Source: Pseudorhodoferax sp. Leaf274
Lineage (GTDB): Bacteria; Pseudomonadota; Gammaproteobacteria; Burkholderiales; Burkholderiaceae_C
DNA: 64,000 nt
Direction: 5' to 3'
NCBI RefSeq assembly: GCF_001422445.1
Contig: NZ_LMNA01000029.1
Location: 162,661 to 226,660 of the forward strand
Below are positions 1-64,000 of the stretch, piece after piece. Numbering within the stretch: the first letter of the stretch is position 1; each line of letters begins with the position of its first letter. The notes beneath the pieces are model-generated. The model did no database searches. It saw nothing but the letters and a program-made list of their open reading frames with translations, and had not been told where the DNA came from. The position numbers and the translations under genes were made by a program.

Positions 1-145
1 GGGTCAGGTGGCTGAGTCCCTGCAGCGATGCGGCGCGGTACTCCGCCTCCAGCGCTGGCGCGAACCGCAGCCAGCGGAAGCCGGCCCGCAGCTGCTGGCC
101 GTAGGGCGTATCGGTGGTCTCGGTCGGCAGCGGAGGAGCGAACAT
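1..145 (-). CDS. N-terminal fragment of a possible signalling protein (partial)
   Basis: Reading leftward from an ATG at 145, 48 codons stay open to the window edge, beginning [18 protein letters not shown] and containing the block [15 protein letters not shown]. From memory, a cytoplasmic F-x-WLRF-x-P-x-LE-x-EYR block opens many membrane-bound GGDEF or nucleotide-cyclase proteins of Comamonadaceae. The catalytic part would lie outside the window, so the function is a guess. The gene diverges from yceH with about 145 bp between the starts. Only a weak AAGG lies upstream of the ATG. That this is a coding start is moderately secure because the frame is open and the composition is protein-like. 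Confidence 0.45.
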
Positions 146-290
146 CGAACGTGGAGCCTTGCGTCGGTGCAGGCAGCGTGTGCCGGCGGGCAACAATGCC
201 GCCCGGTGCGGCGCCTGTTGCCGCATCTTTGCCGGAGAACCTGCCCATGACCGCATGCATGTTTGTAATCACCTGTATCCCGGAGGGTGC

Positions 291-974
291 ATGAGCACCG
301 CCGGGCCGCTCCGGGGGGTGCCCGTCCTTTCCCTCGCCGAGGCGCGCGTGCTGGGCGTGCTGATCGAGAAGCAGCGCACCGTGCCCGACACCTATCCGCT
401 GACGCTGAACAGCCTGGTGGCCGGCTGCAACCAGAAGACCAGCCGACATCCGGTGATGGAGCTGAGCGAGGCCCAGGTGCAGGACGCGCTGGACAGCCTG
501 CGCAGCATGGCCTTCACCAACGAGACCAGCGGTGGGCGCGCCATGCGCTATGCCCACAACGCCGATGGCGTGCTGCGCATCCCGTCGCAGTCGCAGGCGC
601 TGCTCGCAGTGCTGTTGCTGCGCGGGCCGCAGACGGCGGGCGAGCTGCGCATCGCCAGCGAGCGCATGCACAACTTCGCCGACATCTCCTCGGTCGAGGC
701 CTTCCTGGACGAACTGGCCGAGCGGCCCGCCGGTGCGCTGGTGGCGCGGCTGGCGCGGTTGCCCGGTGCGCGCGAGAGCCGCTGGATGCACCTGCTGTCG
801 GGCGATGCGCCCGAGGCCGCCGCTGCGCTGGACGCGCCGCTTTCGGCGGCCGATCCGGTCGGCGAAGTGCCCGCGCTGCGTGCCCAGGTGCAGCGGCTCG
901 AAGGCGAGGTGGCCGCGCTCAAGGCCACGGTGGCGCGGCTGTGCACGGAGTTGGGCATCGCCCCGCAGGCCTGA
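291..974 (+). CDS. yceH: YceH/DUF480 family protein
   Basis: This 227-residue soluble protein matches the YceH (DUF480) family. The N-terminal half carries the family blocks [21 protein letters not shown], broken here after LIEK by the [13 protein letters not shown] stretch, then [10 protein letters not shown]. The central part is two winged-helix-like repeats ([13 protein letters not shown]). The last 30 residues ([19 protein letters not shown]) should form a coiled coil. The biochemical role of the family is not established. ATG 291 was chosen because GGAGGG sits at 282-287 and the homologous sequence begins just after it; the frame is open further upstream but without family similarity. 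It is the first plus-strand gene and diverges from the partial gene at 1-145. Confidence 0.85.
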
Positions 975-1076
975 CGCGCGGCGCAGATGTAACTCCTCTT
1001 GAACGCGCCGCTGCACACCGGAAACCGCAGCAGAATCACCGTCCCGCACCGTATGCAAGACAAGAGGAGACTTTCG

Positions 1077-2810
1077 ATGCGTTGGACCTTTTCCCTTTCG
1101 CTTTCCGTCTGCGCCGCCGGCTGCGCGGCGGTGTGGACCAGCGCCGCGCTGGCGGCCTCGCAGGCGCCGGTGGCGGCCGAGAACGGCATGGTCGTCTCGG
1201 CCCAGCACCTGGCCACGCGCGTCGGCGTGGATGTGCTCAAGGACGGCGGCAACGCCGTCGACGCGGCGGTGGCCGTGGGCTATGCGCTGGCCGTCGTCTA
1301 CCCGGCGGCCGGCAACCTGGGCGGCGGCGGCTTCATGACCATCCGCCTGGCCGATGGCCGCAGCACCTTCCTGGATTTCCGCGAGAAGGCGCCGCTGGCC
1401 GCGACGGCCAACATGTACCTGGACAAGGACGGCAACGTCATCAAGGGCGCGAGCACGCTGGGCCACCTGGCCGTGGGCGTGCCGGGCTCGGTGTCGGGGC
1501 TGGAGTACGCGCGCGAGAAGTACGGCACGCAGCAGCGCGCCACGCTGATCGCGCCGTCGATCAAGCTCGCGCGCGACGGCTTCGTGCTGGAGCAGGGCGA
1601 CATCGACCTGCTGGCCACGGCCACGGCGGACTTCCGCCGGGATGCGCCGACGGCCGACATCTTCCTGAACCGCGGCGAACCGTTCCAGAGCGGCCAGAAG
1701 CTCGTGCAGCGCGACCTCGCGGGCACGCTGCAGGCGATCAGCGAGCGCGGCGTGGACGGCTTCTACAAGGGCCCGGTGGGCGCTGCCATCGTGGCCTCCA
1801 GCCAAGCGGGCAAAGGCATCATCACGCAGGCCGATCTGGACCAGTACAAGACGCGCGAGCTCAAGCCGGTGGAGTGCAACTACCGCGGCTACGGCATCGT
1901 CTCGGCACCGCCGCCGAGCTCGGGCGGCGTGGTGATCTGCGAGGTGCTGAACATCCTGGAAGGCTACCCGCTCAAGGACCTGGGCTGGGGCGCGGCGCAG
2001 GGCGTGCACTACCAGATCGAGGCCATGCGCCACGCCTACGTGGACCGCAACAGCTACCTGGGCGATCCGGACTTCGTCAAGAACCCGATGGAGCGGCTGC
2101 TGTCCAAGGACTACGCGGCGCGCATCCGCGCGGCCATCGCGCCCAACCAGGCCGCCAGCAGCCGCGCGCTCAAGCCCGGCGTGGCGCCGCACGAGGGCAG
2201 CAACACCACGCACTACTCCATCACCGACAAGTGGGGCAATGCGGTGTCGGTCACCTACACGCTGAACGACTGGTTCGGTGCCAAGGTCACGGCCGCAGGC
2301 ACGGGCGTGCTGCTCAACAACGAGATGGACGACTTCACGGTCAAGGTCGGCGTGCCCAACCTGTACGGCCTGGTGCAGGGCGAGGCCAATGCCATCGCGC
2401 CCGGCAAGCGGCCGCTGTCGTCCATGAGTCCGACCATCGTGACCGGCAAGGACGGCCAGCCGCTCATGGTGGTCGGCACGCCGGGCGGCAGCCGCATCAT
2501 CACGGCCGTGCTGCACACGATCCTCAACGTGCTGGACTACGGCATGACGGTGCAGGAGGCGGTGGACGCGCCGCGCTTCCACCAGCAGTGGCTGCCCGAG
2601 GCCACCAACGTGGAGGCGCGCATGCTCTCGCCCGACACGCGCCGCATCCTGGAGGGCTGGGGCCACCAGTTCGCCGCGCCGCAGCCGGCCAACCACCTGG
2701 CCGTGATCCTGGTCGGCGCGCCGGCGCTGGAAGCCAAGCCCGTGCCCGGCAAGCGCTACTTCGGCGCCAACGATCCGCGGCGCAATACCGGTCTGGCGGC
2801 GGGGTACTGA
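1077..2810 (+). CDS. ggt: gamma-glutamyltransferase (glutathione hydrolase)
   Basis: This periplasmic enzyme cleaves the gamma-glutamyl bond of glutathione and transfers glutamate to water or amino acids. The 577-residue precursor starts with a signal peptide (hydrophobic residues 5-25, likely cleavage after SAALA). GGNAVDAAVA and GGGGFM are family blocks of the large subunit. Autocatalytic cleavage is expected before the nucleophile Thr377 in SNTTHYS, giving a small subunit that contains NEMDDF, PLSSMSPT and GTPGGSRI. The length is normal. ATG 1077 follows AGAGGAGA at 1063-1070. The gene ends one base before the convergent patatin gene and is probably monocistronic. Confidence 0.95.
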   Translation: MRWTFSLSLSVCAAGCAAVWTSAALAASQAPVAAENGMVVSAQHLATRVGVDVLKDGGNAVDAAVAVGYALAVVYPAAGNLGGGGFMTIRLADGRSTFLDFREKAPLAATANMYLDKDGNVIKGASTLGHLAVGVPGSVSGLEYAREKYGTQQRATLIAPSIKLARDGFVLEQGDIDLLATATADFRRDAPTADIFLNRGEPFQSGQKLVQRDLAGTLQAISERGVDGFYKGPVGAAIVASSQAGKGIITQADLDQYKTRELKPVECNYRGYGIVSAPPPSSGGVVICEVLNILEGYPLKDLGWGAAQGVHYQIEAMRHAYVDRNSYLGDPDFVKNPMERLLSKDYAARIRAAIAPNQAASSRALKPGVAPHEGSNTTHYSITDKWGNAVSVTYTLNDWFGAKVTAAGTGVLLNNEMDDFTVKVGVPNLYGLVQGEANAIAPGKRPLSSMSPTIVTGKDGQPLMVVGTPGGSRIITAVLHTILNVLDYGMTVQEAVDAPRFHQQWLPEATNVEARMLSPDTRRILEGWGHQFAAPQPANHLAVILVGAPALEAKPVPGKRYFGANDPRRNTGLAAGY

Positions 2811-2811
2811 G

Positions 2812-4005
2812 TCAGGTCCAGCCCAGGAACGCGCGGACCTGGGCGGCCTGGGCCAGCGTGTCGGCGCGGCCCAGCGCCATCAGTTCGCCCGTGAAGCCGG
2901 CATCGAACAACAGGTAGCTTGCGAAAGCGGAGGACTGTGTGGCCGCATGGGCGGCCGGGCCGCCGGCCGCGAACAGCCGGCGCACCACGCCCGGCAGCGC
3001 CTGCGCATGGCGCGCGGCGATGGCGTCCAGCCGCTGCGAGGGCGCGATCAGCAGCAGCTCCACCGGCCGCAGCGCCGTGGCGGTGCGCGCCGCGGCAGGC
3101 ACCAGGGCCAGCGTCTGGTTGATGCGGTGCAGGCGTTCCACGTCCACGCCCAGCGCGTCCAGGAAGATGCTGGACAGCGCATGGCCGGCGATCTGCGCCG
3201 CGCTGGGTTCGCCGGTGTGCAGGGTAGGGCTGCTGCCGCGCGGCTCCTGCAGGCGGCCCGCGCCGACGGCCAGGATGCGCGCGGCGCCCAGGTGGATCGC
3301 GGGCGACAGCGGCGCGGCCTGGCGCATCGAGCCGTCGCCGAAGTACTCGGCCGCATCCGCCGGCCCGATGGACATGGCCGGGAACACGAAGGGAATGGCC
3401 GAGGATGCCAGCAGGTGCGCATGCGTGATGGACCCCGGCACGGCGCGGCGCTGCGACCGCAGCCAGGGCTCCATGGGCGCGGCCGACTGGTAGAAGGTGC
3501 AGTGGTCGCCCGCGCTGTAGCTCGATGCGGTGACGGCCAGCGCCCGCAGGTGGCCGGCACGCAGCAGTGCGGGTAGCCGGTCCAGCGGCACCAGGCGCTG
3601 CAGCAGCGCGGCCAGCGGCTGGTTGTCGAGCAGGCTGTGGGGCTGCGCGATGCGCCAGCGCGCGAGCAGCCGGGCCATGCCCCAGAACATGCGCACGCGG
3701 CCGGGCTGGTCCAGCAGATCGAGCGCATCGGCACGGTAGACCTGCCCGGGCCGCAGGTGCGCCCAGACCTCGGCGATGGCGGCCACCGCAGCGTCGAAGT
3801 CGTCGGTGCCGCAGGCCAGCGCCGCGGCGTTGATGGCGCCGGCCGACGTGCCCACGATGATGGGGAAGGGGTTGCCCGTGCTGGCGGCCGCGGTGTCCTG
3901 GCGCAGCTGCGCCAGCGCCTGCAGCACGCCGACCTGGTAGGCGGCCCGGGCGCCGCCGCCCGTCAACACCAGTGCCGTGGCGGCGGAAGGGGAAGGGTGT
4001 GCCAT
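2812..4005 (-). CDS. patatin-like phospholipase
   Basis: This 397-residue protein is a predicted lipid acyl hydrolase of the patatin/RssA fold. It has the oxyanion loop TGGGARAAYQ (residues 15-24), the nucleophile elbow GTSAG with Ser54, and the dyad aspartate in GDGSMR (Asp223; the family usually has DGG or DGA). There is no signal peptide, so it is likely cytoplasmic or peripheral on the inner membrane. ATG 4005 was chosen because the conserved fold starts about ten residues later; an upstream in-frame extension would overlap the divergent acyl-CoA synthetase. The two starts are 88 bp apart, so a lipase that frees fatty acids and a synthetase that activates them share one promoter region. 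The substrate is unknown. Confidence 0.85.
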   Translation of the reverse strand: MAHPSPSAATALVLTGGGARAAYQVGVLQALAQLRQDTAAASTGNPFPIIVGTSAGAINAAALACGTDDFDAAVAAIAEVWAHLRPGQVYRADALDLLDQPGRVRMFWGMARLLARWRIAQPHSLLDNQPLAALLQRLVPLDRLPALLRAGHLRALAVTASSYSAGDHCTFYQSAAPMEPWLRSQRRAVPGSITHAHLLASSAIPFVFPAMSIGPADAAEYFGDGSMRQAAPLSPAIHLGAARILAVGAGRLQEPRGSSPTLHTGEPSAAQIAGHALSSIFLDALGVDVERLHRINQTLALVPAAARTATALRPVELLLIAPSQRLDAIAARHAQALPGVVRRLFAAGGPAAHAATQSSAFASYLLFDAGFTGELMALGRADTLAQAAQVRAFLGWT

Positions 4006-4093
4006 GGGTGACAAGTCTAGGGGCGCACCCGGATGCTCCGGGCAGGTCTTCTGGCCTACTCTCGGCCGCTCCGTCCACTTCCGGCCCGTGCCC

Positions 4094-5800
4094 ATGTCCC
4101 TGACCGTCGACCGCCCCCACCACAAGTTCTGGCCCTCGCGCGTGCCGCGTGCACTGACCGTGCCGGCCACCTCGTTGTGGCACAACCTGGCGACCAGCGC
4201 GGCGCGCTACCCCGACAAGCCGGCCCTGGTGTTCTTCGACCGCGTGACCACCTACGCGGCGCTGGCGGCGCAGGCCGAGGCGCTGGCCGGCGCGCTGGCC
4301 GCGCAGGGCGTGCAGCGTGGCGACCGCGTGGCGCTGTTCATGCAGAACTGCCCTCAGCTGGTGGTGGCGCACTTCGCGATCCTGCGGGCCAATGCGGTGG
4401 TCGTGCCGGTCAACCCCATGAACAAGGCGCAGGAGCTCGGGCACTACCTGGTCGATGCCGACGCCAAGGTGGCGATCACCACCGGCGACCTGGCCGGCGA
4501 ACTGGCCAAGGCCAGCGATGCCTTGCCGGCAGCACAGCGGCTGGCGCACCTGGTCGTCACGCAGTTCAGCGATGCCTTCGATGCCGCGGCGGCCGACGGC
4601 CCGGCCATGGCGCCGGCCTGGCGCAACTGGTTGCTGGCGCGCCACCCGCTGCCGGCGCTGGCCGACGGCGCCGTGCACGCCTGGGATGCGCTGCTGGCGC
4701 AAGGCCTGGCCGCGCCGGCGCACACGGTGGGCGCGAACGACATGGCGCTGCTGCCCTACACCAGCGGCACCACGGGGCTGCCCAAGGGCTGCATCCACCA
4801 CCACAGCAACCTCATGCACAACGTGGTGTCCAGCACGTTGTGGTCGTGCTCCAACTCCGAATCGGTGGTGCTGGCGGTGGTGCCCATGTTCCATATCACC
4901 GGCATCGTGAGCATGATGCACACGGCGATCGCTTCCGGGGCCACGCTGGTGCTGATGCCGCGCTGGGACCGCGACGTGGCCGGCCACCTGATCTCGCGCT
5001 GGAAGGTCACGGCCTGGACCAACATCCCCACCATGGTGGTCGACCTGCTGGCCAGTCCCAACCTGCCGAACCACGACCTCACCAGCCTGCAGCAGATCGG
5101 CGGCGGCGGCGCGGCCATGCCGCAGGCCATCGCCCAGCGCCTGGTGGAGCAGTATGGCCTGCGCTACCAGGAGGGCTACGGCCTGACCGAGACGGCCGCG
5201 CCCACGCACACCAACCCGTTCGAGCGGCCCAAGCAGCAGTGCCTGGGCATCCCCATCTCGACCACCGACGCGCGCGTGGTCGATCCCGACAGCCTGCAGG
5301 AGATGCCCGTGGGCGAGTCCGGCGAGATCATCGTGCACGGCCCGCAGGTCTTCCACGGCTACTGGAAGCAGCCCGAGGCGACGGCGGCTGCCTTCGTCGA
5401 ATTCGAAGGGCGGCGCTTCTTTCGCACCGGCGACATGGGCCGCATGGACGAGGACGGCTATTTCTTCATGACCGACCGCCTCAAGCGCATGATCAATGCC
5501 AGCGGCTTCAAGGTCTGGCCGGCCGAGGTGGAGCTGCTGATGTACCGCCACCCGGCCGTGCAGGAGGCCTGCATCATCGCCACGCAGGACGCCTACCGCG
5601 GCGAGTCGGTCAAGGCCGTGGTGGTGCTGCGGCCCACGCACAAGGACACGGCCGCAGAAGACATCATCGCCTGGTGCCGCGACAACATGGCGGCCTACAA
5701 GGTGCCGCGCCAGGTGCAGTTTGCCGACGCCTTGCCCAAGAGCGGCAGCGGCAAGGTGATGTGGCGGCTGCTGCAGGAGGCGGAGTCGTCCGCGGGCTGA
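4094..5800 (+). CDS. AMP-dependent acyl-CoA synthetase (fatty-acid CoA ligase type)
   Basis: This 568-residue enzyme of the ANL superfamily adenylates a carboxylic acid and transfers it to CoA. Visible motifs are the P-loop YTSGTTGLPKG (about residues 221-231), GYGLTET (about 361-367), the hinge-region block FRTGDMG, KRMINASGFKVWPAEVE, and the catalytic lysine in SGSGKVMWR (Lys554). The arrangement resembles FadD-like medium/long-chain ligases, but chain-length preference cannot be read from the sequence. ATG 4094 begins the homologous region; no strong ribosome-binding site is visible. It diverges from the patatin gene and ends 19 bp before the convergent acyltransferase gene. Confidence 0.88.
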   Translation: MSLTVDRPHHKFWPSRVPRALTVPATSLWHNLATSAARYPDKPALVFFDRVTTYAALAAQAEALAGALAAQGVQRGDRVALFMQNCPQLVVAHFAILRANAVVVPVNPMNKAQELGHYLVDADAKVAITTGDLAGELAKASDALPAAQRLAHLVVTQFSDAFDAAAADGPAMAPAWRNWLLARHPLPALADGAVHAWDALLAQGLAAPAHTVGANDMALLPYTSGTTGLPKGCIHHHSNLMHNVVSSTLWSCSNSESVVLAVVPMFHITGIVSMMHTAIASGATLVLMPRWDRDVAGHLISRWKVTAWTNIPTMVVDLLASPNLPNHDLTSLQQIGGGGAAMPQAIAQRLVEQYGLRYQEGYGLTETAAPTHTNPFERPKQQCLGIPISTTDARVVDPDSLQEMPVGESGEIIVHGPQVFHGYWKQPEATAAAFVEFEGRRFFRTGDMGRMDEDGYFFMTDRLKRMINASGFKVWPAEVELLMYRHPAVQEACIIATQDAYRGESVKAVVVLRPTHKDTAAEDIIAWCRDNMAAYKVPRQVQFADALPKSGSGKVMWRLLQEAESSAG

Positions 5801-5819
5801 GAGCGGGCGCTCCAGCGCG

Positions 5820-6917
5820 TCAGCGCGCCGGTGCCCGCCGGGAGAACGCGCGCAGCAGCGCCGCCTTGAGCGGGCCCTTCAGCCGCTCGGTGCGCGCGCC
5901 CAGCAGCCACACCACGGCGAGCGGCCCCAGCACGACGGGCAGCATGCGGTGCTCCCACCAGCCGAGCCAGTGCACCAGCGCCCCGAAGAACTGCAGCAGC
6001 GGGTTGTGGAACAGGTACAGCGCGAACGTGAAGCCGGCCACGTAGCGGATCGCGCGCTCCAGCCGCTGCGGCACCGATGCACTCTGCTGCAGCAGGCGCC
6101 GCGCGCCCACGAAATGCAGCGCGACGAGCGCACCCACGAGGTAGTTCGCAAGGAAATTGGACGACCAGCCCAGGCGCTGCGTGGTCGCATCGCCCAGCCA
6201 TTGCACGGTGAACAGGGCCAGCCCCTCGGGCAAGGCCGAGTAGCGGTAGGCCAGGTAGCCGGCCAGCGTGCCCGCGCACAGCACGCCCGCAGCCAGGGGC
6301 GCCATGCGCTGCGCGAGCGGGCTGCGGTAGGCCCACACGCCCGCCAGCCAGACCGGCAGCAGCAGCAGGATCCGGGGGCCCATGACCAGCACGACCAGAC
6401 CGCACGCCAGCCAGCGCATGCGTCCGCGCGCGAAGAGCCAGGCGCCGAACAGCACGTAGTACCAGAACTCGTAGCCCACGGACCAGTAGGGCGTGTTGGA
6501 AAACGGGTGCAGCGACCAGAACCACAGTTCGTTCAGGAACAGCAGGCTGGCCACCGCGCGGGCGACCGGATGGCTGTGTTCGTACCACGGGAAGTCGTAC
6601 AGCGTGGGGGCGAGCTGGATGCCGATGCCGTCGACCAGCATCGTCAGCAGCAGGGCCGGCACGCAGACCGACCACAGCCGTGCCAGCCGCGCCGCTGCGT
6701 AGCCGCGGGCGCTGGCGGCCTCGCGCGTGGCCACGTGCGCGATCACGAAGCCGGACAGCACGAAGAACAGCATCACCGCATCGTTGCCGAAGACCGCGAA
6801 GCGCCAGAAGAACGGCAGCCCGCCCGAGAAGCGCTCGAAGCTTGCGTGCAGCATGAAGACCGCAAGCGCTGCGAGAAAGCGCAGCAGATCCAGGTAGACC
6901 GACAGACCGCGGCTCAC
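5820..6917 (-). CDS. acyltransferase 3 family membrane protein
   Basis: This inner-membrane acyltransferase of the OafA/NodX type transfers acetyl or other acyl groups to a surface glycan or other acceptor. About ten hydrophobic segments are visible. The N-terminal block LSVYLDLLRFLAALAVFMLH holds the conserved histidine, followed by FFVLSGFVIAH and later FALYLFHNP. The start was set at GTG 6917 because AAGGA lies 8 nt upstream on the coding strand; an in-frame ATG at 6959 lacks such a site. Length is 365 residues. The acceptor is unknown and no glycan-synthesis genes are adjacent. The downstream neighbour is the convergent acyl-CoA synthetase. Confidence 0.85.
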   Translation of the reverse strand: MSRGLSVYLDLLRFLAALAVFMLHASFERFSGGLPFFWRFAVFGNDAVMLFFVLSGFVIAHVATREAASARGYAAARLARLWSVCVPALLLTMLVDGIGIQLAPTLYDFPWYEHSHPVARAVASLLFLNELWFWSLHPFSNTPYWSVGYEFWYYVLFGAWLFARGRMRWLACGLVVLVMGPRILLLLPVWLAGVWAYRSPLAQRMAPLAAGVLCAGTLAGYLAYRYSALPEGLALFTVQWLGDATTQRLGWSSNFLANYLVGALVALHFVGARRLLQQSASVPQRLERAIRYVAGFTFALYLFHNPLLQFFGALVHWLGWWEHRMLPVVLGPLAVVWLLGARTERLKGPLKAALLRAFSRRAPAR

Positions 6918-7006
6918 GTGTTTTTTCCTTGTTCGTGGACTTGCACCGGCGGGCGGCATTGTGACCGAGCCGCATGGCCCGCCGCCCGGGCGGGCACGAA
7001 GCGCGC

Positions 7007-7020
7007 TTGACCTACATCAA
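7007..7020 (+). promoter_or_regulatory. FNR/Anr-like binding site upstream of the response regulator
   Basis: TTGACCTACATCAA is a TTGA-N6-TCAA dyad that differs by one base from the FNR/Anr consensus TTGAT-N4-ATCAA. Its centre lies about 61 bp before the response-regulator ATG. A weak -10-like TAGCAT lies at 7038-7043, which would put the box near -36 to -41, a class II activator position. The inference is oxygen-responsive control of the downstream gene. Confidence 0.5.
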
Positions 7021-7074
7021 GTGGGGGCGCGCGGAGATAGCATCGCGGCGAACCACTGGCCCATCGGGTCCCCC

Positions 7075-7443
7075 ATGCCGCTTCGCATCTTCCTCGTGGA
7101 AGACAACCCCCTCATCCGCCAGACCATGCAGGAAATGCTGGAAGAGGTGCTGGGCGCGCAGGTCGTGGACTGGGCCGATGGCGAGAGCGCGGCCATCGAG
7201 GCCATGCGCCGCACCGAGTGGGATGTGGCCCTGGTCGACCTGTTCCTGGTCCAGGGCTCGGGCCTGGGCGTGGCCAGGGCCTTCGAGCAGCGCCGCGCGG
7301 GGCAGCGCATCTATGTGCTGAGCAACTACGCGACGCCCAGCATCCGCGAGCGCTGCAACGCCATGGCCATCGACGGCATCTACGACAAGTCCACCGAACT
7401 CGACCGGCTGCTCGAGGTGCTCGAAGAGCTGCCGCGCCCGTGA
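7075..7443 (+). CDS. single-domain response regulator (CheY-like receiver)
   Basis: The 122-residue protein is a lone receiver domain with no output domain. The acidic pocket is VEDN (Glu9, Asp10), the phospho-acceptor is Asp55 in VALVDLF, the switch serine is Ser83 in YVLSNYA, and the invariant lysine is Lys105 in IYDKS. It should shuttle phosphate or act by protein contact. No histidine kinase is nearby, so the partner is encoded elsewhere. ATG 7075 begins the fold directly; upstream in-frame codons are not receiver-like. An FNR/Anr-like box lies 55 bp upstream. It converges on the GntR gene at 7454. Confidence 0.88.
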   Translation: MPLRIFLVEDNPLIRQTMQEMLEEVLGAQVVDWADGESAAIEAMRRTEWDVALVDLFLVQGSGLGVARAFEQRRAGQRIYVLSNYATPSIRERCNAMAIDGIYDKSTELDRLLEVLEELPRP

Positions 7444-7453
7444 CGGGCCGGTC

Positions 7454-8140
7454 TCAGGCTGCGGCGGCGCGGCGCGCCTTCAGGCTGGCCACGTAGCTTT
7501 CGCGCGTGCCGGACACGTGCACGCGCATGAGTGCGTCGAAGGCCGCGAAGTCGCCATCGCTGAAGTAGGCCAGCAGCTGCTGGTGCTGCTCGTAGCCGGC
7601 CGGGCGCAGCACGTCGGCCGGGGCCGACAGGTGCGTGCGCAGCGCGGCGATCTTGGCGCCGGCGGTGGCGTAGGCCGCCTGCAGGTAGCTGTTGCCGCAG
7701 TGCAGGACGAAGGCCTCGTGCAGCCGCGTGTCGGCGCGGCTGTAGCGCACGCCGTCCTTGCTCTTGCGGGCCGCGGCCATCTCGGCGACGGCGGCCTTGA
7801 TCTCGGCGATGGTGTCCTCGCGCGCATGGCGGAATGCGAGCTCGGCCGCGCGTGGCTCGATCAGGCTGCGGAACTCGCACAGGGCTTCCACGTCGGCCTC
7901 GGTCGCCTCGAACACGTAGCTGCCGCGCTGCGGCTTGACCGCCACCAGGCCCAGCAGCTGCAGCTGGTTCAGGGCCTCGCGCACGGGCGTGCGGCTCACG
8001 CCGAACGAGGTGGCGAGCTGCTCCTCCGGAATCATCTCGCCCAGCGCGAACTGGCCGTCGACGATGGCTTCGCGCAGCCGCTGCGCGACCTGGGTCGCCA
8101 GCGAACGGGGGGCTTCGATCTTGAAACTGGGTGCGCTCAC
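7454..8140 (-). CDS. GntR/FadR-type transcriptional regulator
   Basis: This 228-residue regulator has an N-terminal winged helix (LREAIVDGQFALGEMIPEEQ, then FGVSRTPVREALNQLQ) and a C-terminal all-helical FCD ligand-binding domain. Candidate metal-ligand positions include DTRLHEAF and the late histidines EQHQQ and MRVHVSG. The GTG start at 8140 is preceded by AGGAGA at a 7-nt spacing; the longer frame to 8227 has no such signal. It is divergent from the TRAP/dehydrogenase operon and is the obvious candidate for its regulator, with the inducer likely a carboxylate from that pathway. The dyad at 8242-8272 is a candidate operator. Confidence 0.88.
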   Translation of the reverse strand: MSAPSFKIEAPRSLATQVAQRLREAIVDGQFALGEMIPEEQLATSFGVSRTPVREALNQLQLLGLVAVKPQRGSYVFEATEADVEALCEFRSLIEPRAAELAFRHAREDTIAEIKAAVAEMAAARKSKDGVRYSRADTRLHEAFVLHCGNSYLQAAYATAGAKIAALRTHLSAPADVLRPAGYEQHQQLLAYFSDGDFAAFDALMRVHVSGTRESYVASLKARRAAAA

Positions 8141-8241
8141 GGCGCGGTCTCCTGGTGGGTGCACCTTCACGGCAAGGGGCGCCTGAGTCTCGCAGAACTG
8201 GGCAATTTCCCGCGCAGGGCAGCGCATTCTGCCATCCGTGT

Positions 8242-8272
8242 TTGTACTAGTGCTTCAGTACCTTACATACAA
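8242..8272. promoter_or_regulatory. candidate GntR operator/promoter in the divergent region
   Basis: This AT-richer segment between the GntR gene and the FAD dehydrogenase has two nested inverted repeats: TTGTA (8242-8246) with TACAA (8268-8272), and GTACT (8244-8248) with AGTAC (8257-8261). A weak sigma70-like pair, TTGTAC and TACATA with a 16-bp spacer, coincides with the dyad and would transcribe rightward. Occupancy by the adjacent GntR protein would then block the operon. Assignment rests on position and symmetry only. Confidence 0.45.
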
Positions 8273-8287
8273 GGATACTCGCCGGCC

Positions 8288-9712
8288 ATGAACACGACCA
8301 CACCGGCGGGCGCAGACGCGGCCCGCGCCATCGAAGTGCTTTCCACGCTGCGTGAGCAGCTGGGCGCGGCCGCGGTGCTGATCGGCGCCGACGTGCCCGA
8401 ACGCAACCGCAACGACTGGAGCACGCAGCCGCCCACCCACCCGCTGGCGGTCATCCGCCCGGTGGACGCGGCCGGCGTCTCGGCCGCGCTGCGCGCCTGC
8501 CGCGCGGCCCGCCTGCCCGTCGTTCCCCAGGGCGGCCTGACCGGCCTGTGCGGTGGCGCACGGCCCGAGGACGGCTGGGTCGCGCTGTCGCTGGAGCGCC
8601 TGGTGGGCGTGGAAGAGATCGACCCCGACAGTTCCACCATGACCGTGCGTGCCGGCACGCCGCTGGAGGCCGTGCAGCGCGCCGCCAGCGACGCCGGCCT
8701 GTACTTCGCGCTGGACCTGGGCTCGCGCGGCTCCTGCGCCATCGGCGGCAACCTGTCGACCAACGCCGGCGGCAACCGCGTGATCCGCTACGGCATGGCA
8801 CGCGAACTGGTGCTGGGGCTGGAATGGGTGCTGCCCGACGGCACCATCGTCACCAGCCTGAACAAGATGATGAAGAACAACGCGGGTTACGACCTCAAGC
8901 AGTTGTTCATCGGCAGCGAAGGCACGCTCGGGATCATCACGCGCATCGTGCTCAAGCTGCACCCGCAGCCGGGCTGCACCATGTCGGCCCTGTGCGCGCT
9001 GCCCGACTATCCGTCGGTCGTGCGCCTGCTGAACGCCTCGCGGCGCGGCCTGGGTCCGCTGCTGTCGGCCTTCGAGGTCATGTGGCCCGACTACTGGGAG
9101 GTCGTCACCAAGCGCGTGGGCGTGCGCCCGCCCGTCACCGGAGACCACGGCTTCTACGTGCTGGTCGAAGCCCAGGGCACGGACGAGGCCGTGGACGGCC
9201 CGCGCTTCGCGGCCTGGCTGGAGCAGTTCGCCGACAGTGGCGGCCTGGCCGACGCGGCGCTGGCCCAGTCGGTGGCCGACACGCAGTCGTTCTGGGCGCT
9301 GCGCGATGCCTGCTCGGAGTTCTTCCAGGCCCTGGGCCCTCACGTCTCGTACGACGTGGCGCTCGCCGTGCGCGACATGGACGCCTTCGCCGCCCAATGC
9401 AAGGCCGCGCTGCTGGCGCAGATCCCGGGTTGCGAGAGCGTCTACTACGGCCACATCGGCGACGGCAACGTGCACCTGGTGGCCTGGGTCCCCGGCCTGT
9501 CCATCGAGGAGCAGCCCAAGAAGCGCATGGACGAGGTGATCTACAGCACCGTGCGCGACTTCAAGGGCAGCATCTCGGCCGAGCACGGCATCGGCACGGC
9601 CAAGAAGCCTTACCTGTCGTACGCGCGCAGCCCGGAAGAGATCGCCCTGATGCGCACGCTGAAGGCAGCGCTGGACCCGCAAGGCCTGCTGAACCCCGGC
9701 AAGGTGATCTGA
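8288..9712 (+). CDS. FAD-linked 2-hydroxyacid dehydrogenase (GlcD/D-LDH type)
   Basis: The 474-residue flavoprotein belongs to the FAD_binding_4 / FAD-oxidase_C family, which oxidises D-2-hydroxyacids (lactate, glycolate, 2-hydroxyglutarate) to 2-oxoacids. FAD-binding blocks are PVVPQGGLTGLCGG, GNLSTNAGGNRVIRYGM and NNAGYDLKQLFIGSEGTLG. The C-terminal substrate/metal region has HIGDGNVHL and SAEHGIGTAKK. No signal peptide is seen, so electrons probably pass to a quinone or ETF from the cytoplasmic side. It is the first gene of the operon and overlaps dctQ as TGATG. The likely role is oxidation of the hydroxyacid imported by the TRAP system; the true substrate is unknown. A second member of this family lies at 30543-31925. 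Confidence 0.88.
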   Translation: MNTTTPAGADAARAIEVLSTLREQLGAAAVLIGADVPERNRNDWSTQPPTHPLAVIRPVDAAGVSAALRACRAARLPVVPQGGLTGLCGGARPEDGWVALSLERLVGVEEIDPDSSTMTVRAGTPLEAVQRAASDAGLYFALDLGSRGSCAIGGNLSTNAGGNRVIRYGMARELVLGLEWVLPDGTIVTSLNKMMKNNAGYDLKQLFIGSEGTLGIITRIVLKLHPQPGCTMSALCALPDYPSVVRLLNASRRGLGPLLSAFEVMWPDYWEVVTKRVGVRPPVTGDHGFYVLVEAQGTDEAVDGPRFAAWLEQFADSGGLADAALAQSVADTQSFWALRDACSEFFQALGPHVSYDVALAVRDMDAFAAQCKAALLAQIPGCESVYYGHIGDGNVHLVAWVPGLSIEEQPKKRMDEVIYSTVRDFKGSISAEHGIGTAKKPYLSYARSPEEIALMRTLKAALDPQGLLNPGKVI

Positions 9713-10242
9713 TGGACCGGCTCTTCAAATGCATCGAGGCCGTGCTGGCAGCATTGCTGCTGGGCATGGTGCTCATGGTCTTCGGCAACGTGCTGCTGCG
9801 CTACGCGTTCAACTCGGGCATCCAGGTGTCGGAGGAGTTGTCGCGCTTCTTCTTCATCTGGCTGACCTTCATCGGCGCCATCATCGCGATGCGCGAGGGC
9901 GCGCACCTGGGCATGGACAACTTCGTCAGCAAGCTCTCGCGCCGGGGTAAGCTGGTCTGCCTGGCGCTGTGCCAGGGCCTGACGCTGATGTGCTGCGCGA
10001 TGCTGTTCCGGGGCACCTGGGTGCAACACGAGATCAACGCCACCACGTCTGCGCCGGTCACCGGCCTGTCGATGATCTGGGTGTTCGGCGTGGCCTATCT
10101 GACAGCGGGTGCCATCGGCATCATGGCGCTGCGCACGCTGTGGCGCATCGCCACCGGCCGCATCACCGACGACGAACTCGTCTCCATCAGCGAGAGCGAA
10201 GAGAACCTGCACCCGACCACCCCCGTGGAGGCCCGGTCATGA
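9712..10242 (+). CDS. dctQ: TRAP transporter small permease (DctQ type)
   Basis: This 176-residue inner-membrane protein has four predicted transmembrane helices (near residues 10-32, 45-65, 85-105 and 122-145) and the DctQ signature FGNVLLRYAFNSGIQVSEE followed by RFFFIWLTFIGA. DctQ couples the binding protein to the large permease in Na+-driven uptake of carboxylates. It overlaps the stop of the dehydrogenase gene (TGATG) and the start of dctM (4 bp), so the three are translationally coupled. The charged C-terminal tail is typical of the family. Confidence 0.9.
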   Translation: MDRLFKCIEAVLAALLLGMVLMVFGNVLLRYAFNSGIQVSEELSRFFFIWLTFIGAIIAMREGAHLGMDNFVSKLSRRGKLVCLALCQGLTLMCCAMLFRGTWVQHEINATTSAPVTGLSMIWVFGVAYLTAGAIGIMALRTLWRIATGRITDDELVSISESEENLHPTTPVEARS

Positions 10243-11516
10243 CCATCGCCGTCTTCGCCTTCTCCCTGCTCGGCGCCATGATGCTGGGCCTGCCGATCGC
10301 GTTCGCGCTCTTGGTCTGCGGCGCCGCGCTGATGGTCGCCCAGGGCCAGATCGACACCACCATCCTGTCGCAAAAGCTCATCGAGGGGGCCGACAGCTTT
10401 CCGCTGCTGGCGATCCCGTTCTTCATGCTGGCCGGCGAGCTCATGAACGCGGGCGGCATTTCCAAGCGCATCGTGAATTTCGCGCTGGCCTGGGTCGGCC
10501 ACATGCGCGGTGGCCTGGGCATCGTGGCGATCTTCGCCTCGGTCATGATGGCCGCGATCTCGGGCAGTGCCGCGGCCGACGCGGCCGCCATCGGCGCGCT
10601 GCTGATCCCGATGATGCGCAGGGCCGGCTACAACGTGCCGCGCGCCGCCGGCCTGATCGCCGCCGGCGGCGTGATCGCACCCGTGCTGCCGCCGTCCATC
10701 GGCCTGATCGTATTCGGCGTGATCGCCAACGTCTCGATCGGCAAGCTGTTCCTGGCCGGCATCGTGCCGGGCCTCATGATGGGCCTGTCGCTGCTGGTGG
10801 CCTGGCAGTGGGTGGCACGCCGCGACAACGTGTCCGTGCTGCCGCGCCAGAGCATGGCCGAGCGCGGCCGTGCCGCGGTCGAAGGCGTGTGGGCACTGCT
10901 GATGCCGCTGGGCATCATCGGCGGCCTGAAGTTCGGCGTGTTCACGCCGACCGAGGCCGGCGTGGTGGCCTGCGTCTACGCCTTCGTGCTGGGCGCCTTC
11001 GTCTACCGCGAACTGCCGCTGCGCCAGCTCTACCCGCTGCTCGTGTCCGCGGCCAAGAGCACGGCCGTGGTGGTGTTCCTGATCGCCGCGGCGCTGGTCT
11101 CGGCCTGGCTCATCACCACGTCGGAAGTGCCGCAACAGGTCTCGGCCATGCTGCAGCCCTTCATGTTCAACAAGATCGTGCTGATGTTCGTGATCATGTT
11201 CATCGTGGTCATCGTCGGCACGGCGCTGGACTTCGCGCCCACGCTGATGATCCTGACCCCGGTGCTGATGCCCGTGGTCAAGGAGGCCGGCATCGACCCG
11301 GTGTACTTCGGCGTGCTGTTCATCATGAACAACGCCATCGGCCTGATCACGCCGCCCGTGGGCATCGTGCTCAACGTGATGTGCGGCGTGGCCAAGATCT
11401 CGATGAAGGACCTCATGAGTGGGCTGTGGCCCTTCCTGTGGGCCGAACTCATCGTGCTGTTCCTGCTCGTGCTGTTCCCCGACCTCGTGCTCGTCCCACT
11501 GCGCTGGCTGAGCTGA
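10239..11516 (+). CDS. dctM: TRAP transporter large permease (DctM type)
   Basis: The 425-residue protein has about twelve membrane segments and forms the transport channel of a TRAP system. Family blocks are LLGLPIAFAL-like residues 10-22, FFMLAGELMNAGGIS, ISGSAAADAAAIGALLIP, APVLPPSIGLIVFG, FTPTEAG and MNNAIGLITPPVG. It begins inside dctQ (ATGA overlap) and is followed after 32 bp by the binding protein gene. Length and topology are normal for DctM. Confidence 0.94.
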   Translation: MTIAVFAFSLLGAMMLGLPIAFALLVCGAALMVAQGQIDTTILSQKLIEGADSFPLLAIPFFMLAGELMNAGGISKRIVNFALAWVGHMRGGLGIVAIFASVMMAAISGSAAADAAAIGALLIPMMRRAGYNVPRAAGLIAAGGVIAPVLPPSIGLIVFGVIANVSIGKLFLAGIVPGLMMGLSLLVAWQWVARRDNVSVLPRQSMAERGRAAVEGVWALLMPLGIIGGLKFGVFTPTEAGVVACVYAFVLGAFVYRELPLRQLYPLLVSAAKSTAVVVFLIAAALVSAWLITTSEVPQQVSAMLQPFMFNKIVLMFVIMFIVVIVGTALDFAPTLMILTPVLMPVVKEAGIDPVYFGVLFIMNNAIGLITPPVGIVLNVMCGVAKISMKDLMSGLWPFLWAELIVLFLLVLFPDLVLVPLRWLS

Positions 11517-11548
11517 TTCCCTTTCTCTTCCCTTCCGGAGACATGACC

Positions 11549-12565
11549 ATGAAGAAACTTTCCCGCGTCGCCCTGACCGCCATGGCCGCCGCCACCCTGG
11601 CCTTGGCCGCCGGCACCGCTAGCGCCCAGTTCCAGAACCGCAACTTCCGCGTCTCCAACGGCGTGAGCAAGGACCACCCCATGGCCAACGGCCTGGCGGC
11701 CATGGGCGCCTGTACGCTGGAGAAGTCCGGCGGCAAGATGAAGATCCAGGCCTTCTGGGATGGGTCGCTGGGCAGCGACCTGACCAGCACGCAGAGCGTG
11801 CGCACCGGCTCCATCGACATGGTGCTGACGTCCACCGCACCGGTGGTGTCCATCGTGCCGGCGCTGGGCGTGTTCGACCTGCCGTTCCTGTTCAACACAG
11901 CGGCCGAGGCCGACCAGCTGCTGGACGGCAAGGTGGGCGACTGGTTCTCGGCCAAGCTGCCGGCCGTGGGCCTGGTCAACCTGGCCTGGTGGGAGAACGG
12001 CTTTCGCCACACCACCAACTCCAAGCGCCCGATCACGAAGTTCGAGGACTTCGACGGCGTGAAGATGCGCGTGATGCAGAACAACGTCTACCTGGACACC
12101 TTCAAGACCCTGGGCAGCAACGCCGTGCCCATGGCCTTCACCGAGGTCTACTCTGCGCTGGAGACGCGCACGGTCGACGGCCAGGAGAACCCGTTCACCA
12201 ACATCGAGAACATGAAGTTCTACGAGGTGCAGAAGTACCTCACGCTGTCCAAGCACGCCTACAGCCCCACGCTGGTGCTGTTCTCCAAGAAGGTGTGGGA
12301 CGGCCTGTCGGAGCAGGAGCACGCCGCGCTCAAGGAATGCGCCGTGGTCGGCCGCGCCGAGCAGCGCAAGGCCAACCGCGCCATGGAGGCCAAGAGCGTG
12401 GACAACCTGCGCAGCAAGGGCATGGCAGTGAACGAGATCAGCCCGGCCGAGACCGCGCGCATCCGCGAGAAGACCAAGGTCATCTACGAGCGCCACGCCA
12501 AGGCCATCGGCGAGGAGCCGATCGCGCTGGTGACCGATGAACTCAAGCGGATCCGCGGGCAATGA
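11549..12565 (+). CDS. dctP: TRAP transporter substrate-binding protein (DctP type)
   Basis: This periplasmic receptor of 338 residues has a clear signal peptide (KK followed by ALTAMAAATLALAAGTASA, cleaved before QFQNR). Family features are SNGVSKDHPMANGL, the conserved arginine block KMRVMQN that binds the substrate carboxylate, and ENPFTNIENMKFYEVQKYL. ATG 11549 was preferred to ATG 11543 because the CCGGAG at 11535-11540 then has an 8-nt spacing. Most TRAP ligands are organic or sugar acids, so the imported substrate probably carries a carboxylate. The stop codon TGA is the first element of the repeat that links it to the next gene. Confidence 0.93.
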   Translation: MKKLSRVALTAMAAATLALAAGTASAQFQNRNFRVSNGVSKDHPMANGLAAMGACTLEKSGGKMKIQAFWDGSLGSDLTSTQSVRTGSIDMVLTSTAPVVSIVPALGVFDLPFLFNTAAEADQLLDGKVGDWFSAKLPAVGLVNLAWWENGFRHTTNSKRPITKFEDFDGVKMRVMQNNVYLDTFKTLGSNAVPMAFTEVYSALETRTVDGQENPFTNIENMKFYEVQKYLTLSKHAYSPTLVLFSKKVWDGLSEQEHAALKECAVVGRAEQRKANRAMEAKSVDNLRSKGMAVNEISPAETARIREKTKVIYERHAKAIGEEPIALVTDELKRIRGQ

Positions 12566-12722
12566 GCGCCGCGCCGGGCCGCCCCAAGCAAGCTCGCTCC
12601 CCCTTGGGGGGCAGCGAACCACGCGCAGCGGGGAGCGTGGGGGCCACATGCGCCGCGCCGGGCCGCCCCAAGCAAGCTCGCTGCCCCTCGGGGGGACAGG
12701 CCGCAGGCCGAAGGGGGTGCAA
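12562..12722. repeat. two tandem copies of a dispersed gene-junction repeat
   Basis: Two units follow each other: 12562-12647 and 12648-12722. Both open with CGCCGCGCCGGGCCGCCCC followed by AAGCAAGCTCGCT, then a C-run/G-run hairpin (CCCCCTTGGGGGG in unit 1). Unit 2 ends with CAGGCCGCAGGCCGAAGGGGG directly before the ATG of the next gene, providing a Shine-Dalgarno-like AAGGGGG. The array begins at the dctP stop and ends at the SDR start. A copy in inverted orientation is at 60648-60720, and part of unit 1 recurs at 40975-41022. Confidence 0.8.
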
Positions 12723-13511
12723 ATGAGCGGTTTGCTCGAAGGACAGGTCGCCTGGGTCACCGGCGGCGGCAGCGGCATCGGCCTGGCCGGTGCTGTGGAC
12801 CTGGCCAAGGCCGGTGCGCGCGTCGTGGTCTCGGGCCGCGACGCGGCCAAGCTCGACGCCGCCATCGCCGAGGCTGAAGGGCGCGGCGCGCCCGTTGGCA
12901 GCATCACGGCCAAGCCGCTGAACGTGGCCGACGCGAAGGCCGTCAACGCCGTGGCGGACGCGATCCAGGCCGAGTTCGGACGGGTCGACATCCTCGTCAA
13001 CAGCGCGGGGCTCAACTATCCCAAGCGCTACTGGTGCGACACCGACGCCGAGACCTTCGCCGACGTGGTGGGCATCAACCTGAACGGCGCCACCTACTGC
13101 ACGCTGGCCGTCGTCAAGGGCATGCGCGCGCGCGGGCAGGGCACGGTCATCAACGTGGCCTCGTTCGCGGGCTTCCACTACGAGTACATGACCGGGCCGG
13201 CCTACACCTCGAGCAAGGCCGCGATGATGGCGCTGACGCATTCCTTCAACATCGAGGAGTGCGTGAACGGCTTGCGCGCCACGTCGCTGTGCCCGGGCGA
13301 GGTGGCCACGCCCATCCTCAAGAAGCGGCCGGTGCAGCCGACCGAGGCCGACAAGGCCCGCATGCTGCAGGAGGCCGACCTGGGCCGCACCATCCGCTTC
13401 ATCGCCGAGGCGCCCGCGCATGTGTGCGTGAACGAACTGGTGATCTCGCCGGTGTGGAACCGCACCTACGTGCAGGACCAGCCGCTGGTCCGCAAGAAGC
13501 CCGCCGCATGA
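12723..13511 (+). CDS. SDR-family oxidoreductase
   Basis: This 262-residue short-chain dehydrogenase/reductase has the Rossmann motif TGGGSGIG (residues 13-20), the NSAG motif, and the catalytic pair Tyr161 and Lys165 in AYTSSK. It should interconvert an alcohol and a ketone with NAD(P). Arg39 in VVSGRD, after the second beta strand, leaves cofactor preference open. The ATG follows directly on the dispersed repeat, whose end gives the ribosome-binding site. Its stop overlaps the next SDR (ATGA). It probably oxidises a hydroxyl of the imported acid or of a later intermediate; the substrate is unknown. Confidence 0.88.
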   Translation: MSGLLEGQVAWVTGGGSGIGLAGAVDLAKAGARVVVSGRDAAKLDAAIAEAEGRGAPVGSITAKPLNVADAKAVNAVADAIQAEFGRVDILVNSAGLNYPKRYWCDTDAETFADVVGINLNGATYCTLAVVKGMRARGQGTVINVASFAGFHYEYMTGPAYTSSKAAMMALTHSFNIEECVNGLRATSLCPGEVATPILKKRPVQPTEADKARMLQEADLGRTIRFIAEAPAHVCVNELVISPVWNRTYVQDQPLVRKKPAA

Positions 13512-14296
13512 CAGCAGCCTTGGTGGTGGCCGTCACCGGCTCGGGCCAGGGCATCGGCCTGGCCGTGGCGCGCAAGTTCGCCGGGCGCGGCGCGCGCGTC
13601 GTGATTTCCGACATCGATGCCGCGCGCTGCCAGCGTGCTGCCGAAGAGATCGGCGCCCTGGGCGTGCCGGCCGACGTGACCGATGCGGCGCAATGCCGCC
13701 ATCTCGTCGAGCAGGCCGTGGCCGCGCACGGTCGGCTCGACGTGATGGTCTGCAATGCCGGCATCATGCAGCTCAAGCCCCTGCTGGAGCTGGAAGGCGC
13801 GGACTGGGACCGCATGCTGGGCGTCAACGTCAAGGGTTGCTTCCTGAGCCTGCAGGCCGCGGCGCGCCAGATGCTGCAGCAAGCGCCGCTGGCCGAGGGG
13901 CGGCCGCGCGGCAAGATCGTCACGATGGCGTCCATCGCCGGGCGACCGGGCGCCGGGCCTATCGCCTCCGTGATCCCGCACTACCGCGCGAGCAAGGCCG
14001 CGGTGCTGAGCCTCACGCAGTCGGCCGCCATCGCGTTCGCGCCGCAGGTCACCGTCAACGCGATCTGCCCGGGCCTGGTCGAGAGCGAGATGTGGCGTGG
14101 CATGGACCGCGACTGGGGCGCGCTGCAAGGCCTGGGCGAAGGCCAGATCTGGCAGCAGCGCATCGCCGGCATTCCGATGGGGCGCCCGCAGCGGCCCGAG
14201 GACGTGGCGGATGTGGCCACCTTCCTCGCAGCGCCAGAATCGGATTACATGACGGGCCAGGCCATCAATGTCGATGGCGGCCTGATGATGAATTGA
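13508..14296 (+). CDS. SDR-family oxidoreductase
   Basis: This second 262-residue SDR has the glycine motif TGSGQGIG near the N-terminus, then SDIDAARC (the aspartate after strand 2 suggests NAD preference), CNAGIMQ, and the catalytic Tyr159/Lys163 in HYRASKAA. The C-terminus, GQAINVDGGLMMN, is classical. It resembles sorbitol/ribitol or acetoin dehydrogenase types. It overlaps the previous gene by 4 bp and precedes the lyase gene by 4 bp. The two SDRs differ too much in sequence to be a recent duplication, so they probably act on different steps. Confidence 0.88.
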   Translation: MTAALVVAVTGSGQGIGLAVARKFAGRGARVVISDIDAARCQRAAEEIGALGVPADVTDAAQCRHLVEQAVAAHGRLDVMVCNAGIMQLKPLLELEGADWDRMLGVNVKGCFLSLQAAARQMLQQAPLAEGRPRGKIVTMASIAGRPGAGPIASVIPHYRASKAAVLSLTQSAAIAFAPQVTVNAICPGLVESEMWRGMDRDWGALQGLGEGQIWQQRIAGIPMGRPQRPEDVADVATFLAAPESDYMTGQAINVDGGLMMN

Positions 14297-14300
14297 ACCG

Positions 14301-15173
14301 ATGACCCACCCTGCAATCTCCCTGAAAAGCCTGCTCGCCAGCGGCACCATCGTCCAGGCGCCCGGCGCCTACGACGGCCTGAGCGCCCGCCTGGTCGAGC
14401 GCGCGGGCTTTCCCGCGATCTACATGACCGGCTTCGGCGCCACGGCCACGCGGTTGGGCCAGCCCGACATCGGCCTGCTCACGCAGACCGAGATGACCAC
14501 GCATGCGCGCGACATGGTGCGCGCCGTCGGCATCCCCGTGATCGCCGATGCCGACACCGGCTACGGCGGCCCGTCCAACATCGAGCGCACGGTGCGCGAA
14601 TACGTGCAGGCCGGCGTCGCGGCGATCCACCTGGAGGACCAGGTGGCGCCCAAGCGCTGCGGCCAGATGGCCGGCATCCGCCTGATCGACGCGGCCGAGA
14701 ACGCGCGCCGGCTGCGTTGCGCCGTGCAGGCGCGCGGCCAGGATGGTCTGCTCGTCATCGGCCGCACCGACGCGCTGCCGGCCGCCGGCATCGACGAAGC
14801 GGTGTCGCGCGCCCAGCGCTACCGGGACGCGGGCGTGGACCTCGTGTTCGTGGACGGCATCAAGACCGTGGCCGAGGTCGAGGCCGTGGCGCGCCGCGTG
14901 GCCGGCCCCAAGGTCGTCTCCATCGTCGACGGCACGCCGGCCGTGGCCTTGACGGCGCCCGAGCTGCAGGCGATGGGCTTTTCCATCGTGTTCTACGCCG
15001 TCACGGCCCTGTTCAGCGCTGCGCGTGCCGTGCAGGAGTCGCTGGCCGCCCTGCACGCGGGCGGCACGCCGGGCGCGCTGGCGCAGCCCGGCCTGTCCTA
15101 CGCCGCCTTCGCCGACACCGTCGGCCTGCCGCACCACCAGCAGCTGGACGAACAGTTCGGCGGCTCGGCCTGA
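14301..15173 (+). CDS. isocitrate lyase/PEP mutase family enzyme
   Basis: This 290-residue TIM-barrel enzyme is of the PEP mutase/methylisocitrate lyase superfamily. Metal-binding residues lie in DADTGYGGP (Asp83, Asp85), the conserved glutamate in HLEDQ, and the active-site loop is KRCG (residues 118-121) with the cysteine seen in C-C bond-cleaving members rather than phosphonate mutases. Likely reactions are lyase cleavage of a 2-hydroxy-dicarboxylate, such as a methylmalate or methylisocitrate, or oxaloacetate decarboxylation. The family is too diverse to choose from the sequence. It lies between the SDRs and the aldolase in one operon, so it probably supplies the carbon-carbon cleavage step. 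Confidence 0.85.
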   Translation: MTHPAISLKSLLASGTIVQAPGAYDGLSARLVERAGFPAIYMTGFGATATRLGQPDIGLLTQTEMTTHARDMVRAVGIPVIADADTGYGGPSNIERTVREYVQAGVAAIHLEDQVAPKRCGQMAGIRLIDAAENARRLRCAVQARGQDGLLVIGRTDALPAAGIDEAVSRAQRYRDAGVDLVFVDGIKTVAEVEAVARRVAGPKVVSIVDGTPAVALTAPELQAMGFSIVFYAVTALFSAARAVQESLAALHAGGTPGALAQPGLSYAAFADTVGLPHHQQLDEQFGGSA

Positions 15174-15197
15174 TTCCACCGACCCGAAAGTCAACCC

Positions 15198-16115
15198 ATG
15201 AGCACCCCTGTTTCCCATGCCGGCATCTGGCCCGCACTGCTGACGCCCCTGAACGCCGACCTCGGCATCGACATCCCGAAGTTCGCCCAGCACGCCAAGG
15301 CGCTGATCGACGGCGGCTGTGCCGGCGTCACGCCCTTCGGCACCACGGGCGAGGGCCCCTCGTTCACGGTGGCCGAGCGCCGCGCTGCACTCGAAGGCCT
15401 GATCGCCGGTGGCGTGCCGGCCGAGCAGATCCTGGTCTCGACCAGCTGCGCGGCCCTGCCGGACACGCTGGAGCTGACGCGCCACGCGCTGTCGGTCGGC
15501 GCCACGCGCTGCCTGATCCTGCCGCCGTTCTTCCTGAAGGGCGTGCCCGACCAGGGCATCATCGATTCCTACCGCTACGTGATCGACGGCGTGGCCAACG
15601 CGCGCCTGCGCGTGGTGCTGTACCACATCCCCCAGGTCTCGGGCGTGCGCCTGTCGCACCAGGTCATCTCCACGTTGCGCCTGCTGTACCCCGAGACCAT
15701 CGTCGGCCTGAAGGACAGCGGTTGCACGTGCGCCGACTCCATCGCCTATGCCGAGGCCTTCATGCCCGGCATGCAGGTCTGGGTCGGCAACGAGCCCGAC
15801 CTGCCCACCATGGGTGCGCGCGGCAGCCTGGGCGCGGTCAGCGGCATCGCCAACGTGATGCCGCATCTGGTCGGCCGCCTGGCGCTGGCGCAGGGCGACG
15901 ACGCCGCGCAGCGCGACTTGCAGCGCGTGCGCGCCTTCCTGGACATCCTGGGCGGCTACGGCATGACGGCGGCGTTCAAGGCCATCATGGCCATCCTCGA
16001 CGGCGACGCCGGCTGGCGCCGCGTGCGGCCGCCGCTGGTGGCGCTGGACGATGCGGAACTCGCGCGCATCGACGCGCAGATGGCCGCCTTCGCGCTCGAC
16101 CGCAGCAAGGACTGA
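15198..16115 (+). CDS. dihydrodipicolinate synthase/N-acetylneuraminate lyase family aldolase
   Basis: This 305-residue class I aldolase of the DapA/NanA family has GTTGE (residues 48-52), the catalytic Tyr142 in LYHIPQ, and the Schiff-base Lys172 in VGLKDSG. It condenses or cleaves pyruvate with an aldehyde. In a catabolic operon it more likely acts as a 2-keto-3-deoxy-acid aldolase or dehydratase than in lysine synthesis. The usual DapA second-substrate residues are not clear. The RBS is weak (GAAAG before ATG 15198). It sits 24 bp after the lyase and 5 bp before the kinase gene. Confidence 0.85.
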   Translation: MSTPVSHAGIWPALLTPLNADLGIDIPKFAQHAKALIDGGCAGVTPFGTTGEGPSFTVAERRAALEGLIAGGVPAEQILVSTSCAALPDTLELTRHALSVGATRCLILPPFFLKGVPDQGIIDSYRYVIDGVANARLRVVLYHIPQVSGVRLSHQVISTLRLLYPETIVGLKDSGCTCADSIAYAEAFMPGMQVWVGNEPDLPTMGARGSLGAVSGIANVMPHLVGRLALAQGDDAAQRDLQRVRAFLDILGGYGMTAAFKAIMAILDGDAGWRRVRPPLVALDDAELARIDAQMAAFALDRSKD

Positions 16116-16120
16116 TCCCC

Positions 16121-17041
16121 ATGGTGGATGTCGTCTGCATCGCCAGCTGGAATGCCGACCTGGTGTCGCGCGTGGCGCGGCCCATGGCGCGCGGCGAGAC
16201 CGTGCTGGCGCGCTCCTTCGACATCAGCCCGGGCGGCAAGGGCTCGAACGCGGCCGTGGCCTGCGCGCGGCAGGGCGCGCGCACCGCAGTCGTCGCGCGC
16301 ATTGGCCGTGACGATTTCGGCCGCATGGGGCTGGACCTGTGGGCGCGCGAAGGCATCGTGACAACGCACGTGGAGCAGGTGGAGGGCGAACGCAGCGGCG
16401 TGGCGCAGATCCTCGTGTTCGACGACGGCGACAACAGCATCGCGGTGGCGCCGGGCGCGGGCGTCGGCCTGGGCGCGGCCCAGGTGCAGGCCGCGCAGGC
16501 CACGATCGCGGGTGCCCGCATCGTGATCGCCTCCAACGAGGTGCCGCAGGCCGCCACGCTGGCCGCCTTCCGCATCGCGCGCGCGGCCGGCGTGGCCACG
16601 CTGCTGAACCCCGCACCGGCGGCCGCGCTGCCGGACGAACTGCTGGGCCTGACCGACCTGCTGACGCCCAACGAGACCGAGCTGCGCAGCCTGGCCGACC
16701 TGCCGCCCGACGCGCCGCTGGAGCAGGGCGCGCAGCGCCTGCTGGCCTGCGGCGTTGGGGCAGTGCTGGCCACGCTGGGCGCAGACGGCTGCCGGCTCTG
16801 GCGCCCGGGTGCCGCAGCGCTGTCCATCCCGGGCTGGCGCATGGACGCCGTGGCCGACACCATCGGCGCCGGCGACACCTTCAACGGCGCACTGGCCGCG
16901 GCGCTCGCGCGTGGCCTGCCACTGGAGCAGGCCATGCAGCGCGCCAATGCGGCGGCGGCGCTGTCGGTGACGGGGCAGGGCGCCATCGGCGGGATGCCGA
17001 CGGCAGCGCAGGTGGACGCGTTGCTGGCCCGACAGGGCTGA
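16121..17041 (+). CDS. PfkB/ribokinase-family sugar kinase
   Basis: The 306-residue cytoplasmic kinase carries both PfkB signatures: GGKGSNAAVA (from Gly38), which binds the sugar, and DTIGAGDTFNG, with catalytic base Asp252. It resembles ribokinase more than 2-keto-3-deoxygluconate kinase. As the last gene of the operon it implies that a free hydroxyl of a sugar-like intermediate is phosphorylated during catabolism. That is unusual next to a TRAP transporter and a methylisocitrate-lyase-like enzyme. It ends one base before the convergent toxin gene. Confidence 0.87.
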   Translation: MVDVVCIASWNADLVSRVARPMARGETVLARSFDISPGGKGSNAAVACARQGARTAVVARIGRDDFGRMGLDLWAREGIVTTHVEQVEGERSGVAQILVFDDGDNSIAVAPGAGVGLGAAQVQAAQATIAGARIVIASNEVPQAATLAAFRIARAAGVATLLNPAPAAALPDELLGLTDLLTPNETELRSLADLPPDAPLEQGAQRLLACGVGAVLATLGADGCRLWRPGAAALSIPGWRMDAVADTIGAGDTFNGALAAALARGLPLEQAMQRANAAAALSVTGQGAIGGMPTAAQVDALLARQG

Positions 17042-17042
17042 C

Positions 17043-17468
17043 TCAGGCGGGGCCGGCCGCGAACGGATTGACGATGCGCACTGGCCCCATCTTCTCGCCA
17101 GTGTTCAGATCCTCGCTGAACAGCACATTGCAGCCGGCCGTCTGCGCGCTGGCCACGATCAGCGCGTCGTAGAAGCCCAGGCTGCGCGTCTGGTGCAGGT
17201 CCAGTCCGGCGCGCACGATCACGGGCGTGACCTGCACGATCTCGAACTGCTCGTACAGGTCCAGCCGCGCGCGCAGCTGCTGCGCCGGCATGCGCAATTT
17301 CTTCAAGGCCACGTTGCAGTACTCCTGCAGGACCTGCGTGGACAGCACACCGCTGGCCTGCTCATACAGCTGCCTCAAGAGGTCCAGCGCCGCGCGCTGC
17401 TTGGCGGGCAGGTCGCTGGCCTCGGCATAGACGAGGACATTGGTGTCGATGAAGGCGCGCTCGGCCAT
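17043..17468 (-). CDS. vapC: PIN-domain toxin (VapC-like ribonuclease)
   Basis: The 141-residue protein has the PIN fold acidic set: Asp8 in FIDTNVLVY, Glu49 in LQEYCNV, Asp101 in FYDALIVASA, and Glu119/Asp120 in LFSEDL. These bind Mg2+ and cut RNA. It starts 3 bp after the stop of the antitoxin, an arrangement typical of type II toxin-antitoxin operons. The target RNA cannot be predicted. The set of acidic residues is intact, so the toxin is probably functional. The pair separates the TRAP operon from the hut locus. Confidence 0.9.
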   Translation of the reverse strand: MAERAFIDTNVLVYAEASDLPAKQRAALDLLRQLYEQASGVLSTQVLQEYCNVALKKLRMPAQQLRARLDLYEQFEIVQVTPVIVRAGLDLHQTRSLGFYDALIVASAQTAGCNVLFSEDLNTGEKMGPVRIVNPFAAGPA

Positions 17469-17471
17469 GGC

Positions 17472-17696
17472 TCAGCGCGCGTTGGCTTCGTCGCGGTCGA
17501 AGCGCCAGCCGTCCAGCCGGGTGGAGGCATTCAGGCAACTCTGCTCGAATTGCGCCCATTGCTGCTCGCGCTGGGCGCTGCCGGCCAACTGCTCCAGGTA
17601 GTCGCGCACGGCCTGGTTCAGGCTCTTGCCCATCTTCTGCGCAGCCTCGCGCGCGCGCTGCGCTACCTGCTCATCAACGGAAAGCGTGATGTTCAT
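17472..17696 (-). CDS. ribbon-helix-helix antitoxin of the PIN toxin pair
   Basis: The 74-residue protein starts MNITLSVDEQVAQRAREAA. This is a beta strand plus helices of the ribbon-helix-helix fold that binds DNA as a dimer, followed by KMGKSLNQAVRDYLEQLAG. The acidic/aromatic C-terminal tail (TRLDGWRFDRDEANAR) is likely the toxin-neutralising part. ATG 17696 is preceded by GGAGGT and lies about 15 nt after the predicted transcription start. It should repress its own promoter by binding the palindrome at 17713-17725. Confidence 0.87.
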   Translation of the reverse strand: MNITLSVDEQVAQRAREAAQKMGKSLNQAVRDYLEQLAGSAQREQQWAQFEQSCLNASTRLDGWRFDRDEANAR

Positions 17697-17712
17697 GGAG
17701 ACCTCCAATTCA

Positions 17713-17746
17713 CACATATTATGTGCGCAAGTTTGATGTGTTTCAA
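17713..17746 (-). promoter_or_regulatory. toxin-antitoxin promoter with autoregulatory palindrome
   Basis: Read on the minus strand, TTGAAA (17746-17741) and CATAAT (17723-17718) are separated by exactly 17 bp, a strong sigma70 promoter. The -10 box lies inside the 13-bp palindrome CACATATTATGTG (17713-17725; CACATA-T-TATGTG), which suits a ribbon-helix-helix repressor. This is one of the few AT-rich patches of the window. Confidence 0.75.
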
Positions 17747-17874
17747 GACTGGCACGCTCCCTGCAAAGACCCCCGTATTCGCCGGCAGCCCTGCCCGCGC
17801 GGGCACCGTCCCGGTGACCGCGCACCAGTCCGGCCCGGGAGCGTGCCCCAGATTGGGGATACTCACGGGTTACT

Positions 17875-17886
17875 CTGTATATACAG
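17875..17886. promoter_or_regulatory. HutC-type operator before the ABC importer genes
   Basis: CTGTATATACAG is a perfect 12-bp palindrome containing TGTA-N2-TACA, the pattern I recall for HutC operators in Pseudomonas. It lies 104 bp upstream of the binding-protein ATG. A weak -35-like TTGGGG (17853-17858) lies 17 bp before a TGTATA inside the palindrome, so a bound repressor would cover the promoter. A related site precedes hutH. Confidence 0.65.
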
Positions 17887-17989
17887 GTCTGCTCAAGCGA
17901 ATGAGACTGCGCGGCGCGTGCCCTTCCCCGGGGTGCGCGCCGGCGACACCAGCGTTCCGAAGCGTTCAACCCCAACCCAGGAGGGCCGC

Positions 17990-18952
17990 ATGGCCAAGAC
18001 AGTTTTCTCCAAGATTGCCACTGTGCTGGCTGCCGGCGCGCTGGCCGCCATGGCCCAGGGCGCTGCGGCCCAGACCAAGGTCGTGATCGGCATGTCCGGC
18101 TGGACCGGCTTCGCGCCGCTGACGCTGGCCGACAAGGCCGGCATCTTCAAGAAGAACGGCCTGGATGTGGAGATCAAGATGATCCCGCAGAAGGACCGCC
18201 ACCTGGCCCTGGCCTCCAAGTCCATCCAGTGCGCCGCCACCACGGTGGAGACGCACGTGGCCTGGAACACGAATGGCGTTCCCATCGTGCAGATCTTCCA
18301 GCTCGACAAGTCGTACGGCGCCGACGGCATCGCCGTGCGCAACGACATCAAGACCTTCGCCGACCTCAAGGGCAAGACCGTGGCCGTGGACGCGCCCGGC
18401 ACCGCGCCGTACTTCACGCTGGCCTGGCTGCTCAGCAAGAACGGCATGAACATCAAGGACGTCAAGACCGTCACGCTGGCGCCGCAGCCGGCGGCGCAGT
18501 CCTTCGTCACGGGCCAGAACGACGCCGCCGTGACCTACGAGCCCTACCTCTCCACCGTGCGCGACAACCCCGCCGCCGGCAAGATCCTGGCGACCACGCT
18601 GGAGTTCCCGCACATCCAGGACACGCTGGGCTGCGCGCCCGACTGGCTCAAGGCCAACGGCACGGCCGCCAAGGCGCTGGCCGATTCGTACTTCCAGGCG
18701 CTGGACATGATCAAGAGCGACACCGCCAAGGCCAACGAGATCATGGGCGCGGCCGTCAAGCAGACCGGCGAGGCCTTCGCCAAGTCGTCGGGCTTCCTGC
18801 GCTGGCAGGACAAGGCGGCCAACCAAAAGTTCTTCGCGGGCGAGCTGGAGACCTTCATGAAGGAAGCCGCGGTGATCCTGCAAGAGGCCGGCGTCATCCG
18901 CAAGCAGCCCGACAACTGGTCGGCCATGTACGACGCCAGCTACATCAAGTAA
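17990..18952 (+). CDS. ABC transporter substrate-binding protein (NMT1/TauA-like)
   Basis: This 320-residue periplasmic binding protein has a signal peptide (FSKIATVLAAGALAAMAQG, cleavage near AAA-QTK). The fold is the NMT1/SsuA type, with GMSGWTGFAPLTLADKAG at the N-terminus and the hinge block DLKGKTVAVDAPGTAPYF. Members bind aromatic sulfonates, pyrimidine precursors and other heterocycles. Placement between two HutC-type operators suggests histidine, urocanate or a related imidazole compound as ligand; this is inferred from context. ATG 17990 follows GGAGGG. It is the first gene of an importer operon that continues into hutC. Confidence 0.87.
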   Translation: MAKTVFSKIATVLAAGALAAMAQGAAAQTKVVIGMSGWTGFAPLTLADKAGIFKKNGLDVEIKMIPQKDRHLALASKSIQCAATTVETHVAWNTNGVPIVQIFQLDKSYGADGIAVRNDIKTFADLKGKTVAVDAPGTAPYFTLAWLLSKNGMNIKDVKTVTLAPQPAAQSFVTGQNDAAVTYEPYLSTVRDNPAAGKILATTLEFPHIQDTLGCAPDWLKANGTAAKALADSYFQALDMIKSDTAKANEIMGAAVKQTGEAFAKSSGFLRWQDKAANQKFFAGELETFMKEAAVILQEAGVIRKQPDNWSAMYDASYIK

Positions 18953-18955
18953 GCC

Positions 18956-19803
18956 ATGGCCGGCGACACCACCCGCGTTCTTCCCTCGGCGGCGCCAGCG
19001 GCCACGGCCGCCCCGGCGCGCCGGCGCCGCGGCATGGTGCCGCTGGAGCCCGTCAGCCCGCAGGCCCGCTGGCTGCTGGGCCTGGCCTTCTTCGTGCTGT
19101 TCGTGGCCGTCTGGGCGTTCTTCACGCTCGGCGGCTTCGTCTCGCCCACCTTCCTGGCCAGCCCCATCACGATGGTGCAGGAGGCCTGGCTGCTGTTCAC
19201 CGAGTACGGCTTCATCCACGACATCGGCATGACCGTCTGGCGCGTGCTGGGCGGCTTCATCCTGGCGGCCGTGGTCGCCGTGCCGCTGGGCATCGCGATG
19301 GGCGCGTACAAGCCGGTCGAGGCGTTCCTGGAGCCCTTCGTCTCGTTCTGCCGCTACCTGCCGGCCTCGGCCTTCATCCCGCTCTTGATCCTGTGGGCCG
19401 GCATCGGCGAGACGCAGAAGCTGCTGGTGATCTTCATCGGCTCGGTGTTCCAGATCATCCTGATGGTGGCCGTGACCGTGGGCGGCGCGCGCAAGGACCT
19501 CGTGGAGGCCGCCTACACGCTGGGCGCCGACAGCCGCGGCATCGTGCGCCGCGTGCTGATCCCGGGCGCCGCGCCCGGCATCGCCGAGACGTTGCGCCTG
19601 GTGCTGGGCTGGGCCTGGACCTATGTGATCGTGGCCGAGCTGATCGGCTCGTCCTCTGGCATCGGCCACATGATCACCGACAGCCAGGCGCTGCTGAACA
19701 CCGGCCAGATCATCTTCGGCATCATCGTGATCGGCCTGATCGGGCTGGTCTCCGACTTCATCTTCAAGGCGGTCAACAGGAAGCTGTTCGCCTGGGCCTC
19801 CCT

Positions 19804-19807
<4 letters not shown>
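18956..19807 (+). CDS. ABC transporter permease (SsuC/TauC-like)
   Basis: The 283-residue inner-membrane protein begins with about 40 polar, arginine-rich cytoplasmic residues followed by six predicted transmembrane helices. The permease coupling loop is visible as EAAYTLGADSRGIVRRVLIPGAAP, the EAA motif that contacts the ATPase. It lies 3 bp after the binding-protein gene and overlaps the ATPase gene by 4 bp. A single permease gene suggests a homodimer. Confidence 0.9.
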
Positions 19808-20586
<779 letters not shown>

Positions 20587-20587
20587 C

Positions 20588-21379
20588 ATGAAGTCCGGCT
20601 CCGCGACCGCCCGCCACGCCTCTGCACGCTCCGGGGTTGCACGCTCCGAGGCCGCACCCGCGCTGGCGCTGTACGAGCAGGTCAAGGAGCACATCACGCG
20701 CCGCATCCAGAGCGGCGAGTGGCCGGCCGGGCACCGCCTGCCGTCCGAGCACGAGCTCGTGGCGCAGTTCGGCATCTCGCGCATGACGGCCAACCGCGCG
20801 CTGCGCGAACTGATGGACCAGGGCCGCGTGGTGCGGGTGGCCGGCGTGGGCAGCTTCGTGGCCGAGGCCAAGCCGCAGTCCACGCTGCTGCAGATCGCCA
20901 ACATCGCGAGCGAGATCCGCGGCCGCGGCCACGACTACGGCTTCCAGCTGATCGCCGCCGAGCGCGTGGCCGCCTCGCCCGACGTGGCCGTGTGGATGGA
21001 CGTGCGCATGGGTGAATCGCTCGTGCACTGCGTCTGCCTGCACCTCGAAGACGGCGTGCCCGTGCAACTGGAAGACCGCTACGTGAACCCGCGCCTGGTG
21101 CCGGCCTTCCTGGAACAGGATTTCTCCAGCGTGCCGCCCAGCGAATACCTGGTGCGCAACGTGCCGTTCGACCAGATCGAGCACCTGGTCGACGCCGTGC
21201 TGCCCACGGCCGAGCAGGCCGAGCGCCTGGCCATGGACCGGGCCGAGCCTTGTTTGCTGCTCACGCGCCGCACCTGGTCGCGCGGGCAGACCATCACGCT
21301 GGTGCGCTGCCTGCATCCCGCGTCCCGTTACCGCCTGGGCAGCCGTTTGCGCAACGACGGCAACCAGGGGCTGGCATGA
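20588..21379 (+). CDS. hutC: histidine-utilisation repressor HutC (GntR/UTRA)
   Basis: The 263-residue regulator has an N-terminal winged helix (YEQVKEHITRRIQSGEWPAG, LPSEHELVAQFGISRMTANR) and a C-terminal UTRA ligand domain (LEDGVPVQLEDRYVNP). HutC represses hut genes and is released by urocanate. The reading-head sequence RMTANRALRELM is the family's DNA-recognition helix. Its position inside the hut locus, directly before hutH, supports the assignment. Two matching operators (17875-17886 and 21493-21506) flank the transcription unit that contains it. About 20 N-terminal residues are low-complexity and may not be conserved. Confidence 0.92.
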   Translation: MKSGSATARHASARSGVARSEAAPALALYEQVKEHITRRIQSGEWPAGHRLPSEHELVAQFGISRMTANRALRELMDQGRVVRVAGVGSFVAEAKPQSTLLQIANIASEIRGRGHDYGFQLIAAERVAASPDVAVWMDVRMGESLVHCVCLHLEDGVPVQLEDRYVNPRLVPAFLEQDFSSVPPSEYLVRNVPFDQIEHLVDAVLPTAEQAERLAMDRAEPCLLLTRRTWSRGQTITLVRCLHPASRYRLGSRLRNDGNQGLA

Positions 21380-21492
21380 GCGCACGCAGCGGGGATCGAC
21401 GCCAGCGCGCATGTCGCCGGGCACCGACCGGCGCAACCGTTGCACGGCCGGAGCGCAACGGAGGTGCCTGGCATGAGTTTTTTGCGCCCTTA

Positions 21493-21506
21493 CTTGTATA
21501 GACAGG
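21493..21506. promoter_or_regulatory. HutC-type operator before hutH
   Basis: CTTGTATAGACAGG contains TGTA-TA-GACA, one mismatch from the perfect TGTA-N2-TACA core seen at 17875-17886, and shares the flanking AGG. It ends 7 bp before the hutH ATG and touches the Shine-Dalgarno AGGAAA (21504-21509), so binding could block transcription directly. No good -35 box is visible upstream; the 134-bp gap otherwise holds nothing recognised. Confidence 0.6.
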
Positions 21507-21513
21507 AAATGCG

Positions 21514-23067
21514 ATGAGCACTGAAACCACCACCTTGACGCTTTCGCCTGGCGCTGTGAGCCTGGCCCAACTGCGCCGCATCCACGCGGGGGGCGTGCGG
21601 CTGGCGCTGGACGAGGGCGCGCGCGCCGGCCTGCTGGCCGCGCAGGCCACCGTGCAATCCATCCTCGACGCCGGCGCCGTCGTCTACGGCATCAACACAG
21701 GCTTCGGCAAGCTTGCACAGACGGTCATCCCGCCAGGTCGCCTGGCCGAGTTGCAGCGCAACCTCGTGCTCTCGCATGCGGTCGGCACGGGCGCGCCGCT
21801 GGCGGCCGGCGTGGTGCGGCTGGTGCTGGCGGCCAAGGCCGTGAGCTTGGCGCGCGGCCATTCGGGCATCCGGCCCGAGATCGTCGATGCGCTGCTGGCC
21901 TTGTTCAACGCCGGCGTGCTGCCGCGCATCCCGGCCAAGGGTTCGGTCGGCGCCTCGGGCGATCTCGCGCCGCTGGCACACCTGGCCTGCGTGCTGATCG
22001 GAGAGGGCGAGGCCGAGCTCGCGGACGGCCGTGTGGTGCCCGGTGCCGAGGCCATGCGCGCTATCGGCCTGGAGCCCTTCGTGCTCGGCCCCAAGGAAGG
22101 CCTCGCGCTGCTCAACGGCACCCAGGTCTCGACCGCGCTGGCGCTGGCCGGCCTGTTCGGTGCCGAGAGCGTGTTCGCCGCAGGCCTCATGGCCGGCGCG
22201 CTGTCGCTCGAGGCCATCCAGGGCTCGATCAAGCCCTTCGACGCGCGCATCCATGCCGCGCGTGGCCAGCCCGGCCAGATCGCGGTGGCCGGCGCCGTGC
22301 GCACGCTGCTGGAAGGCAGCGAGATCATCCCCGGCCATGCCAACTGCGGCCGCGTGCAAGACCCGTACTCGATCCGCTGCATCCCGCAGGTCATGGGCGC
22401 CTGCCTGGACAACCTGGCCCACGCATCGCGCGTGCTCGTGATCGAGGCCAATGCGGCGTCCGACAACCCGCTGGTCTTCACCGACACGGGCGAGGTCATC
22501 TCGGGCGGCAACTTCCACGCCGAGCCCGTGGCCTTCGCGGCGGACATCATCGCGCTCGCGGTGGCCGAGGTCGGCGCGATCTCCGAGCGCCGCATGGCGC
22601 TGCTGCTGGATTCGGGCCTCTCGGGCCTGCCGCCCTTCCTCGTGCGCGATGGTGGGGTGAACTCCGGCTTCATGATCGCCCAGGTCACGGCCGCCGCGCT
22701 CGCGTCCGAGAACAAGTCGCTGGCCCACCCGGCCAGCGTGGACAGCCTGCCCACCTCGGCCAACCAGGAGGACCATGTGTCCATGGCCACCTTCGCCGCG
22801 CGCCGCCTGGGCGACATGGTGGACAACACGGCCGTGGTCGTCGGCATCGAGGCCATGGCCGCCTGCCAGGGCATCGAGCTCAAGCACCAACTGAAAAGCA
22901 GCCCCTTGATGGAAGCCGAGTTCGACGCGATCCGCGCCCACGTGGGCTTCATCGAACACGACCGCTACCTTGCGCCCGACGTGGAATCCATGCGGCAATG
23001 GGCGCTGGGTGCCCAGGGCCGCGCCTGGCCCGCCGCCGTCACCGCCATCCTGCCCAGCCACGCCTGA
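21514..23067 (+). CDS. hutH: histidine ammonia-lyase
   Basis: This enzyme deaminates L-histidine to urocanate and ammonia, the first step of the hut pathway. The 517-residue cytoplasmic protein has the triad Ala147-Ser148-Gly149 in [12 protein letters not shown], which cyclises to the MIO electrophile, plus [22 protein letters not shown] and [11 protein letters not shown]. Length is normal (about 510). The ATG follows AGGAAA at short spacing and the HutC-type operator. hutU follows after 19 bp. Confidence 0.96.
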
Positions 23068-23086
23068 ACACCCCTAGGAGAACGCC

Positions 23087-24802
<1,716 letters not shown>

Positions 24803-24917
24803 GCCATGGCCGGCGCGCCCGTGGAGCATGCGCCGTTCCCGCGCCTGGTGGGCTGAGGGGCGGGCCCCGATCCTGCTAGTTCCTGCGCTTCCTTCACTTT
24901 CCCCAACGGAGAACCCC

Positions 24918-25652
24918 ATGACCCTTCGCCGCCATCTGCTCGCCCTGGCCCTGCTGTCGACGACCGCCCTCGGCGTGCACGCCCAGGCCGTGCTCAAGGT
25001 CGCCACCGACGCCACCTTCCCGCCCATGGAGTTCTTCGAGAACAACCAGCGCACGGGCTTCGACACCGAACTCGTGGAGGCCATCGGCAGGCAGATGGGC
25101 CGCAAGGTCGAGTGGGTCGACATCGACTTCAAGGGCCTGATCCCGGCCCTGGTCTCCAAGCGCGTGGACATGGCCGTCTCGGCGATCTACATCACCGACG
25201 AGCGCAAGAAGGTCGTCGACTTCACCGAGCCCTACTACGCGGGCGGCCTGGTCGCCATGGTCAAGGCCGACAACGCGACGATCAAGTCGCCGGCCGACCT
25301 GGCCGGCAAGAGGGTCAGCGTGCAGGTGGGCACCAAGTCGGTGAGCTACCTCAAGGAGGCACACCCCAAGGCGCAGCTGGTCGAGGTCGAGAAGAACCAG
25401 GAGATGTTCAACCTCGTCGACGTGGGCCGCAGCGATGCCGCAGTCACGGGCAAGCCGGCCGCCTACCAGTACGTGCGCACGCGCCCGGGCCTCAAGGTGC
25501 TGCCCGAGCAGCTCACGACCGAGGAATACGGCATGGCGCTGCGCAAGGACACGCCCGAGCTGACCAAGGCCGTCAACGAGGCGATCGCCAAGCTCAAGGC
25601 CGATGGCAGCTACGCGGCCATCGTGAAGAAGTGGTTCCCGGTCACGCCATGA
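24918..25652 (+). CDS. amino-acid ABC transporter substrate-binding protein
   Basis: This 244-residue periplasmic protein of the polar-amino-acid family (SBP_bac_3, HisJ-like) has a signal peptide (RRHLLALALLSTTALGVHA, cleaved before QAVLK). Conserved blocks are ATDATFPPMEF, GFDTELVEAIG, MAVSAIYITDERKKVVDFT and LAGKRVSVQVGTKS. The canonical alpha-amino/carboxylate-binding arginine is Arg197-type in ITDERKK. The location inside the hut operon suggests histidine or urocanate as ligand. Its permease partner is the gene at 25830. No ATPase of this type is in the window. Confidence 0.9.
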   Translation: MTLRRHLLALALLSTTALGVHAQAVLKVATDATFPPMEFFENNQRTGFDTELVEAIGRQMGRKVEWVDIDFKGLIPALVSKRVDMAVSAIYITDERKKVVDFTEPYYAGGLVAMVKADNATIKSPADLAGKRVSVQVGTKSVSYLKEAHPKAQLVEVEKNQEMFNLVDVGRSDAAVTGKPAAYQYVRTRPGLKVLPEQLTTEEYGMALRKDTPELTKAVNEAIAKLKADGSYAAIVKKWFPVTP

Positions 25653-25670
25653 TGTCTGCGCGCTCAGGCC

Positions 25671-25797
25671 GAGCGCAGCGATGGCCCGGAACCCGGGCCA
25701 AGCGAAGCGATGGGCCGACTGGGACTTCCCCCTGCGCGCCTCGGCGTGGACACAAGGGCCCCGGGCGCGGGGTCACCCACGGGCGATCGCTGCGCTC
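25671..25797. repeat. intergenic element with 18-bp inverted arms
   Basis: The 177-bp gap between binding-protein and permease genes is bracketed by GAGCGCAGCGATGGCCCG (25671-25688) and, inverted, CGGGCGATCGCTGCGCTC (25780-25797), matching at 17 of 18 positions. Inside lies GGCCCGGAACCCGGGCC, a tight palindrome, and a third GCGAAGCGATGGGCC fragment. The structure could fold strongly in mRNA and set the ratio of binding protein to permease. No coding capacity is convincing. Confidence 0.6.
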
Positions 25798-25829
25798 TGC
25801 CTCGGTTTCTGCCGGCATGGATTTTTGAC

Positions 25830-26498
25830 ATGGATCTGGACTTCTCCCCCGTCTGGGCCGGCTGGGACGCGCTCGCACGCGGCACGCTGGTCACCGTCGA
25901 GATCACGGTCTGCGCGCTGCTGCTGGGCTGCGCGCTGGGCCTCCTGGTCGGCATCGGCCGCCTGCAACCGCAGCGGCGCTGGCTGTACGGCGCCTGCACG
26001 GCCTACGTGACCGTCGTGCGCGGCACACCCTTGCTGGTGCAACTGTTCATCCTGTTCTTCGGCCTGCCGCACTTCGGCCTGCTGCTGCCGGCCTTCCTGT
26101 GCGGCGTGCTGGGCCTGGGCGTGTATTCGGGCGCCTACGTGTCGGAGATCGTGCGCGGCGCCATCCAGTCCATCGCCCAGGGCCAGACCCTGGCCGCGCA
26201 GTCGCTGGGCATGACGGCGCCCACGGCCATGCGCCACATCATCCTGCCGCAGGCCGTGGTGCGCATGATCCCGCCGCTGGGCAACGAGTTCATCGCGCTG
26301 ATCAAAAATTCCGCCCTGGTCTCGCTGCTGACCATCCACGACGTGATGCACGAGGGGCAGAAGATCATCAGCGTCTCGTACCGCTCGCTGGAGGTGTACC
26401 TGGCGATCGCCGCCGTGTACTTCGCGCTCACGGGCACGGTGATGCTGGTGCTGCGGCATTTCGAACGGCGCATGAGCCAGGGAGGGCTGGTGCGATGA
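25830..26498 (+). CDS. amino-acid ABC transporter permease (HisM/HisQ type)
   Basis: The 222-residue inner-membrane protein has five predicted helices. Family blocks are [28 protein letters not shown], the coupling loop [20 protein letters not shown], and [14 protein letters not shown]. It forms the channel for the neighbouring binding protein. The start ATG 25830 begins the homology; an ATG at 25817 reads only three codons. Only one permease gene is present, so either it homodimerises or a partner is elsewhere. It overlaps hutD by 4 bp. Confidence 0.92.
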
Positions 26499-27067
26499 CA
26501 CGGCCGGTGCAACGCTTCGACGTGGACGCGCTCGCCGCCACACCCTGGAAGAACGGCGGCGGCAGCACGCGCGAGATCGCGAGCTGGCCGCCCGGGGCGG
26601 GCTTCGACGGGTTCGACTGGCGCGTCTCGGTCGCCAGCATCGCGGCCAGCGGCCCGTTCTCGCGCTTCGCCGGCGTGGACCGCATCATCACGCTGCTGGG
26701 TGGCGATGGCGTGCGGCTGCAGGGCGAGGGCATCGACCACCACCTGGCCACGCCGCTCGCGCCGTTCGCGTTCAGCGGCGATGCGCGCATCGACTGCACG
26801 CTGCTGGGCGGTGCGTCCAGCGATTTCAATGTGATGACCCGGCGCGGCCGGCTGCGCGCCGAACTGCGCGTGCTGCGTGGCGCGGCCGGACTGGCGGCGG
26901 CGCCGCATGGCCTGCTGCTGGCCTGGCGCGGCGGCTGGCGCGCGGGCGGGCAGCCACTCGCGCAGGGCCAGGGTCTGTGGTGGGCCGACGCCGCCACACC
27001 CTGGGCCGTGGCCACCGACGACCCCGACGCCGCGCTGCTGGCCGTGCAATGGCACACCGCCACCTAG
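26495..27067 (+). CDS. hutD: HutD family protein
   Basis: The 190-residue protein has the HutD signature at its N-terminus, [17 protein letters not shown], then [11 protein letters not shown] and a cupin-like beta-rich body ([27 protein letters not shown]). HutD is a conserved hut accessory protein proposed to limit urocanate build-up; it has no proven catalysis. It overlaps the permease stop (ATGA) and precedes hutI by 11 bp, tying the importer and the catabolic genes into one unit. Confidence 0.92.
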
Positions 27068-27078
27068 GAGACGAGCCC

Positions 27079-28296
27079 ATGCCTTCCTTCGACACCCTGC
27101 CTGCGGCCGATGGCCTGTGGACCGGACTTACCGGCCTGGACGGCCAACCCTGCGCCATCGCCGTGGCGGACGGCCGGATCGCCTGGACCGGCGCCCCCGA
27201 TGCGGTGCCACCGGCCCACGCAGGCGCGCCGCGCCACGCGGGGCAGGGCGCGCTCGTCACGCCCGGCCTGGTGGATTGCCACACCCACCTGGTCTACGGC
27301 GGCCAGCGGGCCAACGAGTTCGCGATGCGCCTGGCCGGCGCGACGTACGAAGAGGTGGCCCGGGCCGGCGGCGGCATCGTCTCCAGCGTGCGCGCCACGC
27401 GCGAGGCCAGCGAGGACGAATTGTTCGCCAGCGCCTCGGCGCGGCTGCGCAGCCTGCTGGCCGAGGGCGTGTGCGCCATCGAGATCAAGTCGGGCTACGG
27501 CCTCGCGCTCGAACACGAGCGCAAGCAGCTGCGCGTGGCGCGCCGGCTGGCTGCCGCGCACGGCGTGACCGTGCGCACCACCTTCCTGGGCGCGCACGCG
27601 CTGCCGCCGGAATACGCCGGGCGCAGTGGCGCCTACATCGACCTGGTCTGCCGCGAGATGCTGCCGGCCCTGCACGCCGAAGGCCTGGTCGACGCGGTCG
27701 ACGTGTTCTGCGAGCGCATCGCGTTCTCGCTGGCCGAGACCGAGCAGGTGTTCCAGGCCGCGCAGGCGCTCGGCATCCCGGTCAAGCTGCATGCCGAGCA
27801 GCTGTCGGACATGGGCGGCGCGGCGCTGGCGGCGCGCTACGGCGCGCTGTCGTGCGACCACATCGAGCACCTGTCGCAGGCCGGCATCGACGCCATGGCG
27901 GCGGCCGGCAGCGTGGCCGTGCTGCTGCCCGGCGCCTACTACACGCTGCGCGACACGACCCTGCCGCCCATCGCGGCGCTGCGCGCGGCCGGCGTGCCGA
28001 TGGCCGTCTCGACCGACCACAACCCCGGCACCTCACCGGCGCTCTCGCTGCTGCTGATGGCCAACATGGCCTGCACGCTGTTCCGGCTCACGGTGCCCGA
28101 GGCGATAGCCGGCATCACCGTGCACGCTGCGCGCGCGCTGGGCCTGCAAGAGTCGCACGGCACCCTCGCCGCCGGCCGGCCCGCGAACTTCGTGCTGTGG
28201 AACCTGCAGCACGCGGCCGAGCTGGCCTACTGGTTCGGCCAGCGACCGGTGCGCTGCGTGGTCCGCCAGGGCCGCATCGCGGAGGGGGCCGTATGA
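27079..28296 (+). CDS. hutI: imidazolonepropionase
   Basis: This enzyme hydrolyses 4-imidazolone-5-propionate to N-formimidoyl-L-glutamate. The 405-residue amidohydrolase has the metal ligands His68 and His70 in [10 protein letters not shown], the substrate block [15 protein letters not shown], and the catalytic aspartate in [10 protein letters not shown]. The RBS AGGAG lies 8 nt before ATG 27079. Length and motifs are typical. The step is common to both downstream branches; here hutF and hutG follow, so the two-step formylglutamate branch is used. Confidence 0.97.
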
Positions 28297-28345
28297 GCGC
28301 CGACTGCGCACCGCGGGTCTTGCTGCAGCCCACAAGAGGCGCGGC

Positions 28346-29731
28346 ATGAGCGCGCTGTTCGCCACCGACGCACTGTTGCCCGCGGGCTGGGCCCGCAACG
28401 TGCTGCTGCGCTGGGATGCGTCTGGCACGCTCGTGCAAGTGCAGCCGGACGCTGCGCGCCCCGAGGGCGTCGGCCTGGCCGAAGGGCCCGTGCTGCCCGG
28501 CCTGCCCAACCTGCATTCGCACGCCTTCCAGCGCGGCATGGCCGGCCTGACCGAGCACCGCGGCCAGGGCGAGGACAGCTTCTGGAGCTGGCGCACGCTG
28601 ATGTACCGCTTCGCCGGGCGGCTCGACCCGGCGCTGCTCGAGGCCATCGCCTTCGGCCTGTACGTGGAGATGCTGGAGGCCGGCTACACCAGCGTCTGCG
28701 AGTTCCACTACGTGCACCACGACCGCGGTGGCCGCCCCTATGCGGACGACGCCGAGCTCGCGCTGGCGCTGCTGCGCGCCGCGCAGCGCGCCGGCATCGG
28801 CCTCACGCTGCTGCCCGTGCTCTACCAGGCCAGCGGCTTCGGCGGCAAGCCACCGGGTGAGGGGCAGCGCCGCTTCATCCGCTCCACCGACGACATGCTG
28901 CGCCTGCTGGAGCGGCTGCGCCCGCTGTGCGCCGCGCAAGGCGCACGGCTGGGCCTGGCGCCGCACTCGCTGCGCGCCGTGCCGCCCGATGCGCTGCGCG
29001 CGGCCGTGGCCGGCCTGCACGCGCTGGACGCCACGGCGCCCGTGCACATCCACATCGCCGAGCAGACCCAGGAGGTGGACGACTGCATCGCCTGGAGCGG
29101 CCAGCGCCCCGTGGCCTGGCTGCTCGACCACGCGCCCGTGGACGCGCGCTGGTGCCTGGTGCACGCCACGCACATGGATGCCGACGAATACCGCCGCGCC
29201 GCCGCCAGCGGCGCCGTGGCCGGCCTGTGCCCGAGCACCGAGGCCAACCTGGGCGACGGCCTGTTCGACTGGCCGGCCTGGCAGGCCGCGGGCGGCGCCT
29301 GGGGCCTGGGCTCGGACAGCCATGCCTGCGTCAACGCGGCCGAGGAACTCATGCTGCTGGAATACGGCCAGCGCCTGGCCACGCGGCGGCGCAACGTGAT
29401 GGCGACACCGGCGCAGCCGCAGGTGGCGACCGCCATGCTGCTCGCGGCCGTGGCCGGTGGCGCACAGGCGGCCGGCCGCCCCGCGGCCGGCCTGGCCATG
29501 GGCCAGCAGGCCGACCTCGTCACGCTGGACGCACGGCATCCCGCGCTGGCCGGCCTGCCGGCGCACCAGATGCTGTCGGCCCACGTGTTCGCGAGCCACC
29601 GCACGAGCGCGGTCGGCACCGTCCATGTCGCTGGCCAGGCGCGCGTGGCCGCGGCGCGGCATGCCGAGCACCACCGCGCGATCCAGGGCCTGGTCGCAGC
29701 CCGTACCCAGTTACTCCAGGACAGCCCATGA
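28346..29731 (+). CDS. hutF: formimidoylglutamate deiminase
   Basis: This enzyme releases ammonia from N-formimidoyl-L-glutamate to give N-formyl-L-glutamate. The 461-residue amidohydrolase has GLPNLHSHAFQRGM (metal-binding histidines), FHYVHHDRGG, HIAEQTQEVDD, WCLVHATHMD and GSDSHACVN. It follows hutI after 49 bp and overlaps hutG by 4 bp. Its presence with hutG and without formimidoylglutamase marks the five-step hut pathway found in many Proteobacteria. Confidence 0.96.
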   Translation: MSALFATDALLPAGWARNVLLRWDASGTLVQVQPDAARPEGVGLAEGPVLPGLPNLHSHAFQRGMAGLTEHRGQGEDSFWSWRTLMYRFAGRLDPALLEAIAFGLYVEMLEAGYTSVCEFHYVHHDRGGRPYADDAELALALLRAAQRAGIGLTLLPVLYQASGFGGKPPGEGQRRFIRSTDDMLRLLERLRPLCAAQGARLGLAPHSLRAVPPDALRAAVAGLHALDATAPVHIHIAEQTQEVDDCIAWSGQRPVAWLLDHAPVDARWCLVHATHMDADEYRRAAASGAVAGLCPSTEANLGDGLFDWPAWQAAGGAWGLGSDSHACVNAAEELMLLEYGQRLATRRRNVMATPAQPQVATAMLLAAVAGGAQAAGRPAAGLAMGQQADLVTLDARHPALAGLPAHQMLSAHVFASHRTSAVGTVHVAGQARVAAARHAEHHRAIQGLVAARTQLLQDSP

Positions 29732-30546
29732 GCTTTTCCACCACCGAACCCCCCTTCCGCTTCCGCCAGGGCACCCGGCCGCTGCTGGTCTCCATGCCCC
29801 ACGTCGGCACCCACGTGCCGCCAGCGCTGGCCGCCCGCTTCACGGACGAGGCGCGCCACGTGCCCGACACCGACTGGCACCTGGAGCAGCTCTACGGCTT
29901 CGCCGACGCGCTGGGCGCCTCGGTGCTCGTGGCCACGCACTCGCGCTACGTGATCGACCTGAACCGGCCGCCAGACGGCGCGAGCCTCTACCCAGGGCAG
30001 AACGTCACCGGCCTGTGCCCCGTCGACACCTTCGACGAGACGCCGCTGTACCGCGATCCTGCCGACCAGCCCGGCGATGCCGAGACCGCCGCGCGGCGCG
30101 ACGCCATCTGGCACCCGTACCACGCCAAGCTGGCCGAGGAACTCGCGCGCATCAAGGCACAGCACGGCATCGCCATGCTCTGGGATGCGCACTCCATCCG
30201 ATCCGTGCTGCCGCGCTTCTTCGAAGGCAAGCTGCCCGACCTGAACCTGGGCACCGGCAAGGGCACGAGCTGCGATCCGGCGCTGGCCCAGGCGCTGCTG
30301 GCCATCGCCAAGGAGGCGACGGGCTACACCAGCGTGCTGAACGGCCGCTTCACGGGCGGCTACATCACGCGCCACCACGGCCGCCCGCACGAAGGCCAGC
30401 ACGCCGTGCAGCTCGAGATGACGCAGAGCAGCTACATGCAGGAGGCCTTGCCCTTCGACTACCTGCCTGCCGCGGCGGCCGGCGTGCAGCCGCACCTGCA
30501 ACGCATGCTGCAGGCGGTGCTGGACTTCGCCGAGACGCGCCGGTGA
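29728..30546 (+). CDS. hutG: N-formylglutamate deformylase
   Basis: This enzyme hydrolyses N-formyl-L-glutamate to glutamate and formate, the last hut step. The 272-residue protein belongs to the FGase family, with LLVSMPHVGTHVP, LEQLYGFAD, SRYVIDLNRPPDG, LWDAHSIRS and NGRFTGGYITRHHG. These contain the zinc-type histidines and the substrate arginines. It overlaps hutF (ATGA), and its own stop overlaps the GTG start of the FAD dehydrogenase. This indicates that transcription and translation continue into two extra genes. Confidence 0.95.
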   Translation: MSFSTTEPPFRFRQGTRPLLVSMPHVGTHVPPALAARFTDEARHVPDTDWHLEQLYGFADALGASVLVATHSRYVIDLNRPPDGASLYPGQNVTGLCPVDTFDETPLYRDPADQPGDAETAARRDAIWHPYHAKLAEELARIKAQHGIAMLWDAHSIRSVLPRFFEGKLPDLNLGTGKGTSCDPALAQALLAIAKEATGYTSVLNGRFTGGYITRHHGRPHEGQHAVQLEMTQSSYMQEALPFDYLPAAAAGVQPHLQRMLQAVLDFAETRR

Positions 30547-31925
30547 GCGGCCTCCTCGAAGCCCTGCGCGCGGTGCTGGGCGACGACGCCGTGGCCACCG
30601 GCGAGGCCATCCCCGCCCGCCAGCTGGCCGACTGGAGCGGCGTGCCGCCCGTGCGCCCGCTGGCCTGGCTGCGCCCGCGCAACACCGAACAGGTCAGCGC
30701 CGCGCTCCGGCTGTGCACGCAGCACCGCGTGCCCGTCGTGCCCCAGGGCGGCATGACTGGCCTGGCAGGCGCGGCCCAGCCGTTGGCGGCGGGCGTGGCC
30801 CTGTCGCTGGACCGCATGCAGGCCATCGAGCAGGTGGACGCCGCCACGCGCACGCTGACCGTGCAGGCCGGTGCCACCGTGCAGTCCATCCAGGAGGCGG
30901 CCAGTGCCCAGGGCCTGCTGTTCGGCGTGGACTTCGGCGCGCGCGGCTCGGCCCAGGTCGGCGGTGCGCTGGCGACCAACGCGGGCGGCAACGGCGTGCT
31001 GCGCTTCGGCATGATGCGCGAGCAGACGCTGGGCCTGGAGGTGGTGCTGGCCGACGGCAGCGTGCTGCCCATGCTGCGCCCCATGCAGAAGAACAACACG
31101 GGCTACGACCTGAAGCAGTTCTTCATCGGCGCCGAGGGCACGCTGGGCGTGATCACGCGCGCGCTGCTGCGGCTGCACCCGGCGCCGGCCGCGAGAGTGA
31201 GCATGCTGGCCGCCGTGCCCGACTACGACGCCGCGCTCGCGCTGCTGTCGCGCCTGCAGCGGCGTGCCGGCGCGGGCCTGGCCGCCTTCGAGCTCATGTG
31301 GCGCGACTTCGTGCAGGCCTCGCTGGCCTGGCAGAAGCTGCGCGAGCCCTTCGACGCGCCGCACCCGCTGCTGGCCCTGGTCGATCTGGACGGCCCCGAT
31401 GCGGCCCAGCTGCAGGCCGCGCTGGAGGATGTGCTGGCACCCGCCTTGCAGGATGGCCTGGTGCTGGACGCGGCCATCGCGCAGTCCGAGGCCCAGGCGC
31501 GCGCGTTCTGGAAGATCCGCGAGGCCACGGCCGAGCTGCCCACGAACATGCACCCGCCCGTCAACTTCGACGTGAGCCTGCCCATGGCCGAGATCGGCCG
31601 CTTCGCCAGCGCCTGCCGCGCCGCGCTGGACGCGCGCTGGCCCGGCCATGCCAGCGTGTTCTTCGGCCACATCGGCGACAGCAACCTGCATGTCTCCACC
31701 GACGCCTCGACCATCGCGGGCGATGTGGAAGGCCTGGAGCACCTGGTCTACGGCCTGGTCGGCGACTTCGCGGGCAGCGTCTCGGCCGAGCACGGCATCG
31801 GCCTGCACAAGAAGCCCTGGCTGGGCCGCAGCCGCACGCCGGCCGAGCTGGCTGCCATGCGCGCCGTGAAGGCGGCACTCGACCCCTTGCACCTGATGAA
31901 CCCCGGAAAGATCTTCGACCGATGA
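30543..31925 (+). CDS. FAD-linked 2-hydroxyacid dehydrogenase in the hut operon
   Basis: The 460-residue flavoprotein is of the same family as the one at 8288. FAD blocks are PVVPQGGMTGLAG, GALATNAGGNGVLRFGMM and NNTGYDLKQFFIGAEGTLG; the C-terminal part has HIGDSNLHV and SAEHGIGLHKKPW. The GTG start is part of GTGA and overlaps the hutG stop, with no independent ribosome-binding site, so it is translationally coupled to hutG. Its last codons overlap the HisC-like gene in the same way. Oxidation of imidazolyl-lactate to imidazolyl-pyruvate would fit both neighbours. That is inference, and lactate-type substrates remain possible. Confidence 0.87.
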   Translation: MSGLLEALRAVLGDDAVATGEAIPARQLADWSGVPPVRPLAWLRPRNTEQVSAALRLCTQHRVPVVPQGGMTGLAGAAQPLAAGVALSLDRMQAIEQVDAATRTLTVQAGATVQSIQEAASAQGLLFGVDFGARGSAQVGGALATNAGGNGVLRFGMMREQTLGLEVVLADGSVLPMLRPMQKNNTGYDLKQFFIGAEGTLGVITRALLRLHPAPAARVSMLAAVPDYDAALALLSRLQRRAGAGLAAFELMWRDFVQASLAWQKLREPFDAPHPLLALVDLDGPDAAQLQAALEDVLAPALQDGLVLDAAIAQSEAQARAFWKIREATAELPTNMHPPVNFDVSLPMAEIGRFASACRAALDARWPGHASVFFGHIGDSNLHVSTDASTIAGDVEGLEHLVYGLVGDFAGSVSAEHGIGLHKKPWLGRSRTPAELAAMRAVKAALDPLHLMNPGKIFDR

Positions 31926-33040
31926 CCGCCCCCGACCTGCTGGCCCTGGCCCGGCCCGAAGTGCCGCCGCTGCCCATCTACAACGCCGGCCTGTCGTCCG
32001 AGGCCGTGCGTGCGCGCCACGGCGTGGACCGCATCGCCCGCCTGGGCAGCAACGAGAACCCGTACGGCCCCAGTCCGCGCGTGGCCCAGGCGCTGGCAGG
32101 CCTCGCGCAGCAGGTGCTGTGGTATCCGGACGCCGACAGCAGCGCCCTGCGCGCAGCCATTGCCGCGCGCAGCGGCACCACGGCCGCGCACGTCGTGGTG
32201 GGCAACGGCTCCGAATCCATCCTGCAGATGCTGTGCCTGGCGCTGCTCTCGCCCGGCGAGCGCGTGCTGGCGCAGCGCCCGGCCTTTGGCCTGCACGAGA
32301 TCTACCCGCGGATGGTGGGCGCCGGGGTCGAGCTGCTGGACCTGTCGCCCGCGCTGGGCTTCGACGTGGACGCCTGGTGCGCGGCGCTCGCGCGCGGCCC
32401 CAAGATGGCCATGCTGGCCAACCCCTCGAACCCGGTGGGCTGCATGTTCGGCACCGCGGCCTTTGCGCGGCTGCTGGACGCCACGCCGGCCGGCACGCTG
32501 CTGGTCGTCGACGAGGCCTACGTGGAGTACGCGCGCCTCACGCCCGGGTTCCCCGACGCCCTGCCCATGCTGCGCGACCGGGGCAGTGCCTGGATCGTGC
32601 TGCGCACCTTCTCCAAGGCCTATGGCCTGGCCGGGTTGCGCGTGGGCTACGGCATCGCGTCCGATGCCGCGCTGGTGCAGCTGCTCGACCGCGTGCGCAC
32701 GCCCTTCGGCGTGAACCTGGCCGCGCAACTGGCCGCGCGCGCTGCCCTTGTCGACGAGGCCCACATGCGCCAGGCCGTGGCGCGTACCGTGGTGCAGCGC
32801 GATGCCATGGCCCGCGCACTGCAGGCCATGGGCCTGCGCGTGGCGCCGTCGGCCACCAATTTCCTGTTCGTCGACCTGGGCCGGCCCAACGGCCCGGTGA
32901 ACGAGGCGCTGCTGGCGCTCGGCGTGATCGTCAAGCCCTGGAAGGAGCCCGGCTTCACGCAGTTCCTGCGCATCACGGTGGGCACCGACGAGGACAACGC
33001 GCTGTGCCTGCAGGCGCTGCGCGACGCGCTGGCGTGTTGA
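31922..33040 (+). CDS. HisC-like aminotransferase in the hut operon
   Basis: This 372-residue PLP enzyme of the class I/II fold belongs to the histidinol-phosphate aminotransferase family. Visible are the N-terminal arm SNENPYGPSP, NGSESILQM (phosphate cup), ANPSNPVG, VVDEAYVEY, and the Schiff-base Lys232 in TFSKAYGLAGLRVGY. In a hut operon a biosynthetic role is unexpected. Transamination between histidine and imidazolyl-pyruvate is the natural suggestion, as HisC-type enzymes already accept imidazole side chains. It overlaps the dehydrogenase gene (ATGA) and is the last gene of the unit. Confidence 0.88.
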   Translation: MTAPDLLALARPEVPPLPIYNAGLSSEAVRARHGVDRIARLGSNENPYGPSPRVAQALAGLAQQVLWYPDADSSALRAAIAARSGTTAAHVVVGNGSESILQMLCLALLSPGERVLAQRPAFGLHEIYPRMVGAGVELLDLSPALGFDVDAWCAALARGPKMAMLANPSNPVGCMFGTAAFARLLDATPAGTLLVVDEAYVEYARLTPGFPDALPMLRDRGSAWIVLRTFSKAYGLAGLRVGYGIASDAALVQLLDRVRTPFGVNLAAQLAARAALVDEAHMRQAVARTVVQRDAMARALQAMGLRVAPSATNFLFVDLGRPNGPVNEALLALGVIVKPWKEPGFTQFLRITVGTDEDNALCLQALRDALAC

Positions 33041-33115
33041 AAGGCGTCGCCCGTGGTGTGCTTTGCGGCACCCGGGCCAGGCGCGCGGTAGCCTTGCGGT
33101 GCCGGGCGTCGCCTT
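33041..33115. other. post-operon inverted repeat
   Basis: Directly after the aminotransferase stop, AAGGCGTCGCCCG (33041-33053) pairs with CGGGCGTCGCCTT (33103-33115) at 12 of 13 positions, with a smaller GGTG/CACC hairpin inside. There is no T-run, so it is at best a weak or Rho-assisted terminator or an mRNA-stabilising fold at the end of the hut unit. Confidence 0.4.
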
Positions 33116-33167
33116 GCTGCAACAGGCGCATGGAGCCGCAAGGGGCCGGTGCTATGTTCGGCGCGCC

Positions 33168-34277
33168 ATGCCGATCCGCCCACCCAGCCCGCCGCGTCCG
33201 CTCCGTGTCTTGTCCGTTGCCATCTTGGGCGCCATCGGCGCCACGGCACAGGCCGCCGAGGACTTCCAGGTCCGCTACAACCTTGCCGGCAGCCTGGGCG
33301 GCGAGATCTTCGCGCCGGCCGACCTGCAGGGACTGACCGGCGGCATCGCGCTGACGCGCGTGGACATCCGCAAGGTGACCGGCAACGACGGCGAGCCGCT
33401 CACGCAGACGCTTGCGGGCGGCACGCTGCCCCTGCCTGCACCGACGCCCGCGGCGCTGTACCCGACCTACGGCGCGGCAACCGGGCGCATCGACGCCCGG
33501 GGCTCGCTGCTGCAATGGAACCTCGGCCTGGCGTGGCTGAGCCAGGCACGCTATGGCGGCGGCCGGCTGGCGCTGGCCGTCAACCTGCCGTATGCCACCA
33601 AGAAGCAGGGCTTCGCCGCGGACGCGCAGACGCCCGCGCTGAACTGGAATCCCGCTGTGCCCACGGCGACGCAGTCCGCCGTGCAGGCCCGGTTCGACAC
33701 GCAGTTCCAGAGCACGGTTGCAGCGCTGGCCGCGGCGGAGGGCGGCAGGGTGTCCGGCCTGGGCGACCTGGAGCTGCACGCGGGCTGGCGCCATGCCGAT
33801 GCGCAGCTGCGCGTGCTGGCCGGTGCCTCGCTGGTGCTGCCCACGGGCAAGTACGACGCGGCCTCCGGTCCGGACATCGGCTTCGGCAATTTCTACACCT
33901 TGCGGCCGGTGGCCCAGCTGGTCTACCTGCCGCGGCCCGACATCGCGCTGGCGGGCCGTGTGACGGTGGGCCTGAACACGCGCAACCGCGACAACGACCT
34001 GCGCAGCGGCAACTGGGCGAGCCTGGAAGTCGCCGCCGGCACCATGACGCGGCTGGGGCCGGTCGGCGTGCACGTGCTGCAGGCCCAGCAGTTCCAGGAC
34101 GACAGCGGCAACCGCTGGGGCACCAGCCGCTACCGCTCGACCAACGCGGGACTGTTCTTCACCACGCGCATCCCCGTGGTCGACCTGGTGCTGACGCTGC
34201 AGCACATGGCGACGCTGCAATCGCGCAACGCCAAGCACGGCACCTATTCGCAGGTGCGGCTTACCAAGACTTTCTGA
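33168..34277 (+). CDS. outer-membrane beta-barrel protein (phenol MetA-pathway type)
   Basis: The 369-residue precursor has a signal peptide (LRVLSVAILGAIGATAQAA, cleaved before EDFQV). The mature part alternates short hydrophobic strands with polar turns and ends in an aromatic residue (RLTKTF), as expected of outer-membrane barrels. Blocks such as GLGDLELHAGWRH, GASLVLPTGKYD and GFGNFYTLRPVAQLVY match a family usually annotated as transporter or MetA-pathway of phenol degradation. Such proteins are thought to pass small hydrophobic compounds. The start was taken at the signal peptide; the ribosome-binding site is poor. It lies between the hut and NCS1 loci and may serve either. Confidence 0.72.
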   Translation: MPIRPPSPPRPLRVLSVAILGAIGATAQAAEDFQVRYNLAGSLGGEIFAPADLQGLTGGIALTRVDIRKVTGNDGEPLTQTLAGGTLPLPAPTPAALYPTYGAATGRIDARGSLLQWNLGLAWLSQARYGGGRLALAVNLPYATKKQGFAADAQTPALNWNPAVPTATQSAVQARFDTQFQSTVAALAAAEGGRVSGLGDLELHAGWRHADAQLRVLAGASLVLPTGKYDAASGPDIGFGNFYTLRPVAQLVYLPRPDIALAGRVTVGLNTRNRDNDLRSGNWASLEVAAGTMTRLGPVGVHVLQAQQFQDDSGNRWGTSRYRSTNAGLFFTTRIPVVDLVLTLQHMATLQSRNAKHGTYSQVRLTKTF

Positions 34278-34445
34278 GACGCGGGCCGCCCGACGGCCTG
34301 GTGCAGCACGGCCGGCATGCGCCGCGCCGCAGCGTGGCCGCCTTCCGGGTTTGGCCCTGGGCCCGGGCCGCTTCGGCTGCATGGGCAGGCCGGTCCCGCG
34401 CCGCTTTCCTAGGGTTTGTCCGGGTGCCGCCATGGCCGCTTGGGC

Positions 34446-34499
34446 TTGATTGCGTCCGTTTTTTGGATACAAAATTCGAACCCAATAAACGGACGCAAT
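34446..34499 (+). promoter_or_regulatory. NCS1 promoter with a 13-bp perfect inverted repeat
   Basis: ATTGCGTCCGTTT (34449-34461) and AAACGGACGCAAT (34487-34499) are exact inverted copies 25 bp apart. Between them and overlapping the left arm is a sigma70-like pair, TTGATT (34446-34451) and TACAAA (34468-34473), 16 bp apart. The spacing would place two repressor half-sites around the promoter. The GntR protein encoded downstream is the likely ligand. The upstream 34278-34440 segment holds no recognised feature. Confidence 0.6.
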
Positions 34500-34538
34500 G
34501 CACGTCCGACCAGCCCAGCCACCCATCAAAGGAAGACC

Positions 34539-36041
34539 ATGAGCACTGCAACCGTCAGTCAGGTACCGGGGGAGACCAACGCAACCGGGGCGGGCCCGGC
34601 ACACACCGGCCATGCCGCAAGCAACGCCGCCATCAAGCCGGATTACCACCCGCGCCTGACCAACGAAGACCTGGCGCCGCTCAAGCGGCAGACCTGGGGC
34701 CAATACAACATCTTTGCGTTCTGGATGGCCGACGTGCACAGCGTGGGCGGCTACATCACGGCCGGCAGCCTGTTCGCGCTGGGCCTGTCGAGCTGGCAGG
34801 TGCTGGTGGCCTTGCTGATCGGCATCGTCATCGTGCAGTTCTTCTGCAACCTCGTGGCCAAGCCCAGCCAGGTCACGAGCACGCCGTACCCGGTGATCTG
34901 CCGCGCCTCGTTCGGCGTGCTGGGCGCCAACATCCCGGCCATCATCCGCGGCCTGATCGCGGTGGCCTGGTACGGCATCCAGACCTACCTGGCGTCCAGC
35001 GCCTTCATGATCCTGGCACTGCATCTGTTTCCCAACCTGGCGCCGTACGCCGACCTCGCGCAGCACGGCTTCGCCGGCCTGTCCACGCTGGGCTGGGTCG
35101 CGTTCATGGTCATGTGGGTGCTGCAGGCCTTCGTGTTCTGGCACGGCATGGAAGCCATCCGCAAGTTCATCGACTGGGCCGGCCCGGGCGTCTACGTGGT
35201 CATGGCCATCCTGTGCGGCTGGCTGGTCTGGAAGGCGGGTTGGCGCAACATCGACCTGAACCTGGGCGGCGTGAAGTTCGAGGGTTGGGACGCCGTGCCC
35301 GTGATGCTGTCGGCCATCGCGCTGGTGGTGAGCTACTTCAGCGGGCCGATGCTGAACTTCGGCGACTTCTCGCGCTACGGCAAGAGCTTCGATGCGGTGA
35401 AGAAGGGCAACTTCTGGGGCCTGCCGATCAACTTCATCTTCTTCTCGCTGCTGACGGTGGTCACCACCGCGGCCACGCTGCCGGTGTTCGGCGAACTCAT
35501 CACCGACCCCGTGCACACGGTCGGCAAGATCGACAGCACCACGGCCGTGGTGCTGGGCGCGCTGACCTTCATGATCGCCACCGTGGGCATCAACATCGTG
35601 GCCAACTTCGTCTCGCCCGCGTTCGACTTCTCCAACGTGGCGCCGCAGCACATCAGCTGGCGCACGGGCGGCATGATCGCGGCCGTGGGCTCGATCTTCC
35701 TGACGCCCTGGAACCTGTACAACAACCCGCAGGTGATCCACTACACGCTGGACGTGCTGGGCTCGTTCATCGGCCCGCTGTTCGGCATCCTGATCGCCGA
35801 TTTCTACATCGTGCGCAAGCAGCGCGTGGACGTGGACGCGCTCTATTCGATGAGCGAGCAAGGCGCCTACTGGTACCGCAACGGCTACAACATGAAGGCC
35901 GTCTGGACCATGGTGCCGGCCGCCTTGATCCCCATCCTGTGCGTGATCGTGCCGGCATTGCGCGGTGGCGCCAACTACGCCTGGTTCATCGGCATGGGCC
36001 TGGGCTTCGTCATCTACACCCTGCTGAACCGCAAGAGCTGA
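34539..36041 (+). CDS. NCS1 family nucleobase/hydantoin/allantoin permease
   Basis: This 500-residue inner-membrane symporter has about twelve helices and belongs to the nucleobase:cation symporter-1 family, which imports allantoin, hydantoins, cytosine, uracil or thiamine. Visible family parts are the N-terminal NEDLAPLKRQTWGQYNIFAFW, CRASFGVLGANIPAIIRG, NFGDFSRYGKS and SPAFDFSNV, and ADFYIVRK near the C-terminus. AAGGAAG before ATG 34539 is a good RBS. The adjacent racemase gene, 5 bp downstream, favours a hydantoin or allantoin substrate. Confidence 0.9.
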   Translation: MSTATVSQVPGETNATGAGPAHTGHAASNAAIKPDYHPRLTNEDLAPLKRQTWGQYNIFAFWMADVHSVGGYITAGSLFALGLSSWQVLVALLIGIVIVQFFCNLVAKPSQVTSTPYPVICRASFGVLGANIPAIIRGLIAVAWYGIQTYLASSAFMILALHLFPNLAPYADLAQHGFAGLSTLGWVAFMVMWVLQAFVFWHGMEAIRKFIDWAGPGVYVVMAILCGWLVWKAGWRNIDLNLGGVKFEGWDAVPVMLSAIALVVSYFSGPMLNFGDFSRYGKSFDAVKKGNFWGLPINFIFFSLLTVVTTAATLPVFGELITDPVHTVGKIDSTTAVVLGALTFMIATVGINIVANFVSPAFDFSNVAPQHISWRTGGMIAAVGSIFLTPWNLYNNPQVIHYTLDVLGSFIGPLFGILIADFYIVRKQRVDVDALYSMSEQGAYWYRNGYNMKAVWTMVPAALIPILCVIVPALRGGANYAWFIGMGLGFVIYTLLNRKS

Positions 36042-36046
36042 GCACC

Positions 36047-36784
36047 ATGCGCATCCTCGTCATCAATCCCAACACCACGGCCAGCATGACGGCCAAGATC
36101 GGCGAGGCTGCACGCGCCGTGGCGCGGCAGGGCTGCGAGGTCACGGCCGTCAGCCCGGCCATGGGACCGGCTTCGATCGAGAGCCACTACGACGAGGCGC
36201 TGGCCGTGCCGGGGCTGCTGCAGTGCATTGCGCAGGGCGAGCGCGAGGGCGTGGACGGCTACGTGATCGCCTGCTTCGGCGATCCGGGCCTGAAGGCCGC
36301 ACGCGAGCTGGCGCGCGGCCCTGTGGTCGGCATCGCCGAGGCCGCCATGCACCTGGCCAGCCTGGTCGGCACGCGTTTCTCGGTGGTGACCACGCTGGCG
36401 CGCACCATCGGCCAGGCCCGCCACCTGGCCGAGGCCTATGGCATGGACCGCTTCTGCGCCAATGTGCGCGCCTGCGAACTGCCCGTGCTGGAACTGGAAG
36501 TGCCCGGCTCCAACGCGCGCGAGCGCATCGTGGCCGAATGCCGGCGCGCGCTGGACGAGGACGGCGCCGACGCCATCGTGCTGGGCTGCGCCGGCATGGC
36601 CGACCTGTGCGCGCACATCCAGCAGCTGCTGGGCGTGCCCGTCGTCGACGGCGTGGCGGCCGGCGTGCAGCTGGTCGAATCGCTCCTGGCACTGGGCCTT
36701 GGCACCAGCAAGCGCGGCGAACTCGCGCGGCCGCTGCCCAAGCCCATGGCGGGGCTGCTGGAAGGCTTCACGCTTGCGCGCTGA
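36047..36784 (+). CDS. Asp/Glu/hydantoin racemase family protein
   Basis: The 245-residue protein belongs to the cofactor-independent racemase family. It has the N-terminal RILVINPNTTASMT block and two catalytic cysteines, in IACFGDPG and VLGCAGM. Members interconvert enantiomers of 5-substituted hydantoins or allantoin before ring opening. It follows the NCS1 gene after 5 bp and precedes the GntR gene by 49 bp. No hydantoinase, allantoinase or carbamoylase lies nearby, so the rest of the pathway must be elsewhere or the true substrate differs. Confidence 0.88.
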   Translation: MRILVINPNTTASMTAKIGEAARAVARQGCEVTAVSPAMGPASIESHYDEALAVPGLLQCIAQGEREGVDGYVIACFGDPGLKAARELARGPVVGIAEAAMHLASLVGTRFSVVTTLARTIGQARHLAEAYGMDRFCANVRACELPVLELEVPGSNARERIVAECRRALDEDGADAIVLGCAGMADLCAHIQQLLGVPVVDGVAAGVQLVESLLALGLGTSKRGELARPLPKPMAGLLEGFTLAR

Positions 36785-36833
36785 GAGCCTGCTGTCGGTG
36801 CGGCTGCGGCGTCCGCTGGGCCACAATCCGGCC

Positions 36834-37565
36834 ATGTCCCGCGCTCCGAAAACCGACGACGACACCCCGGCCGAACCCGCCTGCGCGCCGGCTGTAAAGG
36901 GGCAGTCCATCGAGGCCATCGCCCAGGGCATCGCCATCGCCATCCTGGAAAAGCGCCTGCCTCCGGGCACCTGGCTGCGCGAGGAAGCGCTGGGCCGGGT
37001 CTACGGCGTGAGCCGCACCAAGGTGCGCGCGGCGCTGCTGATGCTGTCCAAGGACCGGCTGATCGAGATGATCCCCGACAAGGGCGCCTTCGTCAGCAAG
37101 CCCACGGTGCAGGAGGCCCGCGAGGTGTTCGCGGTGCGCCGCATCCTGGAGGCCGAGGTGGTGCGCCTGTTCATCGCCAAGGCCGGCCCGGCCGACTATG
37201 CGGCGCTGGAGCAGCACATCGCCATGGAACACCAGGCCGCCCGCCGCAGCACCGGCATGCGCGAGGAACTGCTGGGCGATTTCCACGTGGCGCTGGCCAA
37301 GGCCACGGGCAACGCGACGCTGACCGAACTCGTGCACGAGCTGGTCGCGCGCAGTGCGCTGATCGCCATGCTGTACCAGTCGTCCAACGACCCGCATTGC
37401 TCGACCGACGAGCACGCCGACTTCCTGCGCCTGTGCCGCCAGGGCGATGCGCCGGCGGCTGTGGCCAGCATGACCGGGCACCTGGAGCGCATCGAGGCCA
37501 GCCTGCAGCTGGACACCGGCCCGCCCGGCCGGCCCATGGACCTGGTCAAGGCGCTGCTGGCCTGA
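36834..37565 (+). CDS. GntR family regulator with FCD domain
   Basis: The 243-residue regulator has a winged helix (IAQGIAIAILEKRLPPGTWL, GRVYGVSRTKVRAALLML) and a helical FCD domain with HQAARRSTGM and the metal-ligand pattern LLGDFHVALAKATGN. The first 20 residues are disordered. As the third gene after the NCS1 permease and racemase it is the natural regulator of that unit. The 13-bp inverted repeat at 34449-34499 is the best operator candidate. The palindrome CGGACGCGTCCG (37567-37578) just after its stop shares the GCGTCCG arm of that site. Confidence 0.87.
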   Translation: MSRAPKTDDDTPAEPACAPAVKGQSIEAIAQGIAIAILEKRLPPGTWLREEALGRVYGVSRTKVRAALLMLSKDRLIEMIPDKGAFVSKPTVQEAREVFAVRRILEAEVVRLFIAKAGPADYAALEQHIAMEHQAARRSTGMREELLGDFHVALAKATGNATLTELVHELVARSALIAMLYQSSNDPHCSTDEHADFLRLCRQGDAPAAVASMTGHLERIEASLQLDTGPPGRPMDLVKALLA

Positions 37566-37614
37566 CCGGACGCGTCCGAAGCCGATGGGCGCGGGTCCTT
37601 GGGTGCCGCAAAGC

Positions 37615-38658
<1,044 letters not shown>

Positions 38659-38719
38659 GCTGAGAAACTCCGCCCCGAAGGGCTGCGGTGCCGCGCGTCT
38701 GCGGGCGGTCGGGCGGCGT

Positions 38720-40936
38720 TCATACGGACTCCATCTTGTGGTGGCCCTGGTGCGCAGGTGTCTTGCGCCGGCCCAGCTTGCGTTCGCCCACGAGGAACTG
38801 GATCAGCGCGATGGCCAGCGACATCAGCACGATCAGCACCGTGCAGTAGGCCAGCGCCACGCCGTAGTCGCCGTTGCCCACGCGCCCGATGATGTAGGTG
38901 GTGGCCAGCTCGTTCTCGGCCGTGACCAGGAAGATCACGGCGCTGACGGTGGTCATGGCGCGCACGAAGCTGTAGACCAGCGCCGCCACCAGGGCCGGCT
39001 TGAGCAGCGGCAGCACCACGCGGAACAGGGTCTGCGCGGTCGATGCGCGCAGCATCAGCGAGGCCTCGTCGAGCGAGCGGTCCAGCTGCTTGAAGGCCGC
39101 CGTGCCGGCGCGCACGCCCACGGGCAGGTTGCGGAACATGAAGCACAGCACGATGACGAGCCCGGTGCCCGTGAGCTCCAGCGGCGGCACATTGAAGGCC
39201 AGGATGTAGCTCACGCCCAGCACCGTGCCCGGGATCGCGAAGGCCAGCAGCGCCGCGAACTCGAAGGCGCCCTGGCCCTTGAACTCGTTGCGCGCCAGCA
39301 GCCAGGCGATCAACAGGCCCAGCGATGCGGTGATGGGCGCCGAGATGCCCGCCAGCTTCACGGTGGTGATCAGCGAGTTCCAGGCCGTGCCGGCCCACAC
39401 CAGGCCGAACTGCCCCCACTCGAGCCCGAAGGCGGTGTGGAAGTGCTTGAGCGTGGGCGTGTAGTCGCGCCCCCAGGTCTGCACGAAGCCACCCGCGAAC
39501 GCGAACAGGTAGACCACCACCGTGAAGCCGATCCAGGGCAGGGCCACGCCATGGCAGGCGCGCCGCACGCCGTCCGGCAGCGCCATGGCGATGCCGGCGT
39601 CGCCCTTGCCGCTCACGGTGGTGTAGTTCTGCTTGCCCAGCACGCCGCGCTGCAGCGCGAACACCGCCAGCGCGAAGACCGTCAGCACCCAGGCCAGCGA
39701 GGCCGCGCGGCCCGCGTCGTACTGCGCGCCGACGATGGCGAAGAAGATGTCGGTGGACAGCACGCTGTACTGCCCGCCCACCACCACCGGGTTGCCGAAG
39801 TCGGCAATGCTTTCGATGAAGCCGACCAGGAAGGCATTGGCCAGCCCCGGCTTGAGCAGCGGCAGCGTGACGGTGAAGAAGGTGCGGCGCCGGTCGGCAC
39901 GCAGCATCTGCGCGGCTTCTTCCAGGCTGGGCGAGATGCCCTGCACCACGCCGCGCATGATCATGAAGGCGATGGGCGTGAACGCGAACAGCTGCGCCGT
40001 CAGGATGCCCGGCAGCCCGTAGAACCAGCGCGTGGGCTGCAGGCCGAACCAGCTCTCCAGCAGCTGGTTGACGACACCGGCGCGGCCGAACAGCAGGATC
40101 AGCCCCAGGCCGACGACGAAGGGCGGCGTGATGATGGGCAGCAGCGCAACCACGCGCAGCGGCCCCTGCAGGCGGCGGTTCCCGCGTTCGGCCATCAGCG
40201 CGATCATCGTGCCCAGGACGGTGGTGCCGGTGGCCGTCAGCAGTGCCAGCAGCAGCGTGTTCCAGGCGACACCGCAGCCGGTGCCGCCCGACAGGCACCC
40301 CAGGCCCCAGATGCGTTCCGTGAACACGCGCTCGAAGAACGCCATCAGCGACCAGCCGCCGTCTTCCAGCAGGAAGGCGCCGGCCAGCGCCTTGCCGACC
40401 GGGTAGGCGATGAAGAGCGCCAGCAGCACGCCGCAGCCGATGACCGCGCCCGAGACGAACAGGTCGCCGCGGAAGAAGCCCAGCCGCGCCAGGCCGAAGG
40501 CCGCCAGCAGGATCAGCGCGGCCAGCGCGACGAAGCCGCCGGCGCCGATGCCGAACTGGTTGGTCGCGAGTTCGCCGAAGGCGGTGTTCAGCGCCGGGAT
40601 GCTCCAGCCGCGCGCGCCGATGGTGAAGCCGGCGATGGCCAGCCCCAGCGCGCCGACCAGGCCGCCGGCCAGCAGCCAGCGCCCCTGGCCGCGGCCCGGT
40701 GCCTGCAGCGCACCGACCGCGCAGAGCACCAGGCCCGCCAGGCCGGACAGCAGCCAGGGCCGGTTCTGCGCCAAGGCCTGCAGCAGGCCGTTGGCCGCAT
40801 CGCCTTCGGAGAAGACGCCCGGCAGGGCCTGGTACCAGCTGGTGTCCTGGATGGCGTACCAGGGCAGCGCGACGTAGGCGAGAAGACCCGCCGCGACACA
40901 GATCCAGGCCGCGGCGTTGGGGTTGCGCTTCTTCAT
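38720..40936 (-). CDS. ABC transporter permease, double-domain (FbpB type)
   Basis: The 738-residue inner-membrane protein carries two permease halves, each with an EAA-type coupling loop (LEEAAQMLRADRRRTFFTVT near 345 and LDEASLMLRASTAQTLFRVV near 655). At least twelve helices are predicted, with an extra hydrophobic N-terminal region of about 150 residues (four helices). Fused permeases of this kind serve FbpA-type binding proteins for Fe3+ and related ligands. ATG 40936 was chosen over the adjoining GTG. A junction repeat separates it from the binding-protein gene upstream. Confidence 0.9.
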   Translation of the reverse strand: MKKRNPNAAAWICVAAGLLAYVALPWYAIQDTSWYQALPGVFSEGDAANGLLQALAQNRPWLLSGLAGLVLCAVGALQAPGRGQGRWLLAGGLVGALGLAIAGFTIGARGWSIPALNTAFGELATNQFGIGAGGFVALAALILLAAFGLARLGFFRGDLFVSGAVIGCGVLLALFIAYPVGKALAGAFLLEDGGWSLMAFFERVFTERIWGLGCLSGGTGCGVAWNTLLLALLTATGTTVLGTMIALMAERGNRRLQGPLRVVALLPIITPPFVVGLGLILLFGRAGVVNQLLESWFGLQPTRWFYGLPGILTAQLFAFTPIAFMIMRGVVQGISPSLEEAAQMLRADRRRTFFTVTLPLLKPGLANAFLVGFIESIADFGNPVVVGGQYSVLSTDIFFAIVGAQYDAGRAASLAWVLTVFALAVFALQRGVLGKQNYTTVSGKGDAGIAMALPDGVRRACHGVALPWIGFTVVVYLFAFAGGFVQTWGRDYTPTLKHFHTAFGLEWGQFGLVWAGTAWNSLITTVKLAGISAPITASLGLLIAWLLARNEFKGQGAFEFAALLAFAIPGTVLGVSYILAFNVPPLELTGTGLVIVLCFMFRNLPVGVRAGTAAFKQLDRSLDEASLMLRASTAQTLFRVVLPLLKPALVAALVYSFVRAMTTVSAVIFLVTAENELATTYIIGRVGNGDYGVALAYCTVLIVLMSLAIALIQFLVGERKLGRRKTPAHQGHHKMESV

Positions 40937-40939
40937 CAC

Positions 40940-41022
40940 ACCGCCGACAGGCCGCCCTCAGGCGGTGTGCGGCCCCCGCGGGGGGCCGCGAGCACACGAA
41001 GTGCCGAGCGTGGGGGCTTCAT
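40940..41022. repeat. gene-junction repeat with strong hairpin (partial copy)
   Basis: Between the binding-protein stop and the permease start lies GCGGCCCCC/GGGGGGCCGC (a 9-10 bp hairpin) flanked by GAGCACACGAAGTGCCGAGCG and a TGGGGGC run. The minus strand reads GCCCCCACGCTCGGCACTTC, closely matching the inverse of 12601-12645 (GCCCCCACGCTCCCCGCTGC). It is therefore a diverged member of the family at 12562 and 60648. The hairpin may reduce permease expression relative to the binding protein. Confidence 0.65.
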
Positions 41023-42042
41023 TCAGCGCGGGAGCGAGTTGACCTCTTTTTCCCAGCGCGCGATGAGCCGCCGCCGCTCCGTGCTCGCCCCGTACTTCTT
41101 GTAGTCGTAGTCGATCATCTTGATCTTCTTGAAGTCCGGCACGTTGGGGTCGACCACGGTGGCCTTGTTCGACGGCAGCTGGTATTGCTTGGCGGCGGCG
41201 CCGAAGGCCTGGGGGCCGGGCGTCAGCGCCCATTCGTAGAACTTCTTGGCCTGATCGAGGTTGCGCGCGCCCTTGATGATGCTCATGGAGCCGATCTCGG
41301 CGCCCGTGCCCTCGCTGGGCGTGGCGGTCTCGACGGGGAAGCCCTGCATGCGTTCCTGCGGCGCGTCGTGCACGAAGCTGATGGACACCGCCGTCTCGCC
41401 GCGCGCCACGGCCTTGATCGGGCCGGTGCCCGAGCGCGTGTACTGGCCCACGTTCCTGTGCAGGCCCTTGAGGTACTCGAAGGCCTTGTCCTCGCCCATG
41501 AGCTGCACCAGCGTGGCGATCATGGTGTAGGCCGTGCCGCTCGACGCGGGGTTGGCCACCTGGATGTCGCCCTTGTACTCGGGCTTGAGCAGGTCGGCCC
41601 AGCTCCTGGGCGCGGCCAGCTTCTTCTTGGCCAGCAGCTCGGTGTTGTAGCCAAAGCCCAGCGGGCCCGAGTAGATGCCCACGGTCTTGAAGCCCGACTG
41701 CTGGGCCTGCTGCTGCGCCCAGGGGTAGAGCTGCGGCAGCGAGGGCGACTTGTACTCCAGCGTGAGCCCCTGCTCGGCGGCCTGCAGGTGCGGGTCGCCC
41801 GTGCCGCCGAACCAGACGTCGGTCTTGGGGTTGTCCTTCTCGGCGATGAGTTGGGCCAGCGCCTCGCCCGAGCCCTTGAGCGCCAGGTTGATCTTCACGC
41901 CCGTGGTCTTGGCATAGACCGTGGCAATCATGTTGCACCAGTCGGCCTGGACCGAGCAGATGACGTTGACCTGCTGGCCCGATGCGCCCGCGCAAGCCGC
42001 CAGCAGTGCGCCGGCGACGAAGATGTTGTGGATGGTTTTCAT
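41023..42042 (-). CDS. ABC transporter substrate-binding protein (FbpA/AfuA type)
   Basis: This 339-residue periplasmic protein of the iron-type superfamily has a signal peptide (HNIFVAGALLAACAGASG, cleavage before QQVNV). It has the family block VICSVQADWCNMI, followed by GSGEALAQLIAEKDNP, DVWFGGTGD and VANPASSGTAYTM. The paired tyrosines that bind Fe3+ in true FbpA are not evident. Ligands such as 2-aminoethylphosphonate, sugars or other anions are therefore possible, and iron should not be assumed. The start ATG 42042 begins the signal peptide; 24 upstream in-frame bases lack one. It is the first gene of the three-gene importer unit. Confidence 0.87.
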   Translation of the reverse strand: MKTIHNIFVAGALLAACAGASGQQVNVICSVQADWCNMIATVYAKTTGVKINLALKGSGEALAQLIAEKDNPKTDVWFGGTGDPHLQAAEQGLTLEYKSPSLPQLYPWAQQQAQQSGFKTVGIYSGPLGFGYNTELLAKKKLAAPRSWADLLKPEYKGDIQVANPASSGTAYTMIATLVQLMGEDKAFEYLKGLHRNVGQYTRSGTGPIKAVARGETAVSISFVHDAPQERMQGFPVETATPSEGTGAEIGSMSIIKGARNLDQAKKFYEWALTPGPQAFGAAAKQYQLPSNKATVVDPNVPDFKKIKMIDYDYKKYGASTERRRLIARWEKEVNSLPR

Positions 42043-42072
42043 GGCGCTGCGCCTTGTGCGTGACAAGAAAGA

Positions 42073-42100
42073 CGGCCCTCGGAATCGGAACCGAGGGCCG
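42073..42100 (-). terminator. terminator-like hairpin between the small membrane gene and the ABC operon
   Basis: CGGCCCTCGG (42073-42082) and CCGAGGGCCG (42091-42100) form a perfect 10-bp stem with an 8-nt loop. On the minus strand it is followed by TCTTTCTTGT, a T-rich tail. It may end transcription of the small gene at 42155-42382. If the promoter at 42115-42144 is real, the hairpin instead lies in the leader of the ABC operon. Confidence 0.6.
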
Positions 42101-42114
42101 CTGCAGAGCCTAGC

Positions 42115-42144
42115 AATATGTCAGTGGCGTGACATCGGTGGCAA
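42115..42144 (-). promoter_or_regulatory. predicted promoter/operator of the ABC operon
   Basis: On the minus strand, TTGCCA (42144-42139) and CATATT (42120-42115) are 18 bp apart. The inverted repeat TGTCA (42119-42123)/TGACA (42130-42134) fills the spacer and could bind a repressor. Transcription would start near 42108, giving a leader of about 66 nt that begins with the hairpin at 42073-42100. Confidence 0.45.
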
Positions 42145-42154
42145 CCCGGGCGCG

Positions 42155-42382
42155 TCAGCGCACCGAATGGTCTTGCTCGTCGGCCGGCTTCAACGGCTGC
42201 ATGCCGCTGTTGCGCAGCCAGGCCCGGTACTCGCGGCGGCGCCTGCGGCGTTCCTCGCGCCTGGCACGGCGCTTGGCCCGCGCCCGCCGCACGAGCAGCG
42301 CCACCGTGATGGCCACCAGCGCGACGACGATCAGCTGAAACGACCAGTCGACGACGAACAGCTGATCGATCTCATCTTGCAT
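42155..42382 (-). CDS. small single-pass membrane protein with basic tail
   Basis: The 75-residue product has a short acidic N-terminus (MQDEIDQL), one clear transmembrane helix ([17 protein letters not shown], residues about 15-33) and a strongly basic C-terminal stretch with about 15 arginines. It ends [12 protein letters not shown]. The topology should place the basic part in the cytoplasm. No family is recognised and no ribosome-binding site is clear. The start is divergent from glgB, about 160 bp away. It is probably real because membrane helix and charge follow the positive-inside rule. Confidence 0.6.
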
Positions 42383-42542
42383 GGTGGGTGGCGGTCGGTC
42401 GTGCGTTGGACAAGCCCCGGTTTTACCACCGCCGCATGGCGATTCGCGGCCTTGGCCTACAAGCGCTCCGGCAGCTTTCCGCTGGCCGCCGCGCACGGCC
42501 TCCAGCACAGTGGCACGAATGCAGTACACGCAACGCGCCGCC

Positions 42543-44447
42543 ATGCCTTCCAACGACGCCGGGCTGGCGGACCAGGACCTGCACTTCTTCCGCGAAGGCA
42601 CGCACACCGCGCTGGCCGGCAGGCTCGGCGCGGTGCTGCAGCCAGGCGGGCAGGGCGCCCGCTTTGCGGTGTGGGCGCCGAATGCCAGCGCCGTGAGCGT
42701 GATCGGCGAGTGGAACGGCTGGCAGGCCGACGCCGAGCCGCTGACGCGGCGCGAGGACGGCAGCGGCATCTGGGAGGGCGTGGCCCCCGCCGCACAACAC
42801 GGCCAGACCTACAAATACCGCGTCGTCACCGCCGCGGGCCAGGCGTTGGACAAGGCCGATCCCTATGCCATGGCGTCCGAGCTGCCGCCGGCCACGGGCT
42901 CGCGCCTGTGGTCGCTGGACTTCGAATGGACCGACCAGGACTGGTTGGCCGCGCGCGCCCAGCGCCAGGCTGGCGACGCGCCCATGTCCGTCTACGAGGT
43001 GCACCCCGGCTCCTGGCGCCGCGACAACGGCCAGTTCCTGGGCTGGCGCGCGCTGGCCCATGCGCTGGGCGAACACGTGCAGGCCATGGGCTTCACCCAT
43101 GTGGAGCTGATGCCGGTGACCGAGCATCCGTTCTACGGCTCCTGGGGCTACCAGACCACGGGCTACTTCGCGCCCACGGCACGCTACGGCACGCCGCAAG
43201 ACCTCAAGTACTTCATCGACCACCTGCACGGCCTGGGCATCGGCGTGGTGCTGGACTGGGTGCCCTCGCATTTCCCGACCGACGCGCACGGCCTGCAGGC
43301 CTTCGACGGCACCCACCTGTACGAGCATGCCGACCCGCGCCAGGGCTTCCACCCGGAGTGGAACTCCAGCATCTTCAACTACGGCCGCAACGAGGTGCGC
43401 AGCTTCCTGCTGTCGTCGGCGCTGTTCTGGCTGCGCGAGTACCACTTCGATGCGCTGCGCGTGGACGCCGTGGCCTCCATGCTGTACCTGGACTACGCGC
43501 GCAAGCAGGGCGAGTGGATTCCCAACCGCCACGGCGGCCGCGAGAACCTGGAGGCCGTGGACTTCCTGCGCACGCTGAACGCGGCGGTGGCGCGCGAGTT
43601 GCCCGGCGCGCTCGTGGTGGCCGAGGAATCGACCGCCTGGCCCGGTGTCTCGCACCCGACCGAGGACGGGGGCCTGGGCTTCTCCATGAAATGGAACATG
43701 GGCTGGATGCACGACACGCTGGACTATTTCGGCCTGGATCCGGTCTACCGCAAGCACCACCAGGGCCAGCTGAGCTTCTCGCTGGTCTATGCGTTCAACG
43801 AACGCTTCGTGCTGCCGCTCTCGCACGACGAGGTGGTCTACGGCAAGGGCTCGCTGCTGGGCCGCATGCCGGGCGACGCGTGGCAGAAGTTCGCCAACCT
43901 GCGCGCGCTGTTCGGCTTCATGTGGGGCCATCCGGGCAAGAAGCTGCTGTTCATGGGCGGCGAGTTCGGCCAGGGCCGCGAGTGGGCGCACGAGGGCGAG
44001 CTGGACTGGGCGCAGTCCCGCGAGCCCTGGCATGCCGGCGTGGCCAAGCTCGTCGGCGACCTGAACCGCCTGTACCGCGCCGAACCCGCACTGCACCGCC
44101 TTGACTTCGCACCCGAGGGCTTTGCCTGGGTGGCGCAGGACGACAGCGAGGCCAGCGTGTTCGCCTTCCTGCGCAAGGGCTCCGACGGCGAGCCGCCGGT
44201 GCTGGTCGTCAGCAACCTCACGCCCGTGCCGCGCCACGGTTACCGGCTCGGCGTGCCGGTCTCCGGCCTTTGGCGCGAACTGCTCAACAGCGATGCGCGC
44301 GACTACGGCGGCTCGGGCCTCGGCAACCAGGGAGGCGTGCTGGCCGAAGACGTCGGCGCCCATGGCCATGCCCATTCGCTGGCGCTGACACTGCCGCCCC
44401 TGTCCACCCTCATGTTCCGCCCGGAACTGGATGCCCATGCCGACTGA
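42543..44447 (+). CDS. glgB: 1,4-alpha-glucan branching enzyme
   Basis: This enzyme introduces alpha-1,6 branches into alpha-glucan. The 634-residue GH13 protein has an N-terminal CBM48 domain ([20 protein letters not shown]), then the barrel with [10 protein letters not shown] and [17 protein letters not shown]. The nucleophile is Asp308 in LRVDAVASM, the acid/base is Glu361 in VVAEEST, and the third acid lies in [15 protein letters not shown] 42543 was taken as start; ATG 42519 is in frame and equally lacks an RBS. It opens the glucan/trehalose operon and overlaps glgE by 17 bp. Confidence 0.95.
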
Positions 44448-46559
44448 AACCCAAGCCGACAAGAAGCCCAGGCGCGCACGCGCCAAGACCCCGACCGCCG
44501 CGGCGGTGGTGCCCGCGGCGCCGGCCGTGCCCTTGCCGGCCATGCCGCAGCAGGGCCAGGCCCGGGCCGTCATCGACGCGGTGCTGCCGCAGGTCGACGC
44601 CGGCCGCTTCGCGGTCAAGCGCGTGGTCGGCGAGGCGCTGGCCGTCACGGCCCATGTGTTCACCGACGGCCACGACAAGGTGCGTGCCCGCCTGTGCTGG
44701 CGCAAGGAGGGCGCGGATGCCGCGCAGGGCTGGCAGGAAACCGAGATGCAGCCCGAGGGCAACGATGTCTGGTCCGCCAGTTGCGCGCCCGACGCCCAGG
44801 GCCGCTGGCGCTACACGGTCTGCGCCTGGGTCGACCATTTCCAGTCGTGGCGGGCCGAACTGCTGCGCCGCGTGGACCTGGCCGACATCCTGATCGCCGC
44901 CCGCGTGGGCGCCGAACTCGTGCGCCAGGCGTCCGAGCGCGCGCAGGGCGAGGACCGCACCCGGCTGGCCAGCCTGGCCGACAACCTGCGCAACCGCGCC
45001 GAGCAGGCCGGCCGCGCCACGATTGCCGAGATCGATTCGGTCTCGCTGGAGGTGGCCTCCATCAAGGCCGCCGCGCTCAGCGACGACCTCGCCCTGCTGG
45101 CCGACCGCTGGCCCGACCGCAGCCACGCTGTCTGGTGGAGCGCCGAAGGCCTGCCGCTGGTGGTGGACCGCGAGCGCGCGGCCTTCAGCAGCTGGTACGA
45201 GATGTTCCCGCGCTCGGCCGCGCTGGAGGAGGGCCGCCACGGCACCTTCAAGGACGTGCAGGCGCGCCTGCCCTATGTGGCCGAGATGGGATTCGACGTG
45301 CTGTACCTGCCGCCGATCCACCCCATCGGCCGCGCGCGGCGCAAGGGCCGCAACAACACCCTGGTCGCGCAGGACGGCGATGTCGGCAGCCCCTGGGCCA
45401 TCGGTGCGGACGAGGGCGGCCACAAGGACGTGCTGCCGGCGCTGGGCACGCCGCAGGACTTCCGCGACCTCGTGCGCGCCGCCAACGCACTGGGCATCGA
45501 GCTGGCGCTGGACATCGCCTTCCAGTGCGCGCCCGACCACCCCTATGTGAAGGCCCATCCCGACTGGTTCCGCAAGCGGCCCGACGGCAGCGTGCAGTAC
45601 GCCGAGAACCCGCCCAAGAAGTACCAGGACATCTATCCGTTCGACTTCGAGACCGAAGACTGGCGCGCGATGTGGCTGGAGCTCAAGAGCGTGTTCGACC
45701 ACTGGATCGGCGAGGGCGTGCGCATCTTCCGCGTCGACAACCCGCACACCAAGGCCTTCGCGTTCTGGGAGTGGGTGATCACGGCCATCAAGGCCGAGCA
45801 CCCCGACGTGCTGTTCCTGGCCGAGGCCTTCACGCGGCCCAAGGTCATGCACCGGCTGGCCAAGCTGGGCTTCTCGCAGAGCTACACCTACTTCACCTGG
45901 CGCAACAACCGCCATGAACTGATGGAGTATTTCGAGGAACTCGCGCACGGCCCGGGCGCCGACTACTACCGGCCCAACGCCTGGCCCAACACGCCCGACA
46001 TCCTGAACGAGCACCTGCACGACGGGCCGCGCTCCATCTTCATGAGCCGGCTGGTGCTGGCGGCCACGCTGTCGGCCAGCTACGGCATCTACGGCCCGCC
46101 CTACGAGTTGCTGCAGGGCGAGCCGCGCGAGCCCGGCAGCGAGGAATACCGCGATTCCGAGAAGTACCAGGTGCGCCATTGGGGCGAACTCACGCTGGAG
46201 CGCGAAGACAGCATCGCCGGCTTCATCGCCACCGTGAACCGCATCCGCAAGGAGCACGTGGCCTTGCAGTCCAACAGCTCGCTGCGCTTCTTCGACACCA
46301 GCAACCCCTACCTCATCGCGTACGCCAAGCGGGACGCGCAGGGCCGCAACGCCGTGCTCACGGTCGTCAACATCGATGCCACCTTCACGCAGAGCGGCTG
46401 GGTGCATCTGGACGCGGCCTGGCTCGGCGCCGAGGGCGGCGGCTTCGTGGCCGAAGACCTGTTGACGGGCCAGTCCTTCGACTGGCAGGACGGTGGCAAC
46501 TTCGTGATGCTGGTGCCGTCGCAAATGCCGGCGCATGTGATCAAGATCAGAGGGAACGC

Positions 46560-46563
<4 letters not shown>
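44431..46563 (+). CDS. glgE: maltosyltransferase GlgE
   Basis: This enzyme transfers maltose from alpha-maltose-1-phosphate to the end of an alpha-1,4-glucan. The 710-residue GH13 protein has a disordered, lysine/alanine-rich first 45 residues, an N-terminal beta domain, and a helical insert (residues about 145-225). The barrel then follows, with [15 protein letters not shown], the nucleophile aspartate in FRVDNPHTK, the acid glutamate in FLAEAFTRP, and [14 protein letters not shown] 44431 and ATG 44437 are both possible. The stop overlaps the treS ATG (ATGA). With the TreS-maltokinase gene next to it, trehalose can be turned into glucan. Confidence 0.94.
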
Positions 46564-49919
<3,356 letters not shown>

Positions 49920-49936
49920 AGCAACAGGGCAACACC

Positions 49937-50635
49937 ATGGACCAAATCAACGTGATGCTGGAGCCCGTGCGGGCTTTTCTGATCCAGACCGGCGCCTTCC
50001 TGCCGCGGCTGGCGATTGCGCTGCTCGTGCTGGCCGCGGGCTTCCTCGTGGCCAAGGCCGTGCGCTTTGCGGTGGAGAAGGGGCTGCGCGCCATCAACTT
50101 CCACATCGTGACCAAGCGCGCCGGGCTGGACGGCTTCCTGCAGCAGGGCGGCACGCACATCGACACCATCGGCGTGCTGGGCGTGCTGTCGTACTGGGTG
50201 GTGATCCTGGCCGCGCTGATCGTGGCCTTCAACGGCCTGGGGCTCACGCACGTCACCGAGCTGCTGAGCCGCGTGATGCTGTTCGTGCCGCAGCTCATCG
50301 TGGCGCTGCTGGTGCTGGCCTTCGGCTCGTACTTCGCGCGCTTCCTGTCCAACGCGGTGGCCACCTACTGCAAGGGTGTGGGCATGCGCGACGGCCAGGC
50401 GCTGGGCCGCATCGCCTACTACGCGATCCTGGCCTTCGTGGTGATGATCGCGCTGGACCAGATGGGTGTGGGCGGCAGCATCGTGCGCGATGCGTTCCTG
50501 CTGATCCTGGGCGGGGTGGTGCTGGCGCTGGCGCTGGCCTTCGGCCTGGGCGGCAAGGACTGGGCGGCCGCCCAGCTGGAGCGCTGGTGGCCGACCAAGG
50601 ACGACCCCCGCGATCCACCCAGCCGGCTGCGTTGA
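49937..50635 (+). CDS. small mechanosensitive-channel-like membrane protein (CmpX/MscS-related)
   Basis: The 232-residue protein has about five hydrophobic helices. The repeated pattern PRLAIALLVLAAGFLVAKAVR and PQLIVALLVLAFGSYFARFL is of the TM-helix repeat found in CmpX and small MscS-like proteins, followed by LALALAFGLGGKDWAA. The MscS C-terminal vestibule domain is missing. It lies between treS and treZ with gaps of 17 and 2 bp, so it is co-expressed with trehalose genes. A role in osmotic relief or solute release is plausible from context, not shown by the sequence. Confidence 0.78.
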   Translation: MDQINVMLEPVRAFLIQTGAFLPRLAIALLVLAAGFLVAKAVRFAVEKGLRAINFHIVTKRAGLDGFLQQGGTHIDTIGVLGVLSYWVVILAALIVAFNGLGLTHVTELLSRVMLFVPQLIVALLVLAFGSYFARFLSNAVATYCKGVGMRDGQALGRIAYYAILAFVVMIALDQMGVGGSIVRDAFLLILGGVVLALALAFGLGGKDWAAAQLERWWPTKDDPRDPPSRLR

Positions 50636-50637
50636 AC

Positions 50638-52410
50638 ATGCAGTTCGGTGCGCAGGTCCTGGCCGTGGGCGGGACGCGGTTCAGGCTGTGGGCGCCCGCC
50701 GCGCGCCAGGCCGAGGTGGTGCTGGAGCCCGGTGGCGCGCATGCCATGCAGGTGCTGGCCGACGGCTGGCACGAAGCCGTGGTGCCGGGTGCGGGGGCGG
50801 GCAGCCGCTACCGCTACCGGCTCGACGGCGGCACGCCGGTGCCCGACCCGGCCTCGCGCTACAACCCCGACGACGTGCACGGCGCGAGCGAGGTCGTCGA
50901 CCCCGCCGCCTACGCCTGGCAGGACGCCGGCTGGCGCGGCCGGCCGTGGCACGAGGCCGTGGTCTACGAACTGCACGTGGGCTGTTTCACGCCGGAGGGC
51001 TCGTTCGCGGCCGCGGCCGAGCGGCTGGCCGAGCTGGCGGCGCTGGGCGTCACGGCCATCCAGCTGATGCCGCTGGCCGACACGCCGGGCGCGCGCAACT
51101 GGGGCTACGACGGCGTGCTGATGTTCGCGCCCGAGGCCGGCTACGGCCGGCCCGACGACCTGCGCGCGCTGGTGGACCGCGCCCACGCGCTCGGCCTCAT
51201 GGTGTTCGTGGACGTGGTCTACAACCATTTCGGCCCGGACGGCAACTACCTGCACGGCTACTGCCCGCAGTTCTTCAACGCCGCCCACCAGACACCCTGG
51301 GGCGCGGCCATCAACTACGACGGCGAGCACAAGGCGGCCGTGCGCGCCTTCTTCGTCGCCAACGCGCTGTACTGGGTGGAAGAGTTCCACTGCGACGGCC
51401 TGCGGCTGGACGCCGTGCACCAGATCCGCGACGACTCGGCCCTGGCCATCGTCGAGGAGATCGCCCAGGCACTCGCCCAGGGCCCGGGCCGCCAACGCCA
51501 TGTGCACCTGGTGCTGGAGAACGAGCGCAACCAGGCGCAGCGGCTGGCACCGGCCGGCCTGGCCACGGCGCAGTGGAACGACGACCTGCACAACGCCGCC
51601 CATGTGCTGCTGACCGGTGAGACCGACGGCTACTACGCCGACTACGCGCAGGCGCCGCACGAGCTGTTCGCCCGGGCACTGGCCGAGGGCTATGCCTACC
51701 AGGGCCAGGTCTCGCCGCACCTGGGCGAGCCGCGCGGCGAGCCCAGCGGCCAGCTGCCGCCCACGGCCTTCGTCTCCTTCCTGCAGAACCACGACCAGGT
51801 CGGCAACCGCGCCATGGGCGAGCGGCTGGACCGGCTGGTCGGTGCGCAGCGCCTGGAGGCGCTCTACGCCTGCCTGCTGCTGGCCCCGCACATCCCCATG
51901 CTGTTCATGGGCGAGGAGTTCGCGGCGTCCACGCCCTTCCTGTTCTTCTGCGATTTCGAGGGCGAGTTGGCCGACGCCGTGCGCAACGGACGCCGGGCCG
52001 AGTTCAAGCGCTTTGCCGTGTTCGCCGACGAGGCGGCGCGCGCGCGCATCCCCGATCCCAATGCCGAGGCCACCTTCGCGCAGTCGAAGCTGCGCTGGGC
52101 CGAGCGCGAGACCACGCCGCACCGCGAACGCCTGGCGCTGGTGGGGCGGCTGCTGGCGCTGCGCCACCAGCACCTGGTGCCGCGCCTGGCCGGTGCCGCG
52201 CAGGGCGGCCGCTCGCTCGGCGCCGGGCGCTTCGTGCGCGTGGCCTGGCCGCTGGCCAATGGCGCGCGCTGGGAGCTGCAGGCCAACCTGCAGGACGCGG
52301 CGGTGCCCGCCCCGCTCGCCGTGTCCGAAGGCGGCCAGCCCATCTATGTCTCGCATGCCGGCACCGGCATGCCGCCCTGGTCCGTCCGCGTGAGCCTGCA
52401 CACCCCATGA
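50638..52410 (+). CDS. treZ: malto-oligosyltrehalose trehalohydrolase
   Basis: This enzyme releases trehalose from the maltooligosyltrehalose made by TreY. The 590-residue GH13 protein has an N-terminal CBM48-like domain (RFRLWAPAARQAEVVLEPGG), then YELHVGCFTPEGSF and QLMPLADTPGARNWGYDG. Nucleophile Asp258 is in LRLDAVHQI, acid/base Glu294 in LVLENERN, and the third acid is in LQNHDQVGNR. It begins 2 bp after the membrane-protein gene and overlaps treY by 4 bp. Confidence 0.95.
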   Translation: MQFGAQVLAVGGTRFRLWAPAARQAEVVLEPGGAHAMQVLADGWHEAVVPGAGAGSRYRYRLDGGTPVPDPASRYNPDDVHGASEVVDPAAYAWQDAGWRGRPWHEAVVYELHVGCFTPEGSFAAAAERLAELAALGVTAIQLMPLADTPGARNWGYDGVLMFAPEAGYGRPDDLRALVDRAHALGLMVFVDVVYNHFGPDGNYLHGYCPQFFNAAHQTPWGAAINYDGEHKAAVRAFFVANALYWVEEFHCDGLRLDAVHQIRDDSALAIVEEIAQALAQGPGRQRHVHLVLENERNQAQRLAPAGLATAQWNDDLHNAAHVLLTGETDGYYADYAQAPHELFARALAEGYAYQGQVSPHLGEPRGEPSGQLPPTAFVSFLQNHDQVGNRAMGERLDRLVGAQRLEALYACLLLAPHIPMLFMGEEFAASTPFLFFCDFEGELADAVRNGRRAEFKRFAVFADEAARARIPDPNAEATFAQSKLRWAERETTPHRERLALVGRLLALRHQHLVPRLAGAAQGGRSLGAGRFVRVAWPLANGARWELQANLQDAAVPAPLAVSEGGQPIYVSHAGTGMPPWSVRVSLHTP

Positions 52411-55352
52411 CCGCCTCCATCCCCCGCGCCACCTACCGGCTGCAGCTGCACAAGGATTTCGACTTCGCAGCCGCCCAGGCCATCCTGCCCTACCTGCAGG
52501 CACTGGGCGTGAGCCACGTCTACTGCTCGCCGATCACGCGCGCGCGGCCCGGCAGCATGCACGGCTACGACGTGGCCGACCCGCGCGAGATCAGCCCCGA
52601 GCTCGGCGGGCGCGCCGGCTTCGAGCGCTTCGCGCTGGCGGCGCGCGCGCTGGACCTGCAGCTGCTGCTGGACATCGTGCCCAACCACATGGGCGTGATC
52701 GGCAGCGACAACCCCTGGTGGTCCGATGTGCTGGAGCACGGCCAGGCCTCGGTGTATGCCGGCTTCTTCGACATCGACTGGAACCCGATGGACCCGGCCA
52801 TGGCCGGCAAGGTGCTGCTGCCCCTGTTGGGCGCGCCCTATGGCGAGGTGCTGGAGCAGGGCGAGCTGCAACTGGCGTTCGACGAGTCGGCGGGCCGGTT
52901 CGTGCTGCGCTACTTCGACCACCGCGTGGCCACCGATGCGGGCACCTGGGGCACGGTGCTGCGCCTGGCCGCCGACCACGCCGCCGATGCCGACACCGCC
53001 GAGGCGCTGACCGCGCTGGCCGAGCGCGCCGAGGCCATGGCCCCGCGCGAGGACACCGGCAACGCCGGCGCGCGCAGCCGCGCCGCCGCCGCGGCACGGC
53101 TGCGCCAGCTGCTGCAGGACTGCCTGGCGCAGCGCCGCGAGGCTTCGCGCGCCATCGATGCGGCGCTGGAGCATCTGGGCGCCGCGGCCGGCCGCGATGC
53201 GCTGCATGCCTTCCTGGAGGCACAGGCCTGGCGCCTTGGCTTCTGGCGCGTGGCGGCCGACGAGATCAACTACCGGCGCTTCTTCGACATCAACGAACTG
53301 GCCGCGCTGCGCGTGGAGGACGAAGAGGTGTTCGAGGCCACGCACGCGCTGGCGCTGGACCTCACCGCAGCGGGCATCGTCGATGGCCTGCGCATCGACC
53401 ATCCGGATGGGCTGCGCGACCCGGCGCAGTACTTTGCGCGGCTGCAGGACGGTCATGCGCGCCGCCTTGGCCAGCTGCGCCCGGGCGAGCCGGCCCCCGC
53501 CAACGACCTGCCGTTGTACGTGGTGGCCGAGAAGATCACCGCCGCCCACGCCGACATGCCCGATGGCTGGCGCCTGCACGGCACCACGGGCTACCGCTTC
53601 GGCGCGCTGCTCAACAGCCTGTTCAGCGACCGCGGCCAGGCTGCGCGCATGGAGCGCGTCTGGCGCGGCTTCACGGGCCAGTCCGCCAGCTGCGAGGACA
53701 TGGTGTTCGACGCCAAGCTGGCGGTGGCCTACGGCGCGCTGGGCGCCGAGCTCAACCTGCTGGCCACGCGGCTCAAGCAGATCGCCGGCGCCAACCGGCG
53801 CACGCGCGACTTCGGTTTCACCACGCTGCGCACGGCCATCGCCGAGGCGGCCGCGGGCATGCCGGTCTACCGCACCTACGTGGTCGATGCGGCCGGCGAG
53901 GAAGACCGGCGCTTCATCGACTGGGCCATCGCCCATGCGCGCCGGCGCACGGCCATCGCGGATGCCAGCGTGTTCGACTTCCTGCGCGCCTGCCTGCTCG
54001 GCGAGTGCGCGCCGGGCAGCGGCGAGGACGCGCTGTTGCCGGTGCGGCGCTTCGCCTGGCGCTTCCAGCAGTTCTGCGCGCCGCTGGCGGCCAAGGGCGT
54101 GGAGGACTGCGTGTTCTACCGCTACCTGCAGCTGGTCTCGCTGAACGAGGTGGGCGGCGACCCGACGGCCCAGGGCCTCACGCTGCAGGCCTTCCATGGC
54201 GCCAGCGCCGACCGCGCGGCCCGCTGGCCGCACACCATGCTGGCCACCTCCACGCACGACAACAAGCGCTCGGAGGACGTGCGCAACCGCATCGCCGTGC
54301 TGTCCGAACGGCCGGCGCTGTGGCGGCTGGGGCTGATGCGCTGGCACCAGCTCACACGTTCGCTGCGCCGCGAGCTGGCCAGCGGCACCGCGCCCTCGCG
54401 CGACGACGAGCTGCTGCTCTACCAGGTGCTGCTGGGCCTGTTGCCCGACGAGGAGATGGACGCCGACGGCCTGGCCGCGCTGCGCACGCGCGTGGGCCAG
54501 TACATGGCCAAGGCCGCGCGCGAGGCCAAGCTGCGCACAAGCTGGATGCGGCCCGATGCCGACTACGAGCAGGCCCTGCAGGCCTTCGTCGACGGGCTGC
54601 TGGGCCGCCTGGCGCCCAACCCTGCGCTGGCCGACCTGCGGGCGCTGGCCCGGCAGCTGGCCTGGTTCGGCGCGCTCAACAGCCTGTCGATGGTGGTGCT
54701 CAAGTTCACGTCGCCCGGGGTGCCCGACATCTACCAGGGCAACGAGATGCAGGACCTGAGCCTGGTCGACCCTGACAACCGCCGGCCCGTGGACTACGCG
54801 CAGCGCCAGGGCACGCTGGCGGCGCACGAGGCCCTGCTGCTGGCGGCCGAGCCCGACCGGCTGGCCGGCCTGGCGCGCATGTCGGCCACGCCGGCCGACG
54901 GCCGGCTCAAGCTCTGGGCGACCTGGCGGCTGCTGGCACTGCGCCGCGAAGACCCGGCGCTGCTGTGCGGGGGTGCCTACATCCCGCTGCGCGCCACCGG
55001 CCGCGCGCGCGAGCACCTGGTGGCCTACGCGCGCCGCACGCCCGAAGGCCTGCTCGTGGTGCTGGCGGCGCGCCTGTTCGCGCGACTGCTCAAGAACGCC
55101 GACGCCGCACCCGTGGGCGAGGCCTGCTGGGGCGACGCCAGCGTCGACCTGACGCCGGCCTTCAAGGACTGGAGCGGCAGCGCCGGCGACGTGACGGCCC
55201 TGGAGCTCATGGGCCACGTGATGCGCCGGCTGCCGCGCGGGCCGCTGCGGCTGGCCGATGCGCTGCAGGCGCTGCCGGTGGCGGTGTACTGGGTGGATGC
55301 GCGCAAGCCGGCGCTGAAGGACGTGCAGGACGCGCCGGGCACTAAGGCATGA
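52407..55352 (+). CDS. treY: malto-oligosyltrehalose synthase
   Basis: This enzyme rearranges the reducing end of alpha-1,4-glucans to an alpha,alpha-1,1 bond. The 981-residue GH13 protein opens with RATYRLQLHKDFDF and SHVYCSPITRARPGS. It contains LLDIVPNHMG, the nucleophile block GLRIDHPDGLRDP, KGVEDCVFYRYL, and STHDNKRSEDVRNR. It is longer than many homologues (700-900) through inserts in the middle helical part. As the last gene of the operon, its 3' end overlaps the convergent diguanylate cyclase gene by 11 bp. Confidence 0.95.
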   Translation: MTASIPRATYRLQLHKDFDFAAAQAILPYLQALGVSHVYCSPITRARPGSMHGYDVADPREISPELGGRAGFERFALAARALDLQLLLDIVPNHMGVIGSDNPWWSDVLEHGQASVYAGFFDIDWNPMDPAMAGKVLLPLLGAPYGEVLEQGELQLAFDESAGRFVLRYFDHRVATDAGTWGTVLRLAADHAADADTAEALTALAERAEAMAPREDTGNAGARSRAAAAARLRQLLQDCLAQRREASRAIDAALEHLGAAAGRDALHAFLEAQAWRLGFWRVAADEINYRRFFDINELAALRVEDEEVFEATHALALDLTAAGIVDGLRIDHPDGLRDPAQYFARLQDGHARRLGQLRPGEPAPANDLPLYVVAEKITAAHADMPDGWRLHGTTGYRFGALLNSLFSDRGQAARMERVWRGFTGQSASCEDMVFDAKLAVAYGALGAELNLLATRLKQIAGANRRTRDFGFTTLRTAIAEAAAGMPVYRTYVVDAAGEEDRRFIDWAIAHARRRTAIADASVFDFLRACLLGECAPGSGEDALLPVRRFAWRFQQFCAPLAAKGVEDCVFYRYLQLVSLNEVGGDPTAQGLTLQAFHGASADRAARWPHTMLATSTHDNKRSEDVRNRIAVLSERPALWRLGLMRWHQLTRSLRRELASGTAPSRDDELLLYQVLLGLLPDEEMDADGLAALRTRVGQYMAKAAREAKLRTSWMRPDADYEQALQAFVDGLLGRLAPNPALADLRALARQLAWFGALNSLSMVVLKFTSPGVPDIYQGNEMQDLSLVDPDNRRPVDYAQRQGTLAAHEALLLAAEPDRLAGLARMSATPADGRLKLWATWRLLALRREDPALLCGGAYIPLRATGRAREHLVAYARRTPEGLLVVLAARLFARLLKNADAAPVGEACWGDASVDLTPAFKDWSGSAGDVTALELMGHVMRRLPRGPLRLADALQALPVAVYWVDARKPALKDVQDAPGTKA

Positions 55353-57357
55353 GCGGCTGCAGCCCGGTCGGGCGCCGCAGCGCGTCTTCCTCGGTCGCGG
55401 TCTCGTAGCGCGCGCGGCCCTGCTGCTTGGCGCGGTAGAGCGCGGCGTCGGCCGCCATCACGAGTTGCTCGGGCGCGATCCCGGGCTGCGGCACCAGGCT
55501 GGCCACGCCGATGCTGACGCTGATCCACGGCGACAGCGGCGAGTCCGGGTGCGGCAGGCGGGCCTGGGCGATGGCGTCCAGGCAGCGCTGCGCGACGCGG
55601 GCGCCGGCCTGTGCATCGGCATCGACCAGCAGCACCGCGAACTCCTCGCCGCCGTAGCGCATGAGCTTTTCCACGGGCGTGCGCAGGCAGGCCGAAAGCA
55701 CCTGGGCCACGGCGCGCAGCGCGGCATCGCCTTCTGGATGGCCCAGGTGGTCGTTGTAGCGCTTGAAGTGGTCCACATCGAGCATCAGCAGCGCCAGCGG
55801 CTGGTGGTTGCGCAGGTCGCGGGCCCATTCCAGCGCCAGCGTCTGGTCGAACTGGCGGCGGTTGGCCACGCCCGTGAGGCCGTCGGTCAGCGACAGCGCG
55901 GCGAGTTGCGCGTTCATGCGCTCCAGCTCGATCTGCGAGCGCTTGCGTTCAGAGATGTCCAGGTGCGTGCCGACCACGCGCAGCGGCTTGCCGCGCGCAT
56001 TGCGCTGCATCACCATGGCATGGGTCAGCACCCAGAGCCAGTGGCCGTCGCGGTGGCGGTAGCGGTGCTCCAGCCGGTAGCTGGGGGTCTCGCTGCGCAG
56101 GTGGGCGGCGATGGCGCGGTCGGCCTCGACCTGGTCGTCAGGATGCAGCAGGGCGCGCCAGAACTCCGCACGCAGCGGCTCGTCGGTGGGCGGGTAGCCC
56201 AGCATCTCCATCTCGCGCGCATTGACGGTGAGGGTGTCGTCGGCCAGGTTCCATTCCCACAGGCCCAGGTCGGCACCGCGCAGGCCGAATTCCAGCCGGC
56301 GCGCGCTCTCGCGTTCGGCCCTGGCGGCGTTGAGTTCGGTGCGCTCCTGCAGGCGGCGCCGGCCCTGGTGCCAACGCAGCCAGATGCCGCTGATGGTCAT
56401 GGCCAGCACGAGCAGCAGCAGCTCGTTGCGCACCTCGGCCAACCAGGGGGCCAGCACGGCATCGCTGTGCCGGCCCATGCGCACCACGAGCGGCTGGTCC
56501 AGGTGCAGCGCGGGCGGCGCCACGCTGCGCATGGCCATCATGCGCGGCTCGCCGTTGCCCACCGCGCGGCCATGCAGCAGGCTGTGGGCGCGCCCGCTGG
56601 CCATGTGGGCGCGGAACATGGAGCCGGGCTGGTCCAGGTCGGTGCCCGGGGGCGCCTCCTCGAAGGGCGAACTCACGATGACGATGCCGGCGCCGTGCAC
56701 GAGGCTGGCGCGGGCATCCGGCGCGTAGAGCACCGAACGCAGCACGACCTCGAAGTAGCCCACGTCGAGCGAGGCGCTGACCACGCCGGCGAAGCTGCCG
56801 TCGGGCTCGTACAGCGCGCGCGACAGCACCGTGGTGAAGTTGCCCAGCACCGAGCGGAAGGGCGGCGAGACATACAGCGTCTTGCCGCTGCCGCCGTCGC
56901 GCGCGGTGGCGAAATAGGCGCTGCGGCTCACGTCGCGCCCGGTCAGCTCCGCCTGGCTGGCGGCGACCACCCGGCCGTGCCGGTCGGTCAGCTGCATGCC
57001 GCCCACGCCGGGCATGGCGTCGACCATCAGCTTGAACTGCGATGGCACCGGGTGGGACTGGCCCAGGTTCTCGGGCAGCAGCAGGCGCGCGCCCGCCAGC
57101 GCATCGTTGATCGCCTGCAGCTGGCGCGTGATGTGCAGTTCCACGGCCTGCGCCTGGCCCTGCAGCCGTTCCAGGTCTTGCTGGACCGTGCGCTCGCGCG
57201 AGGTCCAGGCGGTATGCACCGCAAGCCCCAGGGCCAGCAGGCAGAGCAATGTCCACAGCGCCCATTCGCGCTGGCTGCGCCGGCGCGGCGGCGTCGCCGG
57301 CCCGCGCCGCCCGTGGGCAGCCTCCAGGGGCGCGTTGCTGGTATCCGCGGAATGCAT
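55342..57357 (-). CDS. membrane diguanylate cyclase with sensor and PAS domains
   Basis: The 671-residue protein has a cytoplasmic basic start, a transmembrane helix (WALWTLLCLLALGLAV), a periplasmic Cache-like sensor (about 60-290), a second helix (LLLLVLAMTISGIWL), a PAS/PAC region (LGLWEWNLADDTL to HLDISERK) and a C-terminal GGDEF domain. The active site is YGGEEFAVLL, so c-di-GMP synthesis is likely. The RxxD inhibitory site normally five residues upstream is absent. It follows otsA by 82 bp on the same strand and converges on treY, linking the region to surface or stress signalling. The ligand is unknown. Confidence 0.88.
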   Translation of the reverse strand: MHSADTSNAPLEAAHGRRGPATPPRRRSQREWALWTLLCLLALGLAVHTAWTSRERTVQQDLERLQGQAQAVELHITRQLQAINDALAGARLLLPENLGQSHPVPSQFKLMVDAMPGVGGMQLTDRHGRVVAASQAELTGRDVSRSAYFATARDGGSGKTLYVSPPFRSVLGNFTTVLSRALYEPDGSFAGVVSASLDVGYFEVVLRSVLYAPDARASLVHGAGIVIVSSPFEEAPPGTDLDQPGSMFRAHMASGRAHSLLHGRAVGNGEPRMMAMRSVAPPALHLDQPLVVRMGRHSDAVLAPWLAEVRNELLLLVLAMTISGIWLRWHQGRRRLQERTELNAARAERESARRLEFGLRGADLGLWEWNLADDTLTVNAREMEMLGYPPTDEPLRAEFWRALLHPDDQVEADRAIAAHLRSETPSYRLEHRYRHRDGHWLWVLTHAMVMQRNARGKPLRVVGTHLDISERKRSQIELERMNAQLAALSLTDGLTGVANRRQFDQTLALEWARDLRNHQPLALLMLDVDHFKRYNDHLGHPEGDAALRAVAQVLSACLRTPVEKLMRYGGEEFAVLLVDADAQAGARVAQRCLDAIAQARLPHPDSPLSPWISVSIGVASLVPQPGIAPEQLVMAADAALYRAKQQGRARYETATEEDALRRPTGLQPLMP

Positions 57358-57394
57358 TGGCAGCCGATTGTGGAAGGCCGGCCCGCCGCGTCAA

Positions 57395-57430
57395 GTGCCG
57401 GTCTGCGGCACCGTCCGCACCTTGGCGGAC
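57395..57430 (-). terminator. paired small hairpins downstream of otsA
   Basis: Two short stems follow the otsA stop on the minus strand: GTCCGC/GCGGAC (57413-57418 with 57425-57430) and GTGCCG/CGGCAC (57395-57400 with 57406-57411). No T-run follows either, so they would be at most weak or Rho-assisted terminators between otsA and the cyclase gene. Confidence 0.35.
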
Positions 57431-57439
57431 AAACCGGCC

Positions 57440-58864
57440 CTACAGCCGCAGCCAGTCCGGCCCAGTCTGCTGCGCATCGGTCGCCGAGAGTTCGTCCAGG
57501 AACGCGCGGCACCACCAGTGCACGTCGAACTGCCGGATGTTGGCCATCAGGTATTGGTGGCGGCGCCGGCGTTCGGCCAGCGGCAGTTGCAGCGCGAACT
57601 GGATCGCGTCGGCCGTGGCGGTGCTGTCGTAGGGGTTGACCAGCACTGCGCCCTCGCGCATCTGCTCCACCGCGCCCGCGAAGCGCGAGAGCACCAGCAC
57701 GCCGGGGTCCTCGGGGTCTTGCGCCGCGACGAATTCCTTGGCCACGAGGTTCATGCCGTCGCGCAGCGGGGTGACCAGGGCCACGCGCGCCGCGCGGTAC
57801 AGCCCGGGCAGGCGCTTGCGCGCCATGGTGCGGTGCATGTAGCGCACGGGAATCCAGTCGAGCTCGCCGAAATCACCGTTCATGGAGCCGGCCAGGCTTT
57901 CGAGTTCGCGCAGGATGTCGCCGTAGGCGTCCACGTCCTCGCGGCTGGGCGCGGCGATCTGGATCAGCGTGGCGCGGCGGATGTTGTCCGGGTGGCGGCG
58001 CAGCAGCTCGCGGAACGCGCGCAGCCGCTGCGGCAGGCCCTTGGAGTAGTCGAGCCGGTCCACGCCCACCAGCAGCTGGCGACGCGAGTACTCCTCGCGC
58101 ATGCGGCGGTACATCTCGGTGGCGTCGTGCGCATGCGTGAGCGCGTCGAACTCCTCCACGTCGATGCCGATCGGGAAGGCCTCGGTGCGCAGCGTGCGGC
58201 CGAAGGCGCGCCAGCGGCGGCCGTCGCCGTCACGGTCTTCGGCACGCGATTCGGTGGCGGCGTAGCGGTTGAAGTGCTCCAGGTCTGCCTCGCTCTGGAA
58301 GCCCACCAGGTCGTAGGCGAACAGGGCCTGGGCCAGCCAGTCGTGCGCGGGGATGGCCGTGAAGATCTGCGGCGGCGGCAGCGGGATGTGCAGGAAGAAG
58401 CCGATCTTGTTGCGGCAGCCCAGCGCGCGCAGCTCGCTGGCCAGCGGGATCAGGTGGTAGTCGTGCACCCAGACGATGTCGTCGTCCTTGAGCAGCGGCA
58501 TGAGCTTGGCCGCGAACAGCTGGTTCACGCGGCGGTAGCCGTCGATGTAGCCGGCGTCGAAGTCGGCCAGGTCCAGCCGGTAGTGGAACACCGGCCACAG
58601 CACGGCATTGGAGTAGCCCAGGTAGTAGGCGTCGTGGTCCCACTGCGAGAGGTCCAGCGTGGCCAGCGTGACGTTGCCTGCCTGTTGCTGGTGCACGGGC
58701 GTGTCCTCCGGGGTGGCGCCTGCGCCGGGCAGGATCTTGCCGCTCCAGCCGAACCACATGCCCCCATTGGCCTGCAATGCGCCCGACAGGGCGACGGCGA
58801 GGCCGCCGGCCTCGGTTTTGCGGGGATCGGCGACACGGTTGGAGATGCAGACGAGACGGGCCAC
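57440..58864 (-). CDS. otsA: trehalose-6-phosphate synthase
   Basis: This enzyme joins UDP-glucose and glucose-6-phosphate to trehalose-6-phosphate. The 474-residue GT20 protein begins [15 protein letters not shown] and shows [44 protein letters not shown], and the C-terminal [16 protein letters not shown] block. The GTG start at 58864 has AAGGAA 6 nt upstream; a longer reading runs into the otsB gene and has no homology. It is 47 bp downstream of otsB in the same unit. Confidence 0.95.
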
Positions 58865-58911
58865 GCGTTGTTCCTTTTCTTGGCAGGCGTTGGAGGGATT
58901 CGATGTGCGGA

Positions 58912-59655
58912 TCAGCGGGCGAGCCAGGCTGCGAGGCCGGCGCGCACGGCGGCAGGGCCGGCGATGCGGTGCTGCGCCAGGGTCTCGCCGGCACCGACCT
59001 TGATGCCCGTGCCGCCCAGCTTCTGGGCGACCTGGAAGCCGGGTTCGTCGGTGGTGTCGTCGCCCAGGAACACGGGCTTGCGGCCGGCGAAGGGCGGCTC
59101 CTCCAGGAAGGCGCCGAGCGCCTTGCCCTTGTTGGCCAGCGAGGACTTGGCCTCGAACACCATCTTGCCGTGCAGCAGCGTGACGCCGGGCGAGGCGGCC
59201 ACGGCGGCCTCCATGGTGCGGCGGCACAGATCTTCGAGCTGCGGCGCCTGCCGGTAGTGCAGCGCCACGGCGCCGCGCTTGGGCTCCACGGCCAGCGCCG
59301 GGTGTTGCTGCAGCAGCTGCGCGGCGGCCTGCTCGATGGTGTCCAGCGAGGGCGTGGGCAGCAGCACCAGGTTGCCGTTGGCGGCCCGGCGCTCGCTGCC
59401 ATGCACGCCGGCGGCAGGCAGGTCCAGCGGGTGCAGGAAGGTGTCGATGGCGCCGACCGAACGGCCGGAGACCACCGCCAGCGCGCCGCCCAGCCGCTCG
59501 CGCAGGGCAGCCAGCAGCGACACCAGGTCGGGCGGGATCACGATGGCGTCCGGTTCGGGCGCCAGCTCGACCAGCGTGCCGTCGAAGTCCAGAAACAGGG
59601 CGGACGTGCCGGCGTCCAGCAGCGGGGCAAAGGAGAAGTCGGTGGCCTGGGTCAT
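58912..59655 (-). CDS. otsB: trehalose-6-phosphate phosphatase
   Basis: The 247-residue HAD phosphatase removes phosphate from trehalose-6-phosphate. Motif I is FLDFDGTLVEL (nucleophile Asp at its start), motif II is VVSGRSVGAID, motif III includes KGKALGAF, and motif IV is FLGDDTTDEPG. It overlaps the stop of the membrane-protein gene (ATGA). With otsA it makes trehalose from UDP-glucose, independent of the glucan-linked genes on the other strand. Confidence 0.94.
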   Translation of the reverse strand: MTQATDFSFAPLLDAGTSALFLDFDGTLVELAPEPDAIVIPPDLVSLLAALRERLGGALAVVSGRSVGAIDTFLHPLDLPAAGVHGSERRAANGNLVLLPTPSLDTIEQAAAQLLQQHPALAVEPKRGAVALHYRQAPQLEDLCRRTMEAAVAASPGVTLLHGKMVFEAKSSLANKGKALGAFLEEPPFAGRKPVFLGDDTTDEPGFQVAQKLGGTGIKVGAGETLAQHRIAGPAAVRAGLAAWLAR

Positions 59656-60647
59656 GCGTTGCGGGAGCGGTCCTTGTGGCGGATCTCGAGGGCGAGGAAA
59701 GCGAGCACGGCCAGCGCCAGCGGCGCCAGGTAGTACAGCGCGCGGTAGGCCAGCAGCGTGCCGATCAGCTGCGCGGGCGGAACCTGCGTGCCGAGCAGCG
59801 CGACGAACACCGCCTCCAGCACGCCCAGCCCGGCCGGCACATGGGTGACGACGCCGGCCACGGCGGCTAGCAGCAGCACGGTGAGCACGGTGGCGTAATC
59901 GACGCGGCCCTGCAGCAACACGAAGATGGTGCCGGCGATGAGCGACCAGTTCAGGCAGGACATGGCCAGCTGCAGCAGCGCCGTGCGGCCCGACGGCAGC
60001 GTGAAGGTCTGGCCGCGCAGCGAGAGGCTGCGCTTGCGCGAGAACGCGCAGGCCGCCACGTAGCCCAGGGCCATGGCGGCCAGCAGGCCGCCTGCGATCT
60101 GCAGCACGGCATCGCTGATGTCCCAGTCGGCCGGCAGGGACGGCGGGAACAGCGCGAAGGCCAGGCCGCCCAGCAGCAGGTAGCCCAGCCAGTTGGTGAC
60201 CATGCTGAGCGCCATGATGCGCGTGACCTGCATCTCGTCCAGCCCGAGCCGGCCGTACAGCCGGTAGCGCGATGCCACGCCGCCGACCAGCGCGCCCATG
60301 TTGAGGTTGAACGCGTAGCTGATGAAGGTGACCAGCATCACCGTCGGTGCCGGCAGGCTGTGGCCGACGGCGCGCCGGCCGAGCAGGTCGAAGGTGGCGT
60401 ACAGCAGATGGCTGGCCAGCGCGAGGCCGCCGGCGGCCAGCAGCACGGGCAGGGGCAGTTCCTGCAGGGTCTGGCCCACCTCGTCCCAGGCGATGCTGCG
60501 GGCCTGCGTCACCAGCAGGTAGCCCAGCAGCGCGAAGAAGGCGAGCCAGAAGCCCTTGCGCAGCCACGGCCACCAGGGGCGCGCGCGCAGGGGCTGCCGC
60601 CGCGCGGTGGCGTCGGCTGCCGTGGCACCCACCCCGGCGGTGCTCAT
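59652..60647 (-). CDS. YbhN/UPF0104 family integral membrane protein
   Basis: This 331-residue protein has about eight transmembrane helices and belongs to the UPF0104 / lysylphosphatidylglycerol-synthase transmembrane family. Blocks include FISYAFNLNMGALVGGVASRYRLY, SMVTNWLGYLLLGG and THVPAGLGVLEAVFVALLG. The soluble transferase part of LPG synthase is missing. In Escherichia coli, ybhN lies next to clsB, and the same pairing is seen here. The start ATG 60647 directly follows a copy of the junction repeat, whose AAGGG serves as RBS. A lipid or envelope role is likely but unproven. Confidence 0.87.
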   Translation of the reverse strand: MSTAGVGATAADATARRQPLRARPWWPWLRKGFWLAFFALLGYLLVTQARSIAWDEVGQTLQELPLPVLLAAGGLALASHLLYATFDLLGRRAVGHSLPAPTVMLVTFISYAFNLNMGALVGGVASRYRLYGRLGLDEMQVTRIMALSMVTNWLGYLLLGGLAFALFPPSLPADWDISDAVLQIAGGLLAAMALGYVAACAFSRKRSLSLRGQTFTLPSGRTALLQLAMSCLNWSLIAGTIFVLLQGRVDYATVLTVLLLAAVAGVVTHVPAGLGVLEAVFVALLGTQVPPAQLIGTLLAYRALYYLAPLALAVLAFLALEIRHKDRSRNA

Positions 60648-60720
60648 GGGTGCACCCTTCGGCCTGCGGCCCGTCCCGCCAGGCGGAAGCGAGCTTGCGC
60701 GGGGCGGCCCGGCGCGGCGC
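60648..60720. repeat. dispersed gene-junction repeat, minus orientation
   Basis: On the minus strand this segment reads GCGCCGCGCCGGGCCGCCCC, then CGCAAGCTCGCT, and ends GGGCCGCAGGCCGAAGGG before the ybhN-like ATG. It matches 12566-12722, most closely unit 2. It exactly fills the space between the clsB stop and the ybhN-like start, as the other copy does between dctP and the SDR gene. Its last bases give the Shine-Dalgarno of the downstream gene. Confidence 0.78.
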
Positions 60721-61977
60721 TCATGGCGTGGCCTCCCGGGCTGCCACGGGGCAGGCCTCGACCAGGGCGTCGGTCTCCAGGGCCGGCACCAGCTTGGGGT
60801 TGTGGCGCGGCAGGCCGCCGAGCCAGCTCGGGTAGCGGCGCAGCACGTGGAACACCACATAGCTGCGCATCAGCTGCCAGCCGCTGGGCTCGCCGATGCT
60901 GGCGCGGTCGATCTGCTTGCAGGCGTTGTCGACGAGGTGGTCCAGCCGCTCGCGCAGGGTGCGGTTGAAAGCCTGGTCGTGGATCAGCACGTTGGCCTCC
61001 AGGTTCAGCGCCAGGCTCAGCGGGTCGAGGTTGCTGGAGCCCACCGTGGCCCAGCGGTCGTCCACCAGCGCCACCTTGCCGTGCAGCGGGCGCTCGCAGT
61101 ATTCGTACACCTCCACGCCGGCGCGCACCAGGTGGTGGTAAAGCATCTGCGCTGCGACCTTGACGATGGGCATATCGGGTTCGCCCTGCAGGATCAGCCG
61201 CACCTGCACGCCGCGCTTGGCCGCGCGGCGTAGTTCGCGGATGAGCCGGTAGCCGGGAAAGAAGTAGGCGTTGGCGATCGTCACGTGCTCGCGCGCCGCG
61301 CGGATGGCGAGCCGGTAGTAGCGCTCGATGTCGTCGGTGTGGTGCGTGTTGTCGCGCGTGACCAGCATGGCCTGGGCGTCGCCGGCCGGCGGCAGCGCGC
61401 GCGCGCGCTGGCGCATCAACGCGCGGTGGCTGAACCAGCGCTTGATGCCCGTCTGGTGGCGCAGGCCCTCTGCCAGCATGGCATGCACGAAGCGGTGGAT
61501 GTCGCCCACCAGCGGCCCGCGGATCTGCACGGAGTAGTCCTGCTTGGCCTGCGGGCCGAAATCCATCAGGTGGTCGGCCGAATAGTTGATGCCGCCGATG
61601 AAGGCCAGCTCGGCATCGACCACGACGATCTTGCGGTGCATGCGGCGCAGCATGTTGGTGCGCCACTTCCAGATGCGCAGGCCAGGGTCGAACACGTGCA
61701 CGCGCACGCCGGCTTCGCACAGGCTGCCGATGAAGCGGTCCGACAGGTCCGGCGATCCGAATCCGTCGATGGTCACGTCGATCTGCACGCCACGCCTGGC
61801 GGCCGTCAGCAAGGCCTCGTGCAGCGCCAGGCCGACCTTGTCCTCGAACAGGATGAAGGTTTCCAGCACGACTTCCTGGCGGGCGTTGGCGATGGCCTCG
61901 AAGACGCGGGGGAAGAACTGCTCGCCGTTTTCCAGAAGTTCAAGCTCGTTGCCGCTGGTCCAGCGCGTGGCGTTCAT
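60721..61977 (-). CDS. clsB: cardiolipin synthase B-type phospholipase D family protein
   Basis: The 418-residue protein has two HKD motifs, HRKIVVVDAELAFIGGIN and HGKVALVDDRWATVGSSN, which form the phosphatidyl-transfer site of cardiolipin synthase. The N-terminal LENGEQFFPRVFEAI and ETFILFEDKVG match ClsB rather than ClsA, and there is no N-terminal membrane pair. It is the first gene of the minus-strand unit clsB, ybhN-like, otsB, otsA. Co-expression with trehalose genes suggests an envelope/osmotic stress programme. The RBS is poor. Confidence 0.92.
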   Translation of the reverse strand: MNATRWTSGNELELLENGEQFFPRVFEAIANARQEVVLETFILFEDKVGLALHEALLTAARRGVQIDVTIDGFGSPDLSDRFIGSLCEAGVRVHVFDPGLRIWKWRTNMLRRMHRKIVVVDAELAFIGGINYSADHLMDFGPQAKQDYSVQIRGPLVGDIHRFVHAMLAEGLRHQTGIKRWFSHRALMRQRARALPPAGDAQAMLVTRDNTHHTDDIERYYRLAIRAAREHVTIANAYFFPGYRLIRELRRAAKRGVQVRLILQGEPDMPIVKVAAQMLYHHLVRAGVEVYEYCERPLHGKVALVDDRWATVGSSNLDPLSLALNLEANVLIHDQAFNRTLRERLDHLVDNACKQIDRASIGEPSGWQLMRSYVVFHVLRRYPSWLGGLPRHNPKLVPALETDALVEACPVAAREATP

Positions 61978-62126
61978 GGTGGGTCAGGGTGACAAAGGTG
62001 AGGGCCCATGTGTACCCCGCACCCCGGGGGGACACTGTAGGACAAGGGCGGTTGGGCCTGTGTCGGGATGCCCCGATCCGCAACTGGTCTTTGTGGGATG
62101 AGCCGTAGAGAGCTCTTTTGAGATCG

Positions 62127-62168
62127 ATTGCGTAGCAGAATGTGCAATCCACTAAAATTGCTACAATT
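62127..62168 (+). promoter_or_regulatory. hipBA promoter and operator region
   Basis: This is an AT-rich patch. TACAAT (62162-62167) is a good -10 box but has no clear -35. AATTG (62156-62160) and CAATT (62164-62168) form a dyad with a 3-nt centre over the -10 box. A second dyad, ATTGC (62127-62131) with GCAAT (62144-62148), lies upstream. Two spaced operators are usual for HipB autorepression. Confidence 0.5.
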
Positions 62169-62199
62169 AATACTCTTACAGGCCAGAAAGATCGTTGAA

Positions 62200-62517
62200 A
62201 TGAGCATCGTGGCGCAACTCGTGCAGGCCCGCAAACACAGCGGCATGACCCAGGCAGCGTTGGCGGCCGCGGCAGGGCTGTCGCGCATGACGGTGCAGCG
62301 CATCGAGAGCGGCGACATCGACCCGCGCCTGTCCTCGCTGCTGGAGATGGCGCGCGTGCTGGGGCTGGAGGCGCTGGCCGTGCCCGCCACGCTGCGGCCC
62401 GAGCTGGAGGCCTTCGTGCGCGCCGGCGGTCGGCTGCTGGGCCAGCCCGCCGGGGCCGGCGCGCCGCCCTCGGTGGTCGACACCATCGGCCGCCAGCACG
62501 GTGGGCCCGGAGGATGA
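62200..62517 (+). CDS. hipB: HipB-type antitoxin (XRE family)
   Basis: The 105-residue protein has a helix-turn-helix of the Xre/Cro type (VQARKHSGMTQAALAAAAGLSRMTVQRIESG, given here in part as GMTQAALAAAAGLSRMTVQR). It is followed by LLEMARVLGLEAL and a flexible tail. It should neutralise HipA and repress the operon. ATG 62200 has AGAAAG 9 nt upstream; further upstream codons are AT-rich promoter sequence. Its last codon overlaps hipA (ATGA). HipB proteins of this size, with a long proline/glycine tail, occur beside HipA kinases. Confidence 0.86.
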   Translation: MSIVAQLVQARKHSGMTQAALAAAAGLSRMTVQRIESGDIDPRLSSLLEMARVLGLEALAVPATLRPELEAFVRAGGRLLGQPAGAGAPPSVVDTIGRQHGGPGG

Positions 62518-63815
62518 GCACCGCCATCCGCTATCTGCGGATGCACCTGCACCTGCCCGACCGCAGCCGGCGCGCCATCGGCTACCTCTCGCAGTACGGC
62601 GACATCATGCGCGCCTCGTTCGACGCCGACTACATCGCCGATCCGCAGCGCCCCACGCTGTCGCTGGCCTTCCGCGGCGAGCGCGAGGACGACACGCGCG
62701 CCATCCTCGCCGCGCCGCACGACGCCCGCCTGGTGCAACTGGGCGGGCGCTGGCCGGCCTACTTCGCCAACCTGCTGCCCGAGGGCCATAACCGCGAGCG
62801 GCTGGCGCGCGAGCGCCGTTGTGGCCCCGACGACGAGTTCGAGCTGCTGGCCGCCGCCGGCCACGACCTCATGGGCGCCATCGAGGTCGAGCCCGTGCCC
62901 GCGCGCGAAGGCATTCCCGACGTGGTGCGGCACTGGCACACGGCCCTGGGCCTGGACGTGCTGGAGCCCGGCTTCGTCGAGGAGCCCGTGGAGGACGCGG
63001 CCGCGCTGCCCGGCGTGGTGACCAAGTTCTCGGCCGTGCAGGACGGCAGGCGCTACCTGGTGCGCCGCCACGGCCAGGCCGGTGCCTTCATCCTCAAGCT
63101 GCCCACGGCACGGCACCCCGACCTGGTGGCCAACGAGATGGCGGGCTACCGGCTGTGCGGGGCGCTGGGCCTGGCCTGCGCCCAGGCCCGCGCGATCTCG
63201 CGCGCCGACGCCGAACTGCCCGAGCAGCTGCCGTTCGACCAGATCCTGGCCGTGCAGCGCTTCGACCGCGGCCCCGACGGCCAGCGCATCCACATGGAGG
63301 AATTCGCCCAGGCGCTGCAGTACCCGCCGCAGCACAAGTACGGCCGCGAGATGGTGCGCGACTACGCCACCATGCTGCAGGTGCTGGACCGTTACTCGGC
63401 CCGTCCCGCGCCGGACGTGCGCGAGTTCATGGCCCGCTTCGTCGCGTTCATCCTGCTGGGCAACACCGACGCCCACCTCAAGAACTGGGCGCTGCTGTAC
63501 CCCGACGCGCGCCAGCCGGTGCTGGCGCCGCTGTACGACCCGGTCTGCGTCAGCGCACTGTTCGCCGACGTGGGCCCGCACGACTACGCCGTGAACCGCG
63601 CCATCGACACGCGGCTGCGCGCCTTCGGCTGGGACCAGCTGGAAGCCATGCTGAAGGCCGCGCGGCTGCTGCGCGTGCCGAATCTGCTGCGCATTGCGCG
63701 CCAGCTGGTGCGGCAGGCGCAGGCGGATTGGCCCGCGTTGCTGCGGGAGGCGCCGCCCGCGGTGCACGGGGCCGTCACCGAGCGGCTGGCGGGCGGGGTG
63801 GCGCTGGCCGGTTGA
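62514..63815 (+). CDS. hipA: HipA-type serine/threonine kinase toxin
   Basis: This 433-residue protein kinase is the toxin of a type II pair. The N-terminal subdomain (about 1-110) is of the Couple_hipA type, with YFANLLPEGHNRERLAR. The kinase core has VVTKFSAVQDG, the ATP lysine in AFILKLPT, the catalytic loop NTDAHLKNWALL, and the metal aspartate in LAPLYDPV. In HipA, phosphorylation of glutamyl-tRNA synthetase stops translation; whether this member has the same target is unknown. It overlaps hipB by 4 bp and converges on the last gene. Confidence 0.92.
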   Translation: MSTAIRYLRMHLHLPDRSRRAIGYLSQYGDIMRASFDADYIADPQRPTLSLAFRGEREDDTRAILAAPHDARLVQLGGRWPAYFANLLPEGHNRERLARERRCGPDDEFELLAAAGHDLMGAIEVEPVPAREGIPDVVRHWHTALGLDVLEPGFVEEPVEDAAALPGVVTKFSAVQDGRRYLVRRHGQAGAFILKLPTARHPDLVANEMAGYRLCGALGLACAQARAISRADAELPEQLPFDQILAVQRFDRGPDGQRIHMEEFAQALQYPPQHKYGREMVRDYATMLQVLDRYSARPAPDVREFMARFVAFILLGNTDAHLKNWALLYPDARQPVLAPLYDPVCVSALFADVGPHDYAVNRAIDTRLRAFGWDQLEAMLKAARLLRVPNLLRIARQLVRQAQADWPALLREAPPAVHGAVTERLAGGVALAG

Positions 63816-63825
63816 TCGAACCGAC

Positions 63826-64000
63826 TCAGGCAAAAGCCTTCGCGATCTCCCGCGTGACGCGCAGGAAGCGGTCCACGTCGTCCGTGCCGTGGCAGTGCAG
63901 CGGCGACACGCGCACGGCGCCGGCCAGGCCGAACGATTCCAGCATGCGCCTGGAATACAGGCTCGTGGCCACGCGCTCGTAGACCACCACGCCGCGGCGC
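63826..64000 (-). CDS. class-V aminotransferase / cysteine-desulfurase-like protein, C-terminal part
   Basis: The last 57 codons of a minus-strand gene run from the window edge to TGA at 63826. They include SRRMLESFGLAGAVRVSPLH and HGTDDVDRFLRVTREIAKAFA. The VRVSPLH-x3-T-x-DDVDRFL pattern is the C-terminal small domain of class-V PLP enzymes (NifS/SufS-like or related). The catalytic lysine and the rest lie outside. It is convergent with hipA, 10 bp away. Confidence 0.75.
   Translation of the reverse strand, partial: RRGVVVYERVATSLYSRRMLESFGLAGAVRVSPLHCHGTDDVDRFLRVTREIAKAFA

Follow-up and report, generated by a model that had tools for sequence, protein, structure and literature searches.

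The window, the whole 64 kb stretch of DNA that was analyzed, carries a tightly packed set of hut genes, all on the forward strand. The set begins with hutC (20588..21379), encoding a GntR/UTRA repressor (TIGR02018, 312.4 bits; cut-off 220), and continues with hutH for histidine ammonia-lyase (21514..23067; TIGR01225, 668.3 bits; cut-off 539.15) and hutU for urocanate hydratase (23087..24802; TIGR01228, 933.1 bits; cut-off 375). These are followed by genes for an SBP_bac_3 periplasmic amino-acid binding protein (24918..25652; PF00497, E 4e-44) and a polar amino-acid ABC permease (25710..26498; TIGR01726, 100.7 bits; cut-off 42.2), hutD (26495..27067; PF05962, E 5e-51), hutI for imidazolonepropionase (27079..28296; TIGR01224, 472.5 bits; cut-off 298.15), hutF for formimidoylglutamate deiminase (28346..29731; NF006684, 693.7 bits, cut-off 525; TIGR02022, 589.4 bits, cut-off 413.05), and hutG for N-formylglutamate deformylase (29728..30546; TIGR02017, 359.9 bits; cut-off 278.75). 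As HutC, HutH, HutU, HutI, and HutF scored above their curated cut-offs, as did HutG, this is a true hut operon. A palindrome resembling a HutC operator, CTTGTATAGACAGG (21493..21506), lies 7 nt upstream of the hutH start, and was the sole operator-like match in the 64 kb when up to two mismatches were allowed, being listed on both strands as a palindrome. Shuffled sequences gave a mean of 0.13 matches, and two matches were reached in 3 of 100 shuffles. The search used the Pseudomonas HutC consensus.

Two further genes close the operon behind hutG, one for an FAD/metal 2-hydroxyacid dehydrogenase (DHG, 30543..31925; PF01565 and PF02913) and one for a class I aminotransferase (HAT, 31922..33040; Aminotran_1_2). 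The earlier note had described hutG, DHG, and HAT as overlapping through GTGA and ATGA, with no separate ribosome-binding sites. Direct reading of the sequence confirmed both overlaps: the ATG of hutG overlaps the hutF stop, the hutG/DHG overlap is GTGA with GTG as the DHG start codon, and the DHG/HAT overlap is ATGA. The absence of ribosome-binding sites held for DHG and not for hutG, whose ATG is preceded by AGGA, while a GGAAAG ending 11 nt 5' of the HAT start may be a weak site. The DHG/HAT overlap is not due to chance, because the same 4-base overlap was present in 17 of the 21 Burkholderiales loci where both genes were placed by script in that order; in two of the remaining four, the start codon choice may be wrong. 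The overlaps and the operator-like site suggest that DHG and HAT would be carried on the hut transcript and respond to HutC. A consensus scan of 30400-33400 retrieved no promoter-like or terminator-like sites, which is little informative, as 0.1 and 0.5 were expected by chance.

The association of these genes with hut was followed across genomes. Among 80 loci of HAT relatives kept from named genomes, which include many close species and are not independent, hut genes were found within 13 kb of HAT in 66, in several phyla. These comprised 61 loci with hut genes in the fetched flanks (≤8 kb) and, in Acetobacter, five loci whose HutH/HutU genes lie 9-13 kb from HAT on the same contig. Co-occurrence with hut in relatives had been named beforehand as the observation on which the proposal could fail, and the outcome was favorable. 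In a sample of the family, HAT was present in 6 of 120 genomes, and HutU was present in all six and in 63 of the 120 overall. The same sample gave 134 HisC-like matches, and for none of the 128 with lower identity did the coordinates, compared by eye, show a HutU on the same contig at a distance of up to 20 kb. A class-wide draw of 369 genomes contained DHG in three, and HAT in those same three. Both genes lie within hut in Delftia acidovorans and Comamonas testosteroni. The association has exceptions: G023 has a hut-linked DHG and no HAT, G365 has DHG, HAT, and HutG and no HutH or HutU, G105 has DHG and no HutH or HutU, and four Novacetimonas/Gluconacetobacter entanii genomes have HAT with no urocanase found at E 1e-60.

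DHG forms its own clade (support of 0.995), and its nearest solved relatives are D2HGDH-like. It scored 249.6 bits against glycolate oxidase GlcD (TIGR00387), under the cut-off of 567.9. As its predicted structure was of moderate confidence (pLDDT of 78.8), no geometry was taken from the model. The residues were read from the alignment with human D2HGDH and mouse LDHD. All five catalytic and metal residues of D-2-hydroxyacid enzymes are kept (R326, H376, H383, E416, and H417), and the side-chain pocket consists of A330, N341, F374, and S385 in place of the Thr, Lys, Tyr, and Asn of D2HGDH; the roles of the pocket residues are as given in the accessible parts of the D2HGDH and LDHD studies (PMC7801405 and PMC10589216). 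K401 and N443, which bind the distal carboxylate in D2HGDH, are thus N341 and S385 in DHG, whereas two DHG paralogs in the same genome retain the K and N. A plain D-2-hydroxyglutarate dehydrogenase was rejected on account of this pocket.

These replacements also bear on an explanation that we regard as unlikely, in which HAT is a histidine transaminase and DHG, merely co-regulated with it, acts on another substrate of histidine or glutamate metabolism, such as D-2-hydroxyglutarate from 2-oxoglutarate. The D2HGDH-like nearest relatives, the many HAT-hut loci without DHG, and the presence of DHG without HAT in G023 are consistent with it; however, the lost carboxylate binders, the occurrence of DHG and HAT in the same three genomes, and their conserved overlap argue against it. 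FAD dehydrogenases of this family run in the hydroxyacid-oxidizing direction, so that a reverse flow serving as histidine overflow, which the earlier note had also offered, is unlikely. As for the isomer, mouse LDHD, a studied FAD-family relative, is inactive on L isomers in the part of its report available (PMC10589216), so DHG probably oxidizes D-imidazolyl-lactate rather than the L form.

HAT passed NF003496 (PRK05166) by 2.3 bits (542.3 bits; cut-off 540), a family named histidinol-phosphate transaminase, and fell 3.4 bits short of TIGR01141 hisC (273.2 bits; cut-off 276.55), a narrow miss that lacks the HisC of the same genome as a positive control. We doubt the HisC function claimed by the family name. 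The PLP lysine is K232, and the pocket comprises E98, F122, L124, and F262, residues that are also present in family members away from hut. At E98, L124, H125, F262, and W340, HAT differs from 17 HisC-like sequences of the family, which have mostly D, M, Y, Y, and V; F122 and K338 were dropped as HAT-specific residues, as the 17 sequences have them too. The predicted fold matched 8bj3 and 4r2n with TM of 0.87-0.93. The statement in the earlier note that HisC-type enzymes handle imidazole substrates was too loose, as this pocket differs from that of HisC and resembles an amino-acid transaminase more. On the basis of the genomic linkage and the pocket, HAT is a candidate histidine transaminase (EC 2.6.1.38).

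F122, L124, and F262 are the residues found in the M. tuberculosis aromatic aminotransferase, and Rv3772 (4r2n) was the best PDB sequence match to HAT. Together with the action of mouse LDHD on D-2-hydroxy-3-phenylpropionate, though less well, in the accessible text of PMC10589216, this would fit a pair that serves aromatic 2-hydroxyacids in general (phenyl-lactate and indole-lactate) through a broad aromatic aminotransferase with histidine as a minor substrate. We consider this improbable, as the usual neighbors of HAT are hut genes, HutC, and HutH, the three types used for comparison carry Val, Asn, and Asp at the position of E98, and the DHG pocket is polar (N341 and S385). A role of HAT as a second histidinol-phosphate aminotransferase that makes histidine and is located in hut incidentally is very doubtful despite the two family scores and the presence of HISN6 with histidinol phosphate among the closest folds, since the genome already has a HisC between hisD and hisB in a hisGDCB cluster away from hut, HAT is hut-linked at most loci, and its pocket differs. 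The HisC-family membership given in the earlier note stands, with the correction that HAT is unlikely to be the biosynthetic HisC.

The dehydrogenases around HAT are diverse. In two Vreelandella strains (L086/L087), HutH, an FMN L-hydroxyacid-type dehydrogenase (FMN_dh), DHG, an ABC importer, HAT, PhyH, and HutC form one cluster beside further hut genes. Most Acetobacteraceae loci combine HAT with an LDHD-like D-type dehydrogenase, distant from DHG, and an unrelated FMN_dh. Judging from these gene neighborhoods, varied hydroxyacid dehydrogenases have been assembled around one HAT-hut core. At 18 of the 61 loci with hut genes in the fetched flanks, neither dehydrogenase was in the fetched stretch, and 16 of those 18 genomes, several being MAGs, gave no match to the DHG type at E 1e-150.

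Dioxygenase genes of the PhyH and DIOX types also occur near HAT in Acetobacteraceae and Halomonadaceae, and a PhyH homolog (46-47%) lies ahead of the gene for the ABC binding protein in L025 and L026, both closely related to the window, and is present in L046 as well. Imidazolylpropionate degradation by C. testosteroni has reportedly been described, by title. The dioxygenase may supply the module, either by making imidazolyl-lactate, for example through α-hydroxylation of imidazolepropionate, or by demethylating methylhistidines; this is quite improbable, as the window has no PhyH or DIOX match and these genes were present at just 18 and 13 of the 80 HAT loci, respectively.

The imidazolyl-lactate route proposed in the earlier note is the best reading of the locus, supported by the hut linkage of HAT. 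Against it stand the hut-linked loci with neither dehydrogenase, the exceptions to the hut association, the NADP linkage of the classical oxidoreductase, and the narrowness of the hisC miss. It is fairly probable from the gene content that HAT and DHG constitute a branch by which imidazolyl-lactate enters the hut pathway. Most likely as its D isomer, imidazolyl-lactate would be oxidized by DHG to imidazolyl-pyruvate with FAD and a divalent metal; HAT would convert imidazolyl-pyruvate and glutamate to L-histidine by transamination; and HutH, HutU, HutI, HutF, and HutG would then break down L-histidine, regenerating glutamate. We infer the substrates, stereochemistry, direction, and co-transcription of this branch, with greater confidence in the transaminase half than in the dehydrogenase half. 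More tentatively, the branch may be part of a module, accessory to histidine catabolism and widespread, that takes up and oxidizes both imidazolyl-lactate isomers, with HAT beside hut as its core. Comamonadaceae and Halomonadaceae would have recruited a D-imidazolyl-lactate dehydrogenase subfamily (mostly A/G-N-F-S/T) and Acetobacteraceae an LDHD-like enzyme, with the FMN L-type enzyme as a third kind. The Halomonadaceae module would be a cluster apart, equipped with a HutC, a HutH, and an importer of its own and fed by PhyH/DIOX dioxygenases from a further imidazole compound.

If true, the proposed entry branch would provide a gene for an activity described in 1969, the histidine transaminase of Delftia acidovorans, correct the 'histidinol-phosphate transaminase' annotation of NF003496, and add a D-specific imidazolyl-lactate dehydrogenase that is absent from the old titles. 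In the accessible part of PMC12583827, D- and L-imidazolyl-lactate are described as metabolites of microbes, the D form being an inhibitor of urease and of the growth of several urinary bacteria; organisms consuming imidazolyl-lactate therefore matter for the persistence of such signals.

The biochemistry mentioned in the earlier note for Comamonas/Delftia-type organisms exists, as its titles appear in reference lists. Coote and Hassall reportedly described imidazolyl-lactate degradation in Pseudomonas acidovorans and P. testosteroni (1969 and 1973), which are now Delftia acidovorans and Comamonas testosteroni. The same species carry HAT and DHG in hut. The imidazolyl-lactate oxidoreductase is said in the 1969 title to be NADP-linked, whereas DHG is of the FAD/metal type, in a family with the D-specific mouse LDHD; judging from its domains, DHG is therefore not the classical enzyme, and its equation with the oxidoreductase of the old work was not sustained. 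Imidazolyl-lactate dehydrogenase (EC 1.1.1.111) is NAD(P)-dependent, and DHG, with FAD_binding_4 and FAD-oxidase_C as its only Pfam domains, falls outside it. No NAD(P) hydroxyacid dehydrogenase was present among the six flanking genes scanned at the D. acidovorans and C. testosteroni hut locus. No paper among the matches listed, in a collection with few subscription papers, has a title or abstract opening that assigns a bacterial gene to imidazolyl-lactate or to the transamination of histidine. The old pathway also includes histidine-2-oxoglutarate aminotransferase, recorded as EC 2.6.1.38 in D. acidovorans in the accessible part of PMC6567437.

Within the D2HGDH/LDHD/GlcD subfamily of VAO flavoproteins, DHG shares the fold and the five catalytic and metal residues and differs in the pocket, which is A-N-F-S/T in the DHG type, T-K-Y-N in D2HGDH, and V-W-S-I in subsite B of LDHD. 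HAT shares the fold, PLP lysine, and carboxylate arginine of HisC and aromatic aminotransferases (subfamily I-beta; Rv1600, Rv3772, and HISN6); however, it has E98 where these have Asn, Val, or Asp, its L124 and F262 are of the aromatic type, and its neighbors are hut rather than his genes. The accessible text on the HutC regulons of Proteobacteria (PMC5343134) contains neither 'hisC' nor 'imidazol' and names no hydroxyacid dehydrogenase. Compared with the Pseudomonas-type hut operon, which follows the HutF/HutG route under HutC, the operon in the window shares HutC, HutH, HutU, HutI, HutF, HutG, and HutD, and is lengthened by DHG and HAT.

On the + strand of the window, the hut operon runs in the order hutC, hutH, hutU, an amino-acid ABC binding protein, a permease, hutD, hutI, hutF, hutG, DHG (a FAD/metal 2-hydroxyacid dehydrogenase), and HAT (a HisC-family class I aminotransferase). 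The earlier claim that hutG, DHG, and HAT overlap was borne out, as four-base overlaps were read directly at each of hutF/hutG, hutG/DHG, and DHG/HAT; the DHG/HAT overlap was seen again in 17 of the 21 Burkholderiales loci where both genes were placed. A palindrome 7 bases ahead of hutH is operator-like by comparison with the HutC consensus. HAT is followed by genes for a Phenol_MetA_deg (PF13557) protein (33165-34277) and an NCS1 permease (34416-36041), and the former was kept in all five closest relatives (L022-L026) among the best 80 of 568 HAT relatives. Of the top five HAT matches among these 80 loci of named genomes (88-90% identity), four come from Pseudorhodoferax and one from a strain labelled Variovorax boronicumulans, so the window genome appears by sequence to be Pseudorhodoferax-like. 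Upstream of hutC, an NMT1-type binding protein and permease (17723-19807) are likely of the HisXYZ type that a HutC regulon survey (PMC5343134) predicted to occur in Comamonadaceae. The portion of that survey consulted named hut enzymes, HutD, and transporters, and the terms hisC and imidazol did not occur in it. Outside the hut operon, adjacent HutH-like (33%) and HutU-like (50%) genes were observed at G000:C30:750905-755560; given the thiourocanate hydratase models, they are possibly an ergothioneine/thiourocanate degradation pair.

The source genome contains two further close HisC relatives of HAT, each 34% identical, of which one sits between hisD and hisB, with hisG adjoining hisD, and the other adjoins a CobD/CbiB gene. 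HAT narrowly passed NF003496 (542.3 bits; cut-off 540) and narrowly missed the hisC equivalog (273.2 bits; cut-off 276.55), and as both scores are near the cut-off, these models alone settle nothing on HAT. The HAT pocket was read by alignment to two Mycobacterium tuberculosis enzymes as described in the consulted part of PMC4703992; E98, F122, L124, and F262 correspond to Val, Phe, Leu, and Phe in the aromatic aminotransferase and to Asn, Tyr, Met, and Tyr in the histidinol-phosphate aminotransferase. We compared 83 HAT-family sequences with 17 HisC-like ones from the same bacterial family, only one of the latter having a confirmed location in a his operon. E98 and H125 (both 83/83), L124 (83/83), and F262 (82/83) were replaced in the HisC-like sequences by Asp (17/17), Tyr (17/17), Met (16/17), and Tyr (14/17), respectively, while F122 and K338 were common to both sets and uninformative. 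The AlphaFold model of HAT (pLDDT 94.6) had HISN6 and Rv3772 among its best structural matches. Overall, HAT is unlikely to be the enzyme of histidine biosynthesis.

HutH, U, I, F, or G was found by tblastn in the fetched stretch of 61 of the 80 HAT loci, which are the best 80 of 568 relatives in named genomes and not independent samples. In five Acetobacter loci, both HutH and HutU lie 9-13 kb away on the contig that carries HAT, and the hut-linked loci total 66 of these 80; the 14 loci without hut linkage are L044, L053, L058, L062, L064, L075, L091, L093-L097, L100, and L101. A urocanase-like gene was retrieved in 19 of the 23 genomes searched (those of 19 loci initially scored hut-less and four Halomonadaceae), with a weak match in Pseudoalteromonas (36%), and none was found in the genomes of L053, L058, L062, and L075. 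In a separate 120-genome family sample, HAT was present in 6 genomes, all among the 63 with HutU (hypergeometric 0.019; 0.035 without the own genome). HAT lay at most 9 kb from HutU on one contig in four of the six; in the other two (G069 and G050), HutU was on a different contig, and hutG and DHG adjoined HAT. As read by eye, no match among the 128 HisC-like ones of lower identity in this sample shared a contig with HutU at a distance of 20 kb or less; contig breaks could hide some. In three Rhizobium loci (L095, L100, and L101), HAT adjoins a DHG-like enzyme (36-37%, pocket D-S-F-V at DHG positions 330, 341, 374, and 385) with no hut nearby; a ferredoxin-reductase-like gene precedes HAT in L095 and L101, and a GFA-type gene is also close by in L101. 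Two Comamonas loci, one of C. testosteroni JL40 and one of a MAG (L047:4762-5991 and L045:4306), have an MFS transporter gene, a possible imidazolyl-lactate carrier, inserted between HAT and hutF; it is absent in C. testosteroni ATCC 11996.

When 369 genomes drawn from across the class were searched with the two profiles, DHG (E up to 1e-160) was matched in three and HAT (E up to 1e-110) in exactly these three, an agreement expected by chance at 1.5e-5 even without the own genome, by a statistic that ignores relatedness. HutU was found in 47 of the 369 and in two of the three; the third, G365, carries DHG-HAT-hutG with neither HutH nor HutU and is a true exception. The 61 hut-linked HAT loci, from the best 80 of 568, had a D-type enzyme in 43, an FMN enzyme in 19, and neither in 18. 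This DHG type was not matched at E 1e-150 in 16 of the 18 genomes without a linked dehydrogenase; the other two match DHG, one copy containing a stop. Thus, HAT is the constant part of the module and DHG the variable part, and organisms without DHG may use another oxidoreductase or transamination only. One genome (G023) has hut and DHG with HAT absent.

DHG is a member of the FAD D-2-hydroxyacid dehydrogenase family. Its five catalytic and metal residues (R326, H376, H383, E416, and H417) are present, with reference to human D2HGDH and mouse LDHD in the consulted parts of PMC7801405 and PMC10589216. The D2HGDH residues binding the distal carboxylate (T390, K401, Y432, and N443; PMC7801405) align with A330, N341, F374, and S385 in DHG, and two DHG paralogs of the same genome retain Lys and Asn at these positions. 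Members with N-F-S/T form one clade of 33 (support 0.995) in a midpoint-rooted tree of 66 sequences, which left out proteins below 400 or above 520 residues; its named members are Burkholderiales and Halomonadaceae. Since mouse LDHD is reported to be inactive on L isomers and to accept D-2-hydroxy-3-phenylpropionate with lower efficiency (PMC10589216, in part), D-imidazolyl-lactate would be of reasonable size for DHG, with D as the expected isomer. DHG at 60% identity or more was found in 8 genomes of the family sample, six copies adjoining hut genes; in G053, hut lies elsewhere in the genome, and in G105, neither HutU nor HutH was found.

Several other DHG copies and paralogs were observed. 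A paralog at 8336-9709 of the window (46-47% identity, pocket S-S-Y-V) lies 13 kb upstream of hutU and adjoins a TRAP transporter large permease, and G069 (contig C111) has a paralog at the same distance from hutU. The hut-borne DHG of the single-contig genome G003 (L106, 12839-14181) is split into two reading frames, a probable pseudogene or sequencing error. A copy with one internal TGA in Comamonas kerstersii (G519, L150, C5:209527-210909), apparently upstream of L050, a hut-HAT locus without DHG, is either a decaying gene or an error. G506 carries, besides the main module, a second diverged pair of an aminotransferase (30%) and a DHG-like enzyme (44%, pocket E-T-F-S) at L149:6122-8567.

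In Vreelandella (L086 and L087), one cluster contains HutH, an FMN-dependent member of the L-lactate dehydrogenase family, DHG, an ABC importer for amino acids, HAT, a PhyH dioxygenase, and HutC, with further hut genes directly beside it. HutH and HutC of L086 scored 679.5 bits (cut-off 539.15) and 283.6 (cut-off 220), respectively, and the importer ATPase of the Halomonadaceae cluster was scanned in L071. Another HutH occurs in three of the four fetched Halomonadaceae stretches, and the FMN enzyme is absent from L071 and L079. Most Acetobacteraceae loci pair HAT with an LDHD-like D-type enzyme, so named from its motif, and 17 hut-linked ones, from the best 80 of 568 relatives, have an FMN enzyme in addition. 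Use of both imidazolyl-lactate isomers would call for hydroxyacid dehydrogenases of the D and L types together with a transaminase and histidine ammonia-lyase, and these gene sets are the strongest functional hint for the route.

Entry into the module through a PhyH or DIOX dioxygenase was weighed as a rival. Of the best 80 of 568 HAT loci, 18 have a PhyH match and 13 a DIOX match, beyond Acetobacteraceae and Halomonadaceae too, the DIOX-type gene accompanying a PhyH-type gene in all 13. The PhyH-type 2-oxoglutarate dioxygenase genes are at L025:2-445, L026:104-871, and L046:683-1450 and in L059, L066, L070-L073, L077, L079, L082-L087, and L089; in L025 and L026, close relatives of the window, the homolog is directly ahead of the ABC binding-protein gene of the hut locus. 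This spread, including L046, gave the rival slightly more weight, at a small cost to two other rivals, but with no PhyH or DIOX match in the window, it is still very improbable.

We favor, with somewhat better than even confidence, the reading that DHG and HAT form a branch through which D-imidazolyl-lactate enters the hut pathway, with HAT as a histidine transaminase. The route from imidazolyl-lactate via imidazolyl-pyruvate to histidine proposed in the earlier note is partly supported and sharpened to the D isomer; the reverse flow also proposed there is unlikely for a FAD dehydrogenase. Coote and Hassall reportedly described two Pseudomonas acidovorans enzymes in 1969, an imidazolyl-lactate NADP oxidoreductase and a histidine-2-oxoglutarate aminotransferase, and in 1973 the breakdown of imidazolyl-L-lactate by P. 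testosteroni. These species correspond to Delftia acidovorans and Comamonas testosteroni, and strains NBRC 14950 and ATCC 11996, respectively, have the order hutI-DHG-HAT-hutF-hutG. Because both species have DHG-HAT among their hut genes, HAT is a direct candidate for the D. acidovorans histidine transaminase (EC 2.6.1.38), an activity tied to this species in the consulted part of PMC6567437. DHG was rejected as the classical oxidoreductase, as the Coote and Hassall system has an NADP-linked enzyme, whereas the window module has the FAD-type DHG.
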